A DNA stretch of 44,946 nucleotides from a virus, in IMG/VR virus record IMGVR_UViG_3300017528_000245, positions 1 to 44,946 of that record; one strand, given 5' to 3'. This document shows, piece after piece, positions 1 to 44,946 of the stretch. Position numbers and translations under genes: made by a program. Every line of letters starts with the position of its first letter. Position 1 is the stretch's first letter. The notes below the pieces were generated by a model. That model ran no database searches and was not told the origin of the DNA. It saw only the letters and a program-made list of their open reading frames with translations.

Positions 1-1
1 G

Positions 2-1180
2 AACGCGGTAAACTTCCAGAACGCTCCTGGGAAACTGCTTCCCGCAGGGCTGCGCAAATCCCAAAGTGTGCCGCCACCGCTGGAACTGGATCAGGAGATG
101 AATTTTACGAGGGCGCTTGCCGAGTACAGGGTGCAAATGCCTGATTTAGCTTCTCCCTCCCACCTCACTCCGGGTGGACGAGGAGCCGCTGGAGGAGAAC
201 GAGTAACCGCCACCGCGATTAACGCGATCGTGGGTCAGTCCGGTCAGGGGAATGACCTCAGAGCCCGCATTTTCCGTCTGGACCTTGGCGACATCTTCAA
301 GATGGCTTACTCCGTTCTCCTTCAGTACAACTATAATAGTCTGCGTTACTTAACGAGGGAGGGATTTGATCAGCTTGATCCCGCTGCGCTCCATGACAAA
401 TACATTATCACCCCCAATGGTAGTCCGGATTCGTGGAACAAGGCGGCCCGGCTCGCTAAAGGCATTTCAATGGTCCAGCTCTGGCAATCTGGCCCGATGG
501 CTCAGTACATCCGCTGGGGCGAAGCTACCAAGTGGTTACTCGAACAGGACGATCCGCGTCTTATTAAGAGGCTGGTAGCCGACCCGCAGGAACTCCAGCA
601 GGATCAGGCGGAAGTTCAGGAAAACGAGATCGTCCGAATCTTAAACAACTTCCACGCCCAGACGCATCCTAGCGATGACGACAAGACGCACTGTGCCGTT
701 CTCATGCAATTTTTCCAAGTGCGGTTGCAACAAGGCGAACCAGTCACTCCGATGCAGGCCCAGTCCTTTATTCAGCATGTTCAAGCCCACTTCCAGCAGT
801 TGGCGCAGAAAAAGGACAAGGCGGTGCGCCAGATTACCCAAGCGATGCAGCCTTTCCTGCAAATCCTGGCTCAGATCGCTGCTTCTCCTGCTCCCAACGT
901 GGTTCCGATGCAGCAACAGAACGGCGCTGCCCCTGCTGCGGGTGCAGCAGTGGGACAGAACGGGGCTGCACCGGAGCCTCCACCTGGAACTGATCCCGAC
1001 GAACGCGCCAAGATGGCGGTCAACGCCGGTAACATGCTGGCTAACCTGATCGGGAAAGGCGTTCCAGTCAGCCATCAGGACATTAACACGATTTTCAGGG
1101 AACTGGGGCTACCCGATCTCCCAGTTGCACCCATCATTCCACCTCCAGCTCAACCACATCCAGCTACAGCAACTCCATGA
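2..1180 (+). CDS. Portal protein, C-terminal part (5' end outside window)
   Basis: The frame is open from base 2 without a start, so this is the 3' part of a longer gene; the in-frame GTG at 68 is not a credible start because coding-like sequence continues upstream of it. The product would form the dodecameric ring at the capsid vertex through which DNA is packaged and ejected. Visible features are the helical stretch with a TATAIN-type motif around residue 70 (counting from base 2), a long helical, Gln-rich segment in the second half that fits a portal barrel, and a Pro/Ala/Gln-rich C-terminal tail. It precedes the scaffold and capsid genes, as expected for a portal. A terminase should lie upstream of the window. 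Assignment rests on position and sequence style rather than a diagnostic motif. Confidence 0.7.
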   Translation, partial: NAVNFQNAPGKLLPAGLRKSQSVPPPLELDQEMNFTRALAEYRVQMPDLASPSHLTPGGRGAAGGERVTATAINAIVGQSGQGNDLRARIFRLDLGDIFKMAYSVLLQYNYNSLRYLTREGFDQLDPAALHDKYIITPNGSPDSWNKAARLAKGISMVQLWQSGPMAQYIRWGEATKWLLEQDDPRLIKRLVADPQELQQDQAEVQENEIVRILNNFHAQTHPSDDDKTHCAVLMQFFQVRLQQGEPVTPMQAQSFIQHVQAHFQQLAQKKDKAVRQITQAMQPFLQILAQIAASPAPNVVPMQQQNGAAPAAGAAVGQNGAAPEPPPGTDPDERAKMAVNAGNMLANLIGKGVPVSHQDINTIFRELGLPDLPVAPIIPPPAQPHPATATP

Positions 1181-1482
1181 GTATAACTACGACTGAAAAC
1201 ATTATTCGGCAGATGACTAAGAAGGAAGAGAAGGCGCTTGATCCAGAACGCCTGCCAATTCTCACTACTACCTTAAAGAAAGGCCAACAAGTCGATGTCT
1301 ATGACGATCCGACTAAAAAAGATGCTCTTCTGCACGGACGGGCTGAACTACGCAAGCTCAATGACGCCCAGGTCTTTCATCATCTGCGTGGTTACGAGAA
1401 CTGGCGGGTGCGCTTTATTGATACGGGAGAGGAAGCTGACCGTATTATCTCCCATCGACATTTAGTTAAGGAAGGCGTATAA
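1177..1482 (+). CDS. Hypothetical head-module protein, 101 aa
   Basis: The ATG overlaps the portal stop codon (ATGA), indicating translational coupling. The product is a charged, soluble 101-residue protein with many Lys, Arg and Glu and no membrane segment or Cys pair. I do not recognise the family. The middle (about residues 30-90) reads like a small beta-rich fold, including a segment similar to adaptor-like 'VRFIDTGEEADR' phrasing. Its position between portal and scaffold suggests a head or packaging accessory role, which is inference. Confidence 0.65.
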   Translation: MSITTTENIIRQMTKKEEKALDPERLPILTTTLKKGQQVDVYDDPTKKDALLHGRAELRKLNDAQVFHHLRGYENWRVRFIDTGEEADRIISHRHLVKEGV

Positions 1483-1490
1483 GGCAAACA

Positions 1491-1817
1491 ATGTTCCGGC
1501 GTTTCCGATTAGCTTGGGCGATCCTGAAAGGGTTCCCATTTGATAATCAGTGGGAACTGGACTGGAACGACAGCGACCGGCAATGGCTTGCTGGCGCTTT
1601 TTCTACTCATACTGGGAGCAAGCTGCACAAGCTGTTGCAAAATGAAGTCGGCAGTACCGCTATTTGGGCGGTCAACCAAAATGATTCTGCTCGTTCCTGC
1701 GGTTACGCCGCTGGCGCTGCCTATATAGTAGGGATGATTGAGTTGATGCTTCCGCAGAAGGAGCAGAACCTGCCAGCCGAGGACTACGAGATCGAAACCT
1801 CCATGCTTGATCAATAG
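1491..1817 (+). CDS. Hypothetical protein, 108 aa
   Basis: This soluble 108-residue protein starts 8 nt after the previous stop. It is rich in Trp and Asn in its first half (WELDW, RQW, IWAVNQND) and has a Gly/Ala-rich helix near residues 70-85. No recognised domain. It belongs to the head operon by orientation and spacing. The antisense frame over the same bases is also open but has no operon support. Confidence 0.65.
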   Translation: MFRRFRLAWAILKGFPFDNQWELDWNDSDRQWLAGAFSTHTGSKLHKLLQNEVGSTAIWAVNQNDSARSCGYAAGAAYIVGMIELMLPQKEQNLPAEDYEIETSMLDQ

Positions 1818-1819
1818 TT

Positions 1820-2971
1820 ATGGGGACGATGACGGAAGAGGAAATTTTAGCTGATTTAGAGTCCTATGATAAGGAGCCGGTTCCCGAAACGCCGCACCCA
1901 GCCACCGCCAAGGTAATTTCGTCTGAAAAGGCGGATAAAGGGGAGGTGCCAGCCGAAAAAGCGGTGGAAGATGCTGGCAAAGAGGTAAACGCGACGGCTG
2001 GCACTGAACCTGAAAAAGAGATAGAATCACCCGAAGGTGAAACCAAAGAACAAACCGAAGCTAGAGAGCGCGACGAAAAAGGCCGATTCGTCAAGGCGGC
2101 TGAGGAGACTACTAAGGAAGATGCGCCAGTTAGGGATACCTCCGACGACGTTTCCCCGGCCACTGTGGCTGAAATTGCGCAAAGAGACAGTTCTAGGTAT
2201 GAAAAAGCCAAGAAAGAAAAAGAGCGCCAAAAAAGTCTCCTCGCAGGCTTCGATGAAGAAAAAGCCCGAACCCGCGCAGCGTTCGCGGCAGAAAAAGCCG
2301 AAATTGAGCGCGAAAAGCAAAGGATCGAAGAAGAAAAGCTCAGAATCCGCGCCCAACGCAACGGCCAGAGGCCAGTCGATGAACACGGCGACCCGATTTA
2401 CTCCTCCTACGAGCTTCGGGAACTAGCCAAAGACTACCGGCGACGCGCTCTCAGGGGCGAAGAAGGCCCAAATGGCGAAAATTACGGCGAAGTAAGCGAA
2501 CGAGCCGAAGTAGCTGCCGAACGGGCTGCTACCCGAGAAGCCAAAGAGCAGCAGGAACTCTTTGAGCGCCGCCAGAGCCAGCTCGCGATAGAGCAGATGA
2601 CCGCGCACCCCGAATTGTCTGACGAAAACGCGCCACTTACTCAGGAAATTAAGGCAGTTTTTCAGCAGGAAGCTGAATATGCCAAGAAATACGATCGCGG
2701 CAGCATTTTTCGCATGATCCCCGATGGCTTCGAGCGTGCTCTGGAAGTAGCCAAGCTGCGCCAGAAAGCCTCTGGCTCCGAAGCCAAGGATCAAAAGATA
2801 GCCGAGTTGGAGAAAGAGATCGACCGGCTCAACAAACTTACCACCTTGGGCTCTTCCAGCCCGACCCAAGCCCGTCAACCTAAGCCGCGTGAACAGATGT
2901 CGGCGGACGAGCTACTGGATGAAATGGACAACGAGGCCCGCAAACAAGGAGCCAAGATTTGGCCTCGATGA
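1820..2971 (+). CDS. Scaffolding protein, 383 aa
   Basis: This is a highly charged, Glu/Lys-rich, almost Cys-free protein with a long predicted coiled coil (about residues 120-250) and a low-complexity acidic N-terminus. It lies directly upstream of the major capsid gene. Those are the normal traits of a scaffold that guides procapsid assembly and leaves before DNA fills the head. Two in-frame ATGs exist, at 1820 and 1829; the second has GGGGA just upstream and may be the real start. The C-terminal region (from about residue 330) is basic-acidic mixed, as in helix-turn-helix coat-binding tails of P22-like scaffolds, but no specific motif proves it. Confidence 0.75.
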   Translation: MGTMTEEEILADLESYDKEPVPETPHPATAKVISSEKADKGEVPAEKAVEDAGKEVNATAGTEPEKEIESPEGETKEQTEARERDEKGRFVKAAEETTKEDAPVRDTSDDVSPATVAEIAQRDSSRYEKAKKEKERQKSLLAGFDEEKARTRAAFAAEKAEIEREKQRIEEEKLRIRAQRNGQRPVDEHGDPIYSSYELRELAKDYRRRALRGEEGPNGENYGEVSERAEVAAERAATREAKEQQELFERRQSQLAIEQMTAHPELSDENAPLTQEIKAVFQQEAEYAKKYDRGSIFRMIPDGFERALEVAKLRQKASGSEAKDQKIAELEKEIDRLNKLTTLGSSSPTQARQPKPREQMSADELLDEMDNEARKQGAKIWPR

Positions 2972-2985
2972 ATTTTTTTTCGCTG

Positions 2986-3004
2986 GCAGCGGGCGTACCG
3001 CTGC
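2986..3004 (+). other. Hairpin between scaffold and capsid genes
   Basis: A perfect 7-bp stem (GCAGCGG / CCGCTGC) with a 5-nt loop sits in the 123-nt gap between the scaffold stop and the capsid start. A run of eight T precedes it on the plus strand, and no T-run follows, so it is not a classical terminator in either direction. It may be an mRNA-stability or processing element that lets capsid mRNA accumulate separately. The rest of the 2972-3094 gap holds only the capsid ribosome-binding site (AGGA at 3084-3087). Confidence 0.5.
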
Positions 3005-3094
3005 ACCTTACGACAAGTGGAATGGCAACCTCGAAGTCGTCCTACTGTGCCAATAACTAAACCTAAATGATAAGTCTAATACTAGGAATAATTT

Positions 3095-4078
3095 ATGGCG
3101 TTAATGACCACGAGCACAACGGGTTTAACCAGTGCTCAGATGGCCTTCGTATTCTCAAAAAAGTTATTGGAATACGCGAGGCAAAAATTGGTCATGAACC
3201 AGTTTGGCGACGACGTTACCTTCCAAAAAAATGCAGGAAGTAAGGTAATTCGTTGGCTCCGGCCAGATGCCGGGGACCGGACTCAGGTTCAGACCCTCTC
3301 AGAAGGGGTGCCGCTTGCTACTTATCGGGAAATTGCTTACACGGCTGTCGAAGCCACGCTGGTTCAATACGGCGAGCTTTCAAAGTTCAGTGACCAATTA
3401 ACCCTGATCGAGTTGTATCCGACACTCCGGCAGTCCATCGACACGCTTGGCGAAGATGCGGCCCAACACGCCGACTTCATCGTCATGACGGAAGTTGTGA
3501 CTGGCATTGCTTCAGGAAACAAGATGTATGCCCAGGGCATCACCAGCTTCAATAACCTTGTTGCTGCGACCGCCTCTGGTGGAGCTATGACCTTGCCGGA
3601 TGTTCTCCGCGCAATGACCAAGCTCCAGATCACCCGCGCTCCCATGAACAACGGTGAGTTTGTCTGCATCGTTCCGCCTCAGGTCGCTTTTGATCTGATG
3701 CAGGACAATAAATTCATCAATGCCGGTCAATACGGAACAATCAAAGGCTTGTTTACGGGAGAAGTGGGACGGTGGTACAACTGCCGGATCATCGTTCAGA
3801 CCCAGCCCTGGATTGAAGCGAACACCAACGGTACCGAGGGAACCTATTCCAGCTCTGGCACAATCTACAGTTCAGTTGTGACCGGACGCGACGCTTACGG
3901 CGTCCCGAAGATGGCGGGCCTCGATGAACAAAAACCGCGAATGTACATCAACGATCAACCGGACAAGAGTGACAACCTTAATCAGTTCGTCACCTGCGGC
4001 TGGAAATCGTTCTGGGTAGCAAAGACGCTCAATAACACCTGGAGCGTGGTGTTGCGCAGTAAGACCACATTCGCATAA
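3095..4078 (+). CDS. Major capsid protein, N4-gp56-like, 327 aa
   Basis: This forms the icosahedral shell. The N-terminal third matches the N4-gp56 family style: a helix with 'ARQKLVMNQFGDDVTF', then 'KNAGSKVIRWLRP', a 'LSEGVPL' turn, and 'VQYGELSKFSDQL' followed by a helix ending in a 'GEDAAQHAD' segment (residues about 25-130). Length is typical for an HK97-fold coat. AGGA at 3084-3087 gives a well-spaced ribosome-binding site. It follows the scaffold gene as expected. There is no obvious inserted decoration domain and no N-terminal protease-processed delta domain. Confidence 0.9.
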   Translation: MALMTTSTTGLTSAQMAFVFSKKLLEYARQKLVMNQFGDDVTFQKNAGSKVIRWLRPDAGDRTQVQTLSEGVPLATYREIAYTAVEATLVQYGELSKFSDQLTLIELYPTLRQSIDTLGEDAAQHADFIVMTEVVTGIASGNKMYAQGITSFNNLVAATASGGAMTLPDVLRAMTKLQITRAPMNNGEFVCIVPPQVAFDLMQDNKFINAGQYGTIKGLFTGEVGRWYNCRIIVQTQPWIEANTNGTEGTYSSSGTIYSSVVTGRDAYGVPKMAGLDEQKPRMYINDQPDKSDNLNQFVTCGWKSFWVAKTLNNTWSVVLRSKTTFA

Positions 4079-4093
4079 CCGGAGGAACTACCT

Positions 4094-4630
4094 ATGGCTA
4101 TCAAAGAAAAAGACGAATCGACCAAAAAGACGGACGAGAAAAACATTGTCGAAGGTAAGGACACCGGCAAAACCATCCTGCAGCAGACGAAGGAGGCTCG
4201 CGGCGAAGAAGGCGAAGAGGGCGACAAGAAGAATAAGGCCATGAGGGATTATTCGGACGGCGCCGACAAGGAAGCTGAAAGAATCCTTGAGGAAGCCTAT
4301 CCCGAGCGCAAAGCGATCGACCTGCGGGTGGAAGCACGGCGGAAATTCAATGAGAAATTCGGAATCGACCCCAAGGGGGACCGGATCATCAAAGTTGAAG
4401 TTTCGGATAAGATGAAGGGTGACAAGCTCTACAAGGGCCGACTCACTCTCCATTCCGTTCACGGCGAAACGCACGAAAAGTTGTCCTTCCCCTGCCACGA
4501 AGATGTGGCGCGGGGCGAGGATTATCTCTGGTACGTGATGAAGAATGCCCATCCTCATGCAGTGAGGGAGCATTTTGAAATCGACGCTGAGAACAAGTCT
4601 GATCCCAACCTGCGCAGCCGCTACGAATAA
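4094..4630 (+). CDS. Hypothetical charged protein downstream of capsid, 178 aa
   Basis: A GGAGG at 4080-4084 precedes the ATG, giving one of the best ribosome-binding sites in the head module. The first 60 residues are a disordered Lys/Glu-rich tail. Residues about 70-178 look folded, with a 'YLWYVMKNAHPHAVREHFEID' style helix near the end. Some podophages carry a similar post-capsid gene of unknown role. No enzyme motif is visible. Confidence 0.7.
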   Translation: MAIKEKDESTKKTDEKNIVEGKDTGKTILQQTKEARGEEGEEGDKKNKAMRDYSDGADKEAERILEEAYPERKAIDLRVEARRKFNEKFGIDPKGDRIIKVEVSDKMKGDKLYKGRLTLHSVHGETHEKLSFPCHEDVARGEDYLWYVMKNAHPHAVREHFEIDAENKSDPNLRSRYE

Positions 4631-4938
4631 TGGCGGACACCGCTATCAGTCCAGATCAGGCGACCGACACTCGGACGAGCGAAGTAGAACTCCCCTGCAG
4701 CGTTGACGATCTCATGATTGACGGCACCACGCCGGAAGTCGGAGACACCGTTGACGTTAAAGTCGGAGCTACGATAACGCGCGTCGTAAATGGTATCGCC
4801 TGGTTGAAACCTACTGACATCCAAAATAAGCCCTTACCGGAAACTCCGATGGAACCGGCTGACGATCTGTCGGAATTGGATAGGACTTATCAGATGAGTA
4901 TGGCAACGCGAAATGCCGGTGCCGGTGGCGGCTACTAG
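4630..4938 (+). CDS. Hypothetical protein, 102 aa
   Basis: The start overlaps the previous stop by one base (TAATG). The centre of the protein (about residues 25-65) reads as a short beta-barrel-like segment ('PEVGDTVDVKVGATITRVVNGIAW' region), followed by a Met/Ala/Gly-rich tail. It could be a capsid decoration or head-completion protein, but nothing diagnostic is seen. Confidence 0.65.
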   Translation: MADTAISPDQATDTRTSEVELPCSVDDLMIDGTTPEVGDTVDVKVGATITRVVNGIAWLKPTDIQNKPLPETPMEPADDLSELDRTYQMSMATRNAGAGGGY

Positions 4939-4940
4939 CT

Positions 4941-5147
4941 TTGCCTACTTGGGTTTATCGGGAGGGTAAACCTCCAGAGCTTGTCGCGCCGGGTAAAATC
5001 CGGCGCGGCACTGACTCTTTAATGGCTATTCCGTTCAAGGAGCGGATGCTCAAAACTCTTTACGCCCTAGAATGCGAGCAAGGGCCGAAGTTCAAGATTC
5101 CCGGCTACTCCAAGGAAACCTTAAAGAAAGTATGGTCGCATGAATGA
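4941..5147 (+). CDS. Hypothetical protein, 68 aa (TTG start proposed)
   Basis: The proposed TTG start lies 2 nt after the previous stop and fits the tight spacing of this operon. An in-frame ATG at 5022 would give only 41 residues. The product is small, basic and soluble, with no recognised domain. Its stop overlaps the next gene's ATG region. Confidence 0.5.
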   Translation: MPTWVYREGKPPELVAPGKIRRGTDSLMAIPFKERMLKTLYALECEQGPKFKIPGYSKETLKKVWSHE

Positions 5148-5392
5148 CGATGAACGCTCCGAAATTCAGTGTGAGCAATCTCGCGACAGTAGTAGCTCTG
5201 CTGGGCTCCTTCGCTGTTTTCCTGATGCGTTACGAAGGACGGATTTCCAAGATAGAAAACATAAATGACGAACAGCAACACCGGATCGAGAGGATAGAGG
5301 GATTGATGCGAGATATGTACCCGAAGCTGGAGAAAGCGAGCAACAATTTGGAATGGCTAGTGCAACGCGAAAAAGAAAGAAAACAACCATGA
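5144..5392 (+). CDS. Single-pass membrane protein with coiled coil, 82 aa
   Basis: One hydrophobic segment (about residues 11-27, 'LATVVALLGSFAVFLM') is followed by a charged amphipathic coiled coil to the C-terminus. The topology suggests an N-in anchor with a C-terminal helical stalk, like many small phage lysis or superinfection proteins (spanin-like or holin-associated). The ATG overlaps the preceding stop. It opens a run of four small membrane proteins. Function is inferred from neighbourhood only. Confidence 0.65.
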   Translation: MTMNAPKFSVSNLATVVALLGSFAVFLMRYEGRISKIENINDEQQHRIERIEGLMRDMYPKLEKASNNLEWLVQREKERKQP

Positions 5393-5646
5393 GTAAACAA
5401 CTACTAATTCAAGGCGCTCTTTACACCCTAATCGGTGCTCTTACCCCAGTAATGGCACTACTTTCCTCCGAAAAGCCGATGGATCGGCGTCAGACCATCA
5501 CTGCTGTCCTTGCTGGACTGGTGTCCGGCGCAACCGCGCTCAAAGCCTTCCTTTCTACCACATTCGCTCAGACCACGGAGAGCGAGTTACCTAACCCGCC
5601 TCTGCAATATCATAGGGAAACCTTGGCCAGAAAGGACAAGAAATGA
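5389..5646 (+). CDS. Putative holin-like membrane protein, 85 aa
   Basis: The ATG at 5389 overlaps the previous stop (ATGA) and is preferred over an upstream in-frame ATG at 5353. There are two hydrophobic segments (about residues 6-24 and 36-54) separated by a short charged turn, and a polar, Lys-rich C-terminal tail. That is the class II holin layout. It would oligomerise in the inner membrane and time lysis. There is no sequence signature that proves holin identity. Confidence 0.6.
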   Translation: MSKQLLIQGALYTLIGALTPVMALLSSEKPMDRRQTITAVLAGLVSGATALKAFLSTTFAQTTESELPNPPLQYHRETLARKDKK

Positions 5647-5795
5647 GCAGAACCACGCTCATTTATCTAATCCTAATCATCCTGTTACTCTGTTTTTTGC
5701 CGGTCTGGCCTTATGCACATGGCTGGGGACTGGGCTGGTATCCTCCCGGCATAATCATCATCGTCATCGTCATTTTTCTTCTTCTGAACCTATGA
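5643..5795 (+). CDS. DUF3309-like small membrane protein, 50 aa
   Basis: This small gene overlaps its neighbours by ATGA at both ends. The product is two hydrophobic helices joined by a conserved-looking turn 'PVWPYAHGWGLGWYPPG' (about residues 20-36). This matches the Pro-Trp-Pro/His-Gly-Trp-Gly pattern that I know from DUF3309, a short bacterial membrane protein family of unknown function. It sits next to a holin-like gene, so it may be a phage-borne copy acting in the host membrane. Confidence 0.7.
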   Translation: MSRTTLIYLILIILLLCFLPVWPYAHGWGLGWYPPGIIIIVIVIFLLLNL

Positions 5796-5929
5796 ATGTT
5801 AAGAATCTCGCCAATTTCCTAGCAATTCTCGCGATCGTTTTTGTGCTCCTGACCTACGTCACGGTGGCACCGTTACTTCCAATCGCCATTATCTTAACGG
5901 CACTCGCAGTCATATTCAGAAACGTATGA
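5792..5929 (+). CDS. Small hydrophobic membrane protein, 45 aa
   Basis: The ATG at 5792 overlaps the previous stop (ATGA) and the stop overlaps the next ATG (ATGA). Almost the whole peptide is hydrophobic, with two closely spaced helices (about residues 7-22 and 25-41). A longer frame from 5510 is open but would overlap two coupled genes, so the short form is preferred. Role unknown; probably part of the same membrane or lysis cassette. Confidence 0.6.
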   Translation: MNVKNLANFLAILAIVFVLLTYVTVAPLLPIAIILTALAVIFRNV

Positions 5930-6207
5930 AAAAACTCCTAACTTTAGCTCTATTGTTCATTTACGCCGGATGCGCTTCCATGCAGACCGCGCAGGATTGG
6001 CTCAATGATCCTAAGAATCAGGCGCTAATCCAACAGATCGCCACTACAGCCATAACTGTCATTGGTATGCTTGGAGCAAGGGAGGGCGCAAATACCCAGG
6101 CCACCACGGTCGGCGCATTAAGCGCCAAATATCCCAATGTTCCTGCTGGCGCTCTGCGCCAGATCGCAGCCCATCCCCAGACTTATGCCAAAACCGCTCA
6201 ACATTAA
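5926..6207 (+). CDS. Lipoprotein, 93 aa
   Basis: A classic type II signal peptide is present: MKKLL, a hydrophobic core, and lipobox YAGC with the acylated Cys at about residue 16. The mature protein has a hydrophobic patch (about residues 38-50) and a polar tail. It would sit in the inner or outer membrane of a diderm host. Next to holin-like genes, an outer-membrane spanin subunit is a possibility, but the mature part is not Pro-rich like typical o-spanins. Function not assigned. Confidence 0.65.
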   Translation: MKKLLTLALLFIYAGCASMQTAQDWLNDPKNQALIQQIATTAITVIGMLGAREGANTQATTVGALSAKYPNVPAGALRQIAAHPQTYAKTAQH

Positions 6208-6970
6208 GTGGTACGGGTGGAAGCCCGATTTACCAGATCGGCGTGATCGCCTTCGCGTCGCTCGCCCGAGGGTGGAACCTCTCCCCGATCTGGTTGATCT
6301 GCGCGATCACTTTCCTCCCTGCTATGATCAGGGTGATCTTGGCAGTTGCACCGCTCAGTCCATCGCTGGGCTCTTAGAGTATGCCCAACTTAAACAGCCG
6401 GGAGGCGGTGAAATTTTCACCCCTTCCCGACTCTTTATCTATTATGGCGAGCGGCTAATGGAAGGCACCGTGATGGAGGATTCCGGCGCTCAGATTCGGA
6501 GCGGGATCAAAGTCGTGGCCGAGGACGGCGCTCCACCAGAGGAAATGTGGCCCTACGTGATCGGCAAATTTAGCCACAAGCCGACGAAAAAGTCCTATCG
6601 CGAGGCCAAACGACATCAGGCCATCACTTACGAGCGGGTCTGCCAGCGGATCGAGGACATTCGCGGTTGCCTCGCTGACGGCTTCCCCTTCGCTTTCGGC
6701 TTCAGCGTTTATGATGGATTTGAAGGCGACGAGATAGCCAGAACTGGCGTCCTCGCCTATCCAAAGTCAGATGAACGGATGTTGGGTGGTCATGCCGTAG
6801 TCGGATGTGGTTACGACCATAACAAGCAAGTCGTCTTTGTTCGCAATTCGTGGGGTAGCGACTGGGGATCGAATGGCTACTTCACCATGCCGTATGAGTA
6901 CCTGCTCGACTCGAATCTGGCTGATGATCTGTGGTCAATCCGGTTAATTGAGGAAGTAGGTGTCACATGA
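6185..6970 (+). CDS. Papain-like (C1 family) cysteine peptidase, 261 aa
   Basis: The start at 6185 is chosen because it overlaps the lipoprotein gene by only 23 bp and gives the usual N-terminus ('YGWKPDLPDRRD') of bacterial C1-like peptidases. A complete catalytic set is visible: oxyanion Gln49 and Cys55 in 'DQGDLGSCTA', His203 in 'GGHAVVGCGYD', Asn221 in 'RNSWGSDWG'. There is no signal peptide, so it acts in the cytoplasm unless released by holins or packaged. Phage examples are known but their substrates are mostly undefined; here the setting between membrane proteins and an envelope-type barrel protein suggests host envelope breakdown or maturation of exported phage proteins. Confidence 0.85.
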   Translation: MPKPLNIKWYGWKPDLPDRRDRLRVARPRVEPLPDLVDLRDHFPPCYDQGDLGSCTAQSIAGLLEYAQLKQPGGGEIFTPSRLFIYYGERLMEGTVMEDSGAQIRSGIKVVAEDGAPPEEMWPYVIGKFSHKPTKKSYREAKRHQAITYERVCQRIEDIRGCLADGFPFAFGFSVYDGFEGDEIARTGVLAYPKSDERMLGGHAVVGCGYDHNKQVVFVRNSWGSDWGSNGYFTMPYEYLLDSNLADDLWSIRLIEEVGVT

Positions 6971-7500
6971 GTCTTAAACCAGCCCGCTACAAAAAACACG
7001 TTCCATTGCAGCGCCGGATGTCATGGCGACATAGCCGCTTCATGGACTTCTCCAGAAAAGGTGGTCCGCAGGAGATCATCCTTGGAGACAAAGGTTTTTA
7101 TTTCCACGCCGTCGTCAGCGGAGCTGATCTCGTTGTTCGAGGCGTTATAGCTACCTGGTTCGGAACTTCTCTGGACAAGCAGGACAACGGCGAAACCGCC
7201 AGCGGGGTCAATACTATCAAGACTCCCGATGTAGTGGGTTGTGCGCTGCCTATGCACGGCTTCGGCCTCGCTGCTACCGAGGGTTCACCGGTCCCGCGCA
7301 TCCCGTGGTTTACCAAGATAAGAGTCGCCACGCCCAACGCCGAACCGATCGACGTTCCGCTCATTGATTTAGGTCCAGCCCGTTACACCAACCACGGAAT
7401 AGACCTAACCCCCGTCGCCTTCAAGAAACTGGGCGGCGACTTAACCAAAGGAATCCTGTCAGTCGATTATCGCATCCTCGGAGGAGCGCACTACCTATGA
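6967..7500 (+). CDS. RlpA-like double-psi beta-barrel protein, 177 aa
   Basis: Residues about 60-170 show the double-psi barrel pattern: 'TWFGTSLDKQDNGETASGVNT', a 'VGCALPM' strand, 'WFTKIRV', and the 'LIDLGPAR...IDLTPVAFKKLG' strand-helix at the end. RlpA and related barrels cleave or bind peptidoglycan. No signal peptide is present, so access to the wall would need holin action. It is coupled by ATGA to the peptidase gene. No lysozyme or amidase is visible in the window, so this is one of two wall-hydrolase candidates. Catalytic activity is not proven by the sequence. Confidence 0.65.
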   Translation: MSLKPARYKKHVPLQRRMSWRHSRFMDFSRKGGPQEIILGDKGFYFHAVVSGADLVVRGVIATWFGTSLDKQDNGETASGVNTIKTPDVVGCALPMHGFGLAATEGSPVPRIPWFTKIRVATPNAEPIDVPLIDLGPARYTNHGIDLTPVAFKKLGGDLTKGILSVDYRILGGAHYL

Positions 7501-7877
7501 AAAAACTAATTCTAATCCTAATGCTGGCGCTCGCGCCATGCTTGGCTTATCCCCAGGGTGGACCGAATCAAACGATTCATTCCGCTGCCCTCGAAGCCTC
7601 TCACGTTCTTAAAACTGGCCCTGGCACCCTCATATCTCTGATCGGTTACAACAGCGGAGCGGCCCAGTTCATTCAGGTTCACAACATAGCCAGCGTGCCG
7701 AACGAGGGAGATGTCCCGACTTACACATTTGCGGTTGGCGCAGCTCAGAATTTCTCCCTAGATGTTCCCATAAGCGGAGCCCGCTTCTCAGCAGGGATCA
7801 CCGTTTGCAATAGCTCTACCGTGGACACCAAAACGATAGGCGCGGCTAACATATTCTTTACTGCGGTGGTGCAATAA
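7497..7877 (+). CDS. Secreted small beta-sandwich-like protein, 126 aa
   Basis: A Sec signal peptide is present (MKKLILILMLALAPCLA, residues 1-17). The mature part has a motif set I recognise from phage adhesin accessory proteins: 'VLKTGPGTLISLIGYNSGAAQFIQVHN' in the middle and 'GITVCNSSTVDTKTIGAA' near the end. These are usually short virion or tail-associated beta proteins. The start is ATGA-coupled to the preceding gene. Possession of a signal peptide on such a protein is unusual. Confidence 0.65.
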   Translation: MKKLILILMLALAPCLAYPQGGPNQTIHSAALEASHVLKTGPGTLISLIGYNSGAAQFIQVHNIASVPNEGDVPTYTFAVGAAQNFSLDVPISGARFSAGITVCNSSTVDTKTIGAANIFFTAVVQ

Positions 7878-7879
7878 AA

Positions 7880-9523
7880 ATGAAAAAGTTACTCCTCCCA
7901 CTCCTTCTTGCGGCCCATTCCGCTTTTGCTGGCTTGATCCTTTCTCCCGTGACCGCTGGCGGGGGTGGGGGCGACGCGCTTACTACCAATCCCCTCTCAC
8001 AGTTCGCGTCCACGACTTCGGCCCAACTCGCAGGAGTTATCAGCAATGAAACTGGCAGCGGTTCCTTAGTATTCGCTACCAGTCCGACCTTTGTTACCCC
8101 AATTCTCGGGACACCCGCTTCGGGCAATGCCTCCAACCTGACGGCGTTAAATGCAACCCAGCTCACAACTGGCACCGTCCCGACAGCAAGGCTGGGAACG
8201 GGAACGGCAGATAACGCCCATTTTCTCCGTGGCGATAATACTTGGCAGACTATTCCAGGCGGTGGTGACGCTCTTACCTCCGGCACGCTGGCCCAATTTG
8301 CTGCTACTACTTCAGCCGAGCTGGCTGGGGTTATCAGCAACGAAACCGGCACTGGCGCGTTAGTCTTTGCCACCAGTCCCACCTTGGTAACACCCATATT
8401 GGGAACCCCCACCAGTGGGACGTTAACCAATGCTACGGGGTTGCCGATTAGCACTGGGGTTTCCGGCCTTGGAACTGGAGTCGCCACATTTCTCGGAACG
8501 CCATCGAGCGCGAACCTTGTCGCTGCTCTTACCGATGAAACTGGAACCGGCGCGGCGGTATTTGCCACTTCTCCTGCTCTTGTTACACCAAACCTTGGTA
8601 CGCCTTCCGCTGCTACTCTTACCAACGCTACCGGCTTGCCCGTTGCAACCGGAATTAGTGGCTTGGGAACTGGGGTCGCAACTTTCCTAGCCACGCCATC
8701 GAGCGCCGATTTGGCTGCGGCTCTGACCGATGAAACAGGGACAGGAGCAGCGGTTTTTGCCACTAGCCCGACACTAGTGACTCCCATTTTAGGTACTCCC
8801 ACCAGTGGAACTCTTACGAACTGCACCGGCCTGCCTGTCTCCGGCATCGCGGCTTCCACCTCAACCGCTCTTGGTGTCGGCTCCATTGAATTAGGGGCAG
8901 CGAGCGACACCACTTTAAGTCGTGCCAGTGCCGGAGTCTTGGCTGTGGAAGGGGTCAACGTCTTACTAAATGGCGGCGCATTGGGAACGCCATCGAGCGC
9001 GACTCTGACTAATGCCACCGGACTTCCCGTTTCTGGAATAACGGCATCTACTTCTACTGCTCTGGGGGTTGGATCAATCGAGCTAGGACACGCCACTGAT
9101 ACCAGCATCGCGCGGGTATCCGCTGGTAAAATTTCGGTCGAAGGCGTCAATGTCCCGACTGTTTCCAGCACTGACACCTTGACTAACAAAGCAATCACTC
9201 CGCGAATCACAACGATTGCATCCAATGCCACCTGGAGCCCGAGCGCCGACACTGACGATATTTACGAGATCACTGCCCAGGCGGTTGATGCTACGACTAT
9301 TTCCAATCCATCTGGGACGCCTGTAAACGGACAAAAGTTACTGATCCGGGTGACTGGCACGGCAGCTCGTGGTCTGACTTGGAGTGGAAGCAAATGGAGA
9401 GCTTCGAGCGATCTGGCGCTTCCCACGACCACAACCACAACCAAGACAATGTATCTGCTCTTCGTCTATAACACCGCGGGAACGACAACTTGGGATTTGA
9501 TCGCGAAGTTGGATAATTTTTAA
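7880..9523 (+). CDS. Repeat-rich tail-fibre-like protein with signal peptide, 547 aa
   Basis: The N-terminus is a Sec signal peptide (MKKLLLPLLLAAHSAFAG) followed by a Gly-rich stretch. Residues about 35-420 consist of phage-fibre repeats of the type 'LGTPTSGTLTNATGLP', 'SNETGTGALVFATSPTLVTP' and 'LGVGSIELG', found in many phage side-tail-fibre proteins. The C-terminal 120 residues form a distinct beta domain ending in 'WDLIAKLDNF', a common fibre-tip type. It probably trimerises. The signal peptide would route it across the inner membrane if functional. Confidence 0.7.
   Translation: MKKLLLPLLLAAHSAFAGLILSPVTAGGGGGDALTTNPLSQFASTTSAQLAGVISNETGSGSLVFATSPTFVTPILGTPASGNASNLTALNATQLTTGTVPTARLGTGTADNAHFLRGDNTWQTIPGGGDALTSGTLAQFAATTSAELAGVISNETGTGALVFATSPTLVTPILGTPTSGTLTNATGLPISTGVSGLGTGVATFLGTPSSANLVAALTDETGTGAAVFATSPALVTPNLGTPSAATLTNATGLPVATGISGLGTGVATFLATPSSADLAAALTDETGTGAAVFATSPTLVTPILGTPTSGTLTNCTGLPVSGIAASTSTALGVGSIELGAASDTTLSRASAGVLAVEGVNVLLNGGALGTPSSATLTNATGLPVSGITASTSTALGVGSIELGHATDTSIARVSAGKISVEGVNVPTVSSTDTLTNKAITPRITTIASNATWSPSADTDDIYEITAQAVDATTISNPSGTPVNGQKLLIRVTGTAARGLTWSGSKWRASSDLALPTTTTTTKTMYLLFVYNTAGTTTWDLIAKLDNF
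8399..9050 (+). repeat. Four in-frame repeats of about 195 bp inside the fibre gene
   Basis: The segment encoding 'LGTP.S.TLTN.TGLP' begins near 8399, 8595, 8792 and 8980, giving a period near 195 bp (65 residues). Copies differ at synonymous positions, so the duplication is not recent or has been diversified. Such arrays change fibre length by recombination. Confidence 0.6.
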
Positions 9524-11022
9524 TGATTAGGTCTTGCTATTTGCTTGCAGTCCTCCTCGCTTTCTTCCTGACGGCGAGCGCGGAAGCCGCGATCACCGTC
9601 ACGGCGCGAGGCACAACAGCAAATAACGCCAGTTCAAGCACCACATTTGTCATCAGCCCAACCAGCAACATCGCGGCTGGTTCGACCGGTGTTCTGTGTT
9701 TGGCCAGCGATAATGCTGCTGGGAGCAACGCCAGCAATGTACCCGGCTCTTTAACTGATTCATTGGGCAATACTTGGCTACGGTTGAGTAACGCTATCAA
9801 TTCCGTTGGTGCTAATAGCGGCTCTGAGATTACAGGCTACTACGCTTATCTTCCTACTGGCCTCTCCACGTCGGACACGATCACGATTACTTTCACCAAT
9901 GCTGTCCAAGCGAAAGTGGCTGCCTTCTGGGAGTTAGCTCCAGGAAGCGGCAGTAATCGCGTTATAGCCGATTCATTCACTCGGCAGTCTAGTACCGGCA
10001 CTTCGCAGACTGCCCCGTCTATTACCTCGAATGGTAACGTCTCAATAGGACACGTCATTGTCGGAATGATGGCGGCTGAAAGTCCCGATACCTGGGGCGA
10101 CGACGCCGATACGACTAATGGCACCTGGTCAGCTTCGCAGCATTCTGGGGTGGGCGCGGGGGCAGCCGCCATGTCGCTCACCACCCAGTATAAAATTGAA
10201 ACAACGGCTGCCTCTCCGCAGACTTATAACACAACTCTGACCATCGCTGACGCTGCCTGGGCTATCGCCTGCTTTTCAGAAGTGGACGCGCGAGTGCGTG
10301 ATATTGGAGCTAAGGGAGCTTCGGATAGTTCAAACATTATCACAGTGCAGGCCAATTTAGCGACAGGCTCGATGGGAGTCTTGGTCGTGGCGGCTGACAA
10401 CGCTGGGACAAATGGCTCCGCTGCCAACCTTCCGGCTGGGCCGATTACAGATTCAGTCGGTAACACTTGGACGCAACGTCAGACCAGCATCTATGATCCA
10501 GGAGCGGCAAGCGCCGGGGTAGAGTTAGCGATCTACACAGCCCCGATTACGGTCACAATGGTAGCGGGTAGCTCGACCATCACTCTCAGCTACGTAAACG
10601 CCATTCTCAACAAAGCCTGGGCGCTATGGGAGTTTGCGCCCCCTAGCGGTGGCACCATCGCTTATGCGGCCAACGGAACATCGGCCGGCAGCGCGTCCGC
10701 CAGCCCGACCGTGACTACTAGTAGCATTGCCAATGGGGATATTGTGATCGGCCTGGGTGGGGAAGAAAATACCGGGGGAGTGGGTGATGGATGGGTAGGT
10801 GACTCTGATACTAGCAATGGCTCCTGGTCTTTTGCGGCTCACATTGGATTTAACAATGGTGGTATGGGACTTGTCACCCAGGCGAAAACCGTCACGGCAG
10901 CGGGGACTCAGACGTTTAACCCAACAGAAGGCGCAGGGGGTACGCCTGATACGATGGTGTCCTGGATTGAATTAGCTGTCACATCAAACGCAAATACTAC
11001 GAACGGATTTTTCCAATGGTAA
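9523..11022 (+). CDS. Secreted tandem-domain protein, 499 aa
   Basis: A signal peptide (MIRSCYLLAVLLAFFLTASAEAA, 1-23) precedes two homologous domains, about residues 24-250 and 255-490. Shared landmarks are 'DSLGNTW'/'DSVGNTW', 'NAVQAKVAAFWELAPGSG'/'NAILNKAWALWEFAPPSG', and 'DTTNGTWSASQHSG'/'DTSNGSWSFAAHIG'. The domain is beta-rich and resembles adhesin-type modules. The start is TAATG-coupled to the fibre gene. Probably a surface-binding protein or fibre component; ligand unknown. Confidence 0.65.
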   Translation: MIRSCYLLAVLLAFFLTASAEAAITVTARGTTANNASSSTTFVISPTSNIAAGSTGVLCLASDNAAGSNASNVPGSLTDSLGNTWLRLSNAINSVGANSGSEITGYYAYLPTGLSTSDTITITFTNAVQAKVAAFWELAPGSGSNRVIADSFTRQSSTGTSQTAPSITSNGNVSIGHVIVGMMAAESPDTWGDDADTTNGTWSASQHSGVGAGAAAMSLTTQYKIETTAASPQTYNTTLTIADAAWAIACFSEVDARVRDIGAKGASDSSNIITVQANLATGSMGVLVVAADNAGTNGSAANLPAGPITDSVGNTWTQRQTSIYDPGAASAGVELAIYTAPITVTMVAGSSTITLSYVNAILNKAWALWEFAPPSGGTIAYAANGTSAGSASASPTVTTSSIANGDIVIGLGGEENTGGVGDGWVGDSDTSNGSWSFAAHIGFNNGGMGLVTQAKTVTAAGTQTFNPTEGAGGTPDTMVSWIELAVTSNANTTNGFFQW

Positions 11023-11693
11023 TGAAAAGAACACTAGCGGTCGCGCTCCTAAGTCTGGTTCTAAACCACATTTATGCTCAAGACATCTCCAAGGGAGTTA
11101 CCTTTACGGACGGGATGACCGTCCATGCCTCCGACCTTAATACCGCCATAGATAACGCCACCATTTTGTCCACCTTCTATTCTGGCAAAGGTGCTGGAAC
11201 CCCGCTCACCACCGATTCGCTCCTCTTCCATCAAGCGTCCACTTCGACTCTTAAGTCGGTCAGTCTTGCTAATTTAATGACGGCGGGGAATGCGGTCAAT
11301 ACCAGTACCGTCCGTGCCGCCAATACTGTTCTGGCTGGTCCGACGAGTGGTTCTTCTGCTGCTCCGACCTTCCGCCTTATCTCGGCGGCTGATACCGCCA
11401 TTGCTACCAATACGGCAGTCAGCAGCACCATTGACTGGTCTAGTGCTCGCACTTTCTTCCGCACCCTCACCGCTAACACGACCTATTCTTTTACCAATCT
11501 CAAAGATGGCGAAACCGTGACGGTAGCAGTAAGACAGGCTGCCTTTGGCGGGCCTTATACTGCGGCTTTCACTGGGGTGGCTTGGAAGGGTAGCGTCGCG
11601 CCAACTCAAACTACCACGGCGAACAAGGTCGATCTTTACACTTTTATTGATTTTGGTGGCACGATTTTCGGAAGTGCTTCGCAGAGCTATTAA
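11022..11693 (+). CDS. Secreted fibre-like protein, 223 aa
   Basis: The ATG at 11022 shares a base with the previous stop (TAATG), the same coupling as the gene before, so it is preferred over the ATG at 11016. A signal peptide (MKRTLAVALLSLVLNHIYA) is followed by 'GMTVHASDLNTAIDNAT', a phage-tail style helix, fibre-repeat-like text ('VLAGPTSGSSAAPTFRLIS') and a beta C-terminus. It reads as a short fibre or fibre tip. Function inferred. Confidence 0.6.
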   Translation: MKRTLAVALLSLVLNHIYAQDISKGVTFTDGMTVHASDLNTAIDNATILSTFYSGKGAGTPLTTDSLLFHQASTSTLKSVSLANLMTAGNAVNTSTVRAANTVLAGPTSGSSAAPTFRLISAADTAIATNTAVSSTIDWSSARTFFRTLTANTTYSFTNLKDGETVTVAVRQAAFGGPYTAAFTGVAWKGSVAPTQTTTANKVDLYTFIDFGGTIFGSASQSY

Positions 11694-11694
11694 A

Positions 11695-12111
11695 ATGACT
11701 TTCATGCTCTCCATATTTCTTGCACAGGTGGGACTTCCCTTCTCAATGTTTACCGGAGGTGCCGCTCCTACCCCAACTCCTTCTGGCACGCCCACCCCTA
11801 CTCCATTGCCGGGAGGCCAGGTTGCAACCCCAGTCATTTCTCCTTCAAGCGGCGATCAACCAATTAGCGTTGCTCTTACCTGTGCGACCGCAGGCGCTAC
11901 CATTTTTTACACCGTATCGAATACTCCAGGCACCGCGCCAATCCACAGTGGATCGACTCCGCAGGGTGGCACGTTAGTTTATGCCAGTTCGTTCGCTGTT
12001 TCTGGCAATGCGGGCAAAACCGTTAAAGCAGTCGGTTACAAAGCTGGCTCACCTGATTCAGCGGTCGCGACAGCGGAGTACAACGGTCAAGCAGGAGGCG
12101 GAGGACAATAA
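11695..12111 (+). CDS. Chitobiase-C-terminal-like domain protein with PT linker, 138 aa
   Basis: The ATG at 11695 directly follows the previous stop. The hydrophobic N-terminus (about residues 1-20) may be a signal or anchor. A Pro-Thr linker (about 25-40) leads into one domain (about 45-130) with the 'ATPVISPSSGDQ...VALTCATAGATIFYTV' start and 'KTVKAVGYKAGSPDSAVATAEY' end of the CHB_HEX_C_1 / Fn3-like family, often found on secreted carbohydrate-active enzymes. Likely a carbohydrate-binding or spacer module. Its position just before the connector gene is curious. Confidence 0.65.
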   Translation: MTFMLSIFLAQVGLPFSMFTGGAAPTPTPSGTPTPTPLPGGQVATPVISPSSGDQPISVALTCATAGATIFYTVSNTPGTAPIHSGSTPQGGTLVYASSFAVSGNAGKTVKAVGYKAGSPDSAVATAEYNGQAGGGGQ

Positions 12112-13691
12112 TGGACTTGGGCGGTTACAGTTCAATTATCTGCAAGAAAGTCGGCACCACCGACTCGGATTCTCAAGCTACCTGCAAGGGTTTCATCCAG
12201 AATCGTTACCAGTGGATTTATTACCGCTTTGACTGGCGTGATGGACGCAGGCGAGACAGCATTTTTTCTACTGCTGGCAGTGATAGTGTTGCTCTGCCCA
12301 GCGGAGTCGATCGCGTTATCTCCATCCGCTACGGCGATCATTTCCTCGATCCGGTGGATGACACCTTCTTTGTCGAGACTGATCCGGGTATCTTCGAGCG
12401 TAACGGCATCCCACAGTACTATCAGGAGTACACCGAGGACGACGCAACTAAGCGAATCCGGCTTTATCCGATCCCAGCAGTGGTAGGTTCCATGTTCGTA
12501 GTTGGAAAGAAGGCTTTGCCAGCCTTGGTTAATGATTCTGACATCCCGATCTTGCGAGGGATTGATCAGGTCATTATCGCCTATGCCGAGGCCGACATGC
12601 TGGAATACCACCGGCAATACGGGAAGGCCCAGCAGAAATTCCAAGAAGCAGAGAAGCTGTTTACTGACGCAGTAGCTCTGGAACAGCAGCAGACCAACGT
12701 CCCGCGCAGAGCGAAGAACCTGACGGTCGCGGGAGATAGCTTGGCGGAAATGACAGATGCGGTCTGTGCGCGGATTGGCCAATGGACACCAGACGTTGGC
12801 ATCATGGTCAAAGAGTTCATTCGTCGTGCCTACATTCAGGCTTATGACGCTTATTTATGGCCGGAAAGTCTGGTGATCGCGCGGGTGGACTCCGATGGCG
12901 AGCAAGTCATCCTGCCGTGGTACTTCGGAGCTGTTATTCAGTGTCGCGCTGATACCAAGGGTAACACTCTCGGGCCGGTCGATCTCTCCACTTACTTCGC
13001 CATTACGCCTACCATCTTCGAGCAGATGAGCGGGTGGCCGGTCGCTTACAGCATCCTGACCCCAGTAGCCGTGTCGCGGCTCCCTCCCATTCAGGAACGG
13101 CTGGCTTTCATGAGCAGCGATGCCAGTGACAACACCCCAATCATGGTACGCGGAGAAGGTGGTGGAGACATCATGATTGAGTCGGTTCCTCTTAATGGAA
13201 CGAGTTTGGTTTACACCGGCTATACCTACTCGACTCCTCTGACGATAGCCAAGCAGCTTACCGCTGGTGATGTTTCCATCGAGGGAGCATCCAGTGGGGC
13301 CGATCTTGGCATGCTGCGATCCTACGAGCGGGAGCGTAAACGGATGCGCCTATGGATTCAGCCATCTCAGGATACCGCTCACCACTGCTTGGTTTTAGGC
13401 AAACGGATCATGCGCCCGCTGGTGCAGGACGAGGACACTCCGGGCCTGCGTAATATAGCCAATTACCTTATTCACATGGCGACTTCGGAATCATATTCCA
13501 AGCTCGGCAACACCCAGGGAGCGGTGGATTGCAAGGCCAAGGCCGATGCTTCCCTCCAAGCTCTGATTGATTTGGAAGTCCGCCAGAACAGCACTGGGAC
13601 TCGGGTTATTCCGTGGGTTTCAGCTCCGTGGAGCGCACTGGAGGACGATTACTTCACCAACTGGCTACATGACAAGGCAGACTTCGTATGA
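12111..13691 (+). CDS. Internally duplicated head-tail connector-like protein, 526 aa
   Basis: The two halves (about residues 1-200 and 210-505) are homologous. Both show 'PVD..F....P.IFE..G.P..Y' (about 78-103 and again 285-315), then 'RIRLYPIP...FVVGKKALPALVNDSD' against 'RMRLWIQPSQ...LVLGKRIMRPLVQDED', then a helix with 'YAEADMLEYHRQYGKAQQKFQEAEKL' against 'MATSESYSKLGNTQGAVDCKAKADAS'. Each half resembles the adaptor / tail-accessory protein that binds below the portal (P22 gp4-type role). No signal peptide, unlike flanking genes. A fused duplicate would halve ring copy number or add a layer; inference. Confidence 0.65.
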   Translation: MDLGGYSSIICKKVGTTDSDSQATCKGFIQNRYQWIYYRFDWRDGRRRDSIFSTAGSDSVALPSGVDRVISIRYGDHFLDPVDDTFFVETDPGIFERNGIPQYYQEYTEDDATKRIRLYPIPAVVGSMFVVGKKALPALVNDSDIPILRGIDQVIIAYAEADMLEYHRQYGKAQQKFQEAEKLFTDAVALEQQQTNVPRRAKNLTVAGDSLAEMTDAVCARIGQWTPDVGIMVKEFIRRAYIQAYDAYLWPESLVIARVDSDGEQVILPWYFGAVIQCRADTKGNTLGPVDLSTYFAITPTIFEQMSGWPVAYSILTPVAVSRLPPIQERLAFMSSDASDNTPIMVRGEGGGDIMIESVPLNGTSLVYTGYTYSTPLTIAKQLTAGDVSIEGASSGADLGMLRSYERERKRMRLWIQPSQDTAHHCLVLGKRIMRPLVQDEDTPGLRNIANYLIHMATSESYSKLGNTQGAVDCKAKADASLQALIDLEVRQNSTGTRVIPWVSAPWSALEDDYFTNWLHDKADFV

Positions 13692-13969
13692 GCACTCCTA
13701 TCCTTGACTGGTCACAATTATCCCCAACCTCAGACAGCGTTCGCATTACCCGGTTCGACATCACTGATCGGACAACTCTTGCGGCTGCCAGCACTAGCGG
13801 CCTCAATAACGGTTCGGTTTTTGACATCATTACTGGCAGCGGGAACTCGCGGGTAGCGGCTGAAGTCGAATTGCAGGCCGGAGCAGCCGATGTCACCGAC
13901 GATTCCCAAATCCAACCCTCAGATGACTTGAGCCGCCACTGGCAAGTCGTAGCAGGACTTATCCCCTAA
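13688..13969 (+). CDS. Hypothetical protein, 93 aa
   Basis: ATGA-coupled to the connector gene. The product is small, polar and Ser/Thr/Asp-rich with no membrane segment and no Cys. It reads as a beta protein ('SVRITRFDITDRTTL', 'SRVAAEVELQAGAADV'). Perhaps a small tail or virion component; no family recognised. Confidence 0.6.
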   Translation: MSTPILDWSQLSPTSDSVRITRFDITDRTTLAAASTSGLNNGSVFDIITGSGNSRVAAEVELQAGAADVTDDSQIQPSDDLSRHWQVVAGLIP

Positions 13970-13970
13970 A

Positions 13971-16900
13971 ATGCGCAAAACTTTACTTACACTTGTCTTG
14001 TCTGGACTGAGCGTGGGTTTTTCAACGCTTTACGCAGTCGAGACTGTCACGGTGAATAGCGTTTCCCGCAACGTCATCAACACGGGCATCATCAACTTCG
14101 CTCCTGCCCAGCTTAAAGTAAACGGAATCAGTGTTATTGGCGGAGGTGGTGGTGATGGTGGTGGAGGCGTAAATTCGATCACCCTATCATTCCCAGGTAT
14201 CTATGCCGCGCCACTGAGCTTCGTTGATGACGGGGCTGCAAACTGGTCGGCAACCGCAGTTTTTAGCAACCAGGCACCCTTGACCTTCTTTGGCAATGGC
14301 ACCTCTGGAACCGATGTGCCGACTTTCATGAGTGCGGATACGGCAAGGGTGGCGCTGGCAATAAATTTTGTCGATAACACCAGCGATGCTAACAAACCTC
14401 TCTCTACTGCTGCTGCTGCCGCCAACACTGCCCTTCAGGCTTCGATCACGACTAACACCGACGACATCACCACGCTTAACACAGAGTTTTCGGCCCTGAC
14501 ACTAAACACCATTGCCGCTCCGACTGAAGACCTGACGCTTTCTGGTTTCAAGATCACTAATCTCGGTGATCCTACAACGGGTACAGATGCAGCCAACAAA
14601 AACTATGTAGATGCGGCAGCCAATGTTGGGCCGCCCCACGCAGCGGTTGCCGCAGCTTCGACGGGGAACCTGACTTTAAGCGGGGAACAGACCATTGATG
14701 GCGTGGCTACCAGCGCCAGCCGAGTGCTGGTTAAGGATCAGACTACAGGAAGCCAGAATGGCATCTATGTCACCGCTGCTGGGGCATGGACACGGGCAAC
14801 AGACGCCGACACCGGCACTGAAGTTTCGGGAATCGTGTTCGTTTCAGGAGGCACAACTCAGATTTCGACGAGCTGGGGAGTGATAACGCCGCAGCCGATC
14901 ACCATAAACACTACTGCCATTGCTTACACCCTGACTGGAACGGGCGGCACCACTTACACCGCTGGCACTGGGCTCACTCTTACTGGCGGCAATCAGTTCA
15001 AGCTGGCTAATATGGCGGCGCGAACGGTGAAAGGGAATAACACCGGGAGCACGGCAACTCCAGGTGACATTTCCGCTACCATAGTCGGCCTTAACTTTCT
15101 GGCCGTTCCGACTCTAAACGCACTTAGCTTTCCAACGATCAATGCCGACAACACCGTAAGTTCGAGAACAGCTTCCCAATTCAGAGGCGACATCGGTGCA
15201 GGGACGGTGACGAGCGTTTCGACAATTCAGAATAACTCGACTGATTTGCTCTCAATTTCTACAGCCACCGGAACCAGCACTCCAGCCATCACGATTGATA
15301 AAAACAGTGTCGCGGCTTTGAGTTTCTTCGGCAATTCCTCGGGTAGCACCGCGGTGCCTACCTTCATGACTGCATCGACCGCGCGTACGACCCTCGGAGG
15401 CACCACTGTTGGCTCGAATGTGTTCACCCTGACGAATCCAAGCGCGATTACTTTCCCACGCTTTAATGCTGACAACTCAGTCAGCGCACTATCAGCCAGT
15501 GCCTTTCTGACGGCGGTGGGAGCGTCCGCCATTGAGTCACAGCTTAATCTTAATAATACGGGCAGCACTACCGCCCCCTCGACATGGGTTACAGGAGCCA
15601 CGGCAGCATTTGAGACAGAACTTCTCTCCAACAACCGATATACCTTTCTTCCGCCGTCATCTTCTTACGCTCCTGGCAAGCGAATCACTTACACCGACGC
15701 GTTTACAGTAGGCAGCGTTGGCCGTTATTTTCGACCCGCCACCGGCTCAGGCGATGCCATCAACAATTCCGTAGGGGATTATCGGCCGTTCGTTGCAGGA
15801 TCGCAGGGGCCATTTGGGCGCAAATCAATCGAGTTTGAGGCGGTCACTGCAAGCCTCGGAATCCTGAAGGGATGGCAGGTCGTTCCAAATGGCAATACTG
15901 TATTCTTTGTCGAAGATCAGACCGACGCCACGAAGCGATTTTCCTTTGACGCTGCCAATCAAACTCCGGGCCTTCCCGGCACGGTTACACCAGGCGGTGG
16001 CGACACCACTACGGTCCGACCGACCCGAATCCTTCCCGGTGCTTCAGATACTCCCGGCTGGGTTCAGGACATAAACGATGACTCGTCAGTAACAAAAGCG
16101 GTCATCACACTACCCGATGTTAATTTGTCACCAGATGTAATCGGCACTGCTGGGGTTGATATTTCAGAGAGCGGATGCGGCCCGAACTGTCACACTGTCC
16201 CAGTTAATACGGATACGGTCGTAATCGCAGGAAATCTGACTGGACCGCTAACTATAAAGTTACAGCCAGCATCGACCTATCCGGCCGGTTTCGAGGTTAA
16301 GATTATTGATTCTTCTGGGACGGTTTCATCCAGCAATCTCGTAACCATTACTTCTACCAACGGCACGGATACTTTTAGTGGAGGTGTTACTACAGTTGCC
16401 TTTGATGAAGCCAATGGACGGCGTTCGGTGATTTCAGACAATGTGAGTTTCTGGCAAATCCCCAGTGTTAGGGCAGCAACCCAGGGTTACACGCAGTTAA
16501 ATCCGATCAACGGAACAATCACAATTTCAGGCAACAGGAGTGCTGCGCGGAATAACGCTACTATCAATCTAGGGAACGGATCGAATGTACTAGCGGTCAA
16601 TTCGCCTTTTGATGGAATGGACATTGATTTGACCATAGTTCAGCCAAGTTCCGGGTCGCAGGGAACGCTATTTCTTCCCAGCGGCAGTCGGGTGGGTGCG
16701 AACGGCGTCGGCGTAGTAACGCTTTCGTCAGCCAACGGGGCGATTGATACCTTGCACGGTAGGTATAATGGAACGCTCGCGATATTTCTGTGGGATGCGC
16801 CGGTATTAAACTATACCTCTGGTACTGTTCCAGCCCAGCCTTCCAGCCCAAGCGCCACCACGGTCAACTCTGGTAAAATCACTCTGGGATGGACAGACAA

Positions 16901-18113
16901 TTCAACTAATGAAGCTGGCTTTGAGATTCAGCGTTGCTCCGGTACAGCTTGCGGAAATTATCAGCAAATTGCTACGACATTACCCAATGTCCTGACTTAT
17001 GCTGATACGGGCTTAGCCAGCGGGACGCTTTACCGATACCGGATTCGAGCTTTCAACTCGGCAGGAAGCTCAAATTTCACCGCCACCGTACAGGATACGA
17101 CTTCAGCAGGCGGGCCGACAGCGGAGCTATTTGAGGTTCACTTTAACGAAGGAACCCTCAACAATGCGGCAACGGTCGTTCCGGCAGGTGGCAACGCCGT
17201 CTTGAAATATGCTGATTGGACGACTTCCACCCAGACCGGCACGGGTGCAGCCTTTAACCCAGTTCAGGGCATGACCAGCTTCAACAATTCCAATGTAACC
17301 GCTGTCACTGGAGGCACTGCTGGAACGGGCACGACTTACAATTACAAAGTGCTGGGCTTTAAGAACGTCACTGGCTACCACAACTCCTATAACGGCGCAG
17401 CGGCAGTGGTGGTTAATGGAGCCACTCTCAGCTCGGGCAGTTACAACACGATTACCTGGTCCTCTGTCGGAGCGGATTACTATGCGGTTTATCGCACGCT
17501 AGGAGGCGCGACTCAGGGCAGGCTTTCCGGCACTGGCCCAGGATTCGCCTCTCTCACGATCAACGACACCGGATTAGTCACCACTGGAGCGACCCCAGGG
17601 GATATTACTACCAGCACTGATGGTCATACTGCCACGGCGGGCGCAAGCATCCCTTATACTGGGATACAAAGAATTAGCTGCTCATTCTGGATTAAGAGCA
17701 GTCTGTCGATTTCGCAGCAAACAATCGTGAATGGCGGAGGATGGACGATCAAGACACTCACCGGTACGACTAGGCTGCAAATTACGATGGACGGGGCTAC
17801 GGGGAGCTTGGTCGGTACTGTGCCAGCTACGGCCCTAAATGACAACGCATGGCATCTAGTAGTTGTGGAACTGGATAACTCTACCGCAGGAAATTCCACC
17901 GCTAACATCCAAGTTTACTATGACAATGTTAATGCACTGACGACTACTCTGACGACCCAAACCAGAACTGGGCCTACCAACTTCGCCGCAGGCGTTCCGA
18001 TTATAGGGGGCGTGGTCGCTGGACTCGACGATGTAAGGATTTACGACCACATGCTAACCACAACCCCAACAACTGGGGAAATAGCACTGCTCTACTCAGG
18101 AAATGCGCAATAA
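13971..18113 (+). CDS. Giant secreted fibre-like protein with FN3 and LamG-like domains, 1380 aa
   Basis: Order of parts: signal peptide (residues 1-22); Gly-rich hinge (about 51-63); long fibre region with phage tail hallmarks, including 'KITNLGDPTTGTDAANKNYVD' (about 193-213) and the 'RVLVKDQTTGSQNGIYV' module (about 252-330); more fibre repeats to about 560; a beta region to about 945; a fibronectin type III domain (about 953-1045, with 'ITLGWTDNSTNEAGFEI' and 'LYRYRIRAFNSAGSS'); and a concanavalin/LamG-like domain (about 1060-1375, with 'HLVVVELDNS' and 'GLDDVRIYDHML'). It is probably the main receptor-binding or adhesin protein. A signal peptide on a tail fibre is not standard. Confidence 0.7.
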   Translation: MRKTLLTLVLSGLSVGFSTLYAVETVTVNSVSRNVINTGIINFAPAQLKVNGISVIGGGGGDGGGGVNSITLSFPGIYAAPLSFVDDGAANWSATAVFSNQAPLTFFGNGTSGTDVPTFMSADTARVALAINFVDNTSDANKPLSTAAAAANTALQASITTNTDDITTLNTEFSALTLNTIAAPTEDLTLSGFKITNLGDPTTGTDAANKNYVDAAANVGPPHAAVAAASTGNLTLSGEQTIDGVATSASRVLVKDQTTGSQNGIYVTAAGAWTRATDADTGTEVSGIVFVSGGTTQISTSWGVITPQPITINTTAIAYTLTGTGGTTYTAGTGLTLTGGNQFKLANMAARTVKGNNTGSTATPGDISATIVGLNFLAVPTLNALSFPTINADNTVSSRTASQFRGDIGAGTVTSVSTIQNNSTDLLSISTATGTSTPAITIDKNSVAALSFFGNSSGSTAVPTFMTASTARTTLGGTTVGSNVFTLTNPSAITFPRFNADNSVSALSASAFLTAVGASAIESQLNLNNTGSTTAPSTWVTGATAAFETELLSNNRYTFLPPSSSYAPGKRITYTDAFTVGSVGRYFRPATGSGDAINNSVGDYRPFVAGSQGPFGRKSIEFEAVTASLGILKGWQVVPNGNTVFFVEDQTDATKRFSFDAANQTPGLPGTVTPGGGDTTTVRPTRILPGASDTPGWVQDINDDSSVTKAVITLPDVNLSPDVIGTAGVDISESGCGPNCHTVPVNTDTVVIAGNLTGPLTIKLQPASTYPAGFEVKIIDSSGTVSSSNLVTITSTNGTDTFSGGVTTVAFDEANGRRSVISDNVSFWQIPSVRAATQGYTQLNPINGTITISGNRSAARNNATINLGNGSNVLAVNSPFDGMDIDLTIVQPSSGSQGTLFLPSGSRVGANGVGVVTLSSANGAIDTLHGRYNGTLAIFLWDAPVLNYTSGTVPAQPSSPSATTVNSGKITLGWTDNSTNEAGFEIQRCSGTACGNYQQIATTLPNVLTYADTGLASGTLYRYRIRAFNSAGSSNFTATVQDTTSAGGPTAELFEVHFNEGTLNNAATVVPAGGNAVLKYADWTTSTQTGTGAAFNPVQGMTSFNNSNVTAVTGGTAGTGTTYNYKVLGFKNVTGYHNSYNGAAAVVVNGATLSSGSYNTITWSSVGADYYAVYRTLGGATQGRLSGTGPGFASLTINDTGLVTTGATPGDITTSTDGHTATAGASIPYTGIQRISCSFWIKSSLSISQQTIVNGGGWTIKTLTGTTRLQITMDGATGSLVGTVPATALNDNAWHLVVVELDNSTAGNSTANIQVYYDNVNALTTTLTTQTRTGPTNFAAGVPIIGGVVAGLDDVRIYDHMLTTTPTTGEIALLYSGNAQ

Positions 18114-21100
18114 ACTACTAGCTCTATTATTCGTTCTCATATCAGCATCAGCATGGGCCGCGTGCCCACATCCTTTGCCTCCTTTGCCTGATCCAGGATA
18201 CGGCACCTGTGTCGCCCAAAGTCCAGCATACGCCGATGTAAATCCACAGGTGCAACTGGCCGCTGACGGCGATCACGTAATGATACAGGCTGGCAGAGCG
18301 GTCTGGGGACCAACTGATGTTCTAAATATCACCCACGACATCCAGCTTATCGGTGCAGGAATGGATGAAGGCTCTGTCGTTCCACGCGACAATGTTGCTA
18401 CCATTATCGTTCCTGGTAGGCGCACCATTATCACTGCTAACTATGTCAATTCTGGCAAAGCAGCCCGCATTAGCGGAATAGTCTTTGATCTGGTAACTCT
18501 TCCAACTGGCAACAGTTTCTTAATTTATCTTAATGGAAGGTGTTACCGGCACCGAGTCAGTGGTAACATTGTAGGCGGAGTTAGATTGGATCATCTCCGC
18601 TGGATCAACTCCGGCGACAATGTTCCCAATAGCACTCATCCAATCTCAAACGGGACGCCGCAAGGACAAACCGGCCCCGCCGCATGGGGACTGCTCAACT
18701 GGACTCATGCCAGCAATGACGGCGCGAACAGTTATATCACTGGCTCCTTCGATCATAATTTCGTTGATTACATACCGGGCTCTGGTGGCTCGGAAATAAT
18801 GGATTTCGCTTGCTCCGGTTCGCCTGAAAGTGGCCTGTCTCCCAATGGCTACGGACAATATAATTGGAGCCTAGGTTACATCTTCGGGGGCAGTGACGAT
18901 GCCTCCGATTTAAGAACAATCTTCATTGAAGATAATATCGTTCATCGCAGTGCCCCGACTACTAGCACAGTAGGCGGCGGCGCTAACTTAGTCATACGAC
19001 ACAACACCACTTGGGGTTCCATCACGCAACACGGCACTGATACTGGCGGAAACATGGGGCCGGTTACAGTAGAGCTTTACAATAATTACACCGATTTAAC
19101 GCACAACAACGCGAACTGGGGATGCGCAAATACTCGCGGGGGAGCGTGGGTAGGATTTAACAATCGGTGGACTTTTAACTCTGGTGGCGGGCAGAACGAT
19201 ATTAGCATGGGGGTTTATCGCCCAGGGGGTTTCAACAGCGGTATGTTTGGGCCAGCGACGGGGAGAAACTTTTTCGACCTTAACGCTCGCGGTGCCACTA
19301 CCAACAACTTTGGTGGGCCTAGCATTAGTCCCCTTGCCGGGACGCACGGGACGCCGACCGACACTAGGATCGGCTGTGTTTATGCCGAGGGAACCGTGGC
19401 CGCGATCAGCGGAAACAATTACACTTTGACTGGACTAGATGGGACGATCGGAGCCGATGCCTGGAAACGCTTCACCATTGTCAACACTGACAGGGCCGCG
19501 CCGGAGGCTTGGGGCGAGCAACTCAATCCCGCCACTGGTGCTGTTCTCACTGGCCCGCAATCAAATTGTTCAGGATTAATAAACAGTAGCAGTAACGCCA
19601 ATCCATCTGTTGTTACGCTGACGAACAATCCGTCCCTGGTAGCCGGAACAACTCCGAGTCATTGGGAGATACGCAAGATCAATCAATTTTATTGTCACCC
19701 AGGGGCCGGTAGAATTGTTGACAGCTTTAGCAATGGGGGAAAAGTCACTCCCGACGGCCAAGGACACGTAGTCCCAAACAAGACCGCAAGTGACCCTAGC
19801 GGGGAGACTAGCGGTTACTCGCTTGTGACGGCAAACGGGGCTAATAAGAATAAGTATTTCCCGAGCCAGCCCGCCTTCGGAATTTGGCAATGGGACAACA
19901 AAGTCCGTAACACCACTGTAGGTAATCCGCCATTTTCGATCAGCGTAGTCAAAGAGGATAACAGCGCGGCAAAGAACTGTTACCCCGGACTCGTTCACGA
20001 TGCCAAGGCTCCCTATATCAACACTACTACCTTGGCAGGCGGGGCTTATCCCAACGCGCCAACGCCTGTCGCACCTACGACACTCGATGACTATAAACGG
20101 ATTGGAGCAGACTTTGAAGCGCCCAGTTGTGTTGCATCAGGTCTTTCGTGGGCGACCGGACCCGGAACTCAATGCAGCGAAACGACCGAGCGTGCCACTA
20201 CAGCCTACGGCGGCACTTATCCCAACGGCATTGTATCGGCAGCGCCGCTAGTCCCTCGTATCACTAGTCAGCCCACATGGACTACTGTAGTCAATCAGCC
20301 AATCAGTCCTAATTTCCAGGTTCAAACCAGAGATTTCACCGTCCCGCCTACTTTCACCCTAAGTCCCTCAACCCCCACATGGCCAAGTGGTGTATCAATG
20401 ACTGCTGGCCCAACTGGCGGGGGCGTTATCTCTGGCACGCCCACGGTCATAGGAGCGACCACAGTCCATATCTTAGCTTCCAACACTGTTCCAGAGTCAG
20501 CCCCCATACAGGACTTTACTTTGACAGTTACAGCTACACCTACGCCAACACCTACACCTACGCCAACGCCTACCCCAACCCCAACCCCAACACCTACACC
20601 TACACCTCCGCCACCGCAGGGAAGATTTGCGCTGGACAACGATGGCAACATTCACGACCGCGACGACATTAATTCTATTGGTTGGGAAATGGCGCTCTTC
20701 GGTAAAGCCGGAATGGTAAGTAGGGTGGTATGTATAACCTACAACAATCACTATTGGTCCACGGATAGTACGTGGGGCAACGACATGATCGCCAGCGTGG
20801 ACAGCGCCGCTCGTGATTGGGGTTACATCCCAGAAGGTCAACCGGGAAGCGTCATCCACAACTGCATGAACGGAAATACGCCTAATACTGCCGCAGCTAA
20901 CGCAGCCGTCTCTGCGCTCACAACCGCAATCAATGCGTCAACTGCGAGTAGTCCGTTGACGATTCTTGGGGGTGGACCTATGGAGATAATCGGGCGGGCG
21001 TTGAACGCATCTGCTCCTAGTGCCCGTCCATTCGTGACGATCGTCTCACACATGACGGGTACGGCCACTTTCAACGACGTGCACGCCTGTTCTGTCGGTG

Positions 21101-21537
21101 TGCCAAGTGAAGGGCTGGCGACGCCGTGCTACAACTTCAACGACCTAGGATCGGCAAACCTAGCATTAGGTGCTAATCCGATTCACATACCATTCCAAAC
21201 TAGTTTGAACAACGCCCTGGACGCAGATTTCACTTGGGCCACTCCGGCACAAACTAGTGATGTAAGATTGAATCATTTATACACACGGGGCAGCACCATC
21301 GCCTTTCCCAGTAACAATAAGATGGATTGTTCCGATAGCGGCATGTCTTACTACGCTATTACAGGAGATCAATCCGCTACTGCAGCAAAATACAAGACAT
21401 TCTTTGCTGCCCCTACCCCTACGCCGACGCCGACACCGACGCCGACGCCTACCCCGACACCGACTCCCACGCCGACTCCTACTCCTACTCCACCGGGAGT
21501 TACTCCAACTCCAGCCAGTATCCTAGTCCAACCATGA
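18103..21537 (+). CDS. Secreted multidomain protein: beta-helix, Ig-like, nucleoside-hydrolase-like, 1144 aa
   Basis: It overlaps the previous gene by 11 bp. Parts in order: signal peptide ([19 protein letters not shown]); right-handed beta-helix / pectin-lyase-like region (about 45-450); a Cys-containing segment (about 460-710); a putative Ig domain (about 717-805); a Pro-Thr linker (about 808-838); a domain (about 841-1098) that begins with '[12 protein letters not shown]', has '[14 protein letters not shown]' and 'VTIVSHM', and ends with '[15 protein letters not shown]'; and a second Pro-Thr linker. The Asp-rich start and Gly-rich core resemble the nucleoside-hydrolase-like fold. The beta-helix may depolymerise or bind polysaccharide. 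Enzyme activity is unproven. Confidence 0.65.
20527..20613 (+). repeat. Pro-Thr hexanucleotide microsatellite, copy 1
   Basis: Tandem ACN-CCN codons encode about 14 Thr-Pro units linking the Ig-like domain to the hydrolase-like domain. Codons alternate between CCA/CCT and ACA/ACC/ACG, so the repeat is imperfect at the DNA level. Slippage here would change linker length without breaking the frame as long as units are multiples of 3. Confidence 0.8.
21409..21495 (+). repeat. Pro-Thr hexanucleotide microsatellite, copy 2
   Basis: A second run of about 14 Pro-Thr units near the C-terminus of the same protein. It uses more CCG/ACG codons than copy 1, so the two runs are not a recent duplication of each other. 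The protein ends about 14 residues later. Confidence 0.8.
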
Positions 21538-22415
21538 AACCGTTGCTTATACTATTACTCAGCGTGTGCGCGGCAACCGCTGCACCAACTGTTACCGATC
21601 TGCTTTTAGTCAACGGGAACACAGGTCAGGCGCAACCGGCCAATGGCGGGACACTGCCAGAAGGAGTGCTGATGTACGTCCGCGCCAGAGTGAACAGCGA
21701 AACAATGAGTGTCACTTTCGTGACCATTCCGGGCAATACCGAGGTGCAACCTGTCAGCAATGGACAAGCCAGAACTTCTTCCGGTCAACGTTCGGCAGCG
21801 GGCACATATACAGTGACGGCAAAACCGTGGAGCAAATTTAATGCTACCGGAATCGCAGGAAGCGAAGTTCGAGGCACCTACACGATCACTGGAGCCACCC
21901 CAACACCTACCGTAAGTCCAACACCCATACCACCAACACCAACACCAACAGCAACGCCCAGCCCCACTCCAACTGTGCCGCCGAGTCCATCGCCTACCGC
22001 AAGTCCCACACCCACGCCTCCCACACCAACGCCATCAGCAACACCCACAGCAACGCCAACGCCGCAACCAACAGCCAGTCCTTCGCCAAGTCCATCCCCG
22101 AGTGTGGCCTATGTCACTATCACCGTCCAGTGGATCGCGACCAAGGGCGATCGCTATACCATTCTCTACGGCACGACCAACCCGCCTGACATACAGACCG
22201 ATGGCGGGATCGCCGTGCGCAATGGGGAAATGACGGTGACGATCTCCGGGCTATTGCCGAACACGACTTACTACTTCAGCGATATTGTGACTGATCCGAC
22301 TGGGGCCGAATCCGGCCCGCTTCCGCCGATCCAGTACGACACTAGTGCGAACCGCAATCAGCTTTTCAAGCTAGGAGCCTTCAACCTTCCTCGCAATGCC
22401 AGTTCTAAACATTGA
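21534..22415 (+). CDS. Secreted protein with long PT-rich linker and FN3-like domain, 293 aa
   Basis: ATGA-coupled start. Signal peptide ([16 protein letters not shown], 1-16); a beta domain (about 20-120); a Pro/Thr/Ser linker (about 122-197); and a C-terminal fibronectin-III-like domain (about 198-270, with '[20 protein letters not shown]' and '[16 protein letters not shown]'). The design is that of a secreted or surface-displayed bacterial protein, not a typical virion protein. Overlaps the nozzle gene by 20 bp. Confidence 0.65.
21897..22110 (+). repeat. Pro/Thr/Ser low-complexity coding repeat
   Basis: About 70 codons of irregular ACN-CCN and AGN-CCN units encode the linker of the preceding secreted protein. 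It is less regular than the two Pro-Thr runs upstream and includes Ala and Ser insertions. Confidence 0.7.
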
Positions 22416-24003
22416 ACAACTTGATGACGCGATTGTTTACGATGGCGTTGGCAGCTTCGTTGGCGGGCAAGTTAGTGGGACGCGGGCAAATCTGCTGTCC
22501 GAGAACGAGTCAGCGCAGTTGGTAAACTGCGATGTCACACGCACCGGAGAATTGCGGACACGGCGCGGCACGGCACGATTGGGGACGAGTGGCCCAGGAG
22601 CCCAAACTTTTATCCAAGGACTGGGCTACTACGAATCCCCTTCGGCTTCTTATCCGGTAGCGGCGGGAAACGATGGAAACTTTTACTATTTTAACGGAAC
22701 CATCTGGCAAGGACTAGGCGGCTACAGCTTCCCCAGTAGTCAGGTTAATAGGGTTCTGATGGTGATGGGAGCGCCCACGTCCAAGCTATACGCATTGGTT
22801 ACAGGGGAATCTGCTATTCATTACTGGAATGGAGCTACCTTTGTAGCTTTAGGAACAACGAGTCCGACAGGCCCAGGGCCGAACCCGCGTTGGATAGTAT
22901 GGCACACTGATCGGCTGGTCGCAGTAGGCGGACCAACTAAACCTGAGACTCTCTATTTCTCGCAATTCCTAGATGGAACGGTTTGGGACTGGGCTCTCTG
23001 GAGTCTGGATGTTTCCGGCGACGGAGTGCCGGTCACTGGGCTTGTCAGTTGGACTGATTTCAACCTGATCGTGATGAAACGGAACAGCCTCTGGGTAATC
23101 AACTGCAACCCGCAGTTGCAGATTCAAGACCCGAGCAATACCGTCGCAGGATTCGAGAAAAAACCAATTCACCCTGCCATCGGCTGTCTCGCCCCAGCCA
23201 CGGCATGTCAGGTCGGGGGCGATGTCTATATGCTGACGACCAGCGGAGTCAGAAGCGTCCAGCGCACTCTCGCGGCTGAGAGTCAAACGGACATCGGTGA
23301 TCCACTCAGCTATCCCATCCAAGACATAATTGATCGAATCAATCCTGCCGCTATTAACACGGCTAACGCTACCTTCTGGAATAATAGATATTTCTTAGCA
23401 CTTCCGCTGGACAGCGCAAGTCAGCCCAACTACATCGCGGTTTACAATGTCCTGACCAGCAGTTGGCATGGGTTGTGGGCAGGATGGACACCGACCTGCT
23501 GGTCAACGCGGACGGTCAACGGTGTGCCTCGGCTCATCTTTGGACAGACAGATGGATCGGTTGTGGAATGGCTGGATTATGTGTCAGTGGACAGTGAGGT
23601 GGACGCTACCTATCAGGACATCAACGCCACCGGAGTTCATAACATTCCGATTACGGTTTTGACCAAATCGTTTGATCACAAGGAGCCGGTCTGCAAGAAG
23701 CAGGGATTCAACTGTCAGTTCGAGTTCTTCAGATCATTGGCGGATGTCACTATTCAGATCATCCGTGACGGCGCCGATCCCGAAGCTTTTGTCACTTTTG
23801 CCACAGCTACAGATAGTCTTGTGTTGCCAGTTCCGTTGCCGTTTGTTTTACCTGCGGCAGGAGTAAGACGGCGCGGATTCGGCCTTCAACGGTTTGGCCC
23901 TTATCGCGAGATTCAGTACAAGCTGACTACCGCCAGTGGGAAGCTGGTGTTACGCAGCATCATCACTGGCGGTTTCATCAACACGGTGGACGTAGAGATA
24001 TGA
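22396..24003 (+). CDS. Tail nozzle / packaged-DNA stabilisation protein, gp10-like, 535 aa
   Basis: The protein has repeated short beta blades with '[13 protein letters not shown]', '[14 protein letters not shown]' and 'DRLVAVGG' type phrases (about residues 90-190), then '[21 protein letters not shown]' and '[16 protein letters not shown]' (about 212-305). This is the beta-propeller pattern of P22 gp10-like nozzle proteins that cap the adaptor ring and hold DNA in the head. N-terminal '[24 protein letters not shown]' also fits this family. No signal peptide, so it is a genuine virion component. No ribosome-binding site stands out; probably coupled to the overlapping upstream gene. Confidence 0.75.
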
Positions 24004-24240
24004 GACTACCTCTTCTTCAGTTCTCTAAGCCTCCGTTTTCTTTCTCGTTGCACTCTGCGGATAGCGGCACGCGCCGATGGTGTGCGCCACCAGCGCGAGA
24101 GCACTACCTCTCCATTGCTCCTCCTCCATTGTGTGTTCATGGAGGTAATTTACCATTTCGGATTTTAGCGAAGTGGTCAAAATGCCCACTTTCCGTTAGT
24201 TCTTCCCTCGTTAGAAACTTTTACTTGACAGGAAAATCAC
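24004..24240 (+). other. Structured non-coding gap with two hairpins
   Basis: No convincing gene lies here. Two stem-loops do. One is at 24070-24097: CGCGC pairs with GCGCG, then after a 3-nt bulge TGGTG pairs with CACCA around a 5-nt loop. The other is at 24123-24145: CCTCCAT pairs with ATGGAGG around a 9-nt loop. A ribosome-binding site (AGGA, from 24230) serves the next gene. An 88-codon frame is open across the gap but its composition is not protein-like. The hairpins may separate nozzle from ejection-gene mRNA. Confidence 0.5.
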
Positions 24241-24651
24241 ATGATTACAATGGACGCAGTTCTTGATGTAATTCAGGATCATTATCCCTATCCATGGGCC
24301 AAGGATCGACAGCTCGTCCTCAACTGGGTAATCTGGTTTATCAAGAATCGGTTCGCCATTTGCGTCAGCGATGACAACGAAAGGATTTCTGGTCTGGGCC
24401 TCTTCCGGCCCGTCATGCGAGCCAAGGACGGCGAGAATCCTTACTGTTTTGACCCCGAAGGTTCAGTCATCTACTGCGATTTCCTTTATGCTGCTCACGA
24501 CAGAGCCATGCGCGGCCTAATCATCGAAGGCATCTATCGTTTCGGTGCCAGAGCCACAGCAGCGTGGATGCGGCGCGGAGAATTGCGCTCTTACCCAGCT
24601 CAACGCTTTGTTTATCACGTTTTGAAGGAGAACCATCATGTCTCAACCTAA
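24241..24651 (+). CDS. Hypothetical protein upstream of ejection genes, 136 aa
   Basis: The ATG is preceded by AGGA with good spacing. The product is soluble and Trp/Phe/Tyr-rich, with 'FAICVSDDNERISGLGLFRPV' (about residues 38-58) and 'LIIEGIYRFGARATAAWMRRGE' (about 92-113). The strand-helix order is reminiscent of an acetyltransferase-like fold but no acetyl-CoA motif can be pointed to. It leads the ejection-protein group. Confidence 0.6.
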   Translation: MITMDAVLDVIQDHYPYPWAKDRQLVLNWVIWFIKNRFAICVSDDNERISGLGLFRPVMRAKDGENPYCFDPEGSVIYCDFLYAAHDRAMRGLIIEGIYRFGARATAAWMRRGELRSYPAQRFVYHVLKENHHVST

Positions 24652-25609
24652 GCCGCCAACTCCAAATCCAGCCAAAGACTACAAACAATCTCTGAAAGTG
24701 TACATGAAGTATCTCCCTCAACTACTTGAGGGGGAGCAGGCCGCGCGAACCAAATATGATCCGATGCGAGTGCAGCAGCAGCTCGATATTCAGAAGCAAT
24801 ATGGGTCGGAGATGTACGGCCAGCAGCGTGCAGCCATTGAAACACTTGATCCTGGTTACTTGGGCCTTCGCGGTCAACTGGGAAGTACGGTTGGTGCCAA
24901 CCTGACAGCGGCTAATAAAGGTCAGCTTCCTCCGGGTTTGAATGAAGCGTGGAATAGTATGGCTCGCGCTTCAGGAGTAGCGCACGGCAATGTCGCAGGA
25001 GCTGCCCCTGCCGCTTTCGAGGACGTCTTCAAAGCACAAAATCTACTCAACTATCAACAACAAGCGCAGCAGAATGTCGGGGCATACCTAGCGGGCTCTA
25101 CGCCTGAGCAACTTGCTACTCTCGTCCAGCCGGTCACTCCCGACCGAACCAGTCAGTACGTTAATCCGTCAGCGCCGGGGCAGATGGCTGCTCCCAACTA
25201 TCAGAACATGCTCGCAGCTTACGCAGCCTCCGGCGCTGGCCGTAATCCGTGGGCGAGTAGTCTGAGCGGAGCAGCAAGCGGAGCGATTGGTGCTGCCGCC
25301 GCTGGCGGATATGGAGCGGGAGGGTACGGCATAGCGGCTGGGGCTATCGTTGGCGGGATTGGCGGATACTTTAGTGATGCGCGGAAGAAGAATCACATCG
25401 AGTACGTAGGTCGCAGTCCGAAGGGGCACCCGATCTACGAGTTCAACTACGACGAAGTGCCCGACCAGCGATTCCGTGGGACGATTGCACAGGAATTGCT
25501 GGCAACATGCCCAGAGGCTTGCACACTGGGAGAGGACGGTTTCTGGCGGGTAGATTACTCGAAAACCGACATCAAGATGGAACAAATTCCAATGGAGGTG
25601 TACGCATAA
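24638..25609 (+). CDS. Ejection/internal virion protein with S74-type C-terminal domain, 323 aa
   Basis: AAGGAG just upstream gives a strong ribosome-binding site inside the preceding gene. The N-terminal part (about residues 1-160) is a helical, Gln-rich phage internal-protein type ('NPAKDYKQSLKVYMKYLPQLLEGEQ'). A Gly/Ala-rich, membrane-like stretch follows (about 208-245). The last 78 residues match the short peptidase S74 / intramolecular chaperone pattern: 'SDARKK', then 'GHPIYEFNYDE', 'GTIAQELLATCPEA' and 'RVDYSK'. The Ser246-Lys251 spacing equals the autocleavage dyad of the family (Ser and Lys five residues apart). Confidence 0.7.
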   Translation: MSQPKPPTPNPAKDYKQSLKVYMKYLPQLLEGEQAARTKYDPMRVQQQLDIQKQYGSEMYGQQRAAIETLDPGYLGLRGQLGSTVGANLTAANKGQLPPGLNEAWNSMARASGVAHGNVAGAAPAAFEDVFKAQNLLNYQQQAQQNVGAYLAGSTPEQLATLVQPVTPDRTSQYVNPSAPGQMAAPNYQNMLAAYAASGAGRNPWASSLSGAASGAIGAAAAGGYGAGGYGIAAGAIVGGIGGYFSDARKKNHIEYVGRSPKGHPIYEFNYDEVPDQRFRGTIAQELLATCPEACTLGEDGFWRVDYSKTDIKMEQIPMEVYA

Positions 25610-26607
25610 TGCCTTTACCGTGGACTGCACCAGGATTCGGACAGGGAATTTATCCTTCCCAAGCGCCGTTCTTTATTCCCGACAAAGTTGATCCGCGCCT
25701 GATTGCGTTAATTTCGCAACAGCGTGAGCAGAACCAACAAGAGATTGCGGGCAGCATCCAAGGTGCCTTGGCTGGTCTGGGTAAGTTGGTCGAACAGCAC
25801 CGGCAGGACGCGATCGCGAGCCAGCTCTTGGCAGGGAGCGCACCGCAGGCCACAGCCGTAGGCGGTGGAACAGCGCCAGCCGCACAGCCGGTACCGGCAG
25901 CGGTTGATCCAGCTTATGCCGAGCGTGGCCTAGATTTGAGTCCAACTGGTCAACCGATTGCGCCAGCCACTCCTCCGGCGTCCCTTGCAAGTTTCAGGCC
26001 AGTGGGCGCAGGGGTGCCAGCAGGAATACCCAGCACCGTTCTCAGTCCAGCAGAAGCCGCCCACAATGTCGCGCTTGGGTTCCCAGCCCGACAGCTAATG
26101 AGGCCGAGTGAAATTTATGCCGCGCAGCAGCACGAGTTCGACAAGAATCTGGCCGATCAGTACAAGCGGGCGCAGATTTTGCACCTGATGGGAGCAGGAG
26201 GCGGCAGGTATGGCAGTAGCAATGTAATTACCGATCCGAAAACAGGCCAGCCGATGACGCTGCACGATTACTTCAGGACGACCCATCCCGAACTGGAAAA
26301 GACGACACCTGATCCGTGGGAAAAAGCTATTACCAAAAGACGAGGATGGCTGGACGCAGACGGCAACTTTACCACCAATCCTAAGGACGCTGGTTTACCT
26401 GAAGGAACCAAAGCTGATGAAGGCCCGTATGCTGAAGTACAGTTTCCCAATCAAAAGGCAGCTACGATTGTGCCTTACGGAGCGTTGCCACAGAAGGGAG
26501 CGAGCGCCGGAGGCCGAGGCGGCAGAGCACCCGCACAAATTAACGAGAAGCGTGTATTTCCTGATGGACTTCGGATTTGGGATGGGACGCGATGGAACCC
26601 GATCTAA
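25609..26607 (+). CDS. Internal virion protein candidate, 332 aa
   Basis: The ATG at 25609 shares a base with the previous stop (TAATG), which favours it over an upstream in-frame start at 25507. The protein has a helical N-terminus (about residues 25-75), a Pro/Ala-rich disordered middle (about 80-150), a second helical block ('PSEIYAAQQHEFDKNLADQYKRAQIL', about 164-190) and a Gly-rich basic C-terminus. It is probably co-ejected with DNA. No enzyme domain seen. Confidence 0.6.
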   Translation: MPLPWTAPGFGQGIYPSQAPFFIPDKVDPRLIALISQQREQNQQEIAGSIQGALAGLGKLVEQHRQDAIASQLLAGSAPQATAVGGGTAPAAQPVPAAVDPAYAERGLDLSPTGQPIAPATPPASLASFRPVGAGVPAGIPSTVLSPAEAAHNVALGFPARQLMRPSEIYAAQQHEFDKNLADQYKRAQILHLMGAGGGRYGSSNVITDPKTGQPMTLHDYFRTTHPELEKTTPDPWEKAITKRRGWLDADGNFTTNPKDAGLPEGTKADEGPYAEVQFPNQKAATIVPYGALPQKGASAGGRGGRAPAQINEKRVFPDGLRIWDGTRWNPI

Positions 26608-29600
26608 CAGACCCGTATGCTGGGAGTCCTTATAGTCCTGACTTAGCGGCTATTAGGGCACAGCAGGCAGCCGAACTAGAACAAAATCCAGATCTTGAGC
26701 AGCGGTTGTATTCGCTGACTCATAACGAAGTCGGAGGCCAAGGGACAGCGGCGCAGCAAGCCTTCATCGAAACGCTTTTCAACAGGGCTGATCGGCGCGG
26801 TCAAAGCCTAGCTCAAATCATCAACGATCGGAGCTACTATCCGGGCATCAGTTTCCGACCACGACCAGGAGCGAACTACCAAGATACTTTGTTGTCGGTG
26901 ATGCGCGGGTCAGATGTTTCTGGTGGCGCTACGGGTAACGCTTCTGGAAGGGTTGGATTCGCTGGCGGGCCGCAGACTTTCGCAGCCAACGGAGAACGCT
27001 TCGGGATTGAGGGGCCGGATTTGAAAAAGCAGGGGAGCGATCCATTTAGTAACCCATACGCGGGCGAGCCGCTACCAGCAACGCCAGCAGCAGCGGCGAC
27101 ACCAGCCAAGTCATTCGATACTCCACTTACACCACAGGAAGAAAACAGATTTGCGGTCTGGAAAGCGAACTACGCTCCAAAGGATTCTGGTGCTGATTAC
27201 GATTTGCGCGGCGCATTCAAGGCTGGACTAACGCCCGATCCTCAGACTGGGCATTGGCCCGATACATTTAAGAAACCAAATCACCCAACGTTTTCAGATC
27301 AATCCATTTACGCCTCTGCTGCTCCTGAAAAGGCAGGACATTGGGAAGGCGATAAATATATACCAGCCGGACAAGTGCCCCAGATGACAGCAGAGAAACC
27401 GTACGAGGCTCCTCCCGAGTTCAAGTCGCAGCGGGAAATGGAAGATTGGGCGGCAAAGCATGACCCCAACTATCGCGCTTTTCAAGAAGCCTCGGCCCAG
27501 TACCAAGACCCCGCCAACAAGTGGATCACTTCAGAGATACCCAAAGTCAGGGAGCTGATGTACGCGGGCTTCGGCTATTCCCCACTGGGTTTAATTCAGG
27601 CTGTAGCTCCCGATACTGAAGCAGCAGCGACAGCAGAACGGATCAGGCAGAAACTCTCTGGTACTGGTGCTGGATTTGTCACTCCGGCCAATGCCCTGAT
27701 GGCTGCGGCTGGTGGTGCAGTGCCGACGATCGGACGCTTAATCGGCGCTGGCTTTACCATCGCGCAGGCGCAGGACACGGTTAAAAAGTATCACGAGTGG
27801 GAGGCTGAGACTGACCCAGAGAAGAAGAGCCAGTTGGCGGAAGATTTAGCAATTAGCGGAGTAGTGACGGCTGGATTAGCGGGAGCCACGCTATCTCCAC
27901 ACGGAGAAGGGAGACTGGAAGGAGAGAAGATCGTTGGGAAGGAGGAGCCGGTTCCGCCACCCGTTGAGCCAGCTCTATTGACTCAGCTTCTCGTGAGGCG
28001 GAATGAACTCTTGAGCAAAGGCGATACGTCGCCAGAGTTGGATACAGTTGAAGCAAAAATAAAAGAGTTAGGAGGTGATGTAGATGCCATTAAAGAAGGG
28101 GACATCCAAAAAGGTCGTCAGCGAGAATATCAGGGAGTTCCACCAGGGCCAATCGTATCAGCACACGAAAGAGAAGTTCGGCAAGGCGAGGGCGGACAAG
28201 CAGGCGGTGGCGGTGGCGTTGTCGGAGAAGCGGCGCAGCCGCAGGCGGTAGGAGAAGCGGGACAGAAAGTATTCGGAACCAAGAACGCTCTCAATCAGGG
28301 GATCGCAGCGGCAGAGGACGCAGCACGGCGCGAAGACGCGGATGTCTGGGCTGAAGCCGAAGCCATCCACAACGAGAATCCCGCTGCTCCCCGACTCTTG
28401 GTGGACGAGCTGGCCAAGAACCCTCGGCCAGTAAAAGATTTCGAGAACCATCTGGTTCTGCGGCGGCAGATCGAGCTGCAAAAGGAATACGACGCTGCCG
28501 TTGACAAACAGAACAAGAATCCGGGCGACCCATCAGCCGAAGCGCAGCTTAATGCGATCATCGAGGAGCAGGGGAAGGTTGACCAAGTTAATCAGCAGGT
28601 TGGACGCGAGGCTGGTTTGGGTTTCCGTGCTCGCCAAATTTTAGCTGACCAGGATTACAACCTGCTCAAGATGCAGGCGACAGCGCGAGCAGTAGTCAAC
28701 AAGGGCAGGCCGCTCTCAGCCGACCAACTGAAAGAGGTTCAGGGATTGCACGACCGGATCAAAGCGGCAGAGGATAAGATTGCCGAGTACAATGCACGCG
28801 AACAGTTCCGGCAGATGGTGGACGCGAGGCGAACCGAGCCGAGCCCAGCACGGCAACCTGTGGCCGGAGCGGGCAAGCTGCGAGAGAAAACAGCTTTCCT
28901 TGAGGACGCTTACAAACGTGCCAAGCAACGCATTGTAGAGAGGCGCGGGCGACTTCAGGCTGGGATTGATCCTACCTCTATTCTGGATGAAGCCATCGTT
29001 GGCGCATACCACATCGAGCGCGGGCTGACCAAGTTTGCCGACTGGTCGGCGCAGATGATTAAGGATATAGGTGAACACATCAAACCTTACCTGTCGGATT
29101 TGTGGCGGCGCTCGCGCGAGTATCATGCCGAGACAACAAAAGGTCTGGGCCGAGTCAGGGGCAGGCAGGAGATGACGCCAGAGCGAATGCTGGCGGCAGA
29201 CAAGCGCCGGGTGGCACGCGATATCGAGAAATATCAGGAGCGGGTAGCGAAGGGTGATGTCAGTCCGCTCCGGCCAAGGCCAGAGGCGCGACCCAGTGAC
29301 AAAGAACTCTCTGGACTATTGTTCGAGCGCGAACAGGCCAAGACGGCTTACCATGAGATGCTAGTGAAGGCGAAGCTGAGCCAGCAAAGCCTCGGCAGGA
29401 AAGGGCTCCGCTGGTTCGGTGAAGGGATGCGCACAGCTAGGTCGATCAAGACCGCTTTCGATGTGTCCGGTGTGCTGCGTCAGGGCGGTTTTAATTACTT
29501 CTCGCACCCTATTCAAGCTACTCGCGCACTCTCTGTCATACTCAAGGCAGTTCGCTCCGAGAAGGGAGCATTTGCCGTAATGCAGGAGATTCGTGATCGG

Positions 29601-30620
29601 CCCAACTACCCTCTCTATAAACAGGCAGGATTATTTCTGTCGGAAGAAGGCGGGATGAACCTGACCAAGATGGAAGAAGTCTTTGCTTCGCGTTTCGCCC
29701 GCAGGATTCCAGGAGTTGGCGCTTCGGAGCGAATGTACTCGGCTTATCTTAATCGCATCCGTGCCGATCGGTTTGATGCGATGGCCGGAACCTTGTCGCG
29801 GTTCGGCAAACTGACTGATGGCGAAGCCAAAGCGATAGCAAACTTCGTCAATGAAACGACGGGCCGGGGTTATCTCCCCGCCAAGATGCAGGGAGCTGCT
29901 GAAGCTCTCAATGCTGCGTTCTTTGCTCCGCGTTTTGTCATTAGCCGGTTTCAAACCCTGCTTGGTCATCCCATCTGGCAGTTAGAGAGAGCGTCCCCAA
30001 GGGTGCGCGGGTTGATCGCGTTGGAGTATGCCCGCACCCTGACTGGCATCGGGCTCTTCATCGCGGCGGCAACTCAGGCTGGGTTCAAGGTTGAAACGGA
30101 TCGGCGTTCGACTGATTTTATGAAGCTGCGCTGGGGCAACCTGCGGATTGATCCGATGGCTGGCATCCAGCAGGTAGGCGTGCTCTTGAGCCGCCTGCAA
30201 TCCGGCGCAAAAAAGACCAGCTCTGGAAAAGTTATGCCGCTGCGCGGTGAACTGAAATTTGGGCAGGCCAGTGCCGCCGATGTCATTGCCCGCTTTGCAT
30301 GGAGCAAGCTGGGGCCGCTCCCTGGTTCAACGGTGAATGTGCTGGCCGGTCAAGACCCTACTGGAAGGCCGACTACCCTTATCAACGAGGCGCTACACTT
30401 TGCGCTGCCACTGGGGCCACAAGACGTTATCTCCGTCATGCAGGAGAACGGGGTGCCCTACAAGTTGGCCGCAGAGTTGGCGGTTGCCGCTGGAATGGGA
30501 GCGACTTCTTACGGCAGCACCACTACCGGACAGCACGCCGCTATTCGGCAGAAATTGGAGCGGCGGGACAAGGCGTTGCTGCGCGGCGACGTTAAGGAAG
30601 CGATCCGGTTAAGTCAGTAA
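26592..30620 (+). CDS. Giant ejection protein with hydrolase-like N-terminus and LPD38-like C-terminus, 1342 aa
   Basis: The ATG at 26592 overlaps the previous gene by 16 bp and is chosen over a TTG at 26577. Residues about 35-130 resemble a wall-hydrolase / transglycosylase-like domain: 'RLYSLTHNEVGGQGTAAQQAFIETLFNRA' with Glu46 at the position of the usual catalytic acid. A hydrophobic stretch lies near 360-395. A long, coiled, charged middle follows. The C-terminal part (about 935-1320) has 'AFDVSGVLRQGGFNYFSHPIQA' and later helices typical of the large polyvalent-protein-associated domain LPD38. It likely enters the host and opens a DNA path through the wall. Confidence 0.65.
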   Translation: MEPDLTDPYAGSPYSPDLAAIRAQQAAELEQNPDLEQRLYSLTHNEVGGQGTAAQQAFIETLFNRADRRGQSLAQIINDRSYYPGISFRPRPGANYQDTLLSVMRGSDVSGGATGNASGRVGFAGGPQTFAANGERFGIEGPDLKKQGSDPFSNPYAGEPLPATPAAAATPAKSFDTPLTPQEENRFAVWKANYAPKDSGADYDLRGAFKAGLTPDPQTGHWPDTFKKPNHPTFSDQSIYASAAPEKAGHWEGDKYIPAGQVPQMTAEKPYEAPPEFKSQREMEDWAAKHDPNYRAFQEASAQYQDPANKWITSEIPKVRELMYAGFGYSPLGLIQAVAPDTEAAATAERIRQKLSGTGAGFVTPANALMAAAGGAVPTIGRLIGAGFTIAQAQDTVKKYHEWEAETDPEKKSQLAEDLAISGVVTAGLAGATLSPHGEGRLEGEKIVGKEEPVPPPVEPALLTQLLVRRNELLSKGDTSPELDTVEAKIKELGGDVDAIKEGDIQKGRQREYQGVPPGPIVSAHEREVRQGEGGQAGGGGGVVGEAAQPQAVGEAGQKVFGTKNALNQGIAAAEDAARREDADVWAEAEAIHNENPAAPRLLVDELAKNPRPVKDFENHLVLRRQIELQKEYDAAVDKQNKNPGDPSAEAQLNAIIEEQGKVDQVNQQVGREAGLGFRARQILADQDYNLLKMQATARAVVNKGRPLSADQLKEVQGLHDRIKAAEDKIAEYNAREQFRQMVDARRTEPSPARQPVAGAGKLREKTAFLEDAYKRAKQRIVERRGRLQAGIDPTSILDEAIVGAYHIERGLTKFADWSAQMIKDIGEHIKPYLSDLWRRSREYHAETTKGLGRVRGRQEMTPERMLAADKRRVARDIEKYQERVAKGDVSPLRPRPEARPSDKELSGLLFEREQAKTAYHEMLVKAKLSQQSLGRKGLRWFGEGMRTARSIKTAFDVSGVLRQGGFNYFSHPIQATRALSVILKAVRSEKGAFAVMQEIRDRPNYPLYKQAGLFLSEEGGMNLTKMEEVFASRFARRIPGVGASERMYSAYLNRIRADRFDAMAGTLSRFGKLTDGEAKAIANFVNETTGRGYLPAKMQGAAEALNAAFFAPRFVISRFQTLLGHPIWQLERASPRVRGLIALEYARTLTGIGLFIAAATQAGFKVETDRRSTDFMKLRWGNLRIDPMAGIQQVGVLLSRLQSGAKKTSSGKVMPLRGELKFGQASAADVIARFAWSKLGPLPGSTVNVLAGQDPTGRPTTLINEALHFALPLGPQDVISVMQENGVPYKLAAELAVAAGMGATSYGSTTTGQHAAIRQKLERRDKALLRGDVKEAIRLSQ

Positions 30621-30624
30621 GGCC

Positions 30625-30720
30625 ATGAGGAAGTGGCTTTTGCTGTTGCTTCTGGCCCTCTACTTTGTGATTTGGGCAATCGCCTGCATCGTCGTGGAGA
30701 CTTCGTTCATATATGGCTAA
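30625..30720 (+). CDS. Single-helix membrane peptide, 31 aa
   Basis: The ATG lies 4 nt after the ejection-protein stop. The peptide has MRKW at the N-terminus, one hydrophobic helix (about residues 4-24) and an acidic/aromatic end. It is the last late gene before the convergent junction. Size and topology fit a pinholin-like or regulatory membrane peptide. It could also be a chance frame. Confidence 0.4.
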   Translation: MRKWLLLLLLALYFVIWAIACIVVETSFIYG

Positions 30721-30735
30721 GCCACAACGGAGCAT

Positions 30736-30766
30736 AGGGAGCGACCCCGCCATAGAGTCGCCCCCT
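30736..30766. terminator. Possible bidirectional terminator at convergent gene junction
   Basis: AGGGAGCGA pairs with TCGCCCCCT (9 bp, one mismatch) around a 13-nt loop, midway between the last plus-strand gene and the last minus-strand gene. No T-run follows on either side, so termination would have to rely on the GC-rich stem or on a factor. Placement is the main argument. Confidence 0.4.
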
Positions 30767-30780
30767 ACCGTTCGCTGAAA

Positions 30781-31011
30781 TTATTTCTTCCGCTTCCCTG
30801 ACACGGTGTCGGGAACCAGATCATCAACGACCTTGGCCTGTGCCACTACGGCATCAATCGCGGCTTGCAATTCAGGTTGAACATCCGCACTACCTGCGGC
30901 CTGTTCCAAGGCTGTAATCTTGTCAAGGAGGCTTTGGGTTTCGGTGCCGATCTTTTGGAGTTGCTGGTTTACGTTCTGCAACTCTGCTGCTGCATCTTGC
31001 TGAGTAGCCAT
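30781..31011 (-). CDS. Coiled-coil hypothetical protein, 76 aa
   Basis: This is the promoter-distal gene of the minus-strand operon. The product is a Gln/Asp/Ala-rich amphipathic coiled coil along most of its length with a basic tail (GKRKK). No family recognised. It starts 3 nt after the upstream gene's stop. Confidence 0.6.
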   Translation of the reverse strand: MATQQDAAAELQNVNQQLQKIGTETQSLLDKITALEQAAGSADVQPELQAAIDAVVAQAKVVDDLVPDTVSGKRKK

Positions 31012-31014
31012 ATT

Positions 31015-31293
31015 TTATTCTTTCTTGTTAGGGTTATCGGGCACCATTCTATCAATCTTCCTGACCAACAGTCTGGTGCGTTCGATCTCTACTGCCAGTT
31101 CGGGCGATAGATCATCCATCGCGTCGAGTCGTGCCAGAATTTTTTTCAGCAGGAGGACACTTTTGTCATCCGATGGTTTAGGTTTTGGCATTTCGGCGCG
31201 AATCTTACTCTCAATTCGGTCAAGTAGCCAGCGATCAAATCTGATCTTTAATTGCCCGAAGGATTTGGTAAGCCACCTGCGGGACGATGGCAT
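31015..31293 (-). CDS. Hypothetical helical protein, 92 aa
   Basis: The proposed start overlaps the methyltransferase gene by 59 bp; an in-frame ATG at 31191 would give a 58-residue product with no overlap, and neither has a clear ribosome-binding site. The C-terminal half is a charged amphipathic helix ('LLLKKILARLDAMDDLSPELAVEI'). It may pair with the neighbouring coiled-coil protein. Function unknown. Confidence 0.5.
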   Translation of the reverse strand: MPSSRRWLTKSFGQLKIRFDRWLLDRIESKIRAEMPKPKPSDDKSVLLLKKILARLDAMDDLSPELAVEIERTRLLVRKIDRMVPDNPNKKE

Positions 31294-32161
31294 TTCCTAA
31301 TGCTTTAAGTCGCTCCACCCGGTTTCGTACCCCATGAGCCACTCGACCCATGCCGGATTGAGTGAACCACTCTTCTTCGTCGGGCCAACGACAGCACACA
31401 GATAATCGCGATCCTCCATGTGAATGTGACTCTTGCTTCCCACCGGCCCACTTCCCTTGTAATCGCTCTTCCTCGGTGTCGGCCACATTGCCGGTGTGTT
31501 CACTTGATCGGCCAAGCTGATCGCGTGCCCCTGTTCCTTCCGATCCAAGGCATTGGCCGCTCCACCCGTTACCACGCTCGCGTCGGGTGTGCGCCACATC
31601 GACTGCGCGTACTCGATCAGGCTCCTCGGAAACTCCTTCTTGTTGCTGCCAAGATTGGGCGCTTCCATTGCTGCGGTTGGCGTTGGGATCATGCCCGACA
31701 ATCCAAACTCGGTTTCTTCTATGCTTTGCGTCCACGGCACAAGCTGGAATAACAAACGTCCTTGTGGAGTAGCCGATTCCTTCCAAGTCAGAAAGCACAG
31801 TGTCGAGTTCCACGCCGATGATTCCAGCAACATTTTCTCCAAGCACCCAAGCGGGTCGCGCTTCCGAGACAACGCGCAGCATCTCCGGCCAGAGCGCACG
31901 GTCATCTGCCGCGCCTCCGCGCTTCCCAGCGTAGCTGAAAGGCTGGCAAGGAAATCCACCTGTGACGAGATCGACTCCTGCTGGCGGATGAAATTGGGCG
32001 ATCTCTCCGGCAATAGGGACATTGGGGAAATTTCTTGCGAGAACTCTTCGGCAGTAGGAGTCGATTTCACAGAAGCCGATGGTTCTGAATCCAGCCCATC
32101 GAGCGGCCAAAGCAAACCCTCCGATGCCGCTGAAGAGATCAAGGTGCGTCGGGTTTGCCAT
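31235..32161 (-). CDS. DNA (cytosine-5-)-methyltransferase, 308 aa
   Basis: The enzyme transfers a methyl group from S-adenosylmethionine to cytosine C5. Motifs are visible: I 'LDLFSGIGGF' (residues 7-16), IV 'GGFPCQPFS' with catalytic Cys72, VI 'ENV' (109-111), VIII 'RRNRVWIVG', and X 'GNAIVPQVA' near the C-terminus. The start at 32161 is chosen because motif I must begin near residue 7; a longer frame adds a non-homologous tail. The target-recognition region is about 100 residues. As a solitary methyltransferase it probably shields phage DNA from host restriction. It overlaps the upstream gene by 23 bp. A second long frame is fully nested in it. Confidence 0.92.
   Translation of the reverse strand: MANPTHLDLFSGIGGFALAARWAGFRTIGFCEIDSYCRRVLARNFPNVPIAGEIAQFHPPAGVDLVTGGFPCQPFSYAGKRGGAADDRALWPEMLRVVSEARPAWVLGENVAGIIGVELDTVLSDLEGIGYSTRTFVIPACAVDAKHRRNRVWIVGHDPNANRSNGSAQSWQQQEGVSEEPDRVRAVDVAHTRRERGNGWSGQCLGSEGTGARDQLGRSSEHTGNVADTEEERLQGKWAGGKQESHSHGGSRLSVCCRWPDEEEWFTQSGMGRVAHGVRNRVERLKALGNAIVPQVAYQILRAIKDQI
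31297..32142 (-). other. Nested alternate-frame ORF inside the methyltransferase gene
   Basis: An uninterrupted 281-codon frame with an ATG lies on the same strand, shifted by one base. Its product would carry 'LLFQLVPWTQSIEETEFGL', 'IPTPTAAME' and, near the end, 'LNPAWVEWLMGYETGWSDL'. I recognise these phrases from database proteins annotated as methyltransferases; they are the alternate reading of conserved motif VIII and motif X-region DNA. It may therefore be only a shadow of conserved codons, or an overlapping gene. No ribosome-binding site was evident. Confidence 0.3.
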
Positions 32162-32525
32162 TAAATTCGCTCGCAACAAAGACAATACAGTTGCGGCCTG
32201 ATGGTCCGCGCCGACGCCGATCAGTCTCGACCGCAAAGCCTTTTCGGATTAACGGACGCATCCGAGGCGAAACGCTCTGCCACTCCATGCCAGTTTGCAC
32301 TACCAGATCGTGTGAGGTAGCGCCCTCTGGCCCAAACTCTCGCAAGGCATTCAGAACTATCGCCTCTATATCGGTTGTGCGGACGGATTTGGCAGCTTCC
32401 TCGGAAGTCTCAGGATCACTGTGGCGGGCGTAGGCTGAAGTCTGAAACACGGTCCCGTCAGGGCCGCGATCTATCATGCCGTCAAAAAGGCTCGGCTGAT
32501 TTGCGTCCCTTTTCATAATACTCAT
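32139..32525 (-). CDS. Winged-helix-like DNA-binding protein, 128 aa
   Basis: The protein carries a phage-typical 'ARHSDPETSEEAAKSV' segment (about residues 33-48) and then a helix-turn-helix-like block with 'LREFGPEGATSHDLVVQTGMEWQSVSPRMRPLIRKGFAVE' (61-100) and a basic wing ('RRRRGPSGR'). Related small phage proteins lie beside replication or modification genes. It may start at 32525 or 32516. It overlaps the methyltransferase start and likely shares its mRNA. Confidence 0.7.
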   Translation of the reverse strand: MSIMKRDANQPSLFDGMIDRGPDGTVFQTSAYARHSDPETSEEAAKSVRTTDIEAIVLNALREFGPEGATSHDLVVQTGMEWQSVSPRMRPLIRKGFAVETDRRRRGPSGRNCIVFVASEFNGKPDAP

Positions 32526-32754
32526 TTCGATAGTGGGCTGTTTTCCACGCCGTTACCGGATTGATGTCGCAGTTGTCATGCTCCTTCCACCACGCCAAAA
32601 ACGAAGCGGGTATGTCGGCAGCCTTGGGATCATTGGGATCAATTAGCTTAGGCTTTGGACGAGCGAACCCGCGCTCGTGCTGGATCATGTAAAGCCGCTC
32701 TAGGCTTTCCAGAACTTCGTTCAAATCCACTGCGATTGATGCTGGCTCGCTCAT
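32482..32754 (-). CDS. Hypothetical protein, 90 aa
   Basis: Soluble, Trp/Tyr- and Lys-rich C-terminal half ('FLAWWKEHDNCDINPVTAWKTAHYRNEYY', about residues 52-80) and a helical N-terminus. No family recognised. It overlaps the preceding gene by 107 bp and the next one by 44 bp, longer than the usual overlaps in this operon. Confidence 0.55.
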   Translation of the reverse strand: MSEPASIAVDLNEVLESLERLYMIQHERGFARPKPKLIDPNDPKAADIPASFLAWWKEHDNCDINPVTAWKTAHYRNEYYEKGRKSAEPF

Positions 32755-32971
32755 TTGATCGCAAACTATTCGCGCCGTTTAGGCTCTTTAGTTTTCTCCG
32801 GTATTCGTCGCGCAGGTACTGTGGCACGTTCGACCAAATATGCCACTTCATAATTGTGTCGCGCCGAGAGGGATATTTCGCGATCGCCCAATTTATGAAA
32901 CTTTCGGATACTTCATCCGGCCACTCATGGAAGTTTCCGAAAAGATAGTTACAACGAGGGCAACGCCGCAT
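32648..32971 (-). CDS. Small zinc-ribbon-like protein, 107 aa
   Basis: The ATG at 32971 shares a base with the upstream stop (TAATG), favouring it over an ATG at 32998. The N-terminus has 'CPRC' and a helical region to about residue 65; the last 36 residues lie in the overlap with the next gene and look like its frame shadow (Arg/Ser-rich). The real functional part is probably the first two thirds, with the stop displaced downstream. Confidence 0.5.
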   Translation of the reverse strand: MRRCPRCNYLFGNFHEWPDEVSESFINWAIAKYPSRRDTIMKWHIWSNVPQYLRDEYRRKLKSLNGANSLRSNERASINRSGFERSSGKPRAALHDPARARVRSSKA

Positions 32972-33126
32972 TATATCAACCCCCGCGCTCTGGCCCACTC
33001 CCGCATCGCTGGCATAAAAGGCTGATACTTAGGTTTAGCATCATCAGTTGTCTTAATTGGGGGCGGGCCAGCCCACCACATCCGCAGTGGCTTGCCCTTT
33101 TTGTCGCGCTCGATGATCCAACTCAT
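32971..33126 (-). CDS. Small basic protein, 51 aa
   Basis: The start is ATGA-coupled to the gene upstream and the stop is TAATG-coupled to the gene downstream, and a GGCAGAAACA leader precedes the ATG. The peptide is Trp- and Lys/Arg-rich ('LRMWWAGPPPIKTTDDAKPKY'). No family recognised; coupling on both sides makes a real gene likely. Confidence 0.6.
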   Translation of the reverse strand: MSWIIERDKKGKPLRMWWAGPPPIKTTDDAKPKYQPFMPAMREWARARGLI

Positions 33127-33368
33127 TGTTTCTGCCTATTCGGTTGATTCTGCAACATTTCAACAGCGTTAGTTACGTCACTGGTCTGTTTCATTAACAC
33201 TTCCAGTAACGCTTGGCCCCTGTGTGCGCCACCAACTTCAGCCCACGCTTGCAACGCCAAGTCGCGAGATTCTTCCATCATCATTGCAACGTGAGGAGAG
33301 AAGCGCGAGCATAGCTCCTCAGTTTGCGACTGCTTTAGGTGATAGAGAAATTTCTCTGTCTCATTCAT
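33123..33368 (-). CDS. Hypothetical helical protein, 81 aa
   Basis: The protein is mostly alpha-helical and acidic with several Met and Gln, and ends in a basic tail. It overlaps the nuclease gene by 8 bp and the next gene by 4 bp. Nothing in it identifies a function. Confidence 0.6.
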   Translation of the reverse strand: MNETEKFLYHLKQSQTEELCSRFSPHVAMMMEESRDLALQAWAEVGGAHRGQALLEVLMKQTSDVTNAVEMLQNQPNRQKQ

Positions 33369-33753
33369 AGCCTGCGAACACTAGGTTTTTGTATTCCTTA
33401 AAGCTGCGCACCACCGCACACTGCCAGCCATTACAAGTCATTGTACGCATGGTGTCGTACTGCGTGGTACGGACTCGGCCCTTATCTGCCTTAACCTCAA
33501 TTCCCCACGGCACTCCATCCTTGCAGAACGAAATATCCGGCCATCCAACTGTAGCCCGCGTTCGCTTGTCGGTACGGAACCAGAGTACTGCAATTCCAAG
33601 CCTTTGAAGGTCTTGAACGATCTCGCTCTGTAAATCCCGTTCCGCGCGGGCGAGCCCTTTCTCGTTTGCTTCCTCGGCCAGAAGTCCAGCTTTGCCCATT
33701 TTCTTGCGATCCTCGGGGCTGACGCAGCGTAAAACGTGCTCCGGTAGTATCAT
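33361..33753 (-). CDS. VRR-NUC-type nuclease, 130 aa
   Basis: The C-terminal 85 residues match the VRR-NUC fold of the PD-(D/E)xK superfamily: 'TVGWPDISF' (catalytic Asp), 'WGIEVKADKGRVRTTQYDTM' (Glu-x-Lys) and 'CAVVRSFKEY'. N-terminal helix 'LRCVSPEDRKKMGKAGL' is common in phage members. The frame stays open to 33879, but that stretch forms two RNA hairpins and lacks a ribosome-binding site, so 33753 is preferred; an extended N-terminus remains possible. It probably processes phage DNA junctions or degrades host DNA. Confidence 0.8.
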   Translation of the reverse strand: MILPEHVLRCVSPEDRKKMGKAGLLAEEANEKGLARAERDLQSEIVQDLQRLGIAVLWFRTDKRTRATVGWPDISFCKDGVPWGIEVKADKGRVRTTQYDTMRTMTCNGWQCAVVRSFKEYKNLVFAGYE

Positions 33754-33761
33754 TGGAAGTA

Positions 33762-33891
33762 GGCTGGCGCAATGGAAGCAGCCATCACGCCAGCCCTTGC
33801 TGTGTCCCCCAACACGCACAGTAGGATGCCTTGCCGCCTGTGGGGAAAGTGGACGCAAACCCCACGCGGAAGAGCGCATGACGGCAAGGCA
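33762..33891 (-). ncRNA. Structured leader with two nested hairpins before the nuclease gene
   Basis: One stem-loop pairs GGCTGGCG (33762-33769) with CGCCAGCC (33788-33795). A larger one pairs TGCCTTGCCG (33827-33836) with CGGCAAGGCA (33882-33891), enclosing GTGGGG (33840-33845) paired with CCCCAC (33860-33865). All stems are perfect. Together they fill most of the 156-nt gap upstream of the nuclease start. It may be a cis-regulatory mRNA element, a small RNA, or a partial terminator. It could instead be part of an extended coding frame. Confidence 0.45.
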
Positions 33892-33909
33892 AATTCATAA
33901 ACTCCTCAG

Positions 33910-34512
33910 TTAATACTGCTGCATTGAGCCGGTCGGAGACTTATACGTGTTGCCGCCAAAGGAATAGGCGGCAGCCAACATGCTTCCTGATACGCTGCCA
34001 ATCAGGGTGCCTCCGTAGCCAGCCACGAACACTGAGGTTATGCTTGGCATATTTGGATTGTAGTTCCTTGCTTGCAAGGTAGCTTTCACCAAGTCTTTCC
34101 CCGGACTCTGGGAGTCGGCTGTGACCGCATAGGTAATAAACACCTGCGTCCGCGAATCGTATAAGACGGCGCGGACGCCGCCATCAAACCCACGACCGAG
34201 GTAATACAGGTCGTTACCAAAACGATTCAAATCCTCGTATGCTTGGTGGAGCACCAGTCTCTCGCTGCCATAGCGATCATGGGCATAAATGAAGCCGGAT
34301 ACGCCTTGCGCGTGAGCCGTGTGCGCTAACGCTATGCCTAGGGCACCAGCCAGTGCCATCAACACCTCCCGTCCGACTGCCATTTGTATTACGAAGCTGA
34401 GTGCGCCGATCGCGCTCACTACTCTCGCGGTGAGCCATGCACCACTAATGCTCGCAGGCACTATTAGTGCGGCTATCCATTTAATTACTGTCTTGTCTTT
34501 CATTTTGTTCAT
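33910..34512 (-). CDS. Membrane/secreted hypothetical protein, up to 200 aa, two possible starts
   Basis: The long form (start 34512) has two N-terminal hydrophobic segments (about residues 11-24 and 31-66). An internal ATG at 34359 has an excellent ribosome-binding site (GGGAGG, 5 nt spacing) and would begin a clean Sec signal peptide ('MALAGALGIALAHTAHA', cleavage before Gln). The mature 130-residue part is beta-rich with a Gly-rich 'FVAGYGGTLIGSVSGSMLAAAYSFGG' stretch. Either start, or both, may be used. Another phage protein apparently addressed to the envelope. Confidence 0.6.
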   Translation of the reverse strand: MNKMKDKTVIKWIAALIVPASISGAWLTARVVSAIGALSFVIQMAVGREVLMALAGALGIALAHTAHAQGVSGFIYAHDRYGSERLVLHQAYEDLNRFGNDLYYLGRGFDGGVRAVLYDSRTQVFITYAVTADSQSPGKDLVKATLQARNYNPNMPSITSVFVAGYGGTLIGSVSGSMLAAAYSFGGNTYKSPTGSMQQY

Positions 34513-34513
34513 T

Positions 34514-34954
34514 TCATTGTTTGCTTGTTGCTTCTGCTAACGCTTTCAATTGATGATAGCGTTCATCCGAAATTTCTTTCCGCGCCCTAGCTCGTTCAAG
34601 ATACGTCGGCCATGCGGTCAAATCTTCATCGTCGCCAACAAAAACCTTGATCGCTTTGATCCTGTGTCTCCCCTCCGTCTCGTAAAGCGGATAGCACAGA
34701 ATGCTCTCAGACTGTAAACGAGCTATGGCGCGAGACAGCTTCCGCCTCACGTACATTTCATTGGTCGGACTCGGCCTGTTTGTTCCATATTGCACCTTAG
34801 CTATATCGCGTGGGGTAAACTGTTTTTCTGGCCACTGCTTAACAAGATCAACCACGATCTTGTCCTGATAGACTCCAACCATTGAACTGATGACTTTCCC
34901 GTCAGGCTCAATGAGAAGTTTAGCTTCTTCTCTCTTTACAATTTGTTTGTCCAT
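34514..34954 (-). CDS. Hypothetical protein with winged-helix-like region, 146 aa
   Basis: AGGAGG precedes the ATG. The middle (about residues 30-100) reads as a winged helix: 'KIVVDLVKQWPEKQFTPRDIAKVQYG' then 'VRRKLSRAIARLQSESILCYPLYE'. It could be a transcription or replication regulator. The C-terminus is helical and charged. No exact family recognised. Confidence 0.6.
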   Translation of the reverse strand: MDKQIVKREEAKLLIEPDGKVISSMVGVYQDKIVVDLVKQWPEKQFTPRDIAKVQYGTNRPSPTNEMYVRRKLSRAIARLQSESILCYPLYETEGRHRIKAIKVFVGDDEDLTAWPTYLERARARKEISDERYHQLKALAEATSKQ

Positions 34955-34963
34955 TCTCCTCCT

Positions 34964-35536
34964 TTATGCTGCTTGTTTCAGTCTCGCACGAACCGCATTG
35001 AGACGCGCCATTGCCTCATCTGAGCCACCCCTTTTGTCTGGATGCAATTCGACCGATAAAATTTTGTAACCAATATCAATAAGCCGGAATGCTAAGTGCC
35101 GTTCCAGTTCCCGCTCCTTTTCTTCAGACACTCTCTTGTCGCGCCACATTTGGGTTTGTTTGCGGGCGCGATCAACTAAATTGGCGACTGGCCGATTCCA
35201 GGGTGGGCGATGCGATGGTTCTCGATTGTCACCATAGGCTTCCGCAAGAGTTCCAGTAAATTCTCCGCGTGCGGAAAATTTAGAAGCTGCTCGAACCCAA
35301 GAATTTGCAGTGGATTGGCTAAGATGGAAGTTCCGTTGGAGCCACGGTCCCCATTGCCCCCAACTCATTTGACTTTTGGCTTCGGACAATTCTTCGCCGA
35401 TCTTGACTTGGTAAGGCATTGTCGCGTCGTCAGCCGCCTTTTTCATTTCCGCAATGTCGGCTTTTATCAATGGCACCAAGACCTTGAGCGGTCGGGCCAG
35501 TTTCTTATTGTTTGTCTTTTGTAATTGTTTGTTCAT
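34964..35536 (-). CDS. DUF3102-like protein fused to a J-domain-like tail, 190 aa
   Basis: Residues about 30-95 match the DUF3102 type ('VKIGEELSEAKSQMSWGQWGPWLQRNFHLSQSTANSWVRAA'), a helical DNA-associated domain of phage and plasmid proteins. The last 45 residues have the J-domain signature: a helix, 'HPDKRGGS' with the His-Pro-Asp triad (165-167), then 'DEAMARLNAVRARL'. The J-like end could recruit host DnaK to a replication or partition complex. It overlaps its upstream gene by 32 bp. Confidence 0.7.
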   Translation of the reverse strand: MNKQLQKTNNKKLARPLKVLVPLIKADIAEMKKAADDATMPYQVKIGEELSEAKSQMSWGQWGPWLQRNFHLSQSTANSWVRAASKFSARGEFTGTLAEAYGDNREPSHRPPWNRPVANLVDRARKQTQMWRDKRVSEEKERELERHLAFRLIDIGYKILSVELHPDKRGGSDEAMARLNAVRARLKQAA

Positions 35537-35789
35537 TCGTTTGTTGTGTCACTCCCGACAGAAAATCATTTTCCGTTTTTGCCAGCAGCCTCTCCAATTC
35601 GATCACCTTTGGATACTTGACTCCGATCATTTCATTGATCAGCGTATCAGCCCGTTCATCAGCGGTCTTTTCACGGGGTGCAGACATGCCGGCCTCCGAT
35701 CCGCTCCGCTCTGGATACAGTTTAACTACCAGTAAAAGCCGTCGCACCGTTTTCGGCTCAACGTAAATAGTGGAGGATCGCAAACTCAT
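35505..35789 (-). CDS. Hypothetical protein, 94 aa
   Basis: The ATG at 35789 overlaps the preceding stop (ATGA), so the longer frame to 35903 is not used. The N-terminus ('SSTIYVEPKTVRRLLLVVKLYPE') is beta-helix in style and the middle is helical ('ADTLINEMIGVKYPKVIELERLLAKTE'). This resembles a phage family that accompanies ssDNA-annealing proteins, by context rather than motif. It could be a small RHH-type or accessory factor. Confidence 0.6.
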   Translation of the reverse strand: MSLRSSTIYVEPKTVRRLLLVVKLYPERSGSEAGMSAPREKTADERADTLINEMIGVKYPKVIELERLLAKTENDFLSGVTQQTNEQTITKDKQ

Positions 35790-36880
35790 GATGTTGGAAA
35801 CTCTTCCGCTGCCGCTTCCGCCTGCTGGCGTGCCCGCTCTTCCTGAAATTGTTGAGAAGTCATTGGATTGGGTTGCTGGGAGAGAATAGTCTCCCGCTTC
35901 CATGTCACTAAGCCATTTACCATCGCTTTCTCTCTTTCAGTCAGTTCTGGCCCTCTCGCTAACCGCTTCTCCATCCACTTAAAAGCCCATTCAAGCTGAT
36001 CGGGCCGCAGTTCCCCTAACGGCACTCCCTCGAATGCTCTCTGGGCCTCGGTAGCATCAGCGCCAAAGTAAACCCCGACTTCAGTCCAGTCGGCAGGCTG
36101 GCTCGGTTTCTTCGCTCCGAATAAAGCGTCCTTAGCGGCTTGCATTAATGATTGTGGCGGCAACTCAATTTGATCGTCGGGATGGATATTGCTGCTGCCG
36201 TAATGCGGCTGTTCCTGCTCCTCCGTTGCGACCTTCAAATTCTCCTGAATCTCTTCAACGTCTTGGGTAAAGATGTCGCTCGCTGCCGTCGCCGTCAGTA
36301 CTGCGTCAACGTGGGCGCGTTTCTTCGCCATCTTGAGCACGGTGTTGTAGGTGTCAGCGATAGAATCGTTCTCGACCTTCTCGCCCTGCGTAAAGATTTG
36401 CCACATCCCGTCCTCTTTCGCGACGACATGGCCCTTGCCACCGATCAGTCCCAGCGCCTTCGTGGGGTCGCTCTTGCGCATCTGCCAGTACTCGTGCGGG
36501 ACGGGCCGACCAGTGCTCTCTTTCGGGCCAGTGCGGTAGCGGTACTTGCTCTCCATCGTGGAGCAGCAGCCGACCCCTTGGCCCATGCTCCGGCCCGTCA
36601 CCGTCCGCAGAATGCAATTAACGCGATACTCGCGATGCCCGTGCTCCATTTCCCGCTCGATCACTTCGTACTCGGGGGCGAGCCGGAAAGTGAAGCAGAT
36701 TTTCTCTGCCCCAGGTTTGAGTAAGGAGGGTTTTTTTGCACCGGGGATTACCCCATAATGCTCGTCTTTCTTCATTACCGACTGCATGACATTTTGAATC
36801 AAGGCGACCTGCGCCAGAACGTCCTCGATTCGCAGCGGACGCTCCAATTCCGCGCTTGCTTTTACAATTTGCGTGTCCAT
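35786..36880 (-). CDS. Putative single-strand annealing (recombination) protein, 364 aa
   Basis: The N-terminal 215 residues follow a phage pattern I associate with Rad52/Erf-like annealing proteins: 'MKKDEHYGVIPGAKKPSLLKPGAEKI' (about 36-61), 'YRVNCILRTVTGRSMGQGVGCCSTMESKY' (about 85-113), and 'NTVLKMAKKRAHVDAVLTATAASDIFTQD' (about 179-207). The C-terminal third is Pro/Gln-rich and probably flexible, with an ssDNA-binding-protein-like acidic end. It would promote homologous strand annealing during replication or circularisation. Ribosome-binding site GGAG, 8 nt from ATG. Assignment is by pattern only. Confidence 0.6.
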   Translation of the reverse strand: MDTQIVKASAELERPLRIEDVLAQVALIQNVMQSVMKKDEHYGVIPGAKKPSLLKPGAEKICFTFRLAPEYEVIEREMEHGHREYRVNCILRTVTGRSMGQGVGCCSTMESKYRYRTGPKESTGRPVPHEYWQMRKSDPTKALGLIGGKGHVVAKEDGMWQIFTQGEKVENDSIADTYNTVLKMAKKRAHVDAVLTATAASDIFTQDVEEIQENLKVATEEQEQPHYGSSNIHPDDQIELPPQSLMQAAKDALFGAKKPSQPADWTEVGVYFGADATEAQRAFEGVPLGELRPDQLEWAFKWMEKRLARGPELTEREKAMVNGLVTWKRETILSQQPNPMTSQQFQEERARQQAEAAAEEFPTS

Positions 36881-36926
36881 ATTTTTATCTCCGAGAAGGA
36901 TTGTTTTTCCTTCATTGTTTGATTGT

Positions 36927-37088
36927 TCATTCAGGGGAGCGGTTGCGATTGGCCGCTCCCCTTCCTTTTACCGCCCGTTCCAGCACTGATTCCACCCAAT
37001 AGCGCCCAACAAGACTGTTCTTGCGACAGAAGGCCCGCACTTTTTTCAGCGTTTTCTTGCTGACCTGGATGGTGGTTAAATCTTTCAT
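36927..37088 (-). CDS. Ribbon-helix-helix-like small regulator, 53 aa
   Basis: ATGA-coupled to the VPESG-CTERM gene upstream. The sequence 'LTTIQVSKKTLKKVRAFCRKNSLVGRYWVESVLERAV' has one beta strand followed by two helices and a hydrophobic pattern, as in MetJ/Arc-type regulators; the strand residues alternate Thr-Ile-Gln-Val. It may bind DNA as a dimer to control the early operon. The basic tail (about 41-53) overlaps a strong hairpin. Confidence 0.6.
   Translation of the reverse strand: MKDLTTIQVSKKTLKKVRAFCRKNSLVGRYWVESVLERAVKGRGAANRNRSPE
36934..36961. other. Perfect 9-bp hairpin at end of the small regulator gene
   Basis: GGGGAGCGG pairs exactly with CCGCTCCCC around a 10-nt loop, inside the last codons of the 53-residue gene and just upstream of the annealing-protein gene. 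On the plus strand it is followed by TTCCTTTTA, a weak T-rich tail; on the minus strand it has none. It may reduce readthrough or stabilise the mRNA. Confidence 0.45.
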
Positions 37089-37732
37089 CGCATCCGTATC
37101 TTATATGGGTAAAAAATAGTTGCAAGGGCAAAAGAAATAGCAAAAAGCAGGAGCGTGCTCCCGCTCTCCGGCACCGCTTGAGCAAGAACGACCCATTTGT
37201 TGACGTTGTTTTTGCCCCGCGCACCCGGATCGAAATTGAGCCGGAGCCCATTGATTTCCACTCCGGGCAGATCGGGCAAGGTTATATCGAAGTGCATCCC
37301 GCTAAATATATCGGTAGCCTTGGGCGGACCACCATCGTAGAGGTTTGCCAAGCCGAAGAGAACATCACTGGAAGTAGGATTATAAATTCCTAACTCTCCG
37401 AGGCAGAGGATCGGGCCGGTGCTTCCATCCGGCCTGACCAAATAACCAGCCACTTGAGTGACCTGCGCATAAAGCCCATCTGGTACCGGCACACGGTTGG
37501 TCAGGGCTCGAATAGCGACGTAATACCACTTGGTCAAGGTCTTGATGGGATGATTAAACTCATAATCAATGTTGAGGGTTTGCCCTGCCATTAGCGTGCT
37601 ATTGAGCGCATCACTGGTGACATAAATGCCATCAGTGACGACGCGCGGTGACCCTAGATCAAGGTTGATGATTGTTGCTTGCATGCTCACCCCACTCAAA
37701 AGCAGGGCGAGGATTGTTAGTTTAGTTTTCAT
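37085..37732 (-). CDS. Exported VPESG-CTERM (PEP-CTERM-type) sorted protein, 215 aa
   Basis: A Sec signal peptide (MKTKLTILALLLSGVSMQA, 1-19) opens the protein. The body (about 20-180) is beta-rich with 'LMAGQTLNIDYEFNHPIK' and 'FSGMHFDITLPDLPG'. The C-terminus has the sorting signal VPESGST (about 187-193), a transmembrane helix (about 194-208) and a basic end (KIRMR). This is the arrangement recognised by exosortases, of the VPDSG subtype. AAGGAAACA precedes the ATG. The phage would thus place a protein on the host surface early in infection; candidate superinfection or defence function. A host-acquired origin is likely. Confidence 0.8.
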   Translation of the reverse strand: MKTKLTILALLLSGVSMQATIINLDLGSPRVVTDGIYVTSDALNSTLMAGQTLNIDYEFNHPIKTLTKWYYVAIRALTNRVPVPDGLYAQVTQVAGYLVRPDGSTGPILCLGELGIYNPTSSDVLFGLANLYDGGPPKATDIFSGMHFDITLPDLPGVEINGLRLNFDPGARGKNNVNKWVVLAQAVPESGSTLLLFAISFALATIFYPYKIRMR

Positions 37733-37923
37733 TGTTTCCTTTTGTTTGTTGTTGGTTTAACTGAAATCTCCTCCGTGCCCTCCACCTGACCGCCCTGTTT
37801 TTGGCGCATCTGAGCGTGATGGTTGCAGAGATACTCCACACCGTTCGGACACCGCTCGATGTGCGTGGCTGTCTTGCCGCAGTACTTGAAATTGGTCATG
37901 TAACTAGCGCAACGCTCACTCAT
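37729..37923 (-). CDS. Small Cys/His zinc-binding protein, 64 aa
   Basis: The ATG at 37923 has AGGAA 4 nt upstream and is preferred over one at 37992. Four Cys and two His are present ('ERCASYM', 'KYCGKTATHIERCPNG', 'YLCNHH'), a pattern for one small zinc site. The tail is basic. ATGA-coupled to the exported-protein gene. Role unknown. Confidence 0.65.
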   Translation of the reverse strand: MSERCASYMTNFKYCGKTATHIERCPNGVEYLCNHHAQMRQKQGGQVEGTEEISVKPTTNKRKQ

Positions 37924-38038
37924 AAGTTCCTTTCGTAGTGATCTGGGCGGGCAGGGGGGCTTGATGACAGGCATTCTCTGCCCTCTCGGCAACCTATGTT
38001 CCCCTGCATTTCAGCCGACCGCCCAAAAGTCATTATGC

Positions 38039-38218
38039 TTAACGGAAGTAAGAACGATTCCGCAGAATGTCGTAAATTACCTGATGGGTCACGCCATATT
38101 CTTTGGCCATCGAAAATGCGCCATTGCCGCCAGCGTGACGCTGACGGATTTCCTGAGCAATAGCAAAGGTTAGTTTCCGGTGTGGGCTTATAAAACCTGG
38201 TTGGCGACCGCGCGTCAT
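38039..38218 (-). CDS. Homeodomain-like helix-turn-helix protein, 59 aa
   Basis: ATGA-coupled to the gene upstream. A basic start ('TRGRQPG') is followed by 'KLTFAIAQEIRQRHAGG' and a helix-turn-helix of the resolvase type ('FSMAKEYGVTHQVIYDILRNRSY'). It likely binds DNA and regulates phage transcription. The 115-nt gap after it (37924-38038) contains no gene; only scattered GC-rich inverted segments. Confidence 0.75.
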   Translation of the reverse strand: MTRGRQPGFISPHRKLTFAIAQEIRQRHAGGNGAFSMAKEYGVTHQVIYDILRNRSYFR

Positions 38219-38385
38219 AATCTGTAGCTTAGTAAGACAAAGACGATGCCCGTCAACGCTGCCACTGCCGATAGCAGCATGACGAACAGTGGTGGTTTAA
38301 TTCTGCGCCGTCCCTTCAGCACCGGCCCCAAAATAAAGGGGCCGGTGATTGTCAGAACGGGTTCTCTCCATTCTTGCATCTTCAT
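38215..38385 (-). CDS. Single-pass membrane protein, 56 aa
   Basis: The start at 38385 is fixed by ATGA coupling to the gene upstream and a GGAG nearby. One transmembrane helix lies near the C-terminus (about residues 34-53, 'LFVMLLSAVAALTGIVFVLL'). The N-terminal part is soluble and basic. Function unknown. Confidence 0.6.
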   Translation of the reverse strand: MKMQEWREPVLTITGPFILGPVLKGRRRIKPPLFVMLLSAVAALTGIVFVLLSYRL

Positions 38386-38594
38386 AGTGTTTTCTCCGCT
38401 TCGCTGATGGCTGCGCGTGCGCCTTGCCATAGTGTGTATTTAGGATTACCAGGGCATTCTTTGTTCTGATGTTCTCCATTGCCACAGTTGCATCCCATTT
38501 CGGCGGCTCTCGCTAGTACAAACTTCAGTTCGCGTACTAGCTTGTTCAGCAGCCTACGCTGCACTTTGACTAATGCGGTGTCAGCTTGGCTCAT
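38382..38594 (-). CDS. Small Cys-containing protein, 70 aa
   Basis: The N-terminal half is a basic amphipathic helix ('RRLLNKLVRELKFVLARAAEM'), followed by 'CNCGNGEHQNKEC', which could hold one metal. ATGA-coupled at both ends. No family recognised. Confidence 0.6.
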   Translation of the reverse strand: MSQADTALVKVQRRLLNKLVRELKFVLARAAEMGCNCGNGEHQNKECPGNPKYTLWQGARAAISEAEKTL

Positions 38595-38869
38595 AGGGTT
38601 TTCTTCAGGTGTTTGTAGAGTTGATCGTCAACTTCCTGTTGCGTTAGGCGCATCACGATAGTCGCGACGTTGCCTAAGCCATTGCGATAATCGCCGATGC
38701 GAACCTGCGCTTTCTTGAGCGCATAGCTGACCTGACCGACCCGCAACCCTGTCATCCGTGCGATGTATTTCCCCGCCAATCCATAGGAGGCATAGAACAC
38801 GGCATCATGCCGTAGCCCACCTTCCAATAGTTCAGTCTTGACCGGACTCGGACGTTTCCCGTTCTTCAC
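38591..38869 (-). CDS. Helix-turn-helix-like protein, 92 aa
   Basis: Residues about 28-60 ('YGLAGKYIARMTGLRVGQVSYALKKAQVRIGDYRNG') have the helix-turn-helix spacing of small DNA-binding proteins. The N-terminus is basic. ATGA-coupled to the zinc-ribbon gene upstream. Likely a phage regulator. Confidence 0.6.
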   Translation of the reverse strand: MKNGKRPSPVKTELLEGGLRHDAVFYASYGLAGKYIARMTGLRVGQVSYALKKAQVRIGDYRNGLGNVATIVMRLTQQEVDDQLYKHLKKTL

Positions 38870-39339
38870 GCAACCCTCCCGTCAATGAAGGCTTGCGCCT
38901 TGCGGGTAGCGTCAATGTTCCAGCCGCAGTGCGGGCAGAATTTTACGTCGCGCGTAGTTGGAGCCGGAATCGGGCCGTTGCTGGCCGGAGTCGCTTTCGC
39001 TACGGCTCGGCCCGCCTTGCCCCGCCTTGGATGGTTTAACTCCATCAGCCGCGTAGCTCTTGGGAGTTTCATAAACTCGGCGATGCTAAGTCCCAAACGC
39101 TTGCGTGCCGCCTTCTGCTTCGCTCCGTAAGCAGCCTGATACTTGCGTTGCTTCTCGGGATCGCGGCTCTTGTGACGATCCTTCAGCGGCTTGCCTCTGG
39201 CACTTAATCCAAGAGCACGAAGGCTAGCCGTGCGCTTTCGCGCATAGGCCGCGTGCCGTTCACGATCACGGGCATCCCTTTTAGCCTCCTCCTGTTCGGC
39301 CTCTAGTGCCGCTTTTTCGATGTTTTGTTCCTCTTCCAT
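38866..39339 (-). CDS. Basic protein with C-terminal zinc ribbon, 157 aa
   Basis: The first 110 residues are highly charged and helical with a repeat-like 'RKRLGLSIAEFMKLPRATRLMEL' and 'SLRALGLSARGKPLKDRHKSRDP', suggesting nucleic-acid binding. The end has 'FCPHCGWNIDATRKA', half of a zinc site. GGCAAACA precedes the ATG. It overlaps the next gene by 37 bp. Confidence 0.6.
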   Translation of the reverse strand: MEEEQNIEKAALEAEQEEAKRDARDRERHAAYARKRTASLRALGLSARGKPLKDRHKSRDPEKQRKYQAAYGAKQKAARKRLGLSIAEFMKLPRATRLMELNHPRRGKAGRAVAKATPASNGPIPAPTTRDVKFCPHCGWNIDATRKAQAFIDGRVA

Positions 39340-39491
39340 TGTTTGCCTTTCTTGTTGTTCTTCTGTTTAGCTTTGCGCCAGCGAGTCGTGATTGCTTTCG
39401 TTCCGATCTCACTGAGGCGTTTCTGTGTCAGTTGAGCCGCGCGGGCGTGTCCACCAAGCGCGGCCATCTGTTTAACCGTCATATCAGTCAT
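39303..39491 (-). CDS. Small basic 'GGHARAAQL' protein, 62 aa
   Basis: GGAGGG lies 6 nt before the ATG at 39491, so the longer frame to 39560 is not used. The sequence 'ALGGHARAAQLTQKRLSEIGTKAITTRW' is a motif common in small phage and plasmid proteins, with a very Lys-rich end. It probably binds nucleic acid. Confidence 0.65.
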   Translation of the reverse strand: MTDMTVKQMAALGGHARAAQLTQKRLSEIGTKAITTRWRKAKQKNNKKGKQWKRNKTSKKRH

Positions 39492-39867
39492 TTCGTTCCC
39501 TCCGATAAATTGATTTGGTGGCCTCCAGTGTTCCGCCTCGCCAGCCAATCGCCATGCCATCCATGTAAGCAGCCGTGACTAGCGGGGCGAGTTTCTTCCA
39601 GTGGTCAGTCAGGATCAGCATTTGCGCCACTTCCTCGTCCATCTGAGGATTATGCCCCATATTGTAGCCGAGATAGCGGGCCGCGAGTGCTCGGAGGGTG
39701 CGTTGCTCTGCCAGGTAGCGCAATTGATCGATCGTGCAATCCATCCCGATCCAATCGACCGTTGCCTTTAAGCCGTGCTTTTCGGTGTAGTCATTAGTTC
39801 CCCGCGCCGCTTTCGCTAGGGGATGGTCAGGCGGTATTCTGTCGGGATTAGTTCGGTAGTCTTTCAT
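39484..39867 (-). CDS. Hypothetical protein, 127 aa
   Basis: Soluble, helical protein; the second half ('TDHWKKLAPLVTAAYMDGMAIGWRGGTLEATKSIY') resembles accessory phage proteins of the early region. TAATG-coupled to the gene upstream. No motif identifies function. Confidence 0.6.
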   Translation of the reverse strand: MKDYRTNPDRIPPDHPLAKAARGTNDYTEKHGLKATVDWIGMDCTIDQLRYLAEQRTLRALAARYLGYNMGHNPQMDEEVAQMLILTDHWKKLAPLVTAAYMDGMAIGWRGGTLEATKSIYRRERND

Positions 39868-40061
39868 TAGAAACTCCCTGCCGATCCGCCATTGAGGTAA
39901 TGGACGCGAGCCGCAGCTTCGTCGCGCCTGCTATGGTCGCTCTCTGCCTGAAATTGGCCATTGGGATTATAGAACCCGACCGTGTATAGGTCGTGTTCTA
40001 AGTAGTTCCCCTCGCTGATTTTTTGTCCTGCTCGTTGGCTATGTATGTAAACGTAACTCAT
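39867..40061 (-). CDS. Conserved small phage protein, 64 aa
   Basis: I recognise the overall pattern, with 'YTVGFYNPNGQFQAESDH' followed by 'EAAARVHYLNGG', from many phage and proteobacterial small proteins of unknown function. It is an alpha/beta fold of about 60 residues. ATGA-coupled to the gene upstream. Confidence 0.75.
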   Translation of the reverse strand: MSYVYIHSQRAGQKISEGNYLEHDLYTVGFYNPNGQFQAESDHSRRDEAAARVHYLNGGSAGSF

Positions 40062-40258
40062 ATATCAAACCACTTTCTAATTGCTTTCAGGTTTCTGCCG
40101 CCACTTTGCCGAGGAGTAGTTCTGCCTTCGGCTTCCAATCTGTCCCAAGTTGTTCTTCCTTGAGAAACAATGCGCCGCGCATACTGGTAACATCTTTGGC
40201 ATAAACCTCGGGTATGTTTCGATCTATCGCACTCTGGATTTAAGCATTTATCCTTCAT
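40058..40258 (-). CDS. Small zinc-binding protein, 66 aa
   Basis: 'CLNPECDRSKHTRGLCQRCY' gives four Cys at the spacing of a zinc finger, a common small phage type ('C...C......GLC..CY'). The C-terminal half is basic and may contact DNA. It overlaps the upstream gene by 11 bp. Confidence 0.7.
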   Translation of the reverse strand: MKDKCLNPECDRSKHTRGLCQRCYQYARRIVSQGRTTWDRLEAEGRTTPRQSGGRNLKAIRKWFDI

Positions 40259-40505
40259 CTTCGTACTCCTTTAGTTCAGCGATTGCGTCCGCCTCGGTTC
40301 TGCCCCAATAGAAGGGACCATTCTCCTCGTCCCCCTCGCGGAACGCCACCCAGTCGAAGCTAGTTGACGGGATTGGTGGGCGCACGCACTGCGTGATGAT
40401 CTTGCGCTCTTTGGGGAGCGGCATGTTCGCCGTGTTAAATGTCTCGATGCCCTTTTCTGTAATCACTCGCGCCAACGCTCGGCTGGTGATTTCTTGATTA
40501 TTCAT
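40248..40505 (-). CDS. Hypothetical protein, 85 aa
   Basis: AGGAGG precedes an ACAATG start. The protein has a helical N-terminus and an acidic C-terminal half with 'WGRTEADAIAELKEYE', typical of small phage proteins. No known family. Confidence 0.6.
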   Translation of the reverse strand: MNNQEITSRALARVITEKGIETFNTANMPLPKERKIITQCVRPPIPSTSFDWVAFREGDEENGPFYWGRTEADAIAELKEYEDEG

Positions 40506-40537
40506 TGTTCAGTGTCCTCCTGTTAAGATATAATCGC

Positions 40538-40777
40538 TCATATCTTGTTAATTGAATCCCCCTGCGCGAAGCACTTGTCGTACTCCTGCGGGGTCATAGT
40601 TTTTTCGGCGCGGGCAATGGCTGTGGCAATAATCTCGCGTTTCAATCCATTGTATTTGTTGCTATTCGGAACGGATTGCAGACGCTTGAACATTGCCAGC
40701 AATTCTGCCACTTGCGCTTTAAGTTTGCAGTTCTCGCTTCTAACAGCGTCTAGTCGGCGCTGCGTGATTGTAGCCAT
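40538..40777 (-). CDS. Coiled-coil small protein, 79 aa
   Basis: A helical, coiled-coil-like N-terminus ('RRLDAVRSENCKLKAQVAELLAMFKRL') precedes a short helical C-terminus. Its start is 1 nt from the upstream stop. A similar 'KAQVADLL' phrase occurs in the next gene upstream, hinting at a shared module or dimer partner. Confidence 0.6.
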   Translation of the reverse strand: MATITQRRLDAVRSENCKLKAQVAELLAMFKRLQSVPNSNKYNGLKREIIATAIARAEKTMTPQEYDKCFAQGDSINKI

Positions 40778-40778
40778 G

Positions 40779-41171
40779 TTAGCTTTGTCCTTTCTCGGCG
40801 CGGCACTCTTGCAAGCGGTCGAGACACGCCTTGCGCGTCCATTCGTGAATCGCGCTCGCGCCGTCGAGCGTCCATCCGTCTTTTAGTTGCATCCAGTAGC
40901 CGTAGCCATCAGGCGGACCGCCTTCGTCCCATTCCGATTTAACGCGCTCGGCAAGCATCGCCTTAGTCGTCATTATTGCCCCCGTACCCGCATTTTTTGC
41001 TGCCTGAAGCAAGTCTGCCACTTGCGCCTTGTAGCTATCGTGTTGCAATTTAAGCGCGTTCCATTGTTCAAACCATATCTGGCGTTCACGCAATAGTTCG
41101 TCCCGCTCTTCCATGTAGCGCCTTGCGGCCTGATACCAATTCTCTCCTAAATCAACTGTCGGTTCATTCAT
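40779..41171 (-). CDS. Coiled-coil hypothetical protein, 130 aa
   Basis: The N-terminal 60 residues form a coiled coil; the C-terminal 60 include 'EWDEGGPPDGYGYWMQLKDGWTLDGASAIHEWTRKA', a Trp-rich segment. GGAACAAACA precedes the ATG. Function unknown. Confidence 0.6.
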   Translation of the reverse strand: MNEPTVDLGENWYQAARRYMEERDELLRERQIWFEQWNALKLQHDSYKAQVADLLQAAKNAGTGAIMTTKAMLAERVKSEWDEGGPPDGYGYWMQLKDGWTLDGASAIHEWTRKACLDRLQECRAEKGQS

Positions 41172-41368
41172 TGTTTGTTCCTTTCTTTATGTTTGCCGAA
41201 TATCCGTTGCGCCTCGCCCCGCCGAAGAGTGCCAGCTTTGAGGTTGCGCTCGACCGCGAAGCGTAGGTCGCCTCGGTTTTCGTTGTGCTCGCAGTAGAAG
41301 CCAGCGTAGCGCAGCAAATAGCGACACTGGTTCTTAGTTAGACTGCTAACAAATTCTTGCGTGTTCAC
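41168..41368 (-). CDS. Small basic protein, 66 aa (GTG start)
   Basis: The GTG at 41368 overlaps the upstream stop (GTGA) and has AAAGGACAA before it. A helical region with 'NQCRYLLRYAGFYCEH' and a basic 'RNLKAGTLRRGEAQRIFG' end. Probably a small nucleic-acid-associated protein; not a recognised family. Confidence 0.6.
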   Translation of the reverse strand: MNTQEFVSSLTKNQCRYLLRYAGFYCEHNENRGDLRFAVERNLKAGTLRRGEAQRIFGKHKERNKQ

Positions 41369-41715
41369 TTGTCCTTTCGCAGCAAATTGTTCACGATAGC
41401 CTGTAGCGCGTCGCGCTCCGCTACCGCTTGCAGATAGAGGCGTTTGTACTCGCGCTCTTGCACAGTCTCGGCGGATTCGATTAATTGAACGTCATCAACA
41501 AATTCGTCGGCGTTAAAGTCCGTTTCCCAATGAATCTCGTTGTTCCACGCCTCGGCTCCGCCTAGTTTCCTGTCCATCTTGGCCGCGATCTTCTCCGCGC
41601 TGTTCTCGGTGATAACTCCCTCCAGTCCTGCGGTAGCGATGAAGAAAGGGAAACGCTCAACGTCGCGAATGAGCCGAATCCGCGTCCCAACTCTTAGTTC
41701 AATATCTTGTTCCAC
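41365..41715 (-). CDS. Conserved phage protein of unknown function, 116 aa (GTG start)
   Basis: GGAGGACAAATAAA precedes a GTG start. The first 75 residues ('IRLIRDVERFPFFIATAGLEGVI', 'KMDRKLGGAEAWNNEIHWE') match a small phage protein type I have seen in early regions, beta-rich with an acidic pattern. The end is a coiled coil. Confidence 0.7.
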   Translation of the reverse strand: MEQDIELRVGTRIRLIRDVERFPFFIATAGLEGVITENSAEKIAAKMDRKLGGAEAWNNEIHWETDFNADEFVDDVQLIESAETVQEREYKRLYLQAVAERDALQAIVNNLLRKDK

Positions 41716-41733
41716 TTTATTTGTCCTCCGTGT

Positions 41734-41913
41734 TCATACATGAATTAGGCACTTGCAATCCCACGGATGCTCCGTGCGATCTGCCCACAACCTGCGAATC
41801 TCCTTTTCAAAAGCCTCGTCCAAAGTTTCTCCTGTGGGAACGGGATTATTAAAGTCCACTTCCTCGAAGTCCTTCTTTAATTGCTCATTATGTAGTAAAT
41901 CTTGTAATGTCAT
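41734..41913 (-). CDS. Small acidic protein, 59 aa
   Basis: The ATG follows the upstream stop directly (TGAATG) and has AGGA within the upstream gene. The peptide is acidic and helical ('LLHNEQLKKDFEEVDF') with two Cys near the C-terminus ('WDCKCLIHV'). No family recognised. Confidence 0.6.
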   Translation of the reverse strand: MTLQDLLHNEQLKKDFEEVDFNNPVPTGETLDEAFEKEIRRLWADRTEHPWDCKCLIHV

Positions 41914-42105
41914 TCACTTGTCCTCCACTTTGATGTAATCCAGCCAGCGTGATCTATTGAAGTTAGGGTTTTGCATGGTGCAAAACCTAGCCAACGTATC
42001 GAGCTGATCTTGGGCGAATCGCGTTTCGGTGTTGTTCGGCCAATCCGCGTATTTGTTATGTTCGCGAATGGCATCCGCCAATGCGATGAAGTCTTTCTTA
42101 CTCAT
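41914..42105 (-). CDS. First gene of the early operon, 63 aa
   Basis: AGGAGG at 42112-42117 gives the best ribosome-binding site in the operon, so the start at 42105 is favoured over 42129. The pattern 'SKKDFIALADAIREHN' then 'LDTLARFCTMQNPNFNRSRWLDYI' is common among small phage and plasmid proteins of unknown function. It is the first gene transcribed from the leftward promoter. Confidence 0.75.
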   Translation of the reverse strand: MSKKDFIALADAIREHNKYADWPNNTETRFAQDQLDTLARFCTMQNPNFNRSRWLDYIKVEDK

Positions 42106-42130
42106 TGTTGTCCTCCTTTTTTGTTTCATT

Positions 42131-42140
42131 CTTGCACGAA
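42131..42140 (-). promoter_or_regulatory. Operator-like repeat at the leftward transcription start
   Basis: TTCGTGCAAG (minus strand) lies at the predicted start of leftward transcription. A perfect copy is on the plus strand at 42544-42553, and a near copy (TTCGTGCTTGC) at 42622-42632 lies over the candidate -35 of the rightward unit. The placement suggests a repressor or activator site shared by both promoters. Confidence 0.5.
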
Positions 42141-42141
42141 C

Positions 42142-42170
42142 AGAATACCTGCTGGCAGAAACCGCGTCAA
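42142..42170 (-). promoter_or_regulatory. Leftward sigma-70-type promoter of the early operon
   Basis: On the minus strand, TTGACG (42170-42165) and TATTCT (42147-42142) are separated by exactly 17 bp. Predicted transcription begins near 42135, about 30 nt before the first ATG. This is the strongest promoter match I found in the window, and it faces the large minus-strand operon. Confidence 0.7.
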
Positions 42171-42183
42171 CAACTATTTTTGC

Positions 42184-42203
42184 GCCTCGCCTCGCCTCGC
42201 CTC
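42184..42203 (+). repeat. Four tandem GCCTC repeats
   Basis: GCCTC is repeated four times without gap, followed by CGGG and a CCTCG/CGAGG dyad, with further GCCTC copies to about 42237. It lies 14 bp beyond the -35 box of the leftward promoter. The array is iteron-like in size and could be a regulator site or an origin element. Confidence 0.55.
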
Positions 42204-42292
42204 GGGCGAGGGCTGCCGCCTCGGTGCCCGCGCCTCGCCCCTGATAGAAAAGCCAGCTCCCGCGCGGGCGACCTTTTCCCGTGTTCTACATA

Positions 42293-42360
42293 TTACGCAA
42301 ATTACGTGCGACCTGGGCCCAGGTGCCAGGCGCCGGCACCCAGGCACGTAGTTTGCGTAA
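42293..42360. repeat. Large inverted repeat with nested palindromes
   Basis: Arms TTACGCAAATTACGTGC (42293-42309) and GCACGTAGTTTGCGTAA (42344-42360) are complementary over 17 bp with one mismatch. The 34-bp interior has a perfect 14-bp palindrome (ACCTGGGCCCAGGT, 42311-42324) and a GGTGCC/GGCACC stem (42322-42327 with 42335-42340). It lies in the 582-nt gene-free region. It could be an origin, a protein-binding dyad or a cruciform. Confidence 0.7.
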
Positions 42361-42370
42361 CAAGTTGAAT

Positions 42371-42477
42371 GCGTAAGAACTAGGGAGCCAGAGGCACGAG
42401 CCAGTTTTTACGGTTTTCGCATAATACGCGAATTGCGTTATGCGTTCCGGGTAACGTTTGTTACGCTTTTCGGAACG
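42371..42477. other. Second dyad cluster with GCGTAA/TTACGC boxes
   Basis: This stretch has GCGTAA at 42371-42376, GCATAA (42419-42424) facing TTATGC (42438-42443), and a nested stem: CGTTCCG (42443-42449) pairs with CGGAACG (42471-42477), enclosing GTAAC (42451-42455) and GTTAC (42460-42464). TTACGC recurs at 42461-42466. With the arms of the large inverted repeat there are four exact TTACGC/GCGTAA boxes in about 175 bp. The remainder, 42478-42628, shows no gene. Confidence 0.55.
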
Positions 42478-42543
42478 TCCTAGATACCAAGGTTTGCTAA
42501 AATCTGCAATTCATCAGGACTAACCAATCGCACACAATCGCGA

Positions 42544-42553
42544 TTCGTGCAAG
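42544..42553 (+). promoter_or_regulatory. Operator-like repeat, rightward copy
   Basis: TTCGTGCAAG occurs here on the plus strand, identical to the copy at 42131-42140 on the minus strand. The two copies face opposite transcription units and are about 410 bp apart, which would allow looping by one regulator. Confidence 0.45.
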
Positions 42554-42628
42554 CAGATAATTTCCTGCGTGGCATTGGTTTTGCTCTAAATGCCCTGAAA
42601 AATAAATGAAAATAGTTTCAATTCGTGC

Positions 42629-42656
42629 TTGCATGTATAGTAAGTGGATGTAGAAT
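42629..42656 (+). promoter_or_regulatory. Candidate rightward promoter of the amidoligase cassette
   Basis: TTGCAT (42629-42634) and TAGAAT (42651-42656) are 16 bp apart, upstream of the amidoligase start at 42712. The -10 is good, the -35 only partial. TATAGT at 42636-42641 is an alternative -10. The near copy of the operator repeat overlaps the -35. Confidence 0.45.
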
Positions 42657-42711
42657 TTGCACTGTTAGTGAACATAAACAATCAAACAAAATAGAAAAGG
42701 AAAACAAAGTT

Positions 42712-43797
42712 ATGCCTTGGATTAATACAGTTGACGGGATGCACTGGGAAGATGGCCCAGAAAATCAGGTAGTAGAACGCGAGATAGTCACGCTAATCTG
42801 TGATTGCTGCAATAACGCAATACCACAACATGGTGCAGTACGTGGTCTAGTATATCATCGTTACCATTCACCCGCTATGGGATGGATTTGCGAAGATTGC
42901 CAACGTTATTGCAGCTATTGTAGCGGAACATTCGCAAGCGAGGCTAGGTGGAATTCTGATTACTGCCCATCATGCGAATCAGACAATGATGATAACTGCG
43001 ACGATGACAGTGACGGAGGTTTCTATTATCCTAGTCTGAAATTTTTCGGAAAAGGCCCAAAATTTTTCGGCTTGGAAATTGAGACTGAAGTCGCGGGCGA
43101 CCGTTGCGAGAAGTTGTACGCATTACGGGACATCCTAGGCGACTATGCCGCGTTAAAGGACGACGGCAGTCTGAACTACGGGATTGAGATTGCGACTCAG
43201 CCCGCGAGCATGTCAGAGCATAAGACAAGACTCGCGAAATTGTTCGCCAACATGCCGCGCGGTCTGCAATCGTGGAAGCAAAGAAGTTGCGGCTTGCATA
43301 TTCATGTCAGTCGTAAACCGCTTAGTGATCTGGCAATCGCGAAAACGGTTTGTTTTATTTCTGCTAATCACAACCGGAGATTCATTCGGTTGATCGCAGG
43401 TAGGGAAAGCATGTCGTATTGCAAAATTCTACCTAAGAAAATGGGAAGCGCGGCGAAATACAATGACGACAGGTACGAGGCAGTCAACTTGCAGAACGAT
43501 GCAACGATTGAGTTCCGGTTGTTCAAGGGCACCTTGCGTCAGGCTAGCGTGTTCAAAGCGTTAGAATTCACCGACGCGCTTACTGTGTATGCGGGATGCG
43601 CGGCACGGTCTATTCGGGATAGCCAGTCGCGCGTTCAATTCTGCGGGTTCGTAGAAGAGAATGCCGGAACATGGCCAAACTTGTGCGCGTTTATTCAAGC
43701 GCGTTGGTTCGGCAGAGAAAGCGATTTAACGAAACAAATCGGGTATTCGGCGCGGGAAGAAAATCAGGAAAACAACAACCAAACGGAGGAGCAATAA
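42712..43797 (+). CDS. Amidoligase (COOH-NH2 ligase) with N-terminal zinc-ribbon region, 361 aa
   Basis: Residues about 30-96 carry ten Cys in CxxC and CC patterns (for example 60/63, 67/70, 85/88), a probable double zinc ribbon. The catalytic part follows the amidoligase_2 plan of the glutamine-synthetase-like superfamily: 'FFGLEIETE' (118-126, Glu122/124), 'KDDGSLNYGIEIATQP' (149-164), 'CGLHIHVS' (193-200, His196/198), and a later 'ATIEFRLFKGTL' with Arg. Such enzymes join a carboxylate to an amine using ATP. Start 42712 follows AAAAGG at a long spacing; a start at 42625 is in frame but less likely. The next gene supplies ammonia-type chemistry. Confidence 0.85.
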   Translation: MPWINTVDGMHWEDGPENQVVEREIVTLICDCCNNAIPQHGAVRGLVYHRYHSPAMGWICEDCQRYCSYCSGTFASEARWNSDYCPSCESDNDDNCDDDSDGGFYYPSLKFFGKGPKFFGLEIETEVAGDRCEKLYALRDILGDYAALKDDGSLNYGIEIATQPASMSEHKTRLAKLFANMPRGLQSWKQRSCGLHIHVSRKPLSDLAIAKTVCFISANHNRRFIRLIAGRESMSYCKILPKKMGSAAKYNDDRYEAVNLQNDATIEFRLFKGTLRQASVFKALEFTDALTVYAGCAARSIRDSQSRVQFCGFVEENAGTWPNLCAFIQARWFGRESDLTKQIGYSAREENQENNNQTEEQ

Positions 43798-43801
43798 GAC
43801 A

Positions 43802-44665
43802 ATGTGCTTAGCGATATATAAACCAAAAGGAGTGACGATTAAAAAGCGGTACTTGCGCAATGGCTGGGATGCGAATGAAGATGGGGCAGGGTTCGCGATT
43901 GCGCGAAACGGGAAAGTAGAGATTCAAAAGGGATTTTTTACCTTTAAGGAATTCTACTCAGCGTTCAGAGAATTCAACAACGCGAGGGAAACGGCCATTA
44001 TTCACTTCCGATTCGCGACCCACGGAGTGACCAACGCGATAAACTGTCATCCGTTTAGCTTGTGTGGTGACAAGTACGGGATGATTCACAATGGAGTCAT
44101 TGACATTGAATGCACGGACAAAGCGTTATCGGACACGGCGCATTTTAGCGAATTAGTGCTTGCGCCGATATTGGAAGCGGGAGTTGAGTTCGACTCTGGG
44201 GCACTGCGTTACCTAGTGGAAGAGGCAATCGGGAGCATGAACAAGATAGTTTTGCTGCGTGGTGACGGCAGTCACGTCATATTCAACGAACGCCAAGGCG
44301 AGTGGAAAAACGGCTCGTGGTACAGCAATGGTGGGTACAAGTGGAGTGGCGGGAGTTTGGTGCGTTCGATCACTGGCTGGCAAGGCCGATGCGGCTCTTA
44401 TGCGGCCTACAGTGAGCCTAAGGGAGGAAAAATGGCATCATGGGAAGGAGAGGAGAATCTTGAAGCCTACGAGCCTGTAGGAGTGGAAGGATACGGCACT
44501 GCGTGGGAGTACAAGCGCGACCACGAAACGAACACTTGGCATCGCACCAAGTTAAACAAGCGGGTTAGTGAAATGACGGAGGAGGAATGGCGAAAAGAAT
44601 GTGAGGAGGAGATGCAAAAAGCCTTAGCTGATAGAGAGGAGGAAAATGAGCAATACGCAGGTTAA
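43802..44665 (+). CDS. Class II glutamine amidotransferase, 287 aa
   Basis: After removal of Met1 the N-terminal Cys2 is the expected nucleophile of the Ntn-hydrolase GATase II fold ('MCLAIYKP'). Other hallmarks: 'DGAGFAIA' (27-34), 'HFRFATHG' (68-75), 'NCHPF' (81-85) and 'HNG' (96-98). It would hydrolyse glutamine and pass ammonia to a partner. The C-terminal third (about 190-287) is charged and helical and not part of the core fold. GGAGGAGC lies before the ATG. It is 4 nt after the amidoligase stop, so the two are surely co-expressed, a pairing known for phage and bacterial amidoligase operons. Confidence 0.88.
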   Translation: MCLAIYKPKGVTIKKRYLRNGWDANEDGAGFAIARNGKVEIQKGFFTFKEFYSAFREFNNARETAIIHFRFATHGVTNAINCHPFSLCGDKYGMIHNGVIDIECTDKALSDTAHFSELVLAPILEAGVEFDSGALRYLVEEAIGSMNKIVLLRGDGSHVIFNERQGEWKNGSWYSNGGYKWSGGSLVRSITGWQGRCGSYAAYSEPKGGKMASWEGEENLEAYEPVGVEGYGTAWEYKRDHETNTWHRTKLNKRVSEMTEEEWRKECEEEMQKALADREEENEQYAG

Positions 44666-44771
44666 AAAAGGAAAATTGAGCAACGCCGAGTTTTTGCGCC
44701 TCTGTGAATTGTTTTTAATTCGCAACGCGCGACGCGCCATCATCCGAGATGTAGTGGTACGCTTGAAATAA
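44646..44771 (+). CDS. Small basic protein at the end of the amidoligase cassette, 41 aa
   Basis: GAGGAGG lies 4 nt before the ATG, an excellent ribosome-binding site, and the gene overlaps the amidotransferase by 20 bp. The peptide is basic with one Cys, an amphipathic helix ('NAEFLRLCELFLIRNARRAII') and a terminal Lys. It could be a regulator, a peptide substrate or a third subunit. No family recognised. Confidence 0.55.
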   Translation: MSNTQVKKGKLSNAEFLRLCELFLIRNARRAIIRDVVVRLK

Positions 44772-44789
44772 GCCCACGTTCCCAAAGAC

Positions 44790-44831
44790 AGGGGCAGTAC
44801 TGGAAACGGTACTGCCCCTTATTCTTTTTTT
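44790..44831 (+). terminator. Strong intrinsic terminator
   Basis: AGGGGCAGTAC (44790-44800) pairs perfectly with GTACTGCCCCT (44809-44819) around an 8-nt loop, followed by ATTCTTTTTTT. It ends the plus-strand amidoligase unit 19 nt after the last stop. Confidence 0.92.
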
Positions 44832-44882
44832 GCATAAGGAACGCGAATTTGCTTGACAGCAAAAAGAAAAAAAGGTTCCCCT

Positions 44883-44946
44883 CTGTACTCCCCTCCCAAT
44901 AAAAGAAAAAGCTAACGCGAGTACCACTCTGTAATTCAAGTACAGA
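44883..44946. repeat. 8-bp inverted repeat ending at the window edge
   Basis: TCTGTACT (44883-44890) is repeated in inverse orientation as AGTACAGA at the last eight bases. No gene is seen in 44832-44946 on either strand apart from a 74-codon minus frame with no ribosome-binding site. The repeat may continue outside the window. Confidence 0.4.

Follow-up and report, generated by a model that had tools for sequence, protein, structure and literature searches.

Introduction

The cytoplasm is where tailed phages are taken to make and attach their fibres. Addition of the P22 tailspike to finished heads works in vitro, as a last step that can take place outside the cell. A signal peptide takes a protein across the inner membrane and is cleaved off by signal peptidase I. 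Virion proteins with cleavable signal peptides are known from filamentous phages, in the coat proteins pIII and pVIII. Among phage proteins that are known to be exported are endolysins, namely Lys44 of fOg44 and the SAR endolysins (PMC6116005), and ORF22 of P1312 is a single secreted phage protein (PMC4569894). In a metagenomic study the target proteins of phage DGRs had no signal peptides, which was counted as support for their phage origin (PMC6199706). For a block of fibre genes with signal peptides we found no published precedent in the open-access literature, only the single-gene parallels and the exported endolysins.

Here we describe such a block in a single IMG/VR virus record, 44,946 bases long (the window), from an uncultivated short-tailed phage with a podovirus-type virion module. 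The findings suggest that in some tailed phages the fibres that bind the host leave the cytoplasm and are not assembled inside it.

Results

Signal peptides in the fibre block

Signal peptides were called by a rule that uses the charge of the n-region, the Kyte-Doolittle value of the h-region, the residues at -3 and -1 and a polar mature start. Of 8 known E. coli signal peptides it picked out 7. The fibre block lies in the podoviral virion module, between the capsid, adaptor and closure genes, and is listed here with its surroundings. Genes are named by their start positions, and the signal peptides given are those called by the rule unless stated otherwise.

Start of window: portal, C-terminal part
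3095: major capsid protein (PHROG 1357, 6e-44)
7497-7877, plus strand: 126-aa protein of unknown family with Sec signal peptide MKKLILILMLALAPCLA followed by YPQGG
7880-9523, plus strand: 547-aa repeat fibre with signal peptide MKKLLLPLLLAAHSAFA followed by GLILS (PHROG 6002, virion structural protein, 2e-22)
9523-11022, plus strand: 499-aa fibre-like protein with signal peptide MIRSCYLLAVLLAFFLTASA followed by EAAI
11022-11693, plus strand: fibre with signal peptide MKRTLAVALLSLVLNHIYA followed by QDISKG
11695-12111, plus strand: 138-aa protein with a hydrophobic, uncharged start, a weak or non-classical signal peptide not called by the rule
12111-13691, plus strand: core virion head-tail adaptor (SU10-type) without signal peptide (Pfam PF24175, 4e-13; 85-90% identical in relatives)
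13688-13969, plus strand: conserved 93-aa protein without hydrophobic start
13971-18113, plus strand: 1380-aa fibre or decoration protein with signal peptide MRKTLLTLVLSGLSVGFSTLYA followed by VET (PHROG 2647, 9e-33)
18103-21537, plus strand: 1144-aa protein with signal peptide and two (TP)n linkers
21534-22415, plus strand: 293-aa protein with signal peptide, linker and weak C-terminal fn3-like domain
22396-24003, plus strand: core head-closure or P22 gp10-like stabilization protein without signal peptide (PHROG structural matches; 76-77% identical in relatives)
24638: DNA-ejection-like protein

In the block the rule was positive for exactly 7497, 7880, 9523, 11022, 13971, 18103 and 21534, all of which have a basic n-region, a hydrophobic core of 8-12 residues, an AXA-type cleavage site and a polar mature start. 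These are the seven starts that an earlier sequence-only reading had called textbook Sec signals, and its eight open reading frames all exist as described. The start it had marked as weaker, that of 11695, is hydrophobic and lacks a basic n-region, and the virion genes that it had set apart as having no signal do differ in this way, 12111 being negative in the rule and 13688 and 22396 having no hydrophobic start. No lipobox, the mark of lipoprotein export, was seen in the window's block.

Among genes of at least 100 aa the rule was positive for 7 of 8 in the block versus 1 of 30 in the rest of the window, the sole exception being 37085, a secreted-looking accessory protein. As a background we used 240 IMG/VR viral loci drawn by two arbitrary 14-mers, in which 104 of 2117 open reading frames (4.9%; 59/1021 and 45/1096 for the two parts) were positive. 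When fibre-like proteins, defined by composition, are compared, 16 of 159 (10%) in these loci are positive versus all 6 in the window (Fisher p ~3e-6), where the 10% is only a rough rate since the sample includes near-duplicates and prophage flanks with cellular genes. With two related genomes (see below) counted in, the number is 17 of 20 (Fisher p ~4e-12, relatedness ignored). Shuffled versions of the same proteins passed the rule in 0.25-2.3% of trials. The premise of the earlier reading, that neighbouring genes differ systematically, is correct, and the pattern recurs in unrelated phages.

A need for disulphides was considered as a motive for export and rejected, since the proteins with signal peptides are not enriched in cysteine (6.6 per 1000 aa versus 7.6); they thus do not look adapted to an oxidising compartment, a point against the explanation favoured below.

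Matches to phage fibre, tailspike or decoration families in PHROGs were found for 7880, 11022 and 13971, and none for 7497, 18103 and 21534. For 7497 there was no match in Pfam or NCBIfam and the best in PHROGs had only E=0.28; 18103 has no phage homologue. The start of 11022 lies in a TAATG overlap with the upstream gene, and its signal peptide immediately precedes a conserved fibre N-terminus, SKGxTFTDGxTVxAxxLN. In 11695 a TP-rich linker is followed by an Fn3_assoc or chitobiase C-terminal domain (Pfam PF13287, 9.6e-9), and 13971 has a head-decoration-type domain, a weak fn3 domain (Pfam 2.6e-5, just below the cut-off) and a weak laminin-G-like domain. The last gene of the block, 21534, overlaps the downstream gene 22396. 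AlphaFold2 runs from three-sequence alignments gave no usable fold for 11016 (pLDDT 46) or 18103 (pLDDT 29). The C-terminus of 18103 reads ILVQP and those of its homologues in the two relatives IQVSP and IQVLP, in each case after a TP-rich or proline-rich stretch; this conserved motif is possibly an attachment or sorting tag.

Related phages

Two near relatives were found in IMG/VR, G001 (47,650 bp) and G002 (47,950 bp), in which the virion core is collinear with that of the window and 76-96% identical. No close relatives appeared among named phages searched with the adaptor 12111 and with 18103. The fibre-block genes of the relatives differ from those of the window in number, order and sequence, with 24-66% identity. 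Although they have diverged or been shuffled or replaced, each keeps a signal peptide or a similar hydrophobic start. The homologue of 9523 in G002 is near the opposite end of the block with its signal peptide kept, and the signal-like start of 13971 is retained in both relatives. The rule misses 3 of 20 proteins in the three genomes, the 11695 homologues G1_6620 and G2_5007 and a third, G2_7281, which begins with MIRKTLLTLVFCGLSVGFSTLYA, almost the same as the start of 13971. The core of 11695, FLAQ(V/L)GLPFSM, is conserved in the relatives, though it is not a classical signal peptide. The stretch of 11022 that varies most across the relatives is the hydrophobic part, with an identity of 0.32-0.55 versus 0.67-0.80 for the rest, and YAQD-SKG at the cleavage site is invariant.

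Outside the fibre block, 26577-30620 (plus strand) encodes 1347 aa with a DarB-like match (PHROG 10089, 9e-14) and corresponds to two separate genes in both relatives. The product of 6137-6970 (plus strand) matches the papain-family Peptidase_C1 (3e-13) and may be a protease-type lysis enzyme; around it is an apparent lysis cassette with the small membrane proteins 5144 and 5353 and the lipoprotein 5926.

Fibre homologues with and without the signal

A more distant phage, L022/L160, has the gene order fibre, adaptor, closure and ejection protein that is seen in the window (L021, L023 and L024 are alike). Its orthologue of 11022 starts MGLSKGHTFTDG, without a signal peptide, and the L022/L160 fibre start MGLSKGHTFTDGETVTAAKLNNLVDNATI aligns with the predicted mature N-terminus of 11022. 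Six named phage records contain homologues of 7880, 11022 and 13971, again without a signal peptide. Since the orthologue begins where the mature 11022 is predicted to begin, and the named-phage homologues do without the segment, the signal peptide is, judging from these starts, an add-on directly in front of an otherwise ordinary fibre N-terminus.

Fibres with signal peptides were also found in a second, unrelated podovirus with a P22-type coat (G009/G008), which turned up in arbitrary samples. They are encoded there after the coat gene and between the adaptor and closure genes. One of them, a G009 protein of 502 aa, reads MRKLALLLIFLMIFTLPAFCQTSVALMPIPRIQWFLPNGTPNAGG..., with the signal peptide directly preceding a canonical tailspike attachment domain; the homologous domain starts at Met1 in five named phages, including the PBR31 tail spike. 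When tailspike attachment domains were retrieved by homology, 1 of 80 had a signal peptide (L321/G012) and 79 had none. Further unrelated phages with such fibres are L030/G003, L050/G004 (partly with a lipobox) and L074/G005, as well as a siphophage-like record, L261/G010. The block at L050:2777-6292 (minus strand) mixes lipobox-like and signal peptide starts and has one neighbouring fibre-like gene with neither; this phage is unrelated to the window and has a baseplate-wedge (myophage-type) gene.

Accessory genes and host

At 37085-37732 (minus strand) the phage encodes a secreted-looking protein that ends in a VPESG C-terminal motif, a hydrophobic stretch and a basic tail. It scores 13.9 and 13.5 bits with the VPDSG- and PEP-CTERM models, below their cut-offs of 25 and 22. 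In the window 37085 occupies the region where the relatives carry secreted proteins with a DVUA0089-family domain (early region; L009:12189-12653, minus strand, and the equivalent G2_33087 in G002), which amounts to an exchange of exported accessory genes. This domain is common in Verrucomicrobia. Together with the VPESG motif of 37085 it gives a hint, and only a hint, that the phage may infect a verrucomicrobial host; an exosortase substrate encoded by a phage would, if real, be unusual. G001 further has a 341-aa protein with a signal peptide near its terminase gene (L010:446-1471, plus strand), which has no NCBIfam match and looks hydrolase-like. Scans of genome contigs with the terminase and the accessory genes confirmed no relatives, the accessory scan being from a single sequence and of shorter reach than an alignment, and plasmids and phages searched with the accessory protein gave no match.

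Discussion

The sequence evidence supports the description of these proteins as virion-type fibres plus a putatively cleavable Sec signal, and from it we strongly infer that the proteins of the fibre block are exported. The explanation that we favour, and which we hold to be somewhat better than an even bet, is that virion fibres or tailspikes leave the cytoplasm through Sec, lose their signal to signal peptidase and are attached, at or after lysis, to capsids built in the cytoplasm. The block would then be the host-interaction layer of a short-tailed phage, made up of tail fibres, tailspike-like proteins and decoration proteins, each produced as a Sec precursor. The host Sec translocon would export these precursors and signal peptidase I would remove the signal, so that late in infection mature fibres would gather at the cell surface or in the periplasm. 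The capsids, complete with portal, adaptor and closure protein, would be assembled in the cytoplasm. Lysis would mix the two compartments and let the fibres bind finished tails, a joining step that we only infer. Plausible benefits are that glycan-binding fibres would be held apart from cytoplasmic precursors, and that the host surface could be coated or trimmed by free fibres ahead of release.

The sequence-only reading had left open whether the proteins are exported or whether the hydrophobic starts anchor fibres in the virion, and the former fits better. Export is favoured by the canonical cleavage sites, by a segment that varies yet keeps its signal peptide character, and by homologues that lack it and start at the mature residue. 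The same points make it rather unlikely that the starts stay uncleaved, either as a virion anchor or trimeriser or as a SAR-like tether to the inner membrane until lysis. Small residues stand canonically at -3 and -1 with polar residues after them; the hydrophobic part is the most variable one in 11022, and it is missing from orthologous or homologous fibres. Signal-anchor-release sequences are used by some phage endolysins (PMC6116005), but these are weakly hydrophobic and have no cleavage site, whereas the starts seen here have a strong core and a cleavage-site motif. The start of 11695, with its conserved core and no basic n-region, suits an anchor better and could be an exception. Less likely still is that the signal peptides are incidental leftovers of recently captured host genes whose products now act as cytoplasmic fibres. 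The block is a fast-changing and shuffling part of the genome and its TP-rich linkers look host-like, but a residual signal peptide would still direct export, the signals are kept across divergence, and they are also present on native phage domains.

More weight, though still well short of an even chance, goes to export of proteins that are not part of the virion, such as secreted or surface-bound decoys, adhesins or matrix-acting enzymes that might serve superinfection exclusion or hold cells or virions together. An architecture of Fn3 and chitobiase C-terminal domains with TP linkers is typical of secreted proteins; 18103 has TP-rich linkers that resemble those of ordinary secreted proteins, and no phage homologue. 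The clade has other exported proteins outside the block (37085, G1_31189, G1_38446 and G2_33087), and P1312 ORF22 is a published single-gene parallel (PMC4569894). However, the genes are interleaved with those of the adaptor and the closure protein, there are matches to phage families of fibres or decoration proteins in 7880, 11022 and 13971, and in G009 and G012 the signal peptide precedes a tailspike attachment domain, where a decoy needs no virion-binding domain. Because of these fibre and decoration domains and the attachment domain of the second phage, a role as virion fibres is more plausible than one as decoys or adhesins only. The three proteins without a virion-family match, 7497, 18103 and 21534, may have a purely secreted role. 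Finally, the starts could be an artefact of gene calling, that is out-of-frame hydrophobic extensions or random signal-like starts. Some open reading frames have several possible starts and several gene starts lack an obvious Shine-Dalgarno sequence, but the starts sit at tight gene junctions and recur in three related genomes and an unrelated clade, and the window alone is significant in the Fisher test, so we consider this highly improbable.

Our estimate is slightly below even for the wider proposal that in several unrelated lineages of tailed phages the virion is finished outside the cytoplasm, with fibres and tailspikes that are exported by Sec, mature on the host surface or in the periplasm and meet the cytoplasmic capsid only at or after lysis. 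If true, such a recurrent habit would mean that virion morphogenesis has a second, extracytoplasmic step. It would also alter the way in which fibre genes are picked out in metagenomes, and it would bear on how the host surface changes before lysis.

Of the known systems, the podoviral tailspikes and fibres with P22-type attachment domains, for example in Xanthomonas phage PBR31, share their gene neighbourhood with the proteins described here and, in the case of G009, a homologous domain, and they are similar in size and composition. They differ in having the attachment domain at Met1 and in being assembled in the cytoplasm, whereas here a signal peptide stands before the predicted mature N-terminus. 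Lys44 of fOg44 and the SAR endolysins are likewise late phage proteins that cross the inner membrane by way of the host Sec system, but they are lysis enzymes and not a whole set of fibre and tailspike proteins. Lom of lambda, encoded near the tail genes, and ORF22 of P1312 are exported phage proteins as well, each a single accessory gene and not a block of fibre genes. Virions with pIII and pVIII are assembled at the membrane and extruded through it, whereas the phage in the window is a tailed one with coat, portal and lysis-like genes.
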